Below, piece by piece: positions 1-39,034 of a stretch of 39,034 nucleotides of DNA. Source of the stretch: Bacteroidota bacterium (GTDB taxonomy: Bacteria > Bacteroidota > Ignavibacteria > UBA10030 > UBA8401); assembly GCA_030679145.1 (NCBI GenBank), contig JAUXTU010000097.1, positions 1 through 39,034 on the forward strand. The letters run 5' to 3'. Positions within the stretch are counted from its first letter, which is position 1, and each line of letters opens with the position of its first letter. Under the pieces are notes generated by a model. That model saw only the letters and a program-made list of their open reading frames with translations. It did not search any database and had not been told where the DNA came from. Both the position numbers and the translations under genes were made by a program.

Positions 1-120
1 TATTTTAGTCGTCTCAAAGAACATTATCGTCACCATCGCGGACTCGCTCTACATCATCGCGATGCTTATTTTAAATGGTATTTTTATTTTGTACCTGGCA
101 AAAATAGCAACACTAAATGA
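1..120 (+). CDS. Possible 3' end of a gene cut by the window edge
   Basis: Frame 1 is open from the first base and stops with TGA at 118-120, giving a 39-residue tail rich in His, Arg and aromatic residues (it includes RLKEHYRHHRG and FKWYFYFVPG). It ends just before a palindromic repeat, as real genes in this window tend to. Frame 2 is also open and hydrophobic but would run into the repeat, so I prefer frame 1. The family cannot be named from this fragment; a glycosyltransferase-like tail is only a guess. Confidence 0.4.
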   Translation, partial: YFSRLKEHYRHHRGLALHHRDAYFKWYFYFVPGKNSNTK

Positions 121-129
121 CTATTATGC

Positions 130-212
130 CCATTCCGAGGAACGAAGTGACGAGGAATCTCGCTTTTATGGATAAATTCAAGTGTGAGGTTTCTCGCTAC
201 GCTCGAAATGAC
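130..212. repeat. MITE-like inverted repeat, copy 1
   Basis: The left arm starts CATTCCGAGGAACGAAGTG and the right arm ends CGCTCGAAATGAC, so the core reads (GT)CATTCCGAG...CTCGAAATGAC with GAGGAATCTC/GTGAGGTTTCTC inner arms. The same core recurs near 1181, 8990, 29123, 29889 and 34149. It cannot encode a transposase and looks like a non-autonomous element. The outer ends are less clear here than in other copies. Confidence 0.75.
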
Positions 213-327
213 AAAAGATAATTAGTTTTTCAGGTCCCTCAAATATTTTATTTCAAGAAATATACTCAATTCAGCATCTGCACGCTTCCTAATTTTTATG
301 AAATAGTATTTGTAAAAGATGTTTTTA

Positions 328-362
328 AAACAAATGTTCCCAATCAACCAGATTGGGAACGT
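328..362. repeat. GTTCCCAA hairpin repeat, copy 1 (possible glpF terminator)
   Basis: GTTCCCAATC (336-345) and GATTGGGAAC (351-360) form a perfect 10-bp stem with a 5-nt loop. It lies just downstream of the minus-strand glpF stop. The flank TTTTTAAAACAAA is shared with a similar hairpin at 27936-27975, so this is a dispersed repeat that may also end transcription. In the rest of 213-392 I see nothing else. Confidence 0.6.
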
Positions 363-392
363 GATACAATTTTATATTTGACGCATTAAAAC

Positions 393-1097
393 TTACATCA
401 TCTGAAATACGATAACCGCAAGCATTGCGCCAACAATCGGAGCAACAACCGGTATCCACGCATAACCCCAATCGCTGTCCCGTTTATTTGGTATCGGCAA
501 AATAAAATGCATAATGCGCGGACCTAAATCTCTCGCGGGATTGATTGCGTATCCGGTGGGACCGCCAAGTGCTAATCCTATTCCAAACACCAGCAGCGCA
601 ACAGGAAGTGCATCCAGCGCACCTAAACTGCTTTGCGGCGCAACAATGTGTAATACACCGGAGACCAATACAAATGTTCCGATCAATTCCGTAATGAAAT
701 TATAGAATGAACTACGGATCTGCGGACCGGTGCAAAACACCGCAAGTTTTAAATCTTTATTGTCTGTTGCATCAAAATGTTGTTTGTAGGAAAGCCAGAC
801 AAGGAATGCTCCGAACATTGCTCCAAGCATCTGTGCAAGAATGTACATCGGCACAATATCCCACGAGACTTTGCCGGCGAATGCCAATGCAATAGTTACC
901 GCAGGATTAATATGTGCGCCGCTGATCGCCGCAACAGAATAGACGCCCACAAATACCCCCATTGCCCAACCGGATGTTATAACGATCCATCCGCCGCTGT
1001 TTCCTTTTGTTTTGTTAAGCACAGCATTAGCAACTACCCCATCTCCAAAGATGATGAGCAATGCGGTACCGATAAATTCTCCAAGAAAAGGTGTCAT
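393..1097 (-). CDS. glpF: Aquaglyceroporin / glycerol uptake facilitator (MIP family)
   Basis: This 234-residue inner-membrane channel would pass glycerol by facilitated diffusion. Both MIP signature loops are present: GAHINPAV with NPA at residues 64-66, and GYAINPARDLGP with NPA at 186-188. The Asp after the second NPAR is typical of glycerol facilitators rather than strict water channels. Length and the six hydrophobic segments fit the family. It is on the same strand as glpK and glpD, but a MITE-like hairpin separates it from glpD by about 205 bp, so it may be transcribed separately or attenuated. No clear Shine-Dalgarno precedes the ATG. The family call is firm; glycerol specificity rests on the motif and the neighbours. 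Confidence 0.93.
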   Translation of the reverse strand: MTPFLGEFIGTALLIIFGDGVVANAVLNKTKGNSGGWIVITSGWAMGVFVGVYSVAAISGAHINPAVTIALAFAGKVSWDIVPMYILAQMLGAMFGAFLVWLSYKQHFDATDNKDLKLAVFCTGPQIRSSFYNFITELIGTFVLVSGVLHIVAPQSSLGALDALPVALLVFGIGLALGGPTGYAINPARDLGPRIMHFILPIPNKRDSDWGYAWIPVVAPIVGAMLAVIVFQMM

Positions 1098-1157
1098 AAT
1101 TTTTTTTGTGTTAGTGAATAAAAATATAAATTAGTAAAGCCTGTTATCATTTAAAAA

Positions 1158-1298
1158 TATCTAAAAAATTGATGGTCTTTGTCATTCTGACACTGAGCGT
1201 AGCGAAGTGGAAGAATCCCGTTTTTATTTTTGAATGAAAGGAAAGATTCCTCGTCGCTCCGCTTCTCGGAATGACATTGTTGCGAGATTTTTCAAATC
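1158..1298. repeat. MITE-like inverted repeat, copy 2, between glpD and glpF
   Basis: The core runs from GTCATTCTGA (1181) to CTCGGAATGAC (ending 1275). Outer arms also pair: ATCTAAAAAATTGATG on the left against the complement of GAGATTTTTCAAAT on the right. It fills most of the gap between the glpD stop and the glpF start, so its transcript would form a long hairpin inside the glp gene set. Confidence 0.75.
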
Positions 1299-1302
1299 CC
1301 CT

Positions 1303-2850
1303 CTATACAGCTTTCTTCGGAAGATAATGTTTTGCTACAGCCGTAAATTCTTTAACTTGGCTTTGTATCCACTGCTCGTTTTTATTAAGCTCAGCTGCAA
1401 TTATTTTTGCTACAATCGGTGCGGATTCAATTGCAGATTGCGCATCGAGCAGCAACGCTCTTGTCCTTCGGCTCAACGCATCTTCAACCGTCATACACAT
1501 TTCATTTCGTACAGCCCAAACGAATTCAGCCTTAACAAACGGCAATGATGGATGAATTTTTCTTCCCATCTCCGGATCATTTTTGATAATCGCATGAATT
1601 GCATCTTCATCATACCCATAATAGTAGAGCGGAGTATTGAAATCAACCTCTATTTTCCACCCATGAATTTTTAGATGCTCTGTTGAACATGGTTTTTCAC
1701 CAAAGCCGGCATGTTTCATAACAAGATGAAGAACATCTTCTGCCATCTTCCGGTAGGTTGTCCATTTCCCGCCAACGATACTGATCAGATTTGAATCCGA
1801 GATTGCAACATGATGCTCTCTTGACATTGCAGCTGTTGATTCTGTGTCATCCTTCACGAGCGGGCGCAGACCGGCAAAGACACTGCGAATATCGTTTTGT
1901 AATGGTTTTTTTGTCAGATATTTTCCGATATGGTGCATGACGAAATCAACTTCGTCATTCAAAGCGACAGGTTCGCTGGAAACTGTCTCGATCAGCGTAT
2001 CGGTCGTTCCGATAATTGTTTTATTGTGCCACGGAACTGCAAACAGTACGCGGTTATCATCGGTATGCGGAATCATAATTGCGGTTGCCGAAGGGAGGAA
2101 TTCTTTATCAACAACAACATGAATGCCCTGGCTTAATGTTACGATGGATTTTGCGTCAGCATTATCCATTTTTAAAATTGAATCTGCAAAAACCCCCGTA
2201 GCGTTGATGACAGTTTTTGCCTGCACTTCTAACGTATTTCCTTCAAGCGTGTTTGCAATTGCAACGCCGCAGATTTTTCCGTTAACTTTTAATAGTTGTT
2301 CGACGCTCATATAATTGACAAGAACTGCACCATGTTCCGCGGCAGTTATTGCAAGATGAATTGCCAACCGTGAATCATCAAATTGTCCGTCATAATACAG
2401 AACACCTCCTTGTAATCCATCCGTTTGTAATGTGGGAGCACAGCGCAAAGTTTCTTCGCTCGATAAAATCTGCGTGTTACCGAATCCCAAATCTCCGGCA
2501 AGCCAATCATACGCTTTCAATCCTACTCCATAAAACGGAGTTTCCCACCATGTGTAATTTGGAATGACGAACGATTGTTTTTTAACAAGATGGGGTGCGT
2601 TTTGCAGCAGCAATCCGCGCTCTTTCAATGCTTCTTTTACTAATGGAAAATTTCCTTGTCGAAGATATCGAACACCGCCATGTACTAATTTTGTACTGCG
2701 CGACGATGTTCCTTTTGCAAAATCATATTTTTCTACCAACAACGTTTTCAATCCGCGAGTTGCCGCATCAACCGCAATACCTAAACCTGTCGCGCCGCCG
2801 CCGATGATACAGATATCCCATTTTTTTTCCGCTTGAATCCGGGAGATCAT
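1303..2850 (-). CDS. glpD: Aerobic glycerol-3-phosphate dehydrogenase (FAD)
   Basis: This enzyme oxidises glycerol 3-phosphate to dihydroxyacetone phosphate at the membrane and passes electrons to quinone. The N-terminus has the FAD-binding motif DICIIGGGATGLG around residues 12-24, then the family block GTSSRSTKLVHGGVRYL. The C-terminal domain contains GGKWTTYRKMAED. I chose the ATG at 2850 (515 residues). An upstream TTG at 2913 would add 21 residues overlapping glpK, and these look unlike protein of this family. With the ATG the gap to glpK is 46 bp, consistent with one operon glpK-glpD. The length fits known GlpD proteins (about 500-550). No truncation or missing motif was seen. Confidence 0.93.
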   Translation of the reverse strand: MISRIQAEKKWDICIIGGGATGLGIAVDAATRGLKTLLVEKYDFAKGTSSRSTKLVHGGVRYLRQGNFPLVKEALKERGLLLQNAPHLVKKQSFVIPNYTWWETPFYGVGLKAYDWLAGDLGFGNTQILSSEETLRCAPTLQTDGLQGGVLYYDGQFDDSRLAIHLAITAAEHGAVLVNYMSVEQLLKVNGKICGVAIANTLEGNTLEVQAKTVINATGVFADSILKMDNADAKSIVTLSQGIHVVVDKEFLPSATAIMIPHTDDNRVLFAVPWHNKTIIGTTDTLIETVSSEPVALNDEVDFVMHHIGKYLTKKPLQNDIRSVFAGLRPLVKDDTESTAAMSREHHVAISDSNLISIVGGKWTTYRKMAEDVLHLVMKHAGFGEKPCSTEHLKIHGWKIEVDFNTPLYYYGYDEDAIHAIIKNDPEMGRKIHPSLPFVKAEFVWAVRNEMCMTVEDALSRRTRALLLDAQSAIESAPIVAKIIAAELNKNEQWIQSQVKEFTAVAKHYLPKKAV

Positions 2851-2896
2851 GTATTGACGATTAAAAATATTTTTATTCACGGAGATATTTTTAGAA

Positions 2897-4396
2897 TTAT
2901 GAAGCCCACGCAATTGCCGCTTTTACTGCACGCTGCCAACCCTGTAAGAGTGTTTGCACTTTTCCTTTTTCCATCTGCGGGGAAAACTTTTTGTTTACCT
3001 GCCATTGCTCTTTTATATCATCCATATTTTTCCAATAACCGACAGCAAGTCCCGCTAAATATGCGGCGCCGAGCGCAGTGGTTTCTGTTATGGTCGGGCG
3101 GACAACATTCACGCCGAGAATATCGGATTGGAACTGCATCAATAAATTATTTGCCGTTGCACCGCCATCCACGCGCAATTCCGCAATGCTTATTCCGGAA
3201 TCGGCTTCCATTGCTTTCAGCACATCGTACGTTTGATAACAGATACTTTCCAATGCAGCTCGCGCAATATGCGCATCAGTTGAGCCGCGTGTTAACCCAA
3301 ACATTGAACCGCGCGCATGCTGATTCCAGTGCGGTGCACCTAATCCTGCAAAGGCAGGGACAATATATACTCCGCCGTTGTCATTCACCGTTTGCGCCAA
3401 TGGTTCAACTTCGCTTGATGTTTTGATGATCTTAAAACTATCACGCAGCCATTGCACAACTGCACCGGCAATGAATACGCTTCCTTCAAGCGCATATTCA
3501 GTTTTGCCGTCAACCTTCCATGCAATGGTTGTGAGCAGATTATTGTTCGATGTAATTGCTTTCGTTCCGGTATTCATCAACATAAAGCAGCCGGTGCCGT
3601 ACGTATTTTTCACCATTCCAGGCTGCGTGCAAAGTTGACCGAACAACGCCGCCTGCTGATCGCCTGCGATACCTGCAATTGGAATTGGTGTATCAGAAAT
3701 TTTTTGTGACGTTGTGCCGTACACTTTGCTTGATGCTTCAACCTGCGGCAGAATATTTTTTGGAATAGAGAGCAGGCTCAATAATTCTTCATCCCATTGA
3801 CATGTGTGAATATTGAACAGCATTGTCCGCGAAGCATTCGAAACATCGGTGAGATGGAGCGTTCCGCCGCTTAAATTCCATACCAGCCACGAATCAATGG
3901 TGCCGAATGCAAGCTCACCTTTTTCTGCTCTTGCGCGCGCTCCCTTTACATTATCCAATATCCATTTTAATTTTGTTCCGGAAAAATATGCGTCAATGAT
4001 CAATCCGGTTTTTTGCTTGATCATTGCAGCATGTCCCTTTGATTTTAATTCGTCACAGAACGATGCGGTGCGACGGTCCTGCCACACAATTGCATGATAG
4101 ATTGGTTTGCCGGTACTCCGTTCCCATACAACAGTTGTCTCGCGCTGGTTTGTTATGCCAATGCCGGCAATTTGTTTCATGCTAATATTTGCTTGAGCGA
4201 GAACTTGGTTCATGGTGCCAAGCTGCGTTGTCCATATTTCTTCCGCATCATGTTCAACCCAGCCAGGCTGAGGGAATATTTGCTTAAATTCTTTTTGTGC
4301 CGTGCTGATGATGTTGCCATGATGATCAAAGATGATACTGCGGCTGCTCGTGGTCCCTTGGTCTAATGCAAGAATGTATGTTGATGAAGGATTCAT
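2897..4396 (-). CDS. glpK: Glycerol kinase (FGGY family)
   Basis: It phosphorylates glycerol to glycerol 3-phosphate using ATP, the step that traps glycerol brought in by GlpF and feeds GlpD. The 499-residue length matches the family. The N-terminus carries the phosphate-binding DQGTTSSR at residues 12-19. The substrate-binding region has [28 protein letters not shown], written here as separate NQRET and VWQDRR motifs. The C-terminal half contains [14 protein letters not shown] and [16 protein letters not shown], followed by [12 protein letters not shown]. It is the first gene of the minus-strand glp set. The 232-bp gap to the divergent oxidoreductase gene should hold its promoter, but I cannot point to a convincing operator. 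Confidence 0.96.
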
Positions 4397-4628
4397 TTTT
4401 CTCTCGCTTATCGGGTTGCAGTGATAGAAATCTATGTTCGTTTAGGCTATTATACTTTATTGTTAATAACTTTCCAAATAGTATTCAAAAGAAAATCATA
4501 GTAATTTGTTGTTACAAAGAATATTCATAATATCAATATATCTTTTGAAAATGTGAAAATATGCTCTCATGCTGATCTGTTTATATGTGGGTAGATTGAT
4601 TCGTTTGCACAAAATCAGGAAGAACTCT

Positions 4629-5663
4629 ATGGAGCTAGGAATTTATACATTTGCCGAACTTGCTCCTGATCCGACAACCGGAGAATCGATCACTGCTGCG
4701 CAGCGTCTTCATCATTTAATGGAAGAGATCGAACTGGCGGATCAGATTGGACTTGATGTGTTCGGAGTTGGTGAACATCATCGCCCCGATTATATTGTAT
4801 CGTCTCCCGCCGTTGTTCTCGCTGCCGCTGCCGTCAAAACAAAAAATATCAAGTTAACGAGTGCAGTTACTGTTCTTAGTTCAGACGATCCTGTGCGGGT
4901 CTATCAGGATTTTGCAACGGTCGATCTTCTTTCCAACGGAAGGGCGGAGATCATGGCGGGACGCGGTTCGTTCATTGAATCATTTCCACTCTTCGGCTAC
5001 GATCTGGAAGATTATGATGTTTTATTCGAAGAAAAACTACATCTGCTAATGAAGCTTCAAGAGTCTGAAAAAATTACATGGAAAGGGCAGCATCGACCTG
5101 AATTAAAAAATCTTGGTGTCTATCCCCGCGCATTCAACGACAAAATGCCGATCTGGATCGCTGTCGGTGGAACTCCGCAATCAGTGGTACGCGCCGGCAC
5201 ACTTGGTCTTCCAATGGCGCTTGCGATCATCGGTGGAACACCGGATCGTTTTGTGCCGTTCGCTCGGTTGTATCGCGAAACTGCCCGCAACACCGGAAAA
5301 GATCCTGCGAAACTTCAGCTTAGTATCAACTCGCATGGATTCATTGCGGAAGATTCGAAGCAGGCACTGAACGATTATTATCCGCCGTATGCACAGGTAA
5401 TGGGAAAGATTGGACGCGAACGAGGATGGCCGCCCCCATCGCGCGAACATTTTGAAGCGGAATGTTCACCGCAGGGTGCATTGTTTGTCGGAAGTCCTCA
5501 ACAGATCGTTGATAAAATATTATATGAATATGAACTGTTCAAGCATCAGCGATTCTTAATTCAATTTAGTGTCGGAACAATGCCGCATGAAAAAATTATG
5601 AAGTCGATCGAATTGTTCGGAACAAAGGTCGCACCGGTGGTAAGAAAAGCGATTGGGAAGTGA
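4629..5663 (+). CDS. LLM-class flavin-dependent oxidoreductase (luciferase-like)
   Basis: This is a bacterial luciferase-fold protein, expected to bind FMN or F420 and oxidise or reduce an unknown substrate in the cytoplasm. The ATG at 4629 (344 residues) is preceded by CAGGAAG at a proper distance and begins [11 protein letters not shown]. An earlier possible start at 4569 gives an unlikely leader. Family blocks visible are [36 protein letters not shown] (two overlapping motifs), [12 protein letters not shown] and [16 protein letters not shown]. It is divergent from glpK and convergent with the hydrolase at 5811. Nothing nearby defines its substrate. Confidence 0.88.
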
Positions 5664-5664
5664 G

Positions 5665-5805
5665 GACAATGTCTGACGGGAAAGGGCGATGTCTGACGAC
5701 GTTTCTTATCGTCTGACATCTGGCATTGGTCGGCAATATTCATCACAAGATAATTGCCCTACGCAAAACATCAGGCATTGAAAAGCATGTCAGATGTTGT
5801 CGCAA
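5665..5805. repeat. GTCTGAC repeat cluster between convergent genes
   Basis: GTCTGAC occurs three times at exact 20-bp steps (5671, 5691, 5711). An inverted partner GTCAGATGTTGTC lies at 5789-5801, nearly complementary to GACAATGTCTGAC at 5665-5677. CATCTGGCATTG (5717) and CATCAGGCATTG (5769) form a further direct pair. The cluster separates two convergent genes and could fold as a bidirectional terminator or be a degenerate dispersed repeat. Confidence 0.5.
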
Positions 5806-5810
5806 CAAGA

Positions 5811-6575
5811 TTATTTTTGTTTCTGATTTTCTTTGAAAAATTTTCCATGCTTTAAGAATTCAATTACCTGCTGTGCGACCAATTCATTGCGCGGCAGCGC
5901 AGAGTGTGAAACCTCCAGAAGAATAAAATCTTTCATTCCTTCTACCTTTGTTGATTCAACCGGAACAATGCCATCATCTTCACCGGGAATAAAATCATCA
6001 TTGCTAATTGTTTTAGAAATACCGGCAATGATTCCCACAGGATAATACGGCGGACGAAGCGTGCGTGGAAAACTTTTGTTATCTGTTCCCAGTGAAGCTG
6101 CTGCTGATCCAACCAATTTTAACCACCACGTATCACGGAAATGATCGACAAACGGCGTTCCGTTGTTCGGGCTTCCGATAAGAATCACTTTTCCAAGATT
6201 CTTAACCGTGTTACTATCCAAATATGCACGGATGATCAATCCGCCAAGCGAATGTCCCACAAAATGAATCGTCTGATTGGAATCGATCTGTATCGTATCG
6301 ATCTGTTTTGTCACTTCGGTCAGGATCTGATCGGGAGAACGGTTGATCGAATGATAGTCAATCAGCACAGTCGAAAATCCGACATCTTCCAATCGTGTTT
6401 GAAGCGGAACCATGATCGATTTGCCCCGCCCTAAACCATGCAGTAGGACAACGATATCCTTGGGTGCGCCTCTTTTTTCCTGTGCATGAAGAATAGTGAA
6501 ATCCATCGGCAGAACTAGAAGCGAAAAGAAAACTACAGAAATAATGTGATTTGTCAATCTTTTTTGAAGGATCAT
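5811..6575 (-). CDS. Secreted alpha/beta hydrolase, lipase/esterase-like
   Basis: The 254-residue product starts with a hydrophobic leader ending about LHA-Q (residue 31), so it is probably exported. The lipase features are the oxyanion motif LLHGLGRG (44-51), the nucleophile elbow GHSLGG with Ser109, a likely acid Asp in GEDDGIVPVES (around 200-201), and His224 in EVSHSALPR. The pattern fits triacylglycerol-lipase/PGAP1-like serine esterases acting on lipid or thioester bonds. Substrate is unknown. It is a single gene, convergent with the flavin oxidoreductase and divergent from the ArsR gene. Confidence 0.85.
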   Translation of the reverse strand: MILQKRLTNHIISVVFFSLLVLPMDFTILHAQEKRGAPKDIVVLLHGLGRGKSIMVPLQTRLEDVGFSTVLIDYHSINRSPDQILTEVTKQIDTIQIDSNQTIHFVGHSLGGLIIRAYLDSNTVKNLGKVILIGSPNNGTPFVDHFRDTWWLKLVGSAAASLGTDNKSFPRTLRPPYYPVGIIAGISKTISNDDFIPGEDDGIVPVESTKVEGMKDFILLEVSHSALPRNELVAQQVIEFLKHGKFFKENQKQK

Positions 6576-6703
6576 AATAGTCTAAGATATTGTGATGAAA
6601 GAAATTACAGTGTCTTGAAAATACGCAACAATCAATTGACACTCCATTGAATAGCGTGTTATATAAAAAGACGAATCATCCAAAAAATAATTTCATCAAG
6701 CGC

Positions 6704-6732
6704 TTGACTTTTTACTCTTCCTATATTATTAT
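6704..6732 (+). promoter_or_regulatory. Sigma-70-like promoter of the ArsR operon
   Basis: TTGACT at 6704-6709 and TATTAT at 6727-6732 are separated by exactly 17 bp, close to the -35/-10 consensus. The ArsR operator starts inside the -10 box, and the ArsR start codon is at 6767. Confidence 0.7.
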
Positions 6733-6750
6733 GTAACCAAACGGTTACAT
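6731..6750. promoter_or_regulatory. ArsR-type operator palindrome
   Basis: ATGTAACC-AAAC-GGTTACAT is a perfect inverted repeat with 8-bp arms and a 4-nt centre. It overlaps the -10 box and probable transcription start of the ArsR gene, the position expected for autorepression. The sequence is visible directly; binding by the adjacent ArsR protein is inferred. Confidence 0.8.
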
Positions 6751-6766
6751 ATAAGACGAAAGAATC

Positions 6767-7093
6767 ATGAGAAGAGATGTTTTTCAGGCAATAGCAGATC
6801 CAAACAGACGAGCGATCATTAGTTTATTGGCAGGGCAGCAAAAAATGAATGTTAACGGTCTGGCAGAGAAATTTAAGATCAGCCGCCCGGCGATTTCAAA
6901 ACATATAAAAATTCTTTCTGAATGCGGATTGGTAATAACTACCCAAGAAGGGCGCGATAAGTATTGCGAAATGAAATTTGAAAAATTGAACGAAGTTTCA
7001 ACCTGGGTTGAGCAGTATAGGAAATTCTGGGAAGAGAAACTGGATGCACTGGACAATTATTTAACAACACTTCAGGCAAAAGAAAAAAAATAG
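6767..7093 (+). CDS. ArsR-family winged-helix repressor
   Basis: The 108-residue protein is a small winged-helix DNA-binding dimer. It begins with the typical RRDVFQAIADPNRRAIISLL, and the recognition region LAEKFKISRPAISKHIKIL spans roughly residues 32-50. No cysteine pair of the metal-sensing type is seen (only Cys53 and Cys66 regions), so it is more like the ArsR subgroup encoded beside SRPBCC/AHSA1 proteins than a metal sensor. It heads the set 7168-8958 and has a perfect operator at 6731-6750, suggesting it represses itself and the following genes. The inducer is unknown. Confidence 0.92.
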   Translation: MRRDVFQAIADPNRRAIISLLAGQQKMNVNGLAEKFKISRPAISKHIKILSECGLVITTQEGRDKYCEMKFEKLNEVSTWVEQYRKFWEEKLDALDNYLTTLQAKEKK

Positions 7094-7167
7094 CAGTAAG
7101 CTTTTTTATAAGAAGAGAATAAAAATCTCTGAAACAAATTTAATCATCCTTACAAGGAGAAATTACA

Positions 7168-7674
7168 ATGGCTGGAGATACAAAACAAAATTCACCGAAG
7201 GAAGATGTTTTTGTTAAGCGCATCATTGATGCGCCCGTTGAACTTGTTTGGAAAGCATGGACCGATACAACGCATGTTATGAAGTGGTGGGGACCAAAAC
7301 ATTATACTTCCCCAACCTGCGTGATCGATCTTCGAGAAGGAGGACAATATATTTTTTGTATGCGCGCGCCGAAAAACCAGGGTGGGCAAGATTCCTACGT
7401 GTCCGGAATCTATCAAAAAATTGTTCCGATGGAACGATTGGAATTTACGCAGGGACTATCAGATAAAGATGGAAACAGAATTAATCCTTTGTCTGTTGGT
7501 ATGCCGCCGGACTTTCCCAAAGAATTTCTCACAACAATTATTTTCAAAAGAATAAAACACGATATGACGGAGCTGACCGTTATTGAACATGGCTGGACAC
7601 CGGGTCACATGTATGTGTACTCGCTTGCCGGAATGCATCAATGCATCGACAAGCTTGCTGAAAGTCTGGAGTAA
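7168..7674 (+). CDS. SRPBCC / AHSA1-domain protein
   Basis: The 168-residue product has the START-like hydrophobic-pocket fold. Diagnostic blocks are RIIDAPVELVWKAWTD near the N-terminus, MKWWGPKHYTSP, LREGGQYIFCMR, and the C-terminal GWTPGHMYVYSLAGMHQCIDKLAE, the last two written separately. A ribosome binding site AAGGAGAA precedes the ATG. It follows the ArsR gene, a pairing frequent for this family. The bound ligand is not known, and the Hsp90-activator name given to the family should not be taken as function here. Confidence 0.88.
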   Translation: MAGDTKQNSPKEDVFVKRIIDAPVELVWKAWTDTTHVMKWWGPKHYTSPTCVIDLREGGQYIFCMRAPKNQGGQDSYVSGIYQKIVPMERLEFTQGLSDKDGNRINPLSVGMPPDFPKEFLTTIIFKRIKHDMTELTVIEHGWTPGHMYVYSLAGMHQCIDKLAESLE

Positions 7675-7679
7675 AAAAT

Positions 7680-8096
7680 ATGAAAATAAAAGCACAGGAG
7701 CTTTCAGACAAAGAGCAGGTGACAGCTCATATTAAAAAACTCGATCCTTCTGTCAGAAAAATAGTTAAGACATTGCGCCACATCATTTTAAGCACAAACA
7801 AAGAAATTGGTGTGCGCATCAAATGGAACAATCCCGCGTTCTATTACACCGGTGAAATGAAACCGTTTAATCCAAAGGAATTCAAAAGGGAGATAATCGT
7901 TTTTAATCTTTTCAAAGAAAGAATAATGTTGGTCTTCCCCAGTGGAGCTAAAGTAAATGATACGTCTGGCTTGCTCGAAGGAAAATATAAGGACGGCAGA
8001 AGAATTACAATCTTTAAAGACTTGAACGATGTTAAAGCAAAAAAGACAGTATTACAAAATGTAATAAAGAAATGGCTGACACTAATCGATAAATAA
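7680..8096 (+). CDS. DUF1801-domain protein
   Basis: This 138-residue cytoplasmic protein matches the DUF1801 (YdhG-like) pattern: LRHIILSTNKEIGVRIKWNNPAFYYTG as separate VRIKWNNPAFYY and FNPKEFKREIIVFN segments, ending with LQNVIKKWLTLIDK. The start lies 5 bp after the stop of the SRPBCC gene, so they are probably translated from one mRNA. No enzymatic activity is established for the family. A second member of the family is encoded at 16182. Confidence 0.8.
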   Translation: MKIKAQELSDKEQVTAHIKKLDPSVRKIVKTLRHIILSTNKEIGVRIKWNNPAFYYTGEMKPFNPKEFKREIIVFNLFKERIMLVFPSGAKVNDTSGLLEGKYKDGRRITIFKDLNDVKAKKTVLQNVIKKWLTLIDK

Positions 8097-8111
8097 CAAA
8101 AGGAAATAATT

Positions 8112-8525
8112 ATGAAGCGATTGATTTTTGCAATTATTACCGCAATTCTGATCAACGGAATTTTGGCAACTGCTATTGATGAAGTTCTTCATGCAACCGG
8201 TGTGTATCCGCCGCATGGGCAGCCGTATTTCGATACAGATTTATTTTTGTTGGCGCTGAGTTACCGCTTCATTATAACAATATTTGCCGCATACATTACC
8301 GCAATGATTGCAAAAGAAAAAGCGAACACGGCGTTATGGTTTACTGGAATATTGGGAGCAATTCTATGGCTTGCAGGAACAATTGCAATGCAGGGACTTG
8401 GTCCTCTGTGGTATGGTATTGTCGGCGCTATAACCGCGCTTCCCCTTGCACTGTTTGGCGGTTCATTATATAAGCGCCGATTGCAAAAAAATATCAGCCT
8501 GAATCTAAATAAACGTAAGGACTAA
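8112..8525 (+). CDS. Small integral membrane protein, unknown function
   Basis: The 137-residue product has about four hydrophobic segments: an N-terminal one (LIFAIITAILINGILATAI), one around YRFIITIFAAYITAMIA, one at ALWFTGILGAILWLAGTIA and one near YGIVGAITALPLALFGG. It ends in a basic tail. AAAGGAAA lies upstream of the ATG. It sits between DUF1801 and SRPBCC genes in the ArsR-led set, so it is probably coregulated. I do not recognise a named family. Confidence 0.75.
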   Translation: MKRLIFAIITAILINGILATAIDEVLHATGVYPPHGQPYFDTDLFLLALSYRFIITIFAAYITAMIAKEKANTALWFTGILGAILWLAGTIAMQGLGPLWYGIVGAITALPLALFGGSLYKRRLQKNISLNLNKRKD

Positions 8526-8529
8526 AATT

Positions 8530-8958
8530 ATGAACAATGAATCCTTTATTATCGAACGGACGTACAGCGCACCTGCAGAGAAAGTCTGGAAAGCGATCAC
8601 CGACAAGAACGAAATGAAACAATGGTACTTCGATCTTGCGGAATTCAAAGCCGAAGTCGGTTTTGAATTTCAGTTCACCGGCGGTCCGTCACCGGAAAAA
8701 CAATATTTACATCTCTGCAAAATTACCGAAGTGATTCCCGGTAAGAAGTTAACACATAGCTGGCGGTACGACGGTTACGAAGGAAATTCATTTGTTACAT
8801 TTGAATTGTTTGCCGAAGGAGGCAAGACCAGACTGAAACTTACCCACGCAGGTTTGGAAACATTCCCGAATGAAAATCCGGATCTTGCAAAACACAATTT
8901 TGTTGAAGGATGGACCGATATCATCGGCAGGTCATTGAAAGAATTTGTGGAAAAGTAA
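8530..8958 (+). CDS. SRPBCC / AHSA1-domain protein
   Basis: The 142-residue protein carries the AHSA1 pattern: IERTYSAPAEKVWKAITDK at the start, MKQWYFDLAEF, GGPSPEKQYLHLCKITEV, LTHSWRYDGYEG, and a C-terminal helix GWTDIIGRSLKEFVEK. It starts 4 bp after the preceding membrane-protein gene, so it completes the ArsR-led operon. A MITE-like element follows immediately. The ligand is unknown. Confidence 0.87.
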   Translation: MNNESFIIERTYSAPAEKVWKAITDKNEMKQWYFDLAEFKAEVGFEFQFTGGPSPEKQYLHLCKITEVIPGKKLTHSWRYDGYEGNSFVTFELFAEGGKTRLKLTHAGLETFPNENPDLAKHNFVEGWTDIIGRSLKEFVEK

Positions 8959-8960
8959 TT

Positions 8961-9147
8961 AGAAACCATCTCAAAAATGCCAAACCATTGTCATTGCGAG
9001 ACGTTTTTTGTCGAAGGAATCTTGTTTTTTTTGTTAAGTTTTGGAGATTGCCCCGCTTTTTGGATTCCGCTTGTGCGGGATTTATAAAGCGGAACTTCGG
9101 TCGCTGTGCTCCCTCGCAATGACCATCCATTTTTTAAAAAGGCTTCT
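8961..9147. repeat. MITE-like inverted repeat, copy 3
   Basis: The left end AGAAACCATCTCAAAAATG and right end CATTTTTTAAAAAGGCTTCT are imperfect terminal inverted repeats. Inside are GTCATTGCGAGACG on the left and CCCTCGCAATGAC on the right. It begins 2 bp after the SRPBCC stop and may end transcription of the ArsR operon. Confidence 0.7.
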
Positions 9148-9219
9148 AGGCAGTACAAAATTTTTAAAAACCAAACCATTTATAAATTCATAATTGACTA
9201 AATCACACCTGAGGAAGTA

Positions 9220-10074
9220 ATGAAAACAGTAATGAAATTTGCACTCTTGTTTTTTATTTTTTTTATACTTTTTGTTTTGCCCAATGTTTTCTTTCCGCTT
9301 AATATCAAAATTGAGAATCCAAGCGAATACAACGGGCAGATGATAGCTGTATTATTACTGATGCAGTTTTCCATTATTATCTATTTGATCAAACGCCTTA
9401 ACCTGTGGGGAGGAAAACTTTTTCTCAGCACAGCGCTTATCTTTTGGGGTCTCCAGACCTTTATGACACAATCGGAGACATGGTATTTTAGAGAAGCGAT
9501 GCCTGCAATTACCAACAAGGAATTACTAAATTTATTTCTACGCCCGTTGATTACAGCCGTCACTTTTATACCGCTGGCAATATGGATGTTGGGTAAGTGG
9601 AAACAGAATGCTGAACGTTCCACACCTCAAATTCAATTAAACCCATCAAACCTACATTGGAAAGAAGTAGTATGGCTCTCCGCCGCTTACGTGATAATTT
9701 ATTTTGTGTTCGGTTATTTTGTTGCTTGGCAATTTGAAGCCGTTCGTTTATTCTATTCAGGAAGCGCAGAAAATGCAGGATTTATCGGGCAAATACAGCA
9801 GACGCTGCAAACAAAGAATTTTATTTTTCTCTTTCAGTTCTTCCGCGGGTTTTTATGGATCATGGTGGGATTTCCAATAGTGATGTATTTGAACGGAAGT
9901 AAAAAAGAAAAAATTCTAGCATGCATTTTTTTGTATTCGCTTCCTGCAATACAACTGATTGTTGACAATCCATTTATGCCGCAGCAAGTGAGAATAGCAC
10001 ACTTGCTGGAAGTTGCCACATCCAACGGATTGTTTGGGTTATTGATTGGATACAGTTCAATAAAAAAAGTATGA
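9220..10074 (+). CDS. Polytopic membrane protein, unknown function
   Basis: The 284-residue product has an N-terminal hydrophobic stretch (FALLFFIFFILFVLPNVFF) and about six further transmembrane segments, for example AVLLLMQFSIIIYLI, VVWLSAAYVIIYFVFGYFV and GFLWIMVGFPIVMYL. The start is supported by GAGGAAGTA just upstream. I see no catalytic motif and cannot name the family. It lies outside the ArsR operon proper, separated by the repeat at 8961-9147, and converges on the small membrane protein at 10081. Confidence 0.75.
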   Translation: MKTVMKFALLFFIFFILFVLPNVFFPLNIKIENPSEYNGQMIAVLLLMQFSIIIYLIKRLNLWGGKLFLSTALIFWGLQTFMTQSETWYFREAMPAITNKELLNLFLRPLITAVTFIPLAIWMLGKWKQNAERSTPQIQLNPSNLHWKEVVWLSAAYVIIYFVFGYFVAWQFEAVRLFYSGSAENAGFIGQIQQTLQTKNFIFLFQFFRGFLWIMVGFPIVMYLNGSKKEKILACIFLYSLPAIQLIVDNPFMPQQVRIAHLLEVATSNGLFGLLIGYSSIKKV

Positions 10075-10080
10075 TTACAT

Positions 10081-10419
10081 TCAAGGCTGAAAATATTTTT
10101 TCGCATCCGGACGAAGAAGAAAATAAGAAATGACCGCAAGCAGTACGGCGTGCGTTGCCAGTTGGGAAAACTCGTGGAAAAAACTTATGTAAACGTGGTA
10201 AGCAATCCAGACTAGCAGAAGCCAGCGTGCCCAATTTGCGCCGCGAAGTGTAAAAGCTCCGCCAACGATTGCCAGAAGCCGGGAGAAGAGAACCCACGCT
10301 TGATCATTTGAAAACGGGTTGTGGATATTGAGTTCGGTTGCGTGGTATGCAACTCCGACAATGCCGGCTGCAATAAAGAGCCAGCCGACAATGGTAACAG
10401 AGAGAGGACGTTTGATCAT
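10081..10419 (-). CDS. Small four-helix membrane protein, unknown function
   Basis: The 112-residue protein starts MIKRPLSVTIVGWLFIAAG and shows about four hydrophobic helices, ending in a short polar tail (RPDAKKYFQP). The PLSVTIVGWLFI start resembles small uncharacterised membrane proteins found widely in bacteria. Its 3' end lies 6 bp from the convergent gene at 9220-10074. It is divergent from the ECF sigma region; nothing further can be said of its role. Confidence 0.7.
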   Translation of the reverse strand: MIKRPLSVTIVGWLFIAAGIVGVAYHATELNIHNPFSNDQAWVLFSRLLAIVGGAFTLRGANWARWLLLVWIAYHVYISFFHEFSQLATHAVLLAVISYFLLRPDAKKYFQP

Positions 10420-10543
10420 TGTTCAATCCTTAAACTTATTTCTATCTGAAAATACCCAAGACCTAATCAATTATCAATCTTGCCTTTTCGCTCCGCTTAA
10501 AGTATTATGCAATATATTTAATTAAGAGGGAATAATCCGATTA

Positions 10544-10687
10544 ATGGAAATTTCCACAGAACACATTCGCAAAACACTCGACACGGTTTACACGACCGAA
10601 TCGCGCCGCATTCTTGCTACGCCTGCGTGCCGAAACGCGGCACTTCGGCGTGCAGGCACGCTCATTCGTCTGCTTGCTAAAAATTAA
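10544..10687 (+). pseudogene. Relic N-terminal fragment of a second ECF42-type sigma gene with palindromic insertion
   Basis: The 47-codon reading frame parallels the first residues of the sigma factor at 10696: 19 of 26 leading residues are identical by hand alignment, including YTTESRRILAT. Homology is then interrupted by 13 codons (10622-10660) and resumes with LIRLLA before TAA. The insert is a 35-bp palindrome plus flank, bounded by duplicated ACG. DNA divergence from the neighbouring copy is substantial, so this is an old paralogue reduced to a stub, not a recent duplication. Confidence 0.75.
10622..10656. repeat. In-frame palindromic insertion in the sigma relic
   Basis: CCTGCGTGCCGAA (10622-10634) pairs with TTCGGCGTGCAGG (10644-10656) around a 9-nt loop; the two mismatches become G-U pairs in RNA. 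The insert with one flanking ACG is 39 nt, a multiple of three. Confidence 0.7.
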
Positions 10688-10695
10688 TTCACTCT

Positions 10696-11775
10696 ATGGA
10701 AAATTCGACTCAGAATATTAGTGCAACGCTTGATTCGTTATATACGACTGAATCGCGCCGAATTCTTGCTACATTGATTCGCTTACTCGGCGATTTTGAC
10801 ATTGCCGAAGATGCAATGCACGATGCATTTGCAGCAGCGGCGGAGAAGTGGTCCGTAGAGGGAGTTCCTGAAAACCCGCGAGCGTGGCTTATCTCAACGG
10901 GACGATTCAAAGCGATAGACGAAATGCGTCGCAATGCAAAGTTCAATTCATCATTAGATCAAGTCGCAGAACAGTACGAAGGAGATGCGTTCGACATTGC
11001 GGCGCAGATCGATAAAGGAATTCAGGATGATGAACTGCGGCTAATCTTTACTTGCTGTCATCCGGCATTATCCCCCGACGCGCGCATTGCACTGACACTG
11101 CGCGAAGTGTGCGATCTTACCACCGAAGAAATTGCGCATGCATTTCTCACCACACCGACTACGCTTGCGCAGCGCATCGTCCGTGCAAAAGCAAAGATCC
11201 GCGATGCGCGCATTCCGTATCAAGTGCCGGCGCAATCAGAACTGCCGGAGCGTTTGAACACTGTGCTTCATGTAATCTATTTAGTTTTTAACGAAGGATA
11301 TTCCGCATCATCGGGGGAAACATTAACGCGCGCAGATCTTTCCGGCGAAGCAATTCGTCTTGGAAGATTATTACTGCAATTGTTGCCAGAACCTGAAGCG
11401 ATGGGACTTCTTGCGCTGATGCTTTTACAAGAATCACGCCGCGCCGCGCGCACATCTTTTGTGGGCGATATAATTTTGCTGGAGGATCAAGACCGAGCAT
11501 TATGGAATCAAGAATATATCAACGAAGGAATCGCATTGGTTGAGCAGGCGCTTTCTTCGCGGCGCTTTGGACCGTACACAATTCAAGCGGCGATCGCAGC
11601 AGTACATTCCGAAGCAAAAAACGCGGCGGAAACAGATTGGAAACAGATCGTCGGATTGTATGATTTTCTGCTGCGGGTAGAACAGTCGCCGGTGATTGAA
11701 TTGAATCGCGCCGTAGCAGTTGCGATGCGTGATGCCCGCCTGCCGGACGGGGAGGGTTTTCAAGCGGGGGAATAA
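10696..11775 (+). CDS. ECF sigma factor, ECF42-type, C-terminus truncated by frameshift
   Basis: The 359-residue frame keeps both sigma domains: region 2 about residues 10-80 (LGDFDIAEDAMHDAFAAA, ENPRAWLISTGRFKAIDEMRR) and region 4 about 110-170, with the ECF42 hallmark TCCHPALSPDARIALTLREV. A helical TPR-like extension follows (about 190-346) and ends abruptly after AVAVAMRD, where the family continues. Eleven unrelated residues then lead to TAA. The missing part is readable in another frame at 11754-11966. Without 20 nt at 11734-11753 the frame would continue to about 416 residues, the usual family size. These sigma factors act with DGPF/YCII proteins, three of which are encoded 5-9 kb downstream. 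It may be inactive or altered. Confidence 0.88.
   Translation: MENSTQNISATLDSLYTTESRRILATLIRLLGDFDIAEDAMHDAFAAAAEKWSVEGVPENPRAWLISTGRFKAIDEMRRNAKFNSSLDQVAEQYEGDAFDIAAQIDKGIQDDELRLIFTCCHPALSPDARIALTLREVCDLTTEEIAHAFLTTPTTLAQRIVRAKAKIRDARIPYQVPAQSELPERLNTVLHVIYLVFNEGYSASSGETLTRADLSGEAIRLGRLLLQLLPEPEAMGLLALMLLQESRRAARTSFVGDIILLEDQDRALWNQEYINEGIALVEQALSSRRFGPYTIQAAIAAVHSEAKNAAETDWKQIVGLYDFLLRVEQSPVIELNRAVAVAMRDARLPDGEGFQAGE
11734..11753. repeat. Net 20-nt insertion that shifts the sigma factor frame
   Basis: The segment contains CCCG (11735-11738) and CGGG (11748-11751) around CCTGCCGGA. Removing these 20 nt joins GAT to GGG-TTT-TCA and restores the frame into the conserved C-terminus. The exact boundaries are ambiguous by a few bases. 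Confidence 0.6.
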
Positions 11776-11966
11776 ATATTATCGATGCAATTCTTGAACG
11801 CGGCGATCTTACCGATTATCAATTTGCACATTCCGCACGGGCAGAGCTTTGTCGCCGATTAGGGAACATGGATGAAGCGAAAACTTCATTTGCACGCGCA
11901 CTTTTTCTGACAAAACAAGAACCTGAGCGAAGGTTTTTGGAAGGCCAGATGAAAAAATTGGGATGA
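11754..11966 (+). pseudogene. Out-of-frame C-terminal part of the ECF42 sigma factor
   Basis: This frame encodes GGINIIDAILERG, then FAHSARAELCRRLGNMDEA, and ends TKQEPERRFLEGQMKKLG before TGA at 11964. The pattern (helical repeats, HSARAELCRRLG, ERRFLE) is the conserved end of ECF42-type sigma factors. It lacks its own start and is offset +2 from the upstream frame, so it is the displaced tail of the gene at 10696. Confidence 0.85.
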
Positions 11967-11973
11967 AAGAACA

Positions 11974-12246
11974 GTCCGCCCTACGGGGCTCGATGAGATG
12001 TAGATGATCGCTAATTATAAATAGCGCGTTCCTACGGAGCAATTACCATTGTGTGAAAAATGAAAATTTGAAAATATGTGATCGAACAATTGGATAAAAT
12101 AATAAAGGACTTCGCCGGAATGACGACGCAAGCGTCGGGATATTAGACCCAATAGTGAATAAATTTATAAAATTACATTTAGCACCATCGGTGCGAACAG
12201 ACTATAGGGATAACAGAAAAAAATTATTCAAGCGCCATAGGCGCGA
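11974..12246. repeat. Short RAYT-type palindromes upstream of the transposase
   Basis: This gene-free stretch holds GCCCTACGGGGC (about 11978-11990), GTTCCTACGGAGC (about 12028-12040), TTAGCACCATCGGTGCGAAC (12178-12197) and AGCGCCATAGGCGC (12231-12244). Each is a 4-6 bp stem around a CTACGG, CATCGG or CATAGG centre. They resemble the REP hairpins that accompany REP-associated transposases. Nothing else is evident up to the transposase start. Confidence 0.65.
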
Positions 12247-12271
12247 CCTGTAAACAATACGTGGAGGGATA

Positions 12272-12739
12272 ATGGCAAATACCTACACCCAGATTTATAT
12301 TCATATTGTTTTTGCTGTGCAGGGAAGAGGATGTTTGATTCCACGCCAGCATAAAGAAGAGTTATGTAAATTCACCACCGGTATTATTAAAAACAGAGAT
12401 CAAAAACTCATTGCAATCAATTGCGAACCGGACCACATGCATGTTTTTGTCGGCGTAAAACCAACGATCACAATATCCGATCTTGTACGGGATATCAAAG
12501 CCGGTTCTTCCGGATTTATCAACGATAAACAATGGATCAAAGGTAAATTCAACTGGCAGGAAGGGTTTGGGGCATTCTCCCATTCCCATTCAAATATTGA
12601 CACGGTTGTAAAATATATTCAGAGCCAGGAAGAACATCATCGGAAGAAAACATTCAAGGAAGAATATTTAAAAATGTTGGAGGATTTTGCTGTGGAGTAT
12701 AATTCGGAATATCTCTTTCAGTGGATTGACGAGGAATGA
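12272..12739 (+). CDS. REP-associated tyrosine transposase (IS200/IS605-like Y1 family)
   Basis: The 155-residue protein is a single-strand DNA transposase of the HUH/Y1 class. The metal-binding motif is CEPDHMHVFV with His55 and His57, and the nucleophilic tyrosine is probably Tyr115 in TVVKYIQSQEEHH. The N-terminus TYTQIYIHIVFAVQGR and the C-terminal EYLFQW are typical. No accessory TnpB is encoded and no classical IS ends are seen. Instead, short palindromes lie on both sides, as expected for a domesticated RAYT acting on REP hairpins. The frame is intact, so it may be active. GGAGGGATA precedes the ATG. Confidence 0.92.
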   Translation: MANTYTQIYIHIVFAVQGRGCLIPRQHKEELCKFTTGIIKNRDQKLIAINCEPDHMHVFVGVKPTITISDLVRDIKAGSSGFINDKQWIKGKFNWQEGFGAFSHSHSNIDTVVKYIQSQEEHHRKKTFKEEYLKMLEDFAVEYNSEYLFQWIDEE

Positions 12740-12743
12740 ATCA

Positions 12744-12938
12744 GGTCGCCCCTCTGGGGCTAAATCTGTACGCCCCTCTGGGGCTATAAACAGTGCACTC
12801 CTACGGAGTGCTTTAATTCTTTAACAATAAGTTTAAAAAAAATAAGCGATGCTGGGAAAATTTTAGCACCGTAGGTGCAAACTGTTTGTCGTTTTATTGC
12901 AAGTACATAAAACAAGCTCCGAAGGAGCGATCTATAAA
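12744..12938. repeat. Short RAYT-type palindromes downstream of the transposase
   Basis: GCCCCTCTGGGGC occurs twice (about 12748-12760 and 12772-12784), followed by GCACTCCTACGGAGTGC (12796-12812), TAGCACCGTAGGTGCAAAC (12864-12882) and GCTCCGAAGGAGC (12916-12928). They differ in stem sequence but share size and a CTNNGG-type centre. The rest of the gap to 13075 shows only a ribosome binding site (AGGAGAG) for the peptidase. Confidence 0.7.
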
Positions 12939-13075
12939 ATAATAATCGGAATCTATTCGTAAACAAGATCGCGTTGACGGTGTAAAAGATTTTTTTACCG
13001 ACAGCTGATTGTACGTTGCATCCAAGTCTCATCAATTGCACATTATTTTAAAATCTTAATCATAGGAGAGTTACC

Positions 13076-14788
13076 ATGAACCGATACAAAACAATCATAC
13101 TATGTCTGTTGCTGCTCTTCTCATTCGCAGTAGCAAAAAATGAATCCCTTGCCTCTCTGCTCGAATCACGCGGTTCTGCTCTTGTCACGGAAGCAAAATC
13201 TAGCGGAACGAACGGACCGACAACGTACCGCCGTTTTGTTGAACTCGTTGCTGCCGAACTTACAAAATCAGGTGATAAAACAACTGCGGAAAAACTCACG
13301 ACTGCTATAACCAATCCTTCCACATCCAACTTCCCGCGAACGGAATTCGCATGGATCACGCACATCTTTGCGCGTGAGTTTTATAAAGATGATATCATTC
13401 GGGAAACCGGAGAACTGATCAAGTTTAAAACTTTTGCCACCGATGTACCAAATCGCAAAAACCCGGAGTTCATCCGCCAGAAGGAATATCTTCAAGCGCT
13501 TTCAGAAAAATTAGGATTACACTTCAATGATGCGGATGGCTATGTGCAAGAAATCTGGATTGGAAACGGACCGGAATCGTTCGGGCTTATGTCTCACTCG
13601 GACGTTCAGCCGGTCGCTCCCGAAGAATGGTCGCACGATCCGTGGAGCGGTGACATTATCGACGGAAAAATCTGGGGACGCGGCTCCGTTGATGATAAGG
13701 GACCGATCGTTGCGATCATGTACGGCATGCGGGCAATGCTGGACAGCGGATTTCCTCTCAAAAAAAAAATTATTCTTCTTGTTGGAACCGATGAAGAATC
13801 GGCGAACGAGGATGTTTCCACATACCTGAAAACAAACAAAGCACCCGACCAGACAATTGTTGTCGACTCGAACTTCCCGGTGATCTGCGCGGAAAAAGGA
13901 TGGTGCGGCATCTGGCTTCACATTCCGAAAGAAGCGGGGAGTTCAAATGGAAAAGGATTATTAGTAACCTCGCTCCAATCCGGTTTTTCACCATCGATCG
14001 TACCGGAACGTGCCGTCGCAAAGATCGTTTCAACAAAAGGGAATGCTGCCGACGCAAAAAAAGAAATTGAAAAAAAAGTTGAAGGATTCAAAAAACGAAG
14101 AGCCGGAGCAAGGATAGAAGTAAACACTTCAGGCGATACAGTAATAGTGACGGCGTGGGGAAAAACGGTTCACAGCGCAGGACCCGAACAGGGACACAAT
14201 GCGCTCATGGACTTGCTCGTCTTTCTTGACAATGACCTGAAGGTTTTACCAAACGCGTATGGATTGATGGCAAAGTTTGCTGCACGGTACATCGGTTTTG
14301 AACTGAATGGAAAAAGTCTCGGGATTGCTCACAAGGATGATTTCATGGGAAGCGTAACCGTTGCGGGTGATATGTTCAATCAAACAGACACAACGGTGAT
14401 GTTCATGTTTAATTTCCGCATACCGAAAGGGATCAAGAGTGCTGCGATCGAACGGAAACTGAACTCTCTCTTCACCAAATTTGGAAAGGACCATGGATTC
14501 AAATTTTCCGACACGCGTTATATGAGCGATGCTCATTATTTCGACCCTAAAAATCCATTAGTGCAAAAACTTTTAACGATCTATAACTCTGTTACAAAAG
14601 AGAATAGGGGGGCACAATCCATTGGGGGCGGTACGTACGCGCACAGAATTCCCAATGCCGTGGTCTTCGGTCCCGCACTGCCGGAAGAAGAATACCTCGG
14701 TCACAGACCCAACGAGTATTTTCTTATCAGCACTCTTGTGCGGAATATTGAGATACTCACACATACGATGGTGGAATTTGGAATGTAG
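13076..14788 (+). CDS. Secreted M20-family dipeptidase/metallopeptidase
   Basis: The 570-residue protein begins with a signal peptide (hydrophobic residues 7-20, cleavage near AVA-K). It is a di-zinc M20 peptidase of the PepV/dipeptidase type, expected to cut small peptides outside the cytoplasmic membrane. Metal and catalytic residues visible are His174 in LMSHSDVQPV, Asp206 in GRGSVDDKGP, Glu240-Glu241 in GTDEESANED, Asp264 in VVDSNFPV and a C-terminal His in GGGTYAHRIPN. About 100 residues precede the catalytic domain and do not match a domain I know. It is flanked by repeat regions on both sides, so it is likely a single-gene unit. CATAGGAGAG lies upstream. Confidence 0.92.
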   Translation: MNRYKTIILCLLLLFSFAVAKNESLASLLESRGSALVTEAKSSGTNGPTTYRRFVELVAAELTKSGDKTTAEKLTTAITNPSTSNFPRTEFAWITHIFAREFYKDDIIRETGELIKFKTFATDVPNRKNPEFIRQKEYLQALSEKLGLHFNDADGYVQEIWIGNGPESFGLMSHSDVQPVAPEEWSHDPWSGDIIDGKIWGRGSVDDKGPIVAIMYGMRAMLDSGFPLKKKIILLVGTDEESANEDVSTYLKTNKAPDQTIVVDSNFPVICAEKGWCGIWLHIPKEAGSSNGKGLLVTSLQSGFSPSIVPERAVAKIVSTKGNAADAKKEIEKKVEGFKKRRAGARIEVNTSGDTVIVTAWGKTVHSAGPEQGHNALMDLLVFLDNDLKVLPNAYGLMAKFAARYIGFELNGKSLGIAHKDDFMGSVTVAGDMFNQTDTTVMFMFNFRIPKGIKSAAIERKLNSLFTKFGKDHGFKFSDTRYMSDAHYFDPKNPLVQKLLTIYNSVTKENRGAQSIGGGTYAHRIPNAVVFGPALPEEEYLGHRPNEYFLISTLVRNIEILTHTMVEFGM

Positions 14789-14810
14789 AAGCGTGAACAA
14801 TCAGCTTGTT

Positions 14811-14892
14811 AACCGCAAAGAACGCAAAGAGCGCTAAGAAGTTTTGTAATATCTTCATTAAAATTTCTGCGTTCTCAGCAAACTCTGCGGTG
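14811..14892. repeat. AACCGCAAAG imperfect inverted repeat
   Basis: AACCGCAAAGAACGCAAAG at the left and TCAGCAAACTCTGCGGT at the right are imperfectly complementary arms, a common dispersed repeat style in this phylum. It lies 22 bp after the peptidase stop and may serve as a terminator. Confidence 0.6.
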
Positions 14893-14944
14893 TACATATT
14901 CACGAAATAATCTGTGAATCTGTGGCAAAAAAATCATAAGTGAT

Positions 14945-14971
14945 TGTCGATTTTTGATTATGCTAATCGAC
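14945..14971 (+). promoter_or_regulatory. Candidate ECF42 promoter for the 15073 gene array
   Basis: TGTCGA (14945-14950) and CGAC (14968-14971) are spaced by 17 nt and followed by TATATATTG. This matches the -35 TGTCGA and -10 CGA(T/C) pattern I recall for ECF42 sigma factors. A near-identical element precedes the gene at 20425. A hairpin TGCGCCA/TGGCGCA (14996-15015) lies in the leader. The role is inferred from the motif and the DGPF genes downstream. Confidence 0.65.
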
Positions 14972-15072
14972 TATATATTGTCAGCCAGAAGCTGATGCGC
15001 CAAAAAACTGGCGCACAAGTGCGTCTCTGGTGCAAATGAATATTTTCATCGATAATGAAAGGAGAAACAACC

Positions 15073-15681
15073 ATGAGAAAAATAATCGTTTTATCGTTTA
15101 TTACCTTAGATGGAGTAATGCAAGCGCCCGGAGGTCCCGAGGAAGATACGTCAAGTGGCTTCAAATATGGCGGTTGGTGTGCGCCGTATTTTGCCGACGC
15201 TGACGAAGCGGCCGGTGAGCTCATGGCAAAACAAATGAAGTCCGCAGACCTTCTATTGGGTAGAAAAACATTTGATATTTTTGCTGCCTACTGGCCTGAA
15301 CATGCAGATATGTGGACAGGTATCAATGACGTCACTAAATACGTCGTGTCCAAGACTATGAATAAGAATAAGTCAGATTGGAAAAACATAGTTTTCCTTA
15401 AAAGCGTCGATGACATCAAAAAGATCAAGAACTCAGCAGGCACTGATATCCAAGTTCATGGCAGCGGCAACCTGGTCCAGACACTACTCAAACATGATCT
15501 GGTTGATGAGCTGTGGCTCAAAACGTTCCCGGTCACACTCGGTACGGGCAAGCGTTTGTTTGGCGAGGGTAGCATTCCTGCAGCCTTCACATTAACAGAG
15601 AGTTTGGTTACGCCAAATGGTGTGATTTTCGCCAATTACAAGCGAACCGGAGAAGTGAAGACAGGTACTATTGGAGCGTAA
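15073..15681 (+). CDS. Dihydrofolate reductase-family protein (RibD C-terminal-like), paralogue 1
   Basis: The 202-residue cytoplasmic protein has the DHFR/RibD reductase fold, so an NADPH-dependent reduction is likely, but the substrate is unknown. Visible motifs are FITLDGVMQAPGGPEED, LLLGRKTFDIFAAYWPEH, YVVSKTMNKN, IQVHGSGNLVQTLL and LWLKTFPVTLGTGKRLF. The ATG at 15073 follows AAAGGAGA; a start 18 bp upstream would swallow that site. It is the first gene after the ECF42-like promoter. The 3' end is odd: a second GEVKTG-coding stretch follows its stop. Confidence 0.88.
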   Translation: MRKIIVLSFITLDGVMQAPGGPEEDTSSGFKYGGWCAPYFADADEAAGELMAKQMKSADLLLGRKTFDIFAAYWPEHADMWTGINDVTKYVVSKTMNKNKSDWKNIVFLKSVDDIKKIKNSAGTDIQVHGSGNLVQTLLKHDLVDELWLKTFPVTLGTGKRLFGEGSIPAAFTLTESLVTPNGVIFANYKRTGEVKTGTIGA

Positions 15682-15708
15682 GGAGAAGTAAAAACAGGTT
15701 CGTTCTAA
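15649..15708 (+). repeat. Duplicated 3' end of the reductase gene
   Basis: GGAGAAGTGAAGACAGGT (15649) is repeated with two changes as GGAGAAGTAAAAACAGGT (15682). The first copy ends the frame as GEVKTGTIGA. The second, directly after the stop, would read GEVKTGSF then TAA, which looks like a usual C-terminus of this family. Confidence 0.7.
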
Positions 15709-15729
15709 ATACTATAAGGAGATATTACC

Positions 15730-16164
15730 ATGAGATTCATAATGTTCATGATCCCGGATGTTTACCAGGGAGGAAAAGGGAAAAGAGTTGCAGGAGATTT
15801 CACTCCTCCCGCCGATGCTGTGGAAGCAATGATGAAATATAACGAAGAACTGGCAAAAGCAGGACATCTCATCGCGCTCGACGGTCTTCATCCGATTGAA
15901 AAAGGCGCGCGCGTTTCTTTTTCCAAAGGAAAACCGACCGTCACCGATGGACCGTTCATCGAATCGAAGGAAGTGTTCGGCGGATATTGGCACGTCAATT
16001 TCAAATCCAAAGAAGAAGCAATCGAATGGGCAAAGCGCATTCCTGCGGCGGACGGTGATACCGTAGAAATCCGTCAGGTGTTCGAAGTGGCTGATTGGCC
16101 GGAAGATGCGCAGAATGCTGCAGACAGCTCAGTAGTGAAAAAGGCGGTAGAAAAACACCGATAG
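15730..16164 (+). CDS. YCII/DGPF-domain protein, paralogue 1
   Basis: The 144-residue protein contains the name-giving motif in KPTVTDGPFIESKEVFGGYW (Asp73-Gly-Pro-Phe76), in a ferredoxin-like YciI fold. The ending is long and charged. A strong TAAGGAGAT ribosome site precedes the ATG. DGPF proteins are the typical genomic partners and targets of ECF42 sigma factors, and such a sigma gene is 4 kb upstream. Biochemical activity is not known for this family. Confidence 0.9.
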   Translation: MRFIMFMIPDVYQGGKGKRVAGDFTPPADAVEAMMKYNEELAKAGHLIALDGLHPIEKGARVSFSKGKPTVTDGPFIESKEVFGGYWHVNFKSKEEAIEWAKRIPAADGDTVEIRQVFEVADWPEDAQNAADSSVVKKAVEKHR

Positions 16165-16181
16165 ACAAAACAAAAAAGAAT

Positions 16182-16559
16182 ATGAAAAAAATTAACATAG
16201 AAAACATCGATGATTACATCGCGGGTTTTCCAAAAAGCACTCAAAAACTTTTAAAAGAAATCAGAGCCGCGATTAAAAAAGCAGCGCCGCAAACTGAAGA
16301 GGCGATCAAATACGGTATTCCGACATTTATGCTGAATGGTAACTTAGCGCATTTTGGAGGATACGAACATCATATCGGGTTTTATCCTGCGCCGCGGGCG
16401 ATTGAAGTATTCAAAAAGGAGCTGTCAAAGTATGAGGGTGGAAAGGGGACGATACAATTTCCGATAGACAAACCGCTTCCCATTGGGCTGATAAAAAAAA
16501 TTGTAAAATTTAGAGTAAAGGAACATTTAGAAAAAGTGAAAGTAAAAAAGAAAAAATAG
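16182..16559 (+). CDS. DUF1801-domain protein
   Basis: The 125-residue product matches small DUF1801 proteins: DDYIAGFPKSTQKLLKEIR, APQTEEAIKYGIPTFMLNG, LAHFGGYEHHIGFYPAP and FPIDKPLPIGLIKKIVKFR, ending in a lysine-rich tail. The ATG at 16182 is chosen because the upstream frame overlaps the YCII gene and has no family similarity. It starts 17 bp after the YCII stop. Function is unestablished, though the fold is linked to iron/frataxin-like domains in databases. Confidence 0.85.
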   Translation: MKKINIENIDDYIAGFPKSTQKLLKEIRAAIKKAAPQTEEAIKYGIPTFMLNGNLAHFGGYEHHIGFYPAPRAIEVFKKELSKYEGGKGTIQFPIDKPLPIGLIKKIVKFRVKEHLEKVKVKKKK

Positions 16560-16581
16560 TTTGATTATAGGAGAAAAAATT

Positions 16582-16986
16582 ATGAAATACATTTGCTTAG
16601 GTTATTTAGAAGAACATATGTGGGATGGCTGGTCCGAAAACGAACAAAAGAATTTTGTTGATGAATGCATGACGTACGACAAGGAGCTTCGGACAAATAA
16701 AAATTTCATCGGCGGTGAAGCATTGCAGAGCATTCGGACGGCAACAACAGTTCGACACAAAAACGGAAAACCTGCCATCACCGACGGTCCGTTTGCCGAA
16801 ACGAAAGAGCAATTGGGAGGGATTATGATATTGGAAGCGCGTGATTTGAACCACGCCATTCAATTGATGTCGAACCATCCTTCCACACGCATGGGCGGAA
16901 CGTGGGAGATTCGTCCTGCAGACGAGCAGATCAACGCTCTGTATCAGGAAAAGGAAAAATATTCAATGGCTTCCAAAGAAAAATAA
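16582..16986 (+). CDS. YCII/DGPF-domain protein, paralogue 2
   Basis: The 134-residue protein begins MKYICLGYLEEH and carries KPAITDGPFAETKEQLGGI, then WEIRPADEQ near the end. The ATG at 16582 follows ATAGGAGA; a TTG 21 bp upstream is less likely. This copy is the ordinary short ECF42-type DGPF protein, closest to the copy at 19968 (shared FAETxEQLGG). It lies in the operon between DUF1801 and the second reductase gene. Confidence 0.92.
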   Translation: MKYICLGYLEEHMWDGWSENEQKNFVDECMTYDKELRTNKNFIGGEALQSIRTATTVRHKNGKPAITDGPFAETKEQLGGIMILEARDLNHAIQLMSNHPSTRMGGTWEIRPADEQINALYQEKEKYSMASKEK

Positions 16987-17001
16987 AAAGGAGAATCAAT
17001 A

Positions 17002-17562
17002 ATGGGTAAGATCGTGATGTGGAATTTGATGACACTGGACGGCTATTTTGAAGGAACAAAAAAGTGGGATCTCGATTTCCACAACATTGTGTGGGGCGAT
17101 GAACTTGAACAGTTGTCTATTGAACAATTGAGTCAATGCAATTCTTTGGTGTTCGGACGGGTAACCTATGAAGGGATGGCGGCATATTGGACAACCGCAA
17201 CGGGTGAAGTAAAAGTTGCTGATTTTATGAACAAAATTCCGAAAATTGTTTTTTCCAAAACTCTCAACAAAGCTGATTGGAACAACACACGGTTAGTGAA
17301 AGATAATATTGAAGAAGAAGTTGCAAAGCTGAAGCAATCCGGAAAAGATTCTTACATCTTTGGGAGCGCGGACTTTTCCGCAACACTGATGAAGCTCGGA
17401 TTGATTGACGAATACCGGATTTGCGTCGTGCCGGTGATTCTCGGCGGAGGAACTCCTCTCTTTAAAGCAAATCCGGAACAATTGAAATTACAACTGCTCA
17501 ATACACAGGTATTGAAAAACGGCGGTGTTATACTTCGGTATGCAAGCAATGCAAACAACTAA
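17002..17562 (+). CDS. Dihydrofolate reductase-family protein, paralogue 2
   Basis: The 186-residue protein shows the RibD-C/DHFR pattern: MWNLMTLDGYFEGTKKWDL, SLVFGRVTYEGMAAYW, PKIVFSKTLNKADWNNT, SYIFGSADFSATLMKLGLID and CVVPVILGGGTPLFK. It starts 15 bp after the YCII gene behind AAAGGAGAA. It is more similar to paralogue 3 at 18944 than to paralogue 1. The reaction is unknown; an NADPH-dependent reduction is the family expectation. Confidence 0.9.
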   Translation: MGKIVMWNLMTLDGYFEGTKKWDLDFHNIVWGDELEQLSIEQLSQCNSLVFGRVTYEGMAAYWTTATGEVKVADFMNKIPKIVFSKTLNKADWNNTRLVKDNIEEEVAKLKQSGKDSYIFGSADFSATLMKLGLIDEYRICVVPVILGGGTPLFKANPEQLKLQLLNTQVLKNGGVILRYASNANN

Positions 17563-17594
17563 TTCATTTACAATAATTCATAAGGAGGATCATC

Positions 17595-17957
17595 ATGGGT
17601 AAATATGTTGACGGTTTTGTCATTCCGGTAGCAAAAAAGAAACTTCCGGCGTACCGAAAAATGGCGCAGATCGGCGCAAAAGTCTGGAAGAAACACGGCG
17701 CGCTGGAATATTTCGAGTGTGTCGGCGACGATCTTAATCCGGCGTTCGCAGGAATTAAATTTCCACAAACGGTAAAAGCAAAAAAGGGCGAAACGGTGAT
17801 CTTCTCGTTCATCATCTACAAATCGCGCAAGCACCGCGACAGTGTGAATGCCAAAGTGATGAAAGATCCGATGATGAATGATTCGCAGAATATGGCAATG
17901 CCATTTGACATGAAACGCATGGCATTCGGAGGATTCAAAACGATCGTGGAATTCTAA
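17595..17957 (+). CDS. DUF1428 (YbaA-like) protein
   Basis: The 120-residue protein matches DUF1428 along its length: MGKYVDGFVIPVAKKKLPAY, GALEYFECVGDD, GETVIFSFIIYKSRKHRDSV, and the ending PFDMKRMAFGGFKTIVEF, which contains the conserved RM.FGGF block. The fold is of the dimeric alpha/beta barrel type related to YCII. TAAGGAGGA precedes the ATG. It is part of the same gene array; no activity is established for the family. Confidence 0.92.
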   Translation: MGKYVDGFVIPVAKKKLPAYRKMAQIGAKVWKKHGALEYFECVGDDLNPAFAGIKFPQTVKAKKGETVIFSFIIYKSRKHRDSVNAKVMKDPMMNDSQNMAMPFDMKRMAFGGFKTIVEF

Positions 17958-17997
17958 GAAAAATCATCGATGCTTGAGAACAAAAGAAGGTTCAGTT

Positions 17998-18918
17998 ATG
18001 ACAAAACTCAAACACAAAATCATACCGCACTTGTGGTATGATAAAGAAGCAAAAGAAGCGGCGGAGTTTTACTGCTCTGTTTTCCCCGACTCCAAGATCA
18101 CCAACGTCATCACGCTTCACGATACTCCCTCTGGTGATTGCGATGTGGTTTCGTTCCAGCTTTCGGATCAGTCGTTCATGGCGATCAGTGCGGGACCGTA
18201 CTTCAAATTCAATCCGTCGATCTCCTTCATACTCAATTTCGATCCATCGAGAGACAAGAACGCTCGGAAGAATCTCGATGCAACTTGGGAGAAATTGTCG
18301 CACGGCGGTACGGCACTGATGCCGTTAGACAAATATCCATTCAGCGAATGGTACGGCTGGATACAAGATAAATACGGGCTCTCATGGCAGCTCATCCTCT
18401 CAAATCCCGACGGCGAAGAAAGGCCATTCATTGTGCCGTCGTTGATGTTCGTCGGAGATGTCTGCGCGAAAGCGGAAGAAGCAACCGACTACTATCTCTC
18501 GGTATTCAAAAACACAAAACGAGGATTGATTGCCCGCTATCCAAAAGGAATGGAACCGGATAAAGAAGGGACGATCATGTTCACCGACTTCATGATCGAA
18601 GGCCAGTGGTTTGCCGCTACGGAGAGCGCACACGAACATAAATTCGCTTTCAACGAAGCGGTCTCACTCATGGTTCCCTGCGATACTCAACAAGAGATTG
18701 ATTACTTCTGGAAAAAACTTTCCGTCGTACTGGAAGCTGAACAGTGCGGGTGGTGCAAAGATAAGTACGGACTCTCGTGGCAAATTCATCCTGCCGTAAT
18801 GGATGAGATGATGCAGAAGGGAACGCGTGAGCAGGTCGATCGGTTAACAAAAGCGTTCCTGCCGATGAAGAAACTCAACATTGCAAAGTTGAAGAAAGCG
18901 TACGAAGGAAAATCATAA
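17998..18918 (+). CDS. Tandem VOC/PhnB-like protein (two domains)
   Basis: The 306-residue protein has two glyoxalase/bleomycin-resistance-like domains of the PhnB/3-demethylubiquinone-methyltransferase-like group. Domain 1 covers about residues 3-135 (IIPHLWYDKEAKEAAEFYCS, ending YGLSWQLILSNPDG) and domain 2 about 145-285 (LMFVGDVCAKAEEATDYYLS, ending YGLSWQIHPAVMDEMM). The parallel YCSVFPDSK/YLSVFKNTK and DKYGLSWQ motifs show an internal duplication. The ATG at 17998 is preferred over an upstream start because of AGAAGG just before it. The array context suggests detoxification, but the substrate is unknown. Confidence 0.9.
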   Translation: MTKLKHKIIPHLWYDKEAKEAAEFYCSVFPDSKITNVITLHDTPSGDCDVVSFQLSDQSFMAISAGPYFKFNPSISFILNFDPSRDKNARKNLDATWEKLSHGGTALMPLDKYPFSEWYGWIQDKYGLSWQLILSNPDGEERPFIVPSLMFVGDVCAKAEEATDYYLSVFKNTKRGLIARYPKGMEPDKEGTIMFTDFMIEGQWFAATESAHEHKFAFNEAVSLMVPCDTQQEIDYFWKKLSVVLEAEQCGWCKDKYGLSWQIHPAVMDEMMQKGTREQVDRLTKAFLPMKKLNIAKLKKAYEGKS

Positions 18919-18943
18919 TAGATCACGCAAAGGAGACCAGTCA

Positions 18944-19495
18944 ATGAGAAACGTAGTGTTCGGAATCAATATAACGCTGGATGGCGTGTGCGATCATACC
19001 AATGGGATTGCCGATGATGAACTGCACGAGTACTTCACCGGGCTCCTGCAAAGTGCAGACATCGATATTTTAGGGCGTAACACCTATCAGTTGATGTACC
19101 CGTATTGGCACGACGTCGCGGTGAATCAATCGGAATCGAAAGTTGTCAACGAATTTGCACGCACGTATGATTCGATCCCGAAGATCGTCTTTTCAAAAAC
19201 GTTAACAGGTGTGGAATGGAACAACACGACGCTTCTGCGTTCAAATCTTCAAGAAGAGATCATAAAATTGAAACAGCAGCCCGGAAAAAATATTTCCATC
19301 GGCAGTTTGAGCATTGCCGCATTTCTTACGCAACTCGGTCTGATCGATGAATATTATATCGTTGTTCATCCGGTAATTGCAGGAAAAGGTCCCCGCTTGT
19401 TCGATTCGGTAGGTAAATATACACTGGAACTCATCGATTCTAAAAGATTTCGTTCCGGCGCGATTGCACTTCATTATAAAAAAATTTCTTCATAA
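18944..19495 (+). CDS. Dihydrofolate reductase-family protein, paralogue 3
   Basis: The 183-residue protein repeats the pattern of paralogue 2: FGINITLDGVCDHTNGI, DILGRNTYQLMYPYW, PKIVFSKTLTGVEWNNT, ISIGSLSIAAFLTQLGLIDE and HPVIAGKGPRLF. AAAGGAGA lies upstream of the ATG. The shared PKIVFSKTL...EWNNT core with the gene at 17002 points to an older duplication. A reductase role is inferred from the fold only. Confidence 0.9.
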   Translation: MRNVVFGINITLDGVCDHTNGIADDELHEYFTGLLQSADIDILGRNTYQLMYPYWHDVAVNQSESKVVNEFARTYDSIPKIVFSKTLTGVEWNNTTLLRSNLQEEIIKLKQQPGKNISIGSLSIAAFLTQLGLIDEYYIVVHPVIAGKGPRLFDSVGKYTLELIDSKRFRSGAIALHYKKISS

Positions 19496-19510
19496 AAAAG
19501 GAGATGTTCT

Positions 19511-19963
19511 ATGCAAAAACTACATTATTCAATCGTCATCAACGCACCGGCATCAAAAGTGTGGACTACGATGCTTGATGATAAAACGTATCGTCTATGG
19601 ACAGAGGCATTTTCACCCGGCTCGTACTACAAAGGTGATTGGAACAAAGGAAGCAAAATTCTTTTCCTTGGTCCCAGCGAAAACGGTGACTCGGGAATGG
19701 TAAGCCGGATAAAAGAAAACAGGAAACATGAATTTATTTCTATTGAACATCTCGGTATGATACAGAACGGCAAGGAAGACACTTCAAGCGAAGAGGCAAA
19801 AGCTTGGGCCGGAGCGCTTGAAAATTATACCTTCACGGAAAAAAATGGCGCCACCGAATTACTTATCGATCTCACAGGAAATATCGCCGAAGAATTTGTA
19901 GAGATGTTTGACGGTATTTGGCCGAACGCGTTGAAAAAATTGAAAGAAATTGCAGAGAAATAA
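19511..19963 (+). CDS. SRPBCC-domain protein
   Basis: The 150-residue protein has the START-like fold: LHYSIVINAPASKVWTTMLD at the N-terminus, YRLWTEAFSPGSYYKGDWNK, GMVSRIKENRKHEFISIEHL, and a closing helix DGIWPNALKKLKEIAEK. AAAGGAGA precedes the ATG. Its stop is 4 bp before the start of the next YCII gene, so the two are co-translated. Ligand unknown. Confidence 0.88.
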   Translation: MQKLHYSIVINAPASKVWTTMLDDKTYRLWTEAFSPGSYYKGDWNKGSKILFLGPSENGDSGMVSRIKENRKHEFISIEHLGMIQNGKEDTSSEEAKAWAGALENYTFTEKNGATELLIDLTGNIAEEFVEMFDGIWPNALKKLKEIAEK

Positions 19964-19967
19964 CAGT

Positions 19968-20327
19968 ATGAAATATATGCTCCTTGTCTATCTCAGTGAG
20001 GATGCGCTGACAGAAAACGAGCGCATGCAATGCTATAAAGATTCGGCAGCACTTTCGCGAGACCTCAGTGCGGGCGGAAAATACATCGACGCGTCGCCGC
20101 TGCAATCCGTTTCACTGGCAACCAGTGTCCGCGTCCGCAACGGCAAACGGCTCATCACCGACGGTCCCTTTGCAGAAACTCACGAACAGCTCGGCGGATT
20201 TTACCTGATCGACGCAAAGAATCTGGATGATGCAATTGCCATTGCAGAACGTGTGCCGGTCGTGACAGTAGGAACCATTGAAATCCGTCCCGTGCTGGAA
20301 ATACCCGGATTGCCCGAGAATTCTTAA
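19968..20327 (+). CDS. YCII/DGPF-domain protein, paralogue 3
   Basis: The 119-residue protein starts MKYMLLVYLSEDALTENER, has the motif LITDGPFAETHEQLGGFYL and ends with VGTIEIRPVLEIPG. It is a textbook ECF42-associated DGPF protein. The ATG at 19968 gives the standard family length; a start 18 bp earlier would overlap the SRPBCC stop. It is the last gene of the first block of the array. The next promoter follows within 30 bp. Confidence 0.93.
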   Translation: MKYMLLVYLSEDALTENERMQCYKDSAALSRDLSAGGKYIDASPLQSVSLATSVRVRNGKRLITDGPFAETHEQLGGFYLIDAKNLDDAIAIAERVPVVTVGTIEIRPVLEIPGLPENS

Positions 20328-20351
20328 AAATTCACAAACGGCAGATAGAGT

Positions 20352-20378
20352 TGTTGATTTCCAATCCCTTCATTCGAC
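20352..20378 (+). promoter_or_regulatory. Candidate ECF42 promoter for the 20425 operon
   Basis: TGTTGA (20352-20357) and CGAC (20375-20378) are 17 nt apart and followed by TATATAGTG. Bases shared with the element at 14945 extend through GATTT and ATTCGACTATATA-like sequence. The -35 has one change from TGTCGA. It lies 47 bp before the ATG at 20425, a suitable position for a promoter. Confidence 0.6.
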
Positions 20379-20424
20379 TATATAGTGAGGATAGAAATCT
20401 TTATTTAACCCAAAAGGAGTCACT

Positions 20425-20856
20425 ATGACAGCATCCAATAAAACAATAACGATCACCATTGAAACAACGGTCAACGCGCCGATCGAAACAGTGTGGAAGA
20501 TGTGGAATGCGCCGGAAGATATCACAAAATGGGCTACCGGATCACCCGATTGGCATACACCTTACGCGGAGAACGATCTTCGTGTCGGCGGCAAATTTCT
20601 TTCTCGTATGTCAGCAAAAGACGGCAGCGCCAGTTTCGATTTTGTTGGAATATACGATGAAGTCAAAACCAACAGCGTTATTGCCTACACAATGGAAGAT
20701 GGCAGAACAGCAAAAATCGTCTTTACCCCATCAGGAAAGAGCGTAAAGATCGTCGAGACATTCGAAGCGGAAACTGAGAACACGCCGGAACTGCAGAGAG
20801 CCGGATGGCAAACGATCCTTGATAATTTTAAGAAACACGTTGAATCAAATTCATAA
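20425..20856 (+). CDS. SRPBCC / AHSA1-domain protein
   Basis: The 143-residue protein shows ITIETTVNAPIETVWKMWNA, DWHTPYAENDLRVGGKFLSR, SFDFVGIYDEVKTNSVIAYT and the C-terminal GWQTILDNFKKHVES. AAAAGGAGT precedes the ATG. It is the first gene behind the second ECF42-like promoter, and it is followed by hydrolase, DoxX and FAD oxidase genes on the same strand with short gaps. Ligand unknown. Confidence 0.9.
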   Translation: MTASNKTITITIETTVNAPIETVWKMWNAPEDITKWATGSPDWHTPYAENDLRVGGKFLSRMSAKDGSASFDFVGIYDEVKTNSVIAYTMEDGRTAKIVFTPSGKSVKIVETFEAETENTPELQRAGWQTILDNFKKHVESNS

Positions 20857-20888
20857 TCTTTTCAATACATCAAAAGAGAACCATTCTC

Positions 20889-21674
20889 ATGAACAAAGTA
20901 ATTTCAAAAGACGGAACCTCTATTGCATATGAAAAATCAGGAAGTGGTGAACCGTTGATCCTTATTGACGGCGCATTGTGTTACCGTTCCTTTGGACCGA
21001 TGAAAAAGTTTGCTTCATTATTATCAAACAACTTCACTGTCTATTGGTATGATCGTCGCGGACGAGGCGACAGCGGCGATTCTCCAACATCTTCACCGGA
21101 TCGGGAAGTTGAAGATATCGAAGCACTGATCAACGAAACCGGAGGCGCCGCATTTCTTCTTGGTCTTTCTTCCGGTGCAGCTCTTGCGCTTCGAGTGGCA
21201 TCAAAAGGACTCAATATTAAGAAGATGGCATTGTACGAACCACCATATGTATGGGATAAGAACAGCGGGAAACCTGCGATCGATCACGAAGCAGCATTGA
21301 AAAAAATATTGGCGACAGGCAATCGCGGCAAAGCGGTAAAATATTTTATGGTAACAATGGTTGGTGCTCCGGCGATAGCCGCATTCGTCATGCAATTGAT
21401 GCCAATGTGGAAAAAATTGAAAGGTGTCGCACATACGCTACCGTACGATTCAGCGATCATGGGAGATTGGTCTGTTCCCGAAGAAAACATTTCATCGATA
21501 AAAACCCCTACACTTATTGCAGGAGGTGGAAAAAGTCCCGCGAATCTGCAGGATCCAGTAAAGCTGATCGCTAAGCTTCTTTCGAATGGAACGCTTAAAA
21601 TGCTGGAGGGGCAAACGCATAATGTAAAAGCAGAAGTCCTTATCCCTGAAGTGATGAAATTTTTCAAAAAATAA
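20889..21674 (+). CDS. Alpha/beta hydrolase
   Basis: The 261-residue cytoplasmic protein has the alpha/beta-hydrolase layout: SKDGTSIAYEKSGSGEPLIL, YDRRGRGDSGDSP, the nucleophile elbow LGLSSGAAL with Ser94, and a C-terminal His in EGQTHNVKAE. The usual acid after strand 6 is not obvious near IAGGGKSPANLQDP, so the catalytic triad is only partly visible. This form is common next to ECF42/DGPF clusters and ArsR-SRPBCC genes. Substrate unknown. Confidence 0.88.
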   Translation: MNKVISKDGTSIAYEKSGSGEPLILIDGALCYRSFGPMKKFASLLSNNFTVYWYDRRGRGDSGDSPTSSPDREVEDIEALINETGGAAFLLGLSSGAALALRVASKGLNIKKMALYEPPYVWDKNSGKPAIDHEAALKKILATGNRGKAVKYFMVTMVGAPAIAAFVMQLMPMWKKLKGVAHTLPYDSAIMGDWSVPEENISSIKTPTLIAGGGKSPANLQDPVKLIAKLLSNGTLKMLEGQTHNVKAEVLIPEVMKFFKK

Positions 21675-21704
21675 TTCTACAAATCAATTATAAAGGAAGA
21701 GTAT

Positions 21705-22112
21705 ATGTCATCGTCAAGTGAAAATGTGTTGATCTCCAAACCAAAACTTTGGATGTCGTATGCACTTAGCGGTATCGCAGTCTTATTTATGGTTTTTGAT
21801 ACCGGCATCAAAGTCTTGCGGGAAAGTCATGCGGTTGAAGGAACCATTCAACTTGGGTATCCCGACAGTTCCGTTGTTACCATTGGAATCATTGAAGCAA
21901 TTTGTCTTCTGTTGTATATTATTCCGCGTACATCGGTTCTCGGCGTGGTGCTGATGACCGGATATCTTGGCGGAGCAGTTGCTACCCACATACGGCTGGG
22001 AAATCCGTTGTTCTCACATATTCTTTTTTCAGTTTATATAGCAATTTTGTTATGGGGAGGATTATATCTTCGCGAACAGAGACTGAGAGAATTAATACCA
22101 TTTCGGAAATAA
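21705..22112 (+). CDS. DoxX-like membrane protein
   Basis: The 135-residue protein has four hydrophobic helices, with LWMSYALSGIAVLFMVFDTG, IGIIEAICLLLYIIPRTSVLG and LMTGYLGGAVATHIRLG typical of the DoxX-like family. AAAGGAAGAG precedes the ATG. It lies between the hydrolase and the FAD oxidase, and the next gene starts within about 20 bp. The family is linked loosely to redox and oxidative stress functions; the exact role is unknown. Confidence 0.87.
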   Translation: MSSSSENVLISKPKLWMSYALSGIAVLFMVFDTGIKVLRESHAVEGTIQLGYPDSSVVTIGIIEAICLLLYIIPRTSVLGVVLMTGYLGGAVATHIRLGNPLFSHILFSVYIAILLWGGLYLREQRLRELIPFRK

Positions 22113-22130
22113 TAATTGAATCAACAATCT

Positions 22131-23468
22131 ATGAAACCAGTGAACATCGATACTCTTAAACAGAATTTTTTTGGCACCATAATTATGCCGAATGATGATG
22201 CGTACGAACAGGCGCGCAAATCGTATGTCGGCAGCGGCTCTCCCGCAATCGTCGTTCGTCCGAACACCGCCGGTGATGTTGTGGTCGCAATCCAGTTTGC
22301 ACAGAGCAATTCGTTGGTCATTTCCATCCGCAGCGGCGGACATAGTGTTGCCGGATTCTGCACGAACAACGGTGGAATTATTATCGACCTTTCAGTGATA
22401 AACAGCGTTGAACTTATTGATAAACAGAACAATATCGTCAGAATCGGCACGGGAGCAACGTGGAAAAAAGTTGCCGGGACGTTGCAAGAGTTTGGATTGG
22501 CCCTCTCGTCCGGAGATTCTACATCCGTCGGTGTCGGCGGACTTGCGCTGGGAGGAGGGATCGGCTGGATGGTACGCAAATATGGATTGACGATCGATAG
22601 TTTGAAAGCCGCAGAAACTGTCACCGCCGACGGAAAAATCCTGCGAACAACTGCAACAGAGTATCCCGATCTTTTTTGGGCAATCAGAGGCGGCGGCGGA
22701 AATTTTGGTGTAGTAACGCATTTTGAATTTGCAGCGAAGCCGGTGGGCAAAGTATTTTCGGGAATGATCATCTATGCAATGGAAAATTTATCGGCTCTCT
22801 TGAAAGGGTGGCGTGATGCGATGCGTGCTTCATCGGAAGATCTCACCGTGATGTTCCTTGTGATGCCCTCATTCTTCGGTAATCCTCCGTCTGCAATTGC
22901 GTGGTGTTGTTACGCAGGAGATGATGAGACGGCCGCGATGAAGGCGATCGGTCCGCTGCTGAAGATCGGTACCGTCGTTCAAAACATGGTTGTGAAAAAA
23001 AATTATGCAGATGTACTCGAAGAGCCTCATCCGCCCGAAGGAGTAAAAGCGATCGTCACGAACGGATTTGTTGAACAACTCAGCGACGAACTTATTGATG
23101 CAATTGCTTCAACTCATGGTAAGGAAGTTGGTCCGGTGCTGCAATTGAGATATGTCAAAGGTGCGATGAACCGGATCGATTCCGGATCAACGGCGTTCGC
23201 GCATCGCGGCAGTGAAACAATGCTTGTTTCGGCAAGCTTTGTTCCGCTGGAGGCAACCAAAACTGAAATCGATCAAGCAATGATACCGTGGAAAACGATC
23301 TCACCATTTACCAAAGGAGCATACGTTAATTTCTTCAGCAGCGCAAACAAGGAAGATGTTGCTGCTGCGTATCCGCAAGAAACATATAACCGTCTTGCAG
23401 CGGTCAAAAAAATATATGATCCGAAGAATATCTTCAATCAGAACTACAACATTCCGCCGGCGGATTAA
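22131..23468 (+). CDS. FAD-linked oxidase with berberine-bridge C-terminus
   Basis: The 445-residue enzyme has an FAD-binding PCMH domain (about 38-210): VVRPNTAGDVVVAIQFAQ, ISIRSGGHSVAG with His71, the probable covalent flavin site, and GVGGLALGGGIGW. The segment LSSGDSTSVGVGG lacks the cysteine of bicovalent members, so a single covalent link is expected. The C-terminal BBE motif is YNRLAAVKKIYDPKNIF. I prefer the ATG at 22131 to a TTG at 22116; neither has a strong ribosome site. No export signal is visible. Its last four bases overlap the convergent DUF4199 gene. The substrate is unknown. Confidence 0.92.
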   Translation: MKPVNIDTLKQNFFGTIIMPNDDAYEQARKSYVGSGSPAIVVRPNTAGDVVVAIQFAQSNSLVISIRSGGHSVAGFCTNNGGIIIDLSVINSVELIDKQNNIVRIGTGATWKKVAGTLQEFGLALSSGDSTSVGVGGLALGGGIGWMVRKYGLTIDSLKAAETVTADGKILRTTATEYPDLFWAIRGGGGNFGVVTHFEFAAKPVGKVFSGMIIYAMENLSALLKGWRDAMRASSEDLTVMFLVMPSFFGNPPSAIAWCCYAGDDETAAMKAIGPLLKIGTVVQNMVVKKNYADVLEEPHPPEGVKAIVTNGFVEQLSDELIDAIASTHGKEVGPVLQLRYVKGAMNRIDSGSTAFAHRGSETMLVSASFVPLEATKTEIDQAMIPWKTISPFTKGAYVNFFSSANKEDVAAAYPQETYNRLAAVKKIYDPKNIFNQNYNIPPAD

Positions 23469-24007
23469 CTTGTCGGCAGGATTTCTTTTTTCCGCAACAC
23501 ACCCGCGCTGATCAACGCGATGGCGAGTCCGATAGGGAAGATCTCCATCAGTGTAATGCCGAAGCGAATGAACGGATTCTTATACATTTCTGCGAGCGAT
23601 TTCATCTCTTCGAGTTTTTTAGCGATCTCTTCCTGCGATTTTCCGTCATGCTTCATCTTTTTGGCGGTCATATCCGCATACCGCTGCATGAACGATTCTT
23701 TTATTCCCGGAACAGTATTGTAATAGACTTCCCATCCTCCCGCATACATCAGCGAAGCAATAGCAACCATCGAGAGTCCGACCTTGAATCCTTTTCCGAA
23801 TGTGATTGCGCCGTTGTTATGTTTGTCGCGGAACGACTTGACGCCGAAGAAGATCAGCGACAGAACGATGATCATTGTTGTGTAGCCGAAGAGTTCGGAA
23901 TTATCGAACGAGAGAGTTCCCTGCTCCATCATATAAAAACTAATGACGAACATCATGACCATCAGCAGTCCGGAAATACCGCCGTAGACAAGAACTGTTT
24001 TACGCAT
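23465..24007 (-). CDS. DUF4199 membrane protein
   Basis: The 180-residue protein has about four transmembrane helices (ISGLLMVMMFVISFYMM, TTMIIVLSLIFFGVKSF, VGLSMVAIASLMYAGGW and a C-terminal FPIGLAIALISAGVL) and a charged loop with KMKHDGKSQEEIAKKLEEM. This matches DUF4199, found mainly in Bacteroidota. AAAGGAGAAAATG precedes the start on the minus strand. It lies downstream of the LuxR gene, whose product shares the MRKT-L-YGG beginning. Function unknown. Confidence 0.88.
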   Translation of the reverse strand: MRKTVLVYGGISGLLMVMMFVISFYMMEQGTLSFDNSELFGYTTMIIVLSLIFFGVKSFRDKHNNGAITFGKGFKVGLSMVAIASLMYAGGWEVYYNTVPGIKESFMQRYADMTAKKMKHDGKSQEEIAKKLEEMKSLAEMYKNPFIRFGITLMEIFPIGLAIALISAGVLRKKEILPTS

Positions 24008-24323
24008 AACATTTTCTCCTTTTTTTCATTCAAGATACAATAGTTGAAAGGGAATCCGCATCACCCAAAAGTATGGTTTTTTACATCTCGCTCACAAACA
24101 GAAGTTTGGGAGCGTTTGTTTTAGAAACTCTGTTTTCCAAACAACGCAATTCCTTCTGTGCGGTCCGATTTTGGAAAAATTTCTACCAATACAATAATTA
24201 TAAACAAACTCCATTTGGTAATTTCTTTTACCACCACTGTTAAAGATTTTCGAATATTCCAGAGTAACAAAGTCCCCTCCTCCATGAGGAGGGGACGACG
24301 CGAAGCGTCAGGGGTGGTAGCGT
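24008..24323. other. Gene-free gap between luxR-type and DUF4199 genes
   Basis: This 316-bp gap holds the double hairpin at 24272-24309, a strong ribosome binding site for the DUF4199 gene near 24010-24020 and otherwise only AT-rich sequence. A short minus-strand frame at 24121-24327 reads through the hairpin and is not credible as a gene. Confidence 0.6.
24272..24309. terminator. Double hairpin after the LuxR-type gene
   Basis: GTCCCCTCCTC-CAT-GAGGAGGGGAC is a perfect 11-bp stem (24272-24296), followed at once by GACGC-GAA-GCGTC (24297-24309). It begins 14 bp past the stop of the minus-strand LuxR gene. No U-tract follows, so it may be a repeat element that acts as a processing or attenuation signal rather than a classical terminator. 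Confidence 0.6.
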
Positions 24324-24746
24324 TCACGGAAGAAGCATCAATTCCTTGGCCTTTTTGATTGCTTCGGTTCTCCGCCGTGCGTTCAGTTTTACGAACAGAT
24401 TGGACGAATGTGATTTAACAGTGTGCGGAGAGACGAATAATTTATCCGCGATCTCCTGATTGGACATTCCCTGCGCGATCAATTCCAGCACTTCCAATTC
24501 CCGCTTGCTGATGCCGAGTTTTTCAAGATTCGATTCGTTGAGCGAAAAATTGGGATCGACGGTAACGATCTTTTTTCTGGTCAACTGTCTGCCGACCCAC
24601 ACGCCGAGGATGGTGAACATCAACGCCACAACGCCGATATAGAATTCTACAGAAAGGTCTTTTACAAAGAACCGGTAATCAACATATTTTAAAATGCCGA
24701 CCAGTATCGCCATTGCGCCGCCGTAGAGCAGAATTGTTTTTCGCAT
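24324..24746 (-). CDS. Membrane-anchored LuxR-type transcription regulator
   Basis: The 140-residue protein has two N-terminal transmembrane helices (about 5-22 and 33-52) and a C-terminal LuxR-type helix-turn-helix (about 75-137): LGISKRELEVLELIAQGMSN, QEIADKLFVSPHTVKSHSSN and LFVKLNARRRTEAIKKA. There is no receiver domain, so it must be controlled through its membrane part or a partner. It is upstream of the DUF4199 gene on the same strand, a plausible membrane sensor partner, and divergent from the secreted beta-propeller gene. No clear ribosome site was seen. Confidence 0.88.
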   Translation of the reverse strand: MRKTILLYGGAMAILVGILKYVDYRFFVKDLSVEFYIGVVALMFTILGVWVGRQLTRKKIVTVDPNFSLNESNLEKLGISKRELEVLELIAQGMSNQEIADKLFVSPHTVKSHSSNLFVKLNARRRTEAIKKAKELMLLP

Positions 24747-24820
24747 GCAGGAAACTGCAAAAAGTAAAAATAAAAGGCAAGGCGGGATAGAATCTTAATT
24801 TAAAACAAAACAACATCGTC

Positions 24821-24840
24821 ATGCTGACGAATGTCAGCAT
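24821..24840. repeat. ATGCTGAC hairpin
   Basis: ATGCTGAC-GAAT-GTCAGCAT is a perfect 8-bp stem in the divergent gap between the LuxR and propeller genes. It resembles the GTCATGCTGA-type dispersed repeats, with GTC just before the left arm. The rest of the gap is AT-rich without a clear promoter. Confidence 0.55.
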
Positions 24841-25028
24841 CTTTTATAATGTTTTAAGTGATGAAACAAAAAAAATATCTATGATTGCTTGGGTTGTAAT
24901 GGTATTGTATATTGAGCATAAATAGAAGGATGCTAGTTAGTAACGCATAATATCGAACAGTCAGTTGTATGATTAAATATTAAATATAATGTGTGTTAAC
25001 TCGTAAGCTTTTCTCCTCTGGAATATCG

Positions 25029-27848
25029 ATGACTCGAATATTTTTGAATTGTAGTGTATTTATTGTTTTGTCTTTTTTTTTGTATGCACAACAATACAGC
25101 TTGATAAAAAAAGACAAAAACACACCACGGGAAAACATATTACAAACTGAACAACAACAACCACTTCGCACAGCACTTCAAATCACACATGCAAGCAAAT
25201 CCGGAGAGTGGGTAAAATTTGCCAACTGGAATGAAGCAACTGCGGTTGTTGCTGAAAACGACAGCATTGTGTGGGTAGGAACTTCTGCTGGGTTGATTCG
25301 GTGGAATATTATTAAAAAAACTTTTAAAACATTCGATGCAACCAATGGATTAAATTTCCCTTCAATAACATCGCTTGCCTTAGACAGTAAACACCAGCTT
25401 TGGATTGGCACGAATAACGGTCTTGTAAAGTATGCAGATGGAATATTTACCATCTACGATAAATCATATAGCCCTAATTTTAAAGCCGGAATAACTTCAC
25501 TTATCGTTGATTCAGAAGATAGAATCTATGCATGCACGAATGAATACTCCGATTGGTATTCATATACGAATGGTGGATTTGTAGTCTTTGATGGAGCTAC
25601 TTGGAAAAGTGTGACAATGCCAGATGTTAGTGGTGGAACTGGATCAATTCGAGGAATGATTTGTTATAATGACACGATTTATGTGAGTTGTGGTATGTTT
25701 CCCACATATATCTATACTTCTAATAAAGGATTAGAAAATGCACCCAGCTGGAGTTTACACGAAAGCGTAAATTCTTTTGCAATCGATTATCAAGATAGTC
25801 TCTGGGCGTTATCATATGGAAGAAAAATCTTGAAATATTCGAATAGTAAATGGGTGACGATGGTTGAGGGAGTTGAGGCACAGCAGATATGGAATGATCC
25901 TCGTGGAGGGTTGTGGCTTTCAAATAAGGATTTATGGTATGATTCATATATTTTACCCTATAGACTTGATTTTGGTCAGATGAAGCAAGGTAAAACTTGT
26001 TTTTTATCTTGGTTACCACCTGGAATTTGTTCAATTCCAGGGCTCTCTTACCAGTTTAATTCACAGTTTGCATTAAATTCTACTAATCAATTCTTTGCTA
26101 CTCGTTGGGGTCTTTTAAAGTTTGACGGATCAACGTGGGAGTCCATCCTTGCCCCCAAAACACTTCTTTCCAATGTTATTTATTCGTTAGGAACTTCTCC
26201 AACAGGGGAAGTTTATATTTCTGCTGAAATGTCTTCTCAAAAAACCAATGGCGAGAGCTGGAATGTTTTTGGAGGAGGAGGGTGGATTAATCCGCAAGTG
26301 AAATTCAAACCAGATGGTTCTTATTGGAACAACGGTATAGATGGGACATATGCAACTGGATTAGATTTTGACGGATTTAATGCATTGTGGACGGCGTACG
26401 GTTCAATTAAAACACAGAACCTTTCAGGAATTACAGAATGGTTTCCTAAAGATATCGGTATGAACCGACTTCCTCCATATTCAAACCCACAATTTATGGA
26501 CATTGCCGTTGATCGCAACGAGAATATTTGGGCAACCGGATGGTACAATGGATCGGTTATGTATGATCGTACAAATTGGCATCCGTATTACTCAAACGAT
26601 ACAATTCTTCCCAATGGAAGTTATGACCGTATTTTTGCCGATTCCAAAAATCGGATTTGGTTTGGTACAAACAACCAAATTCCGAATTATGGATTTACAA
26701 TTTTTGAAAACGGGCGCTGGATGAATTTTTATTCTCCGGATAATTTCTTTTTTTCATTTGTCTTTCAAATTGCCGAAGACCATTTTGGCAATATTTGGCT
26801 TGCGACATGGGGAGGTCTCGTAAAATATGACGGAGCATCATTTAGCGTCTATGATAATACGAACAGCGGGTTAGAGTCTAATTTTGTATATGCTGTAACT
26901 GTTGATTTAAGAAATAATATTTGGGCAGGTACGAGATCCGGTTTATATGTTTATAATTCGGCTGGAGTACAACTAGGTAACTATTCATATACTTCACCAG
27001 TCGATTCATTTTCAATCACCTCTAATAAGTTATTTGCATCTGCTCGATTTATTTCTAAACCAATTTCAAGCAGTTCCGCTAGATTTGAGCTTCAACGGAG
27101 TCGATCAACAAATAAATTCTGGACTGTCGCAGCAACTGAATTTTCTCGGACCTGTTGTTTTCCGATAGAACTTCAAGACACATCTACGATTATTGGAAAG
27201 TATTATTATCGTATAAAACGCATAGAAAACAATGGTAATACATCATATTCGTCCACAGTTTCTTTTTCTGGTGGAAAAGCTGAAGCTCACCTACTCAACT
27301 CAGAATGGTATTTTTCAGGTCGTCATGTTACTTTTAGATGGAAACCAGATATAGAAAAATATATAAAAGCATTTGAAATCCTACGTATTGACACAATGTC
27401 TGCAAAACCCATTTTCATTGCATCTTTGCCGTCAAATTCACCAAAGGATGTTTACGGATACTATATTCTCAAATCCGATTTGTTGGCATATTCCTCAGAA
27501 GCGACTCAGTACTTACTGCAGGCAGTGTTTTTGGATTCAACTCGCATAACTCTTCAAACATTTAATGTTACGGCAAAGTTTCCATCGGATTTTAGCATTT
27601 CCAATAATTTCCCAAACCCGTTTAATGGTTTCACTACCTTAGAATTATATCTACCAAATCCAGACAATATAACTATTCAGGTTTATGATTTACTTGGAAG
27701 AGAGATTCTTAAACCAATAATAAAAGAGTTTGATCAGGGATTTCAAAGAGTTCAATTAGATTTTCGGGAAATGGCGTCTGGTAATTATATTTACAAAGTT
27801 AATTCTTCAGGAAAATTTCTAACGGGAAAACTATTATTACTTAAATAG
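25029..27848 (+). CDS. Secreted beta-propeller (Reg_prop) protein with T9SS sorting domain
   Basis: The 939-residue protein starts with a signal peptide (FLNCSVFIVLSFFLYAQ). It then has many regulator-propeller repeats of the form IWxGTxxGLxxYD: VWVGTSAGLIRWN, LWIGTNNGLVKYADG, RIWFGTNNQIPNYGF, NIWLATWGGLVKYDG, NIWAGTRSGLYVYN. A fibronectin-like stretch (about 690-830) precedes a C-terminal type IX sorting domain with NNFPNPFNGFTTLELYLP and VYDLLGREI, ending KFLTGKLLLLK. It should be exported and bound to the cell surface or released. Reg_prop modules usually sense ligands in hybrid kinases; here no kinase is attached. An upstream start at 24993 is less likely. Confidence 0.9.
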   Translation: MTRIFLNCSVFIVLSFFLYAQQYSLIKKDKNTPRENILQTEQQQPLRTALQITHASKSGEWVKFANWNEATAVVAENDSIVWVGTSAGLIRWNIIKKTFKTFDATNGLNFPSITSLALDSKHQLWIGTNNGLVKYADGIFTIYDKSYSPNFKAGITSLIVDSEDRIYACTNEYSDWYSYTNGGFVVFDGATWKSVTMPDVSGGTGSIRGMICYNDTIYVSCGMFPTYIYTSNKGLENAPSWSLHESVNSFAIDYQDSLWALSYGRKILKYSNSKWVTMVEGVEAQQIWNDPRGGLWLSNKDLWYDSYILPYRLDFGQMKQGKTCFLSWLPPGICSIPGLSYQFNSQFALNSTNQFFATRWGLLKFDGSTWESILAPKTLLSNVIYSLGTSPTGEVYISAEMSSQKTNGESWNVFGGGGWINPQVKFKPDGSYWNNGIDGTYATGLDFDGFNALWTAYGSIKTQNLSGITEWFPKDIGMNRLPPYSNPQFMDIAVDRNENIWATGWYNGSVMYDRTNWHPYYSNDTILPNGSYDRIFADSKNRIWFGTNNQIPNYGFTIFENGRWMNFYSPDNFFFSFVFQIAEDHFGNIWLATWGGLVKYDGASFSVYDNTNSGLESNFVYAVTVDLRNNIWAGTRSGLYVYNSAGVQLGNYSYTSPVDSFSITSNKLFASARFISKPISSSSARFELQRSRSTNKFWTVAATEFSRTCCFPIELQDTSTIIGKYYYRIKRIENNGNTSYSSTVSFSGGKAEAHLLNSEWYFSGRHVTFRWKPDIEKYIKAFEILRIDTMSAKPIFIASLPSNSPKDVYGYYILKSDLLAYSSEATQYLLQAVFLDSTRITLQTFNVTAKFPSDFSISNNFPNPFNGFTTLELYLPNPDNITIQVYDLLGREILKPIIKEFDQGFQRVQLDFREMASGNYIYKVNSSGKFLTGKLLLLK

Positions 27849-27861
27849 TAAAAATTTAAGT

Positions 27862-27975
27862 TCCCTCCGAACGTCATCGTTGGGAACGCAACGTTAGCAA
27901 AACTCCGTTTCGCAATAACATATTCGAGACAGTGATTTTTAAAACAAACTTTCCCAAGCAGAGCTTGGAAACGAG
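27862..27975. repeat. GTTCCC hairpin repeats, copies 2 and 3
   Basis: GTTCCC (about 27862) pairs with GGGAAC (about 27882). Then TTTTTAAAACAAACTTTCCCAAGC and GCTTGGAAACGAG at 27936-27975 repeat the flank and stem style of the hairpin at 328-362. They separate the propeller gene from the convergent dehydrogenase. Confidence 0.55.
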
Positions 27976-27984
27976 GTAAAAAAT

Positions 27985-28014
27985 GGATGCCCGATAAGAG
28001 CATTCGGGCATGAC
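27985..28014. repeat. ATGCCCGA hairpin, half-copy of the 34386 element
   Basis: ATGCCCGA (27987-27994) and TCGGGCAT (28004-28011) form a perfect 8-bp stem followed by GAC and a T-run. The reverse complement matches the left half of the element at 34386-34452. It may terminate the propeller transcript. Confidence 0.6.
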
Positions 28015-28021
28015 AAGTTTT

Positions 28022-29071
28022 TTATTTCAACGTCTTCATATCAATCACAAAACGATATTTCACATCGCTCTTCAGTATCCGCTCGTACGCTTCGTTGATG
28101 TAATTGATGTTGATCAGTTCGATATCGGAAACGATATTATGGTCCGCACAAAAATCGAGCATCTCCTGTGTTTCCGGAATGCCGCCGATGTTTGATCCTG
28201 TGATCGATCTGCTGTTTCCCAGTAAGAGTGGACCAGTGAGTTGGATCGGCTCCGGCGGAATACCAACGCAGATATGAATGCCGTTGGTTCGGAGCATTTT
28301 CAAATACATATCGTAATTATGTTTTGCAGAAACGGTATCGATAATAAAATCAAAATAGTTCTTTCGCTGTCGCACCTGCTGCGGATCCGTTGTCAAACAA
28401 AAATGATGCGCTCCGAGTTTTTTTGCATCAGCTTCTTTATGGGAAGAAGTGCTGAGCATTGTCACTTCCGCGCCGAATGCGGAAGCAAATTTTACCGCCA
28501 TATGTCCAAGCCCGCCTAAACCTAAAACACCAACACGATGTCCTTTACTGATCTTCCATTTACGAAGCGGGGAATATGTTGTAACTCCGGCGCACAATAA
28601 CGGCGCAACTCCATCAAGCGGAAGATTCTTTGAAACATGGAGAACAAAATCTTCATTCACGATAATGTGATTTGAATATCCGCCGTACGTTGGTGTTGTT
28701 CCATCCGCTTCTACTGAATTGTACGTCCAGACCGTTTTTCCTCTTTCGCAATACTGCTCATGTCCTTGTTTGCAATTGCCGCATTCTTTGCACGAATTGA
28801 CCATGCAGCCTACACCGGCCAAATCACCGACAGAAAAATTTTTCACAATGCTTCCAACAGCAGCAACGCGCCCCACAATTTCATGTCCCGGCACCATTGG
28901 GTATCGCGCCGGTCCCCATTCGCTCCGCACCTGATGTATGTCCGAATGACAGACGCCGCAGTAAAGAATTTCAATGTGAACATCATTTGGTTCAACAGCT
29001 CTTCGCTCAAAATTCCAGGGAGCTAATCGATCGGTTGAATTGTGAACGGCGTATCCTTTTGTTAGTATCAT
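28022..29071 (-). CDS. Zinc-dependent alcohol dehydrogenase (CAD/YahK-like)
   Basis: The 349-residue NAD(P)-dependent medium-chain dehydrogenase should interconvert aldehydes and alcohols. Catalytic zinc ligands are Cys41 (YCGVCHSD) and His63 (VPGHEIVG), with a third Cys in LLCAGVTTYSPL. Structural zinc cysteines are 94, 97, 100 and 108 in NSCKECGNCKQGHEQYC. The nucleotide-binding motif is VGVLGLGGLGHMAVKFA. The ATG at 29071 is preferred to an upstream start that adds 26 repeat-derived residues. It appears to be a single gene bounded by repeats. Confidence 0.94.
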   Translation of the reverse strand: MILTKGYAVHNSTDRLAPWNFERRAVEPNDVHIEILYCGVCHSDIHQVRSEWGPARYPMVPGHEIVGRVAAVGSIVKNFSVGDLAGVGCMVNSCKECGNCKQGHEQYCERGKTVWTYNSVEADGTTPTYGGYSNHIIVNEDFVLHVSKNLPLDGVAPLLCAGVTTYSPLRKWKISKGHRVGVLGLGGLGHMAVKFASAFGAEVTMLSTSSHKEADAKKLGAHHFCLTTDPQQVRQRKNYFDFIIDTVSAKHNYDMYLKMLRTNGIHICVGIPPEPIQLTGPLLLGNSRSITGSNIGGIPETQEMLDFCADHNIVSDIELININYINEAYERILKSDVKYRFVIDMKTLK

Positions 29072-29093
29072 TATGTTTTTTTGGTTAGTATTT

Positions 29094-29223
29094 AGAAATG
29101 GTTTCAAAATTACAAAAGCATTGTCATCGCGAGGAGTGGTGCGAAACACACCACGATGTAGCGATCTTATTTTTTAAGTTTTGTAATAAAAGATTGCTTC
29201 GACAAAAAATGTCTCGCAATGAC
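29094..29223. repeat. MITE-like inverted repeat, copy 4
   Basis: The core runs from GTCATCGCGAGGAG (29123) to CTCGCAATGAC (ending 29223), with AGAAATGGTTTCAAAATTAC at the left end as in copy 3. It fills the gap between the dehydrogenase start and the response regulator end. Confidence 0.7.
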
Positions 29224-29322
29224 ACGATTAAATAAATTACATCAAAAAAAACGTTCTCCATCCTTTGAGCGATAGAATCTCTTCGGAGTAGAGAACGGAA
29301 TTTAAAACGAACTACAATAAAA

Positions 29323-29766
29323 TTATTTTTTCGGCAATTGGTTCAGCACAAGCCAATAATATCCGATGTTCTTGATCGCTTCGGAGAACTTTTCAAAATC
29401 ATCCGGCTTCACTACGTAGCCGTTCATTCCAAGGTTGTTCCCTTCAATGATATCTTTCTCTTCGCGGGAAGTGGAGAGTATCACAACGGGAATGCTCTTT
29501 GTCCGTTCATCCGTTTTGATCTCTTTCAACACATCTAAGCCGCTTTTTTTCGGCAGTTTCAGGTCAAGAAAAACAACCTTTGGTGCATTTTCGATCGATC
29601 GGGATGCAAACGCTCCGCGGCAGAAAATGAAATCTGTTGCATCTTCGCCGTTCTTTACCCACACGAAGTTTTCGTTAAGATGATGCATTGTTAATGCTTT
29701 TAAGGTAAGTTCCGCGTGATAAGGATTATCCTCAACAAGAAGAATATTTACTTTTTGATCTGCCAT
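29323..29766 (-). CDS. Single-domain response regulator (Rcp1-like)
   Basis: The 147-residue protein is a lone receiver domain: acidic pocket VEDNPYHAEL (Glu12-Asp13), phosphoacceptor Asp68 in VVFLDLKLPKKSG, and a conserved Lys104 after VVILSTSREEKD. It resembles Rcp1-type regulators that pair with phytochrome-like kinases and have no DNA-binding output. The kinase at 30009 is on the same strand about 240 bp upstream, with a MITE-like element between them. It ends in a tryptophan-containing helix (YYWLVLNQLPKK). Confidence 0.92.
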   Translation of the reverse strand: MADQKVNILLVEDNPYHAELTLKALTMHHLNENFVWVKNGEDATDFIFCRGAFASRSIENAPKVVFLDLKLPKKSGLDVLKEIKTDERTKSIPVVILSTSREEKDIIEGNNLGMNGYVVKPDDFEKFSEAIKNIGYYWLVLNQLPKK

Positions 29767-29862
29767 ACGTTGTCCTTTCTGAAAGAACGAGATTGTTCCA
29801 AATGGATCACTTTGAGATGTTGTGCCAACATTGATGTTAGGAGTAATGAAAAACTAATTTTT

Positions 29863-30004
29863 AGAGGTGTCTGAAAAATTGATTGTCTTTTGTCATTCTG
29901 AGCGAAGTGAAGAATCTCATTCTTGATTTTGAGTTGAAAAGCGAGATTCTTCGTTGCTCCGCAACTCGGAATGACAATGATTGTAGATTTTTCAGATGTC
30001 TCTT
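29863..30004. repeat. MITE-like inverted repeat, copy 5, between kinase and regulator
   Basis: This is the clearest copy. The left end AGAGGTGTCTGAAAAATTGA and the right end AGATTTTTCAGATGTCTCTT are terminal inverted repeats. The inner arms are GTCATTCTGAGCGAAGTGAAG and CTCGGAATGACAATG. The right end is about 5 bp from the kinase stop codon. Confidence 0.8.
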
Positions 30005-30008
30005 TTAA

Positions 30009-31166
30009 TCATTCTTTTGGTAACGAAAAATAAAATGTCGCCCCTTTTCCAACTTCACCTTCTGCCCATACTTCTCCACGATGGCGATGGATCACTCGGC
30101 GCACAATCGAAAGCCCGATACCGGTTCCTTCAAATTCATCATCCGTATGCAGACGAGAGAAGACGCCGAACAACTTTCCGGCATCCTTCATATCGAATCC
30201 TGCTCCCGAATCCTTTATAAAATAGATATTTTTGTTCTCTTCAATTCGTCCGCCGACCACAATGGCGCATTCATCTTTTGCTAAAGTAAATTTAATCGCA
30301 TTGGAAAGCAAGTTGCTCCAGACTTGCCGCAACAACATTTGGTCTCCATTTGCTTGCGGCAACGGAGAAATTGTCAGTATTATTTTTTGTTGAGCTTCCG
30401 GCGATGCGATCTCTTTGTATGTTGCTTGTGCAAGGGCAGTCATATCAATTGTAACCGTTTCCAATTCTTTCTTATTGGTCTTTGATAACATCAACAATGA
30501 AGAGACAAGATGCTGCATCGTCTGTGTATTTGTTTTTATCACCGAAAGAAGCCGCTTTCCCTCATCATCGAGTTTCTCGCCAAGATGCATGGAAAGAAAT
30601 TGGGTGAACCCATTGATCGCCAGCAGCGGAGCGCGCAGATCGTGAGAAACAGAATGGCTGAACGCTTCAAGTTCTTTGTTTGCATTCTCTAATTGTATGG
30701 TACGTTCAGCAACGCGGAGTTCTAATTCAGCGTTCAACTTCTGCACCTCTTCTTCGGCAATGACTCTGTCTGTGATATCCCGAGCAACTGCTTGGAATCC
30801 CATTATCTGACCATTCTCCATAAGAGGCTGAACATTCTGTCCTAACCAAAATTGTTTACCCTCCTTCGTGACCGCCGGAAATTCCAGATATGAACTGTAT
30901 TGACCGCCGAAAAATTGCGTTGCATAAAATTGCCGTGCTTTGTTGCGAAAATCTGGATGGAACAATTCGAGGTAATGCTTCCCTATAAACTCACTTTCGG
31001 AATATCCAAAGATTCGTTTACCCACAGGATTCACATAGATGAATCGTCCTTCACCATCTGTTCGGTAGATGATATCAGCGGCATTCTCCACAAAACGACG
31101 GTATTTTTCCTCGCTTTCGAGCAGTTTCTCATACAATGCTTGCAGATTAGTTTCTTGTGATTGCAT
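30009..31166 (-). CDS. PAS-domain sensor histidine kinase
   Basis: The 385-residue kinase has an N-terminal PAS domain (about 20-135: YRRFVENAADIIYRTDGEGR, FGYSESEFIGKHYLELFHP), a coiled linker, the H-box SHSVSHDLRAPLLAI with His175, and the ATPase domain with N-box WSNLLSNAIKFT, G1 KDSGAGFDM and G2 GTGIGLSIVRR. No transmembrane segment is present with the ATG at 31166. A TTG at 31244 would add a hydrophobic leader, but I consider it unlikely. The kinase is of the phytochrome-like class, and the regulator at 29323 is the likely partner. The signal is unknown. Confidence 0.92.
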   Translation of the reverse strand: MQSQETNLQALYEKLLESEEKYRRFVENAADIIYRTDGEGRFIYVNPVGKRIFGYSESEFIGKHYLELFHPDFRNKARQFYATQFFGGQYSSYLEFPAVTKEGKQFWLGQNVQPLMENGQIMGFQAVARDITDRVIAEEEVQKLNAELELRVAERTIQLENANKELEAFSHSVSHDLRAPLLAINGFTQFLSMHLGEKLDDEGKRLLSVIKTNTQTMQHLVSSLLMLSKTNKKELETVTIDMTALAQATYKEIASPEAQQKIILTISPLPQANGDQMLLRQVWSNLLSNAIKFTLAKDECAIVVGGRIEENKNIYFIKDSGAGFDMKDAGKLFGVFSRLHTDDEFEGTGIGLSIVRRVIHRHRGEVWAEGEVGKGATFYFSLPKE

Positions 31167-31390
31167 GGTGAAATGGAGAAGAAGATGAAGTAAGATAAAC
31201 CTTGATAATGCTATGAATGTAAGCAAGAAGTGACTTAGTATCAATGCACTTCACACAGAATAACAATGTCAAATTCATATTGCGTCTGGACTCAATATTC
31301 TGTAAGATATGCGAAACAGTAAATGAAACACGATTTTTCTATCTGAATCCACAATAAACTATCATCCATTTATTATCTTAGGAGCCTTCT

Positions 31391-31729
31391 ATGGAACAGC
31401 AAAAAGTTGATATGTTTTTAATGACACAGGGAAAATATTTTGAAGGATATCAGTTGGCTGCTATCCGCGAACAATTATTAAAAATGGATGATTCAAAGTT
31501 CGTTATGCTTCAAGCTGCGAACTTAAAAGATCCCACAACAACACTCATCATTTCAATCGTTGGCGGAAGTCTTGGAATTGACAGATTCTTTCTCGGCGAT
31601 ACAGGACTTGGTATTGCAAAATTATTAACATGCGGCGGAATCGGTATCTGGGCGATTGTTGATTGGTTTCTTATTCAAGGACGAGCACGTGAATTAAATA
31701 TGGAACGATTACAGAGAGTGTTGTTCTAA
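31391..31729 (+). CDS. TM2-domain membrane protein
   Basis: The 112-residue protein has a polar N-terminal half and a C-terminal TM2 domain: two hydrophobic helices around ISIVGGSLGIDRFFLGDTG and LLTCGGIGIWAIVDWFLI, with the typical G-DRF-LG and DWF motifs. TTAGGAGCC precedes the ATG. It is the first of four membrane-linked genes (31391-33557), together with DUF2752, a combination often seen in this phylum. Function unknown. Confidence 0.93.
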   Translation: MEQQKVDMFLMTQGKYFEGYQLAAIREQLLKMDDSKFVMLQAANLKDPTTTLIISIVGGSLGIDRFFLGDTGLGIAKLLTCGGIGIWAIVDWFLIQGRARELNMERLQRVLF

Positions 31730-31787
31730 TTTTCTACAAGTGTTCAAGTTTAGAAAGCGTTAAAACGGTTTTTGAAATATAATTAAT

Positions 31788-31858
31788 TTTTCAGCCCACG
31801 ACTTAAGTCGTGGACTGAAAATAAAAGATCAAATGTTTATAGTCGTTTTAACGACTTA
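31788..31858. repeat. Paired palindromes (CACGACTTAAGTCGTG and GTCGTTTTAACGAC)
   Basis: TTTTCAG-CC-CACGACTTAAGTCGTG-GA-CTGAAAA (about 31788-31820) is a near-perfect palindrome. A second one, GTCGTTTTAACGAC, follows at about 31842-31855. Both have the size and style of RAYT-linked REP elements, and they lie between the TM2 and DUF2752 genes. Confidence 0.7.
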
Positions 31859-31887
31859 ATAAAAATTTTCGAACTAATAATCAAACC

Positions 31888-32301
31888 GTGAACAAAAGAT
31901 ACTTATATTTTCTTACGCTATCGCTCTCTCTTGTTGGATATGTATGGCTTTCGTGGAATCTGTTTGAACAGTCCGAAATGCGCGATACTCCGACACTCTG
32001 TTTAGTGAAGCATATTACCGGCATTCCATGTCCATCCTGCGGCACCACCACCGCAATGATCGAATTGGTTCACGGTAATTTTTTTTCATCGCTGATCATC
32101 AATCCATTTGGATTGATGATGATGGCGGTGCTGATCATTTTTCCCGGATGGATTATTGCTGATCTTCTGCGGAAGAGAGAGAGTTTTTTCAGATTCTATC
32201 GATGGTTTGAAACAATACTTCAACAGCGGCGGTGGGTTTCTGTTCCCGCTGTTCTTGTTGTCGTTATCAATTGGATATGGAATATTTCTAAAGGACTCTA
32301 A
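31888..32301 (+). CDS. DUF2752 membrane protein
   Basis: The 137-residue protein starts at GTG and has three hydrophobic helices. The DUF2752 signature is CLVKHITGIPCPSCGTTTAM, with the CPxCGxT motif, followed by LVHGNFFSSLIINPFGLMMM. The stop is 1 bp before the next GTG start, indicating translational coupling. No biochemical role is established. A leaderless or weak ribosome site is likely, because no AGGAG is visible. Confidence 0.9.
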   Translation: MNKRYLYFLTLSLSLVGYVWLSWNLFEQSEMRDTPTLCLVKHITGIPCPSCGTTTAMIELVHGNFFSSLIINPFGLMMMAVLIIFPGWIIADLLRKRESFFRFYRWFETILQQRRWVSVPAVLVVVINWIWNISKGL

Positions 32302-32302
32302 G

Positions 32303-32734
32303 GTGACCGAACATCCATCATTCATGTACACACCAAACGAATATGAAGCGGAAAAAGCATCGAACAGTTATTTGATGTCAGTGATCGCCGTGATGATCGG
32401 TCTTCCGCTTCCGGTAATCAATCTTATTGCAACAGTAATTTTTTTTCTTGCCAATAAACGAGCAACACATTTTGTCAGGTGGCATTGTATGCAGGCATTA
32501 CTGTCACAAGGGTTCACCTTTCCGATAAATGTTGCAGGAGTATATTGGACACTGTCGATCCTTTTTGGAGCGAACATTATTTCGAACAGTTACATTGCCT
32601 ATATCATCACCATTATTGTTTTTAATATTGCCGAATTTATTGCAACAGTCTACGCCGCAGTGCAAACCCGAAAAGGAAACCATGTAGAATGGTGGCTTTT
32701 CGGCCCGCTGACACATCTTATGATCAAATCTTGA
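32303..32734 (+). CDS. DUF4870-like (Tic20-like) membrane protein
   Basis: The 143-residue protein has about three transmembrane helices. It shows the DUF4870 pattern of a hydrophobic helix (VIAVMIGLPLPVINLIATVI), then FFLANKRATHFVRWHCMQAL and a C-terminal FNIAEFIATVYAAVQTRKGN. The GTG at 32303 follows AAGGACT and is coupled to the DUF2752 stop; an in-frame earlier start would overlap DUF2752 by 48 codons. The M48 gene starts 1 bp after its stop. Family assignment is tentative. Confidence 0.72.
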   Translation: MTEHPSFMYTPNEYEAEKASNSYLMSVIAVMIGLPLPVINLIATVIFFLANKRATHFVRWHCMQALLSQGFTFPINVAGVYWTLSILFGANIISNSYIAYIITIIVFNIAEFIATVYAAVQTRKGNHVEWWLFGPLTHLMIKS

Positions 32735-32735
32735 T

Positions 32736-33557
32736 ATGAAGAAAGTATTTACGCACGCATTGTTTCTTTCCGTTTCGTTTTTCGGTATGTGGTATCTTCT
32801 TGGACTGATCGATTTCCGAAGTATCTTTGAAATTGAAGAACTGACCAAAGAGAACGAACAAAAATTAGGAACATTGATCCTTGATGCTGTTGCCAAAAGC
32901 AATAAGATCATCACGCAGGATAGTATTATTGCCGTTGTTGAAGGAATGAAAAAGAGAATTTGTGTTACGAATGGTATTTCCGATTCGACGATCACCGTCC
33001 ATATTGCGACAGTTAATGATGTAAATGCATTTGCATTACCCGGAAGACATCTCGTTATCTATTCAGGATTGATCGAGTATTGTAAGTCATCGGAAGAACT
33101 TGCAGGAGTGATTGCCCATGAAATTGCACACATGGAACATGATCATGTAATGAAAAAAATGGTGAAAGAGGTCGGTCTTGCAATGGTTATCTCTCTGAGT
33201 GGCGGCGAATCCGGTGGAGAGATCGTCCGGCAGACAGTGAAACTGCTCTCGTCAACTGCGTTTGACCGCGAGCAGGAGAGTGAAGCAGATGCTTCCGGAG
33301 TTCATTATTTGGCAAAAGCTGATATTGATCCGCAAGCCAGCGCGGATTTCCTCTTCCGGCTTTCTCACGAAAAAGAAAGCATCTCCAATCAATTTGAATT
33401 GCTGAATACCCATCCAAATTCTGCAGACCGTGCAGCTGAAATTATTAAACTTCGCAAAATAGAAACCTTCACATCCCGCCCGATCAGCGATTCAACATCA
33501 TGGAAGAAGTTTCAAGAATCAGTTCGCCTGAGAGTCGGGGAAAAAGATTTGTTTTAA
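32736..33557 (+). CDS. M48-family zinc metallopeptidase
   Basis: The 273-residue protein has an N-terminal membrane anchor (about 7-24) and an M48 peptidase domain. The zinc motif is VIAHEIAHMEHDH (His128, Glu129, His132), and the third ligand is probably the Glu in REQESEADASGVHYL. This layout is that of the BepA/Oma1-like group of membrane-facing peptidases involved in protein quality control. It is the last gene of the coupled set DUF2752-DUF4870-M48. A polar tail follows the catalytic domain without a recognisable extra domain. Confidence 0.92.
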   Translation: MKKVFTHALFLSVSFFGMWYLLGLIDFRSIFEIEELTKENEQKLGTLILDAVAKSNKIITQDSIIAVVEGMKKRICVTNGISDSTITVHIATVNDVNAFALPGRHLVIYSGLIEYCKSSEELAGVIAHEIAHMEHDHVMKKMVKEVGLAMVISLSGGESGGEIVRQTVKLLSSTAFDREQESEADASGVHYLAKADIDPQASADFLFRLSHEKESISNQFELLNTHPNSADRAAEIIKLRKIETFTSRPISDSTSWKKFQESVRLRVGEKDLF

Positions 33558-33559
33558 GA

Positions 33560-34105
33560 TCAAATGGCTGCCAATTCTGCAAGCTTCGTTGTTGTCGCCC
33601 AATTCCGTGTAGTACCTTTTTGATTAAGCAGCTTCTCTAATTTTACATTCGAAAATGGAGAATCATTGCCGCTGAACTTTGCATCGAACAAACAGTAAAG
33701 CTCGCACGTTCCGAATCGAAACGCCATTCCTTTCACTTGCATTGCAAGAACTGTTTCCTGTTCACTACGCATTGGTTTCTTTTCAAGGAACATCACATAA
33801 TATTTTGTCTTCTTCTCCACATGCTCATCGGCAAAAGGATTTTTAGAAACGACCTTCTTCATTTCATCGGCTGAACGGATAATCGTCGGCACATCGTAAC
33901 CAAGCGCATCAGTCAGCATCTTCTCAACTTTTATCCGTAGTGTTTCACTGTTATTCGTTGCTGCATTGAACAAAACATTTCCGCTTTGGATGAATGTAAC
34001 GACATTCTTGAATCCTACGGATTCAAAGATCGTTTTCAATTTTGCCATAGGGATAATCTTATGTCCGCCGACGTTGATGCCGCGAAGCAGTGCAATTGCT
34101 CTCAT
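33560..34105 (-). CDS. DUF1697 protein
   Basis: The 181-residue protein matches DUF1697: IALLRGINVGGHKIIPMAKL at the N-terminus, VVTFIQSGNVLFNA, DVPTIIRSADEMKKVVSKNP and a C-terminal WATTTKLAEL. Length and motifs are complete. It is convergent with the M48 gene, 2 bp apart. A MITE-like element lies just upstream of the ATG. No function is established. Confidence 0.92.
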   Translation of the reverse strand: MRAIALLRGINVGGHKIIPMAKLKTIFESVGFKNVVTFIQSGNVLFNAATNNSETLRIKVEKMLTDALGYDVPTIIRSADEMKKVVSKNPFADEHVEKKTKYYVMFLEKKPMRSEQETVLAMQVKGMAFRFGTCELYCLFDAKFSGNDSPFSNVKLEKLLNQKGTTRNWATTTKLAELAAI

Positions 34106-34124
34106 AATTTTTAATTTAGGATAG

Positions 34125-34261
34125 AAGTCATCTCAAAAATGAATTTTTTGTCATTCCGAACGAAGTGAGGAATCTCGTTTTACTAATTGGAGGTAAAACC
34201 GAGATTTCTCGATGCCGCGCATCTCGAAATGACAATGATTAAGTATTTTTGAGATGGCATC
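34125..34261. repeat. MITE-like inverted repeat, copy 6
   Basis: The left end GAAGTCATCTCAAAAATGAA and right end TATTTTTGAGATGGCATC are terminal inverted repeats, with inner GTCATTCCGAACGAAGTGAG and CATCTCGAAATGACAATG. It lies 20 bp upstream of the DUF1697 start. The 34106-34626 gap also holds the element at 34386, and nothing else is evident. Confidence 0.8.
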
Positions 34262-34385
34262 CAGGCATTCTATGATGATGTAATAACTTATTGTATGAAA
34301 ACAGATTGAAGAAAACAAGGTGACGTTATTGAAGATTAGTAACTGATGTTACGCCGAGAAAATAACTGCCTAATAAAGTAAAGTC

Positions 34386-34452
34386 GTCATGCCCGAATGC
34401 TTTAGTCGGGCATCCATTATATAGATTCCCGCTAAGACCGTGCGGGAATGAC
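34386..34452. repeat. GTCATGCCCG double-hairpin element
   Basis: GTCATGCCCG (34386) and CGGGAATGAC (ending 34452) are end arms. Inside are GCCCGA/TCGGGC and ATTCCCGC/GCGGGAAT hairpins. Its left half recurs inverted at 27985-28014. Confidence 0.6.
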
Positions 34453-34626
34453 GATTGATTTTAAGTTTTTGCGTAACGTGAGTTAGTAAATGGTATTCAT
34501 AGTGAGTCTTTGATCAAAATGATAAAGATGAAATAATTTCCCTATTGCATTTCTTTCTTTTTCACTCTACACTAAGACGAACAATCTGTTCTCTTCTCTT
34601 ATTGCTTTCCAAAAAAAGGGGATGGT

Positions 34627-35205
34627 ATGAAACTCTCTTTTGCTGTTACCCGCAACGTTTTACTTCAGACACTTATCTCAGTTCTTTGCTGTATCGTTAT
34701 CGGTTTTATTCGATATGATATTGAAATATTCAATCCATACAGTCACCGGTTTACTATTATAATGTTTGGATTATATTTTTCTCTGTTCTTTTTTATGCTG
34801 AAAGAAACCGATATCACAAATGCGATCTATGTTCTTTGTATACTTTTTATCATTAATGAAGCACTCTTTAGAATACCTGCGATCAAAGAAAATCCGCTTC
34901 TTGAGATATTATGTTTTGCATTGTATGCTGGCGCGGTGATAATTTATTATCGTTATGTATACCGCTCGCGATTTCGGACGAATATACTTTCTACAGGGCT
35001 GCTAGGTATGCTCTTCATGGCATCGGTGATGATCTTCAGGGTTTTTCTTATGTATTTTTCCGACAGATACATATCGTATAACCCACTGTCAATGCTTCAA
35101 GGATCTGTGCCGGATGCAATTGCAGGATGGGGAATTGCGATTGGTGCATATATTACAGATAGAAAAGAGGTTAGCACATGGCTGCATTTAGTCGCGAGAA
35201 AATGA
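34627..35205 (+). CDS. Polytopic membrane protein, unknown function
   Basis: The 192-residue protein has about six hydrophobic helices (for example LLQTLISVLCCIVIGFI, FTIIMFGLYFSLFFFML, ILCFALYAGAVIIYYRY and LLGMLFMASVMIFRVFLMY). The ATG is preceded by AAAGGGG. The ending (DRKEVSTWLHLVARK) is basic. I do not recognise the family. It is convergent with the DsbA-like gene. Confidence 0.75.
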   Translation: MKLSFAVTRNVLLQTLISVLCCIVIGFIRYDIEIFNPYSHRFTIIMFGLYFSLFFFMLKETDITNAIYVLCILFIINEALFRIPAIKENPLLEILCFALYAGAVIIYYRYVYRSRFRTNILSTGLLGMLFMASVMIFRVFLMYFSDRYISYNPLSMLQGSVPDAIAGWGIAIGAYITDRKEVSTWLHLVARK

Positions 35206-35238
35206 GAATTGAAAAATTGCCAGTTCAATTTGAGAAAG

Positions 35239-35874
35239 TTATTTCTCAGCGCTGATCTTCTGCAGCACATCGGAAAATAATTGGCTTGGCTGTGCACCGG
35301 AAACTGCATATTTATTGTCGAATACAAAAAATGGAACACCGCGCGCTCCAACTTGCTGAGCCTCATAAATATCGTTATTCACATCGTCTGAAAATTCATT
35401 GCCTGAGAGCATTGAGCGGACATCTTCCGCGTTCAATCCCGCCTCAATAGCTATCGCAATCAATGTTTCGTGGTCAGCTGTGTTTTTTCCTTCGGTGAAG
35501 TACGCTTTGAACAATAGTTCTTCCACAGAATCCTGAACGCCATACTTCTTAGCAAAATGGGAAAGCCGATGAGCGTCGAATGAATTTGCAACGATCGCTT
35601 TATCAAAATCGTACTGCAGACCAACCTCACCTGCCATTGCGGTCACACGGTCATTCATCTGCTTTGCCTGCGCAACGCTGATACCTTTATGTTTCGCCAA
35701 ATATTCATTAATGCTCTTTGACGGATCGGTTTTCATGTTTGGATTGAGCTGGAAACTTTTCCATTCGATCTCAACGTGTTCTTTATGAGAAAAGTTTTGT
35801 AATGCGTGTTCAAATTTTCGTTTACCAATGTAACAGAACGGACACATCACATCGGACCAAATTTCTACTTTCAT
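35239..35874 (-). CDS. DsbA-family thiol oxidoreductase, FrnE-like
   Basis: The 211-residue cytoplasmic protein has a thioredoxin fold with the active site CPFC (residues 11-14, in SDVMCPFCYIGKRKFE). FrnE-like features are EWKSFQLNPNM, NSFDAHRLSHFAKKYG and the C-terminal cis-Pro loop GARGVPFFVFDNKYAVSGAQ. It lacks a signal peptide, so a cytoplasmic disulfide or oxidative-stress role is likely. It starts 7 bp after the DoxX stop in one minus-strand unit, divergent from an HxlR regulator. Confidence 0.93.
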   Translation of the reverse strand: MKVEIWSDVMCPFCYIGKRKFEHALQNFSHKEHVEIEWKSFQLNPNMKTDPSKSINEYLAKHKGISVAQAKQMNDRVTAMAGEVGLQYDFDKAIVANSFDAHRLSHFAKKYGVQDSVEELLFKAYFTEGKNTADHETLIAIAIEAGLNAEDVRSMLSGNEFSDDVNNDIYEAQQVGARGVPFFVFDNKYAVSGAQPSQLFSDVLQKISAEK

Positions 35875-35880
35875 TGAACA

Positions 35881-36294
35881 TTATCCTTTTTGTGCAATCG
35901 GAGCCAATTTCCATCTGCCGTATGCGACAAATGCCGCCAGCAATAAGATAGGCAACGTCATCGGTAAAACAAAAAATTCCCCGCGATAGGCATGCATCAG
36001 ATTCGCCAGCAGCATGATCGTGGAAATTCCTGCAGCGGCAAGAGTGGTCAATTGCGGACGGATCTTTAATGCGGCCGGAAGTATCAACCCAATTGCAGCA
36101 AGAAGCTCACTGGTTCCGATAAAACGAACGAGGAGAGCAGGAGTGTATCCGACCCAGAATATCGTTTTCACGATAACATCAAGATCCCCAAATGTTTTTT
36201 GATACCCGGCCATAAGATACATTGCTGCAAGCAAAACCTGTAGTACCCATAAAGTAATATTCAATCCCTTTTTTTGTTTTACTTCTTGTGTCAT
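35881..36294 (-). CDS. DoxX-family membrane protein
   Basis: The 137-residue protein has four hydrophobic helices: ITLWVLQVLLAAMYLMAGYQK, LVRFIGTSELLAAIGLILPA, LAAAGISTIMLLANLMHAYR and LPILLLAAFVAYGRWK. The ATG at 36294 follows AAAGGAAA; an upstream start adds 20 unlikely residues. It is the first gene of the pair with the DsbA-like protein, and its leader faces the HxlR operator region. DoxX proteins are linked to quinone and thiol redox stress. Confidence 0.9.
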   Translation of the reverse strand: MTQEVKQKKGLNITLWVLQVLLAAMYLMAGYQKTFGDLDVIVKTIFWVGYTPALLVRFIGTSELLAAIGLILPAALKIRPQLTTLAAAGISTIMLLANLMHAYRGEFFVLPMTLPILLLAAFVAYGRWKLAPIAQKG

Positions 36295-36355
36295 ATAGAT
36301 TTCCTTTAAATTTAATAATGATGATGTTGATTCAATGGAACAATATACATACATT

Positions 36356-36410
36356 TAGTATACAAAAGTAACCAGTTACCCAAAGTATACCGATATACTT
36401 TAGTATACTA
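36356..36410. promoter_or_regulatory. Operator cluster between DoxX-DsbA and HxlR genes
   Basis: This 55-bp region holds TAGTATACA (36356), the palindrome GTAAC-CA-GTTAC (36368-36379), AAGTATA-CCGA-TATACTT (36383-36400, perfect 7-bp arms) and TAGTATACTA (36401-36410, perfect). The repeated AGTATAC half-sites fit binding of a dimeric HxlR regulator to both divergent promoters. Confidence 0.75.
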
Positions 36411-36427
36411 CCGACAGGAGATTTATA

Positions 36428-36799
36428 ATGACAACAACCGCACAACAAGAACGACCAAAAGTGTTTGGTGAATGCTCCAAACAACTACTTGCGATCAATG
36501 ATGCTCTCGATCTTCTGCGCGGTAAATGGAAGATCCAGGTAATTGGTGCACTGACGTTTGGGAAAAAACGATTCAAAGAAGTGCAGCGGGAAATACCGGG
36601 TATCACCGCAAAGATGCTCTCAAAGGAATTGAAAGATCTTGAGATCAATGAACTGGTATTAAGAACAGTTCACAATACCAGTCCGGTGACAGTAGAATAT
36701 GAATTGACAGAATATGGACAGACACTGGAAAAAGTAATTGAAGAATTACGGGCGTGGGGAGTGAAGCACCGGAAACGGATAATTAAAAAGAGTACATAA
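36428..36799 (+). CDS. HxlR-family transcription regulator
   Basis: The 123-residue winged-helix protein has the HxlR pattern: LLRGKWKIQVIGALTFGKKR, FKEVQREIPGITAKMLSKEL and the wing VEYELTEYGQTLEKVIEELR. Cys14 (FGECSKQL) sits where electrophile- or thiol-sensing HxlR proteins such as YodB keep their redox cysteine; that role is inferred here. GACAGGAGAT precedes the ATG. The AGTATAC palindromes upstream suggest autoregulation plus control of the divergent DoxX-DsbA pair. Confidence 0.93.
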   Translation: MTTTAQQERPKVFGECSKQLLAINDALDLLRGKWKIQVIGALTFGKKRFKEVQREIPGITAKMLSKELKDLEINELVLRTVHNTSPVTVEYELTEYGQTLEKVIEELRAWGVKHRKRIIKKST

Positions 36800-36852
36800 A
36801 TCTGAATACATTATATGTAGATAATTAAATTAATAAAAATATTGCATTTAAT

Positions 36853-38820
36853 TTATTCACCAAGAAATTCCAGAAAATTTACAAACTCCTTACTTGATTC
36901 ATTTGTAGTAAAATATTTAATTTTTTTCTCCGTTTCATAATAAATCATAAAACCAATTTCTTCTTTGTTTCGAGAAGGGTCATCAGAATCTTTTGTGATA
37001 AGTTTATATTTTATCCCATTTCCTAAAACGGAACCTTCAAAATACAGAGTAATGTTATCCACCTGAGGTTCACCACTAAGAGATTGGCTGAGCTTTTTTA
37101 ACGCAAATCCCACCCCTTTCTTTTCCTCAAAATATGATCCCACACCTTTAAATGTTGAATTGTTCGCAGTTACTATGATGGTACATTTTTCAGATTTCCA
37201 TTTTCCATTTGGAATAATCGAACCCTTGGTAATACATGATTTGGAATACTCTGACAAATTATCCCGAAGTGTATTTAATTTTTGAAGTAACTCTGTCTCC
37301 CTTTTTTCTTCATCTTCACTAGATTCATTTAGCTTTACTAAACAGTTGTTTATATTTTGATTATAATCTTTGACGGTAATAGCTTTTTTGCATAGAGAGT
37401 CAGCTTCTTTAAAAAAGCCAGCATGAAGATATTTATAAGCAATATTACTCATTGCTAATGTTCCATTTAATTTCTCTGATTCTTGATACGCATTTACCGC
37501 CTTACCATTCAGATTTAAATTAGAATATGAAACACCCAAGTTATTCCAATCGCCATCACTATTCCTCCTTTGCGTAAGAAATTTATAATGATAGATAGCC
37601 AAGCCATGATTTTTTTGTTCGGCATATTGATACGCCATTGAAAACCTTAAAGCATCTTCTTCGGGGTTAATTTTTAGAACACTTTCTCCGTATGCTAAAA
37701 AATCGACTATATTTTTTGCACTTTTTTCTATTTCAATTAAAGTATTAAGTATTAAAAGTTCATTGCTTTGTTTGATATCAGAAGGCAAAGTATTCAATAT
37801 TTTTTTAACTGCATTTCGAGCACCGTTAAAATCGCCATCTTTAACAAGCAAAGATGCTGATTTAATATTCAACGATAACTTTTCCTCTTTATCTGATACC
37901 AGATCTATGCTTTTGAATAAAAATTTATTTGCCAATTTATATTCTTCTAAATGTTCATAAGCTAAACTTAAAAAGTGATTAGCATTATAATTTGTAGGGT
38001 TTCTTTCTGCTAAATCTCTAAGATCAGCTAATCCAGTTCCAATTTTATTTAGACTACGATAGAAAAATCTTTTTGCGGTCCAATTTATTTTTTCTTTATC
38101 CGAAGGAGCAAGGTCGCTTCTTAAATAATTATTAAATATTTCTTCTTCTCTTGCATGATCATTTTTTATTATTGCAGTTAGAATCTCATTTTCATAATCG
38201 TCCGCCGACCACTTTTTTTGACGCTCCACAAATGTATCTGCTAAAAGGTCTTGTGCGCCCGATTCAACCATTTCTTTATCCCCGGCGTTTTTTCGTGATT
38301 CTTGTGGAACCTCAAGAATCATTTTGTTTTCTTGGGGGGTTAACGCTGAAATCATTTGAAGTATTTTTTGAAATGCATCGCTAGGGTTATTTCTTGAAAA
38401 AGAAATATACTCTAAATCACCATGAAGGCCATGAATACCATTTATTTGATCTTCAATAATTAATAGTATTTCCATGTCTTTGCCGATTGCATAACCTAAT
38501 TCTTGCAAAATCCAACCAGATGTCTGCCATGAAAAATCTTCTTCGTTTCCATAGAGCCTTTTTTTTCTAAATAACCCATTTTTTAACTTCAAGGGATCAA
38601 TTGATTTTTCTTTTGCAGTACAAATGCCTATAAAAAGGTTTTTATTTTGCATTTTTGATTTAACTTTTTCTGCTAAACCATCTGGCGCTGCTTTTTCAGC
38701 ATGTTCCCATTCGAAATCAACAGAATCACTTAATGTACCAAAGTATTTAAGAAAACATTCAACAATTGCTTTATCTTTTTCAAGAAAACTATGCCCCACA
38801 AACGCGCGAATTTTTTTCAT
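36853..38820 (-). CDS. TIR-like domain protein with TPR repeats
   Basis: The 655-residue protein has an N-terminal TIR-like domain (about 1-160): KKIRAFVGHSFLEKDKAIVE, LFIGICTAKE, then SGWILQELGYAIGK, where Glu107 is at the place of the NAD-cleaving glutamate of TIR enzymes. Helical TPR repeats cover about 230-520 (NPTNYNANHFLSLAYEHLEE, SYSNLNLNGKAVNAYQES). An unassigned C-terminal domain (about 540-655) may be beta-rich. The ATG at 38820 follows AAGG; a start at 38865 is less likely. The gene is clearly more AT-rich than its neighbours, a sign of horizontal transfer. A defence or NAD-consuming role is inferred, not shown. Confidence 0.75.
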   Translation of the reverse strand: MKKIRAFVGHSFLEKDKAIVECFLKYFGTLSDSVDFEWEHAEKAAPDGLAEKVKSKMQNKNLFIGICTAKEKSIDPLKLKNGLFRKKRLYGNEEDFSWQTSGWILQELGYAIGKDMEILLIIEDQINGIHGLHGDLEYISFSRNNPSDAFQKILQMISALTPQENKMILEVPQESRKNAGDKEMVESGAQDLLADTFVERQKKWSADDYENEILTAIIKNDHAREEEIFNNYLRSDLAPSDKEKINWTAKRFFYRSLNKIGTGLADLRDLAERNPTNYNANHFLSLAYEHLEEYKLANKFLFKSIDLVSDKEEKLSLNIKSASLLVKDGDFNGARNAVKKILNTLPSDIKQSNELLILNTLIEIEKSAKNIVDFLAYGESVLKINPEEDALRFSMAYQYAEQKNHGLAIYHYKFLTQRRNSDGDWNNLGVSYSNLNLNGKAVNAYQESEKLNGTLAMSNIAYKYLHAGFFKEADSLCKKAITVKDYNQNINNCLVKLNESSEDEEKRETELLQKLNTLRDNLSEYSKSCITKGSIIPNGKWKSEKCTIIVTANNSTFKGVGSYFEEKKGVGFALKKLSQSLSGEPQVDNITLYFEGSVLGNGIKYKLITKDSDDPSRNKEEIGFMIYYETEKKIKYFTTNESSKEFVNFLEFLGE

Positions 38821-38898
38821 GCCTGCCTTAATGTTTATATTGTGTCGTATATCTACCAAAATCAAAACTTAGACGCAACAACATAGTATGAAAATGAG

Positions 38899-39033
38899 TC
38901 GTCCTGAAATAGGTTGACCGTTATTTATGAACCTCCCTTTGCAAAAAGGGAGGTTTTTTTATTCCATTTTTTAACGACAATCTTTTGTTGCCCGTGCATT
39001 TGTATCGGTGTTAACATCGAACAACTCAGATGT
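38899..39033 (-). mobile_element. Possible insertion-sequence end at the window edge
   Basis: GTCGTCCTGAAATAGGTTGAC at about 38899 looks like a terminal sequence of an IS element from memory. A minus-strand frame enters from the right edge and stops at 38971-38973, giving a 20-residue tail (LFDVNTDTNARATKDCR) that could be a transposase C-terminus. Neither can be confirmed from this fragment. Confidence 0.3.
38930..38960 (+). terminator. Strong intrinsic terminator, plus orientation
   Basis: AACCTCCCTTT (38930-38940) and AAAGGGAGGTT (38945-38955) form a perfect 11-bp stem with a GCAA loop, followed by a T-run to 38960. No plus-strand gene lies directly upstream, so what it terminates is unclear. 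Confidence 0.8.
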
Positions 39034-39034
39034 G

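Follow-up and report, generated by a model that had tools for sequence, protein, structure and literature searches.

Two putative ECF42-type promoters of a YCII/DGPF gene array in a member of the Bacteroidota

Introduction

The 39,034-nucleotide stretch of DNA analysed here (the window) carries a gene for an ECF42-type sigma factor and, further downstream, a dense array of genes with two similar elements, which raises the question of whether these elements are promoters read by this sigma factor and whether the regulon that they define locally extends beyond one or two DGPF genes. The interaction partner of ECF42 factors is left unidentified in the accessible part of a review (PMC8999054).

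Position and sequence of the two elements

Both elements that a preliminary description had reported, including their 17-nt spacer and shared extra bases, were recovered in intergenic regions. Site 1 (TGTCGA-N17-CGAC, 14945-14971) is flanked by the stop codon of an M20 peptidase gene (14788) and the RibD-like ATG at 15073, which is preceded by a ribosome-binding site and lies 99 nt from CGACTA. An earlier ATG of the RibD-like gene, at 15055, lacks a ribosome-binding site. Site 2 (TGTTGA-N17-CGAC, 20352-20378) is flanked by a YCII stop codon (20327) and the SRPBCC ATG at 20425, with a distance of 44 nt between CGACTA and the latter. TTGTYGATTT and TCGACTATATA are common to the two sites, which share little other sequence and thus do not represent a long duplication. 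Compared with the ECF42 promoter motif TGTCGA/CGAY with conserved spacing, site 1 is exact and site 2 carries T for C at position 4. A T at this position is absent from the 48 other sites described below, the loci of which were mostly retrieved with the C form.

The array behind the two elements comprises 14 genes from nine Pfam families (Table 1), among which family scans identified the three DGPF (YCII) genes previously noted, so that the neighbourhood is of the YCII/DGPF type associated with ECF42. Transcription start sites were predicted from the purine that is located 9 nt after CGAC in 40/43 sites of the same order (40/48 when five omitted places are included) and from the mapped start of Sinorhizobium meliloti SMc01149, 9 nt after CGTC (available part of PMC6180224).

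Table 1. Coordinates of the sigma factor gene, the putative promoters and the array genes in the window.
Feature	Position	Strand	Remarks
ECF sigma factor gene, ECF42 type	10696..11775	+	sigma-70 regions 2 and 4, DUF6596 (Pfam); frame ends early
Out-of-frame remainder of sigma C-terminus	11776..11967	+	still resembles orthologues
Putative promoter 1	14945..14973	+	TGTCGATTT-N14-CGACTA; weight-matrix score 34.7
Predicted transcription start, unit 1	14980	+	G, 9 nt after CGAC; inferred
RibD_C (dihydrofolate-reductase-like) protein 1	15073..15681	+	Pfam, scanned from 15055
YCII/DGPF protein 1	15730..16164	+	Pfam
DUF1801 protein	16182..16559	+	Pfam, scanned from 16185
YCII/DGPF protein 2	16582..16986	+	Pfam
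RibD_C protein 2	17002..17562	+	Pfam
DUF1428 protein	17595..17957	+	Pfam
3-dmu-9_3-mt (PhnB/glyoxalase-like) protein	17998..18918	+	Pfam, two matched stretches
RibD_C protein 3	18944..19495	+	Pfam
AHSA1/SRPBCC protein (last but one gene of unit 1)	19511..19963	+	Pfam
YCII/DGPF protein 3	19968..20327	+	family scan
Putative promoter 2	20352..20380	+	TGTTGATTT-N14-CGACTA; weight-matrix score 35.8
Predicted transcription start, unit 2	20387	+	G, 9 nt after CGAC; inferred
AHSA1/SRPBCC protein (first gene of unit 2)	20425..20856	+	family scan
Alpha/beta hydrolase	20889..21674	+	family scan
DoxX-like membrane protein	21705..22112	+	family scan
FAD-binding oxidase with berberine-bridge-like (BBE) end	22116..23468	+	family scan

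Rarity of the motif in the window and the genome

The N17 form was seen twice in the window, as against an expectation of 0.22 under a first-order Markov model (100 sequences). Scanning the whole genome with the short motif, which the preliminary description had put forward as a test, was uninformative, with 45 matches to TGTYGA-N16-18-CGAC in 3.83 Mb versus 34 for the reversed pattern, i.e. near background. The pattern TGTYGA-N15-19-TCGACTATA, which was derived from sites 1 and 2 themselves, matched these two sites only in the whole genome (control, 0). The consensus TGTCGATTT-N14-CGACTA, derived from relatives, was matched with fewer than three mismatches at the same two sites only (0 and 1); relaxation of the search to three mismatches gave background (88 matches versus 119 in the control).

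A weight matrix built from 43 sites of other genomes yielded scores of 35.8 and 34.7 for the two sites, compared with 2.7 for the next best place in the window and 12.3 for the best among 60 random 39-kb sequences. Five of the 48 motif places outside the window (L223, L224, L235, L236 and L258) were left out of this matrix and of the distance counts, as they lay inside a long open frame with no array-type gene downstream, a decision made after their neighbours had been seen; 9 of the 43 retained sites likewise overlap an open frame of more than 300 nt. The omission was immaterial to the matrix result, since a matrix from all 48 sites gave 34.1 and 32.7, with 3.6 for the next best place in the window. 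The two sites are thus nearly unique in the genome and resemble those of its relatives.

A TATA tail was considered as part of the consensus and dropped, because, when it was required phylum-wide, matches beyond this genome were almost all background. The exact extended pattern had 14 single matches in 14 other genomes among 296 of the phylum, versus about 36 in the control (hand count), and at least one of the 14 precedes a YCII gene. The useful candidate consensus is TGTCGAWTT-N14-CGACTA, which is longer than the one used before.

Occurrence of the motif in the order and in other phyla

When genomes of the same order were tallied by hand, TGTCGA-N17-CGACTA occurred in all 16 that encode a sigma orthologue with 69% identity or more (40 matches versus 6 for the reversed pattern; 39 versus 5 in 15/15 genomes with the window's own excluded), whereas the 44 genomes without a close orthologue gave 9 matches versus 11 in the control. 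The motif therefore co-occurs with its cognate sigma gene across genomes, as expected from the earlier ECF42 reading. Two genomes (G310 and G326) carry consensus sites before YCII and had no close sigma orthologue found.

The order-level sites are also associated with the gene families of the array: 34/48 (34/43 of those retained) lie upstream of a gene homologous to an array protein of the window, the genes downstream being YCII, RibD-like, SRPBCC, DoxX and similar ones, and the median distance to the start codon is 51.5 nt. Several relatives have extra sites on other contigs, some of them before HlyD or OEP efflux genes. These comparisons support the proposal of a local regulon exceeding one or two DGPF genes; such a layout is not special to the window, as two or more sites are common within an array of the order (7/13 loci).

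Beyond the order, 80 sigma loci from many phyla contained 46 TGTCGR-N16/17-CGAY sites upstream of 115 YCII genes, with a spacer of 17 in 34/46, and none for the reversed pattern with these spacers, again in keeping with ECF42-type promoters. The 250-nt limit of this survey misses sites, because Pseudomonas loci with a site upstream of YCII numbered 3/24 within the limit, and a recheck of the same loci over their whole length detected TGTCGA-N16/17-CGAC in 23/24.

The sigma factor gene and its frameshift

The product of the local sigma gene contains regions 2 and 4 (PF04542, PF08281 and TIGR02937, all above cut-off) and DUF6596 (PF20239), which we take to be a marker of ECF42. No TPR family was matched in the Pfam scan, and no family named ECF42 was present among 25 listed of the 42 NCBIfam matches. 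The window's protein and 12 orthologues have the same region 4 segment, AQRIVRAK. In this assembly, the frame stops at residue 359, so that the product is about 60 residues shorter than orthologues, which have open stretches of 420 to 503 aa in this order; roughly 60 conserved residues at the C-terminus have been shifted into another frame. This tail retains 60-71% identity to 12 orthologues and a codon-position pattern close to that of intact genes (0.31 versus 0.33), which suggests a recent break or an error. The idea that a G+C-rich insert within the sigma gene is an abundant repeat was rejected, as the tested 15-base string occurs once in the genome; a 23-base string from the insert of the upstream fragment occurs twice, once with a mismatch.

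The assignment of an ECF42-type gene near the array thus holds with respect to regions 2 and 4, whereas its present activity is unproven because of the truncation. The lost residues belong to the C-terminal extension of ECF42 factors, which according to the accessible part of PMC8999054 is completely essential. A frameshift near the end of the gene leaves two possibilities, an assembly error with an intact circuit in the cell, or a circuit that was disabled recently.

Proposed circuit and alternative explanations

It is very probable that the sites are ECF42-type promoters, one for a 10-gene unit and the other for a 4-gene unit. With a probability of roughly 0.9, they serve RNA polymerase with an ECF42-type sigma factor, natively the product of the gene that begins at 10696, and have the predicted starts and operons. 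Such a polymerase would use both elements, with sigma region 4 reading TGTCGA(W)TT and region 2 reading CGACTA after the 17-nt spacer, so that the starts of transcription would lie 9 nt downstream of CGAC, near 14980 and 20387. Ten tightly packed genes, from the RibD-like gene to YCII 3, would depend on promoter 1, and the SRPBCC, hydrolase, DoxX and FAD oxidase genes on promoter 2. Sigma binding, the start sites, the extents of the putative operons and an inducing signal are what we infer.

Alternatively, the promoters may be of ECF42 type and now be served by another ECF42-like sigma factor, the local gene being dead. The genome encodes two further relatives (C116 and C57; 38% and 34% identical), the local gene is frame-shifted, and genomes with only distant sigma relatives (G330 and G120) carry TGTCGA-N17-CGACTA before YCII or SRPBCC genes. 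This explanation is unlikely, as the stretches around the C116 and C57 sigma genes (L108 and L109) contain no matrix match above 5.7, so that these factors may read another motif, and as the codon-position pattern of the tail points to a recent break or an error.

Binding by a repressor or activator instead of a sigma factor is very improbable. Promoter and operator are not separable by sequence alone, and site 1 is partly palindromic, its opposite strand fitting the consensus with 3 mismatches; against this stand the directional consensus, the fixed spacer, the purine 9 nt after CGAC, the start codon about 50 nt further on, the linkage of matches to an ECF sigma gene across genomes and the mapped starts of S. 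meliloti ECF42 promoters (available part of PMC6180224). A chance match with a second, equally accidental one close by, as the near-background frequency of the loose motif would allow, has a very low probability in view of the restriction of the extended form to these sites, the matrix scores far above the null and the similar sites that precede these gene families in relatives.

Comparison with known systems

Close counterparts of the proposed ECF42 circuit include sigma loci from the same order (L014 and 13 loci within L174 to L189), which share a close sigma orthologue, one to four sites, and arrays drawn from YCII, RibD_C, PhnB, SRPBCC, DUF1801, DUF1428, DoxX and like genes; the window's genome differs from several of these relatives, which carry sites on other contigs, in having no consensus site (fewer than three mismatches) outside the array.

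The promoter motif of Streptomyces venezuelae ECF42, attributed to Liu et al. 2018, is reportedly of the TGTCGA/CGAC type, like that of the window. ECF42 factors of this species (Sven_0747, Sven_7131 and Sven_4377) and ECF-10 of Pseudomonas putida have a long C-terminal extension and, as here, a YCII gene as conserved neighbour (accessible part of PMC8999054). Unlike them, the window has two promoters, 14 genes and nine Pfam families, a sigma gene truncated in this assembly and a longer consensus (TGTCGAWTT and CGACTA).

For S. meliloti, the available part of PMC6180224 describes TGTCGG-N17-CGTC promoters with mapped starts for the ECF42 factor RpoE10, among whose targets are a hydrophobic-ligand-binding protein and several glyoxalase-like ones. 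Both systems would have few targets, and both have the N17 spacer and a YCII gene beside the sigma gene; in contrast to the window, six genes respond there, of which two separate two-gene operons account for four, and the YCII gene, which showed no response to RpoE10 overexpression, precedes the sigma gene, whereas one long array follows it here (PMC6180224). The consulted parts of PMC8103513 and PMC9205884 contained nothing further on the promoter.

Biological meaning

The kind of regulon proposed here is already known, and its consensus is longer here. The odds are about even that, in this order, the ECF42 system has expanded from the control of one DGPF gene or two to a detoxification regulon with several promoters. 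It would comprise as many as five sites per genome that lie outside other genes, and arrays of YCII, RibD-like, glyoxalase-like, SRPBCC, DoxX and FAD-oxidase genes, joined in some species by efflux genes (HlyD adaptor, TolC-type channel). Together, the longer consensus and the arrays of candidate enzymes and efflux genes offer a handle on the ECF42 partner and the role of YCII/DGPF proteins, two questions for which the arrays supply concrete gene sets and promoter fusions.

Probable promoter elements of the array

Both elements lie at the positions assigned in the preliminary description, each with a spacer of 17 nt, and they share the bases TTGTYGATTT and TCGACTATATA. Site 1 is located downstream of an M20 peptidase gene, with its CGACTA 99 nt ahead of the ATG of a RibD-like (dihydrofolate-reductase-like) gene equipped with a ribosome-binding site; site 2 is placed inside the 97-nt intergenic gap between a YCII (DGPF family) and an SRPBCC gene, with CGACTA 44 nt ahead of the SRPBCC ATG. 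TGTYGA-N17-CGAC was seen twice; modelling the window as a first-order Markov chain predicts 0.22 occurrences.

Features of the window
Feature	Position	Details
ArsR regulator, then SRPBCC and other small genes	6767-8958	families partly those of the array
Fragment of second sigma gene	10545-10685	N-terminal
ECF42-type sigma gene	10696..11775 (+)	frame-shifted in assembly
Region with Y1 transposase gene	12016-12930	short palindromes on the flanks of the gene, e.g. TCCTACGGAG, CCCCTCTGGGG
IS200-like Y1 transposase gene	12272-12739	
Site 1	14945-14971	TGTCGA-N17-CGAC
Predicted start 1	~14980	
Hairpin in predicted 5' leader of unit 1	14985-15030	z -2.2
Putative transcript 1	15073-20327	ten genes; gaps 4 to 48 nt
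Site 2	20352-20378	TGTTGA-N17-CGAC
Predicted start 2	~20387	
Putative transcript 2	20425-23468	four genes; gaps 3 to 32 nt

The genome (3.83 Mb in 123 contigs) was searched using the reversed pattern as a control. The genome-wide scan proposed in the preliminary description did not set the short motif apart: it is near background, since TGTYGA-N16-18-CGAC gave 45 matches versus 34 for the reversed pattern. TGTYGA-N15-19-TCGACTATA, a pattern built from sites 1 and 2 themselves, matched these two sites only (control 0). TGTCGATTT-N14-CGACTA, built from the sites of relatives, recovered site 1 with 0 mismatches and site 2 with 1, and no other place in the genome with fewer than three; at up to three mismatches, it produced 88 matches compared with 119 in the control.

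Conservation within the order

Among 60 genomes of the order, 16, the window's own included, have an orthologue of the local sigma gene with at least 69% identity; in genome G331 it is just a piece at the end of a contig. Arrays built from the same families surround these genes, and TGTCGA-N17-CGAC sites stand ahead of YCII and other array genes. By hand tally, at least two such sites occur in 7 of 13 array-bearing loci (L174, L175, L179, L181, L182, L184, L185), a count made without L176 and L180, which stop at the sigma gene, and L187 and L188, which hold distant sigma genes. The extended motif TGTCGA-N17-CGACTA had 49 matches over the 60 genomes. Again tallied by hand, 40 fell in the 16 orthologue-bearing genomes (control 6), with at least one in each, and 9 in the other 44 (control 11). 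Consensus sites were seen ahead of YCII genes at L267 (G310) and L268 (G326), two genomes in which a close sigma orthologue was not found. Locus L014 (G327) is on contig JABWAK010000002.1, within the order.

The motif occurs at 48 places beyond the window; at 34 of them the gene that follows is homologous to a window-array gene (YCII 24, RibD 4, AHSA1 2, and BBE, DoxX, hydrolase and PhnB 1 each), with a median distance of 51.5 nt and extremes of 24 and 366 nt. Nine further places stand ahead of genes for a hydrolase (L174), a DoxX-like protein (L250), HlyD adaptors (L251, L253), OEP channels (L257, L262), an OEP-type protein (L261, assigned by likeness to L262 without a family scan), a DUF998 protein (L265) and a protein without Pfam family (L182), and the remaining five are inside long open frames. 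The HlyD gene with its site is present in G319 and G200 and the OEP-type gene with its site in G251 and G055; this repetition in two same-genus species pairs argues against chance. Four of the five efflux-gene sites (TGTCGA-N17-CGACTA at L251, L253, L257, L261 and L262) have the form TGTCGAATT.

A weight matrix was trained on 43 sites of relatives, some from same-genus species and hence not fully independent, leaving out the window sites and the five places inside open frames. Its consensus is TGTCGAtTTcnncnnncgccaatCGACTAtnnnntga. The window sites scored 35.8 and 34.7, inside the 24.8 to 47.9 spanned by the training sites; elsewhere in the window no position exceeded 2.7, and the top score in 60 random sequences of equal length was 12.3. 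A 48-site matrix gave 34.1 and 32.7, with 3.6 for the runner-up. The hexamer columns are invariant by construction because sites were selected for exact hexamers. This selection does not bear on the bases flanking the hexamers, the ends of the spacer or the purine 9 nt after CGAC (40/43 and 40/48 sites). The matrix scan detected no matching site at the ArsR/SRPBCC genes of the window.

Other phyla

Eighty sigma loci with best-segment identities of 63 to 73% were analysed (Nitrospira, cyanobacteria, acidobacteria, pseudomonads, planctomycetes and others), the YCII-upstream zone being the 250 nt before a gene or its first 30 nt. TGTCGR-N16/17-CGAY was present ahead of the 115 YCII genes at 46 sites in 42 loci, with a spacer of 17 in 34 and of 16 in 12; the remaining spacers between 10 and 25 accounted for 7 in total. 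The reversed pattern occurred there 0 times at spacer 16 or 17 and once over all spacers. No YCII-upstream site was found in 38 loci, 7 of them without a YCII match. TGTCGA-N16/17-CGAC was present anywhere in the locus in 23 of 24 Pseudomonas loci, nearly always followed by TA. In these Pseudomonas loci, among L024 to L093, the one site precedes the sigma gene or lies in another part of the locus, beyond the 250-nt limit set for YCII; most Pseudomonas sites read CGACTAAGGGTGT. The searches detected RibD-like genes in 4 of the 80 loci and SRPBCC genes in 12. A large mixed array therefore seems characteristic of the window's order, a reading tempered by the use of window proteins as queries.

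State of the sigma gene

The local sigma gene comprises regions 2 and 4 and DUF6596. Its frame stops at residue 359, within a G+C-rich stretch that is absent from five aligned plus-strand orthologues, and the remainder runs on in another frame. All 12 orthologues examined are unbroken (420 to 503 aa of open frame). To these the out-of-frame tail shows 60 to 71% identity, somewhat below the body (69 to 83%), and orthologue pairs share 70% in the tail and 73% in the body; changes at first and second codon positions, relative to those at third positions, stand at 0.31 for the tail versus 0.33 in intact pairs. The tail thus keeps the codon-position ratio of intact pairs, so the break is recent or an assembly error. 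The second-sigma fragment, which matches the beginning of the main copy at 72% identity across 88 nt, is split by a palindromic G+C-rich insert. A 23-base piece of this insert has two occurrences in the genome, one of them with a mismatch. The Y1 transposase gene with its palindromes is reminiscent of REP-associated transposases. A review (PMC8999054) calls the C-terminal extension of ECF42 completely essential. The frame break is the main caveat on the promoter model.

Proposed model

In the best reading, an ECF42-type holoenzyme would recognise TGTCGA and CGACTA and may produce the two transcripts listed, starting at positions predicted from the example of S. meliloti SMc01149, whose start has been mapped (PMC6180224). 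The leaders at L174, a relative's locus, carry palindromes different from the unit 1 hairpin shortly downstream of the promoter.

It is already known that ECF42 sigma factors have YCII genes as neighbours and a TGTCGA-type promoter. A broader regulon has a precedent as well, since the RpoE10 regulon of S. meliloti, as described in PMC6180224, already has ligand-binding and glyoxalase-like targets behind TGTCGG-N17-CGTC. Added here are the longer consensus, its link to sigma orthologues across genomes, the 14-gene layout with two promoters and the candidate efflux targets in relatives, none of which was met in the literature searched, accessible in part and with key ECF42 papers outside its coverage. 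The gene families suggest that the array functions in modifying or removing small reactive or toxic compounds.
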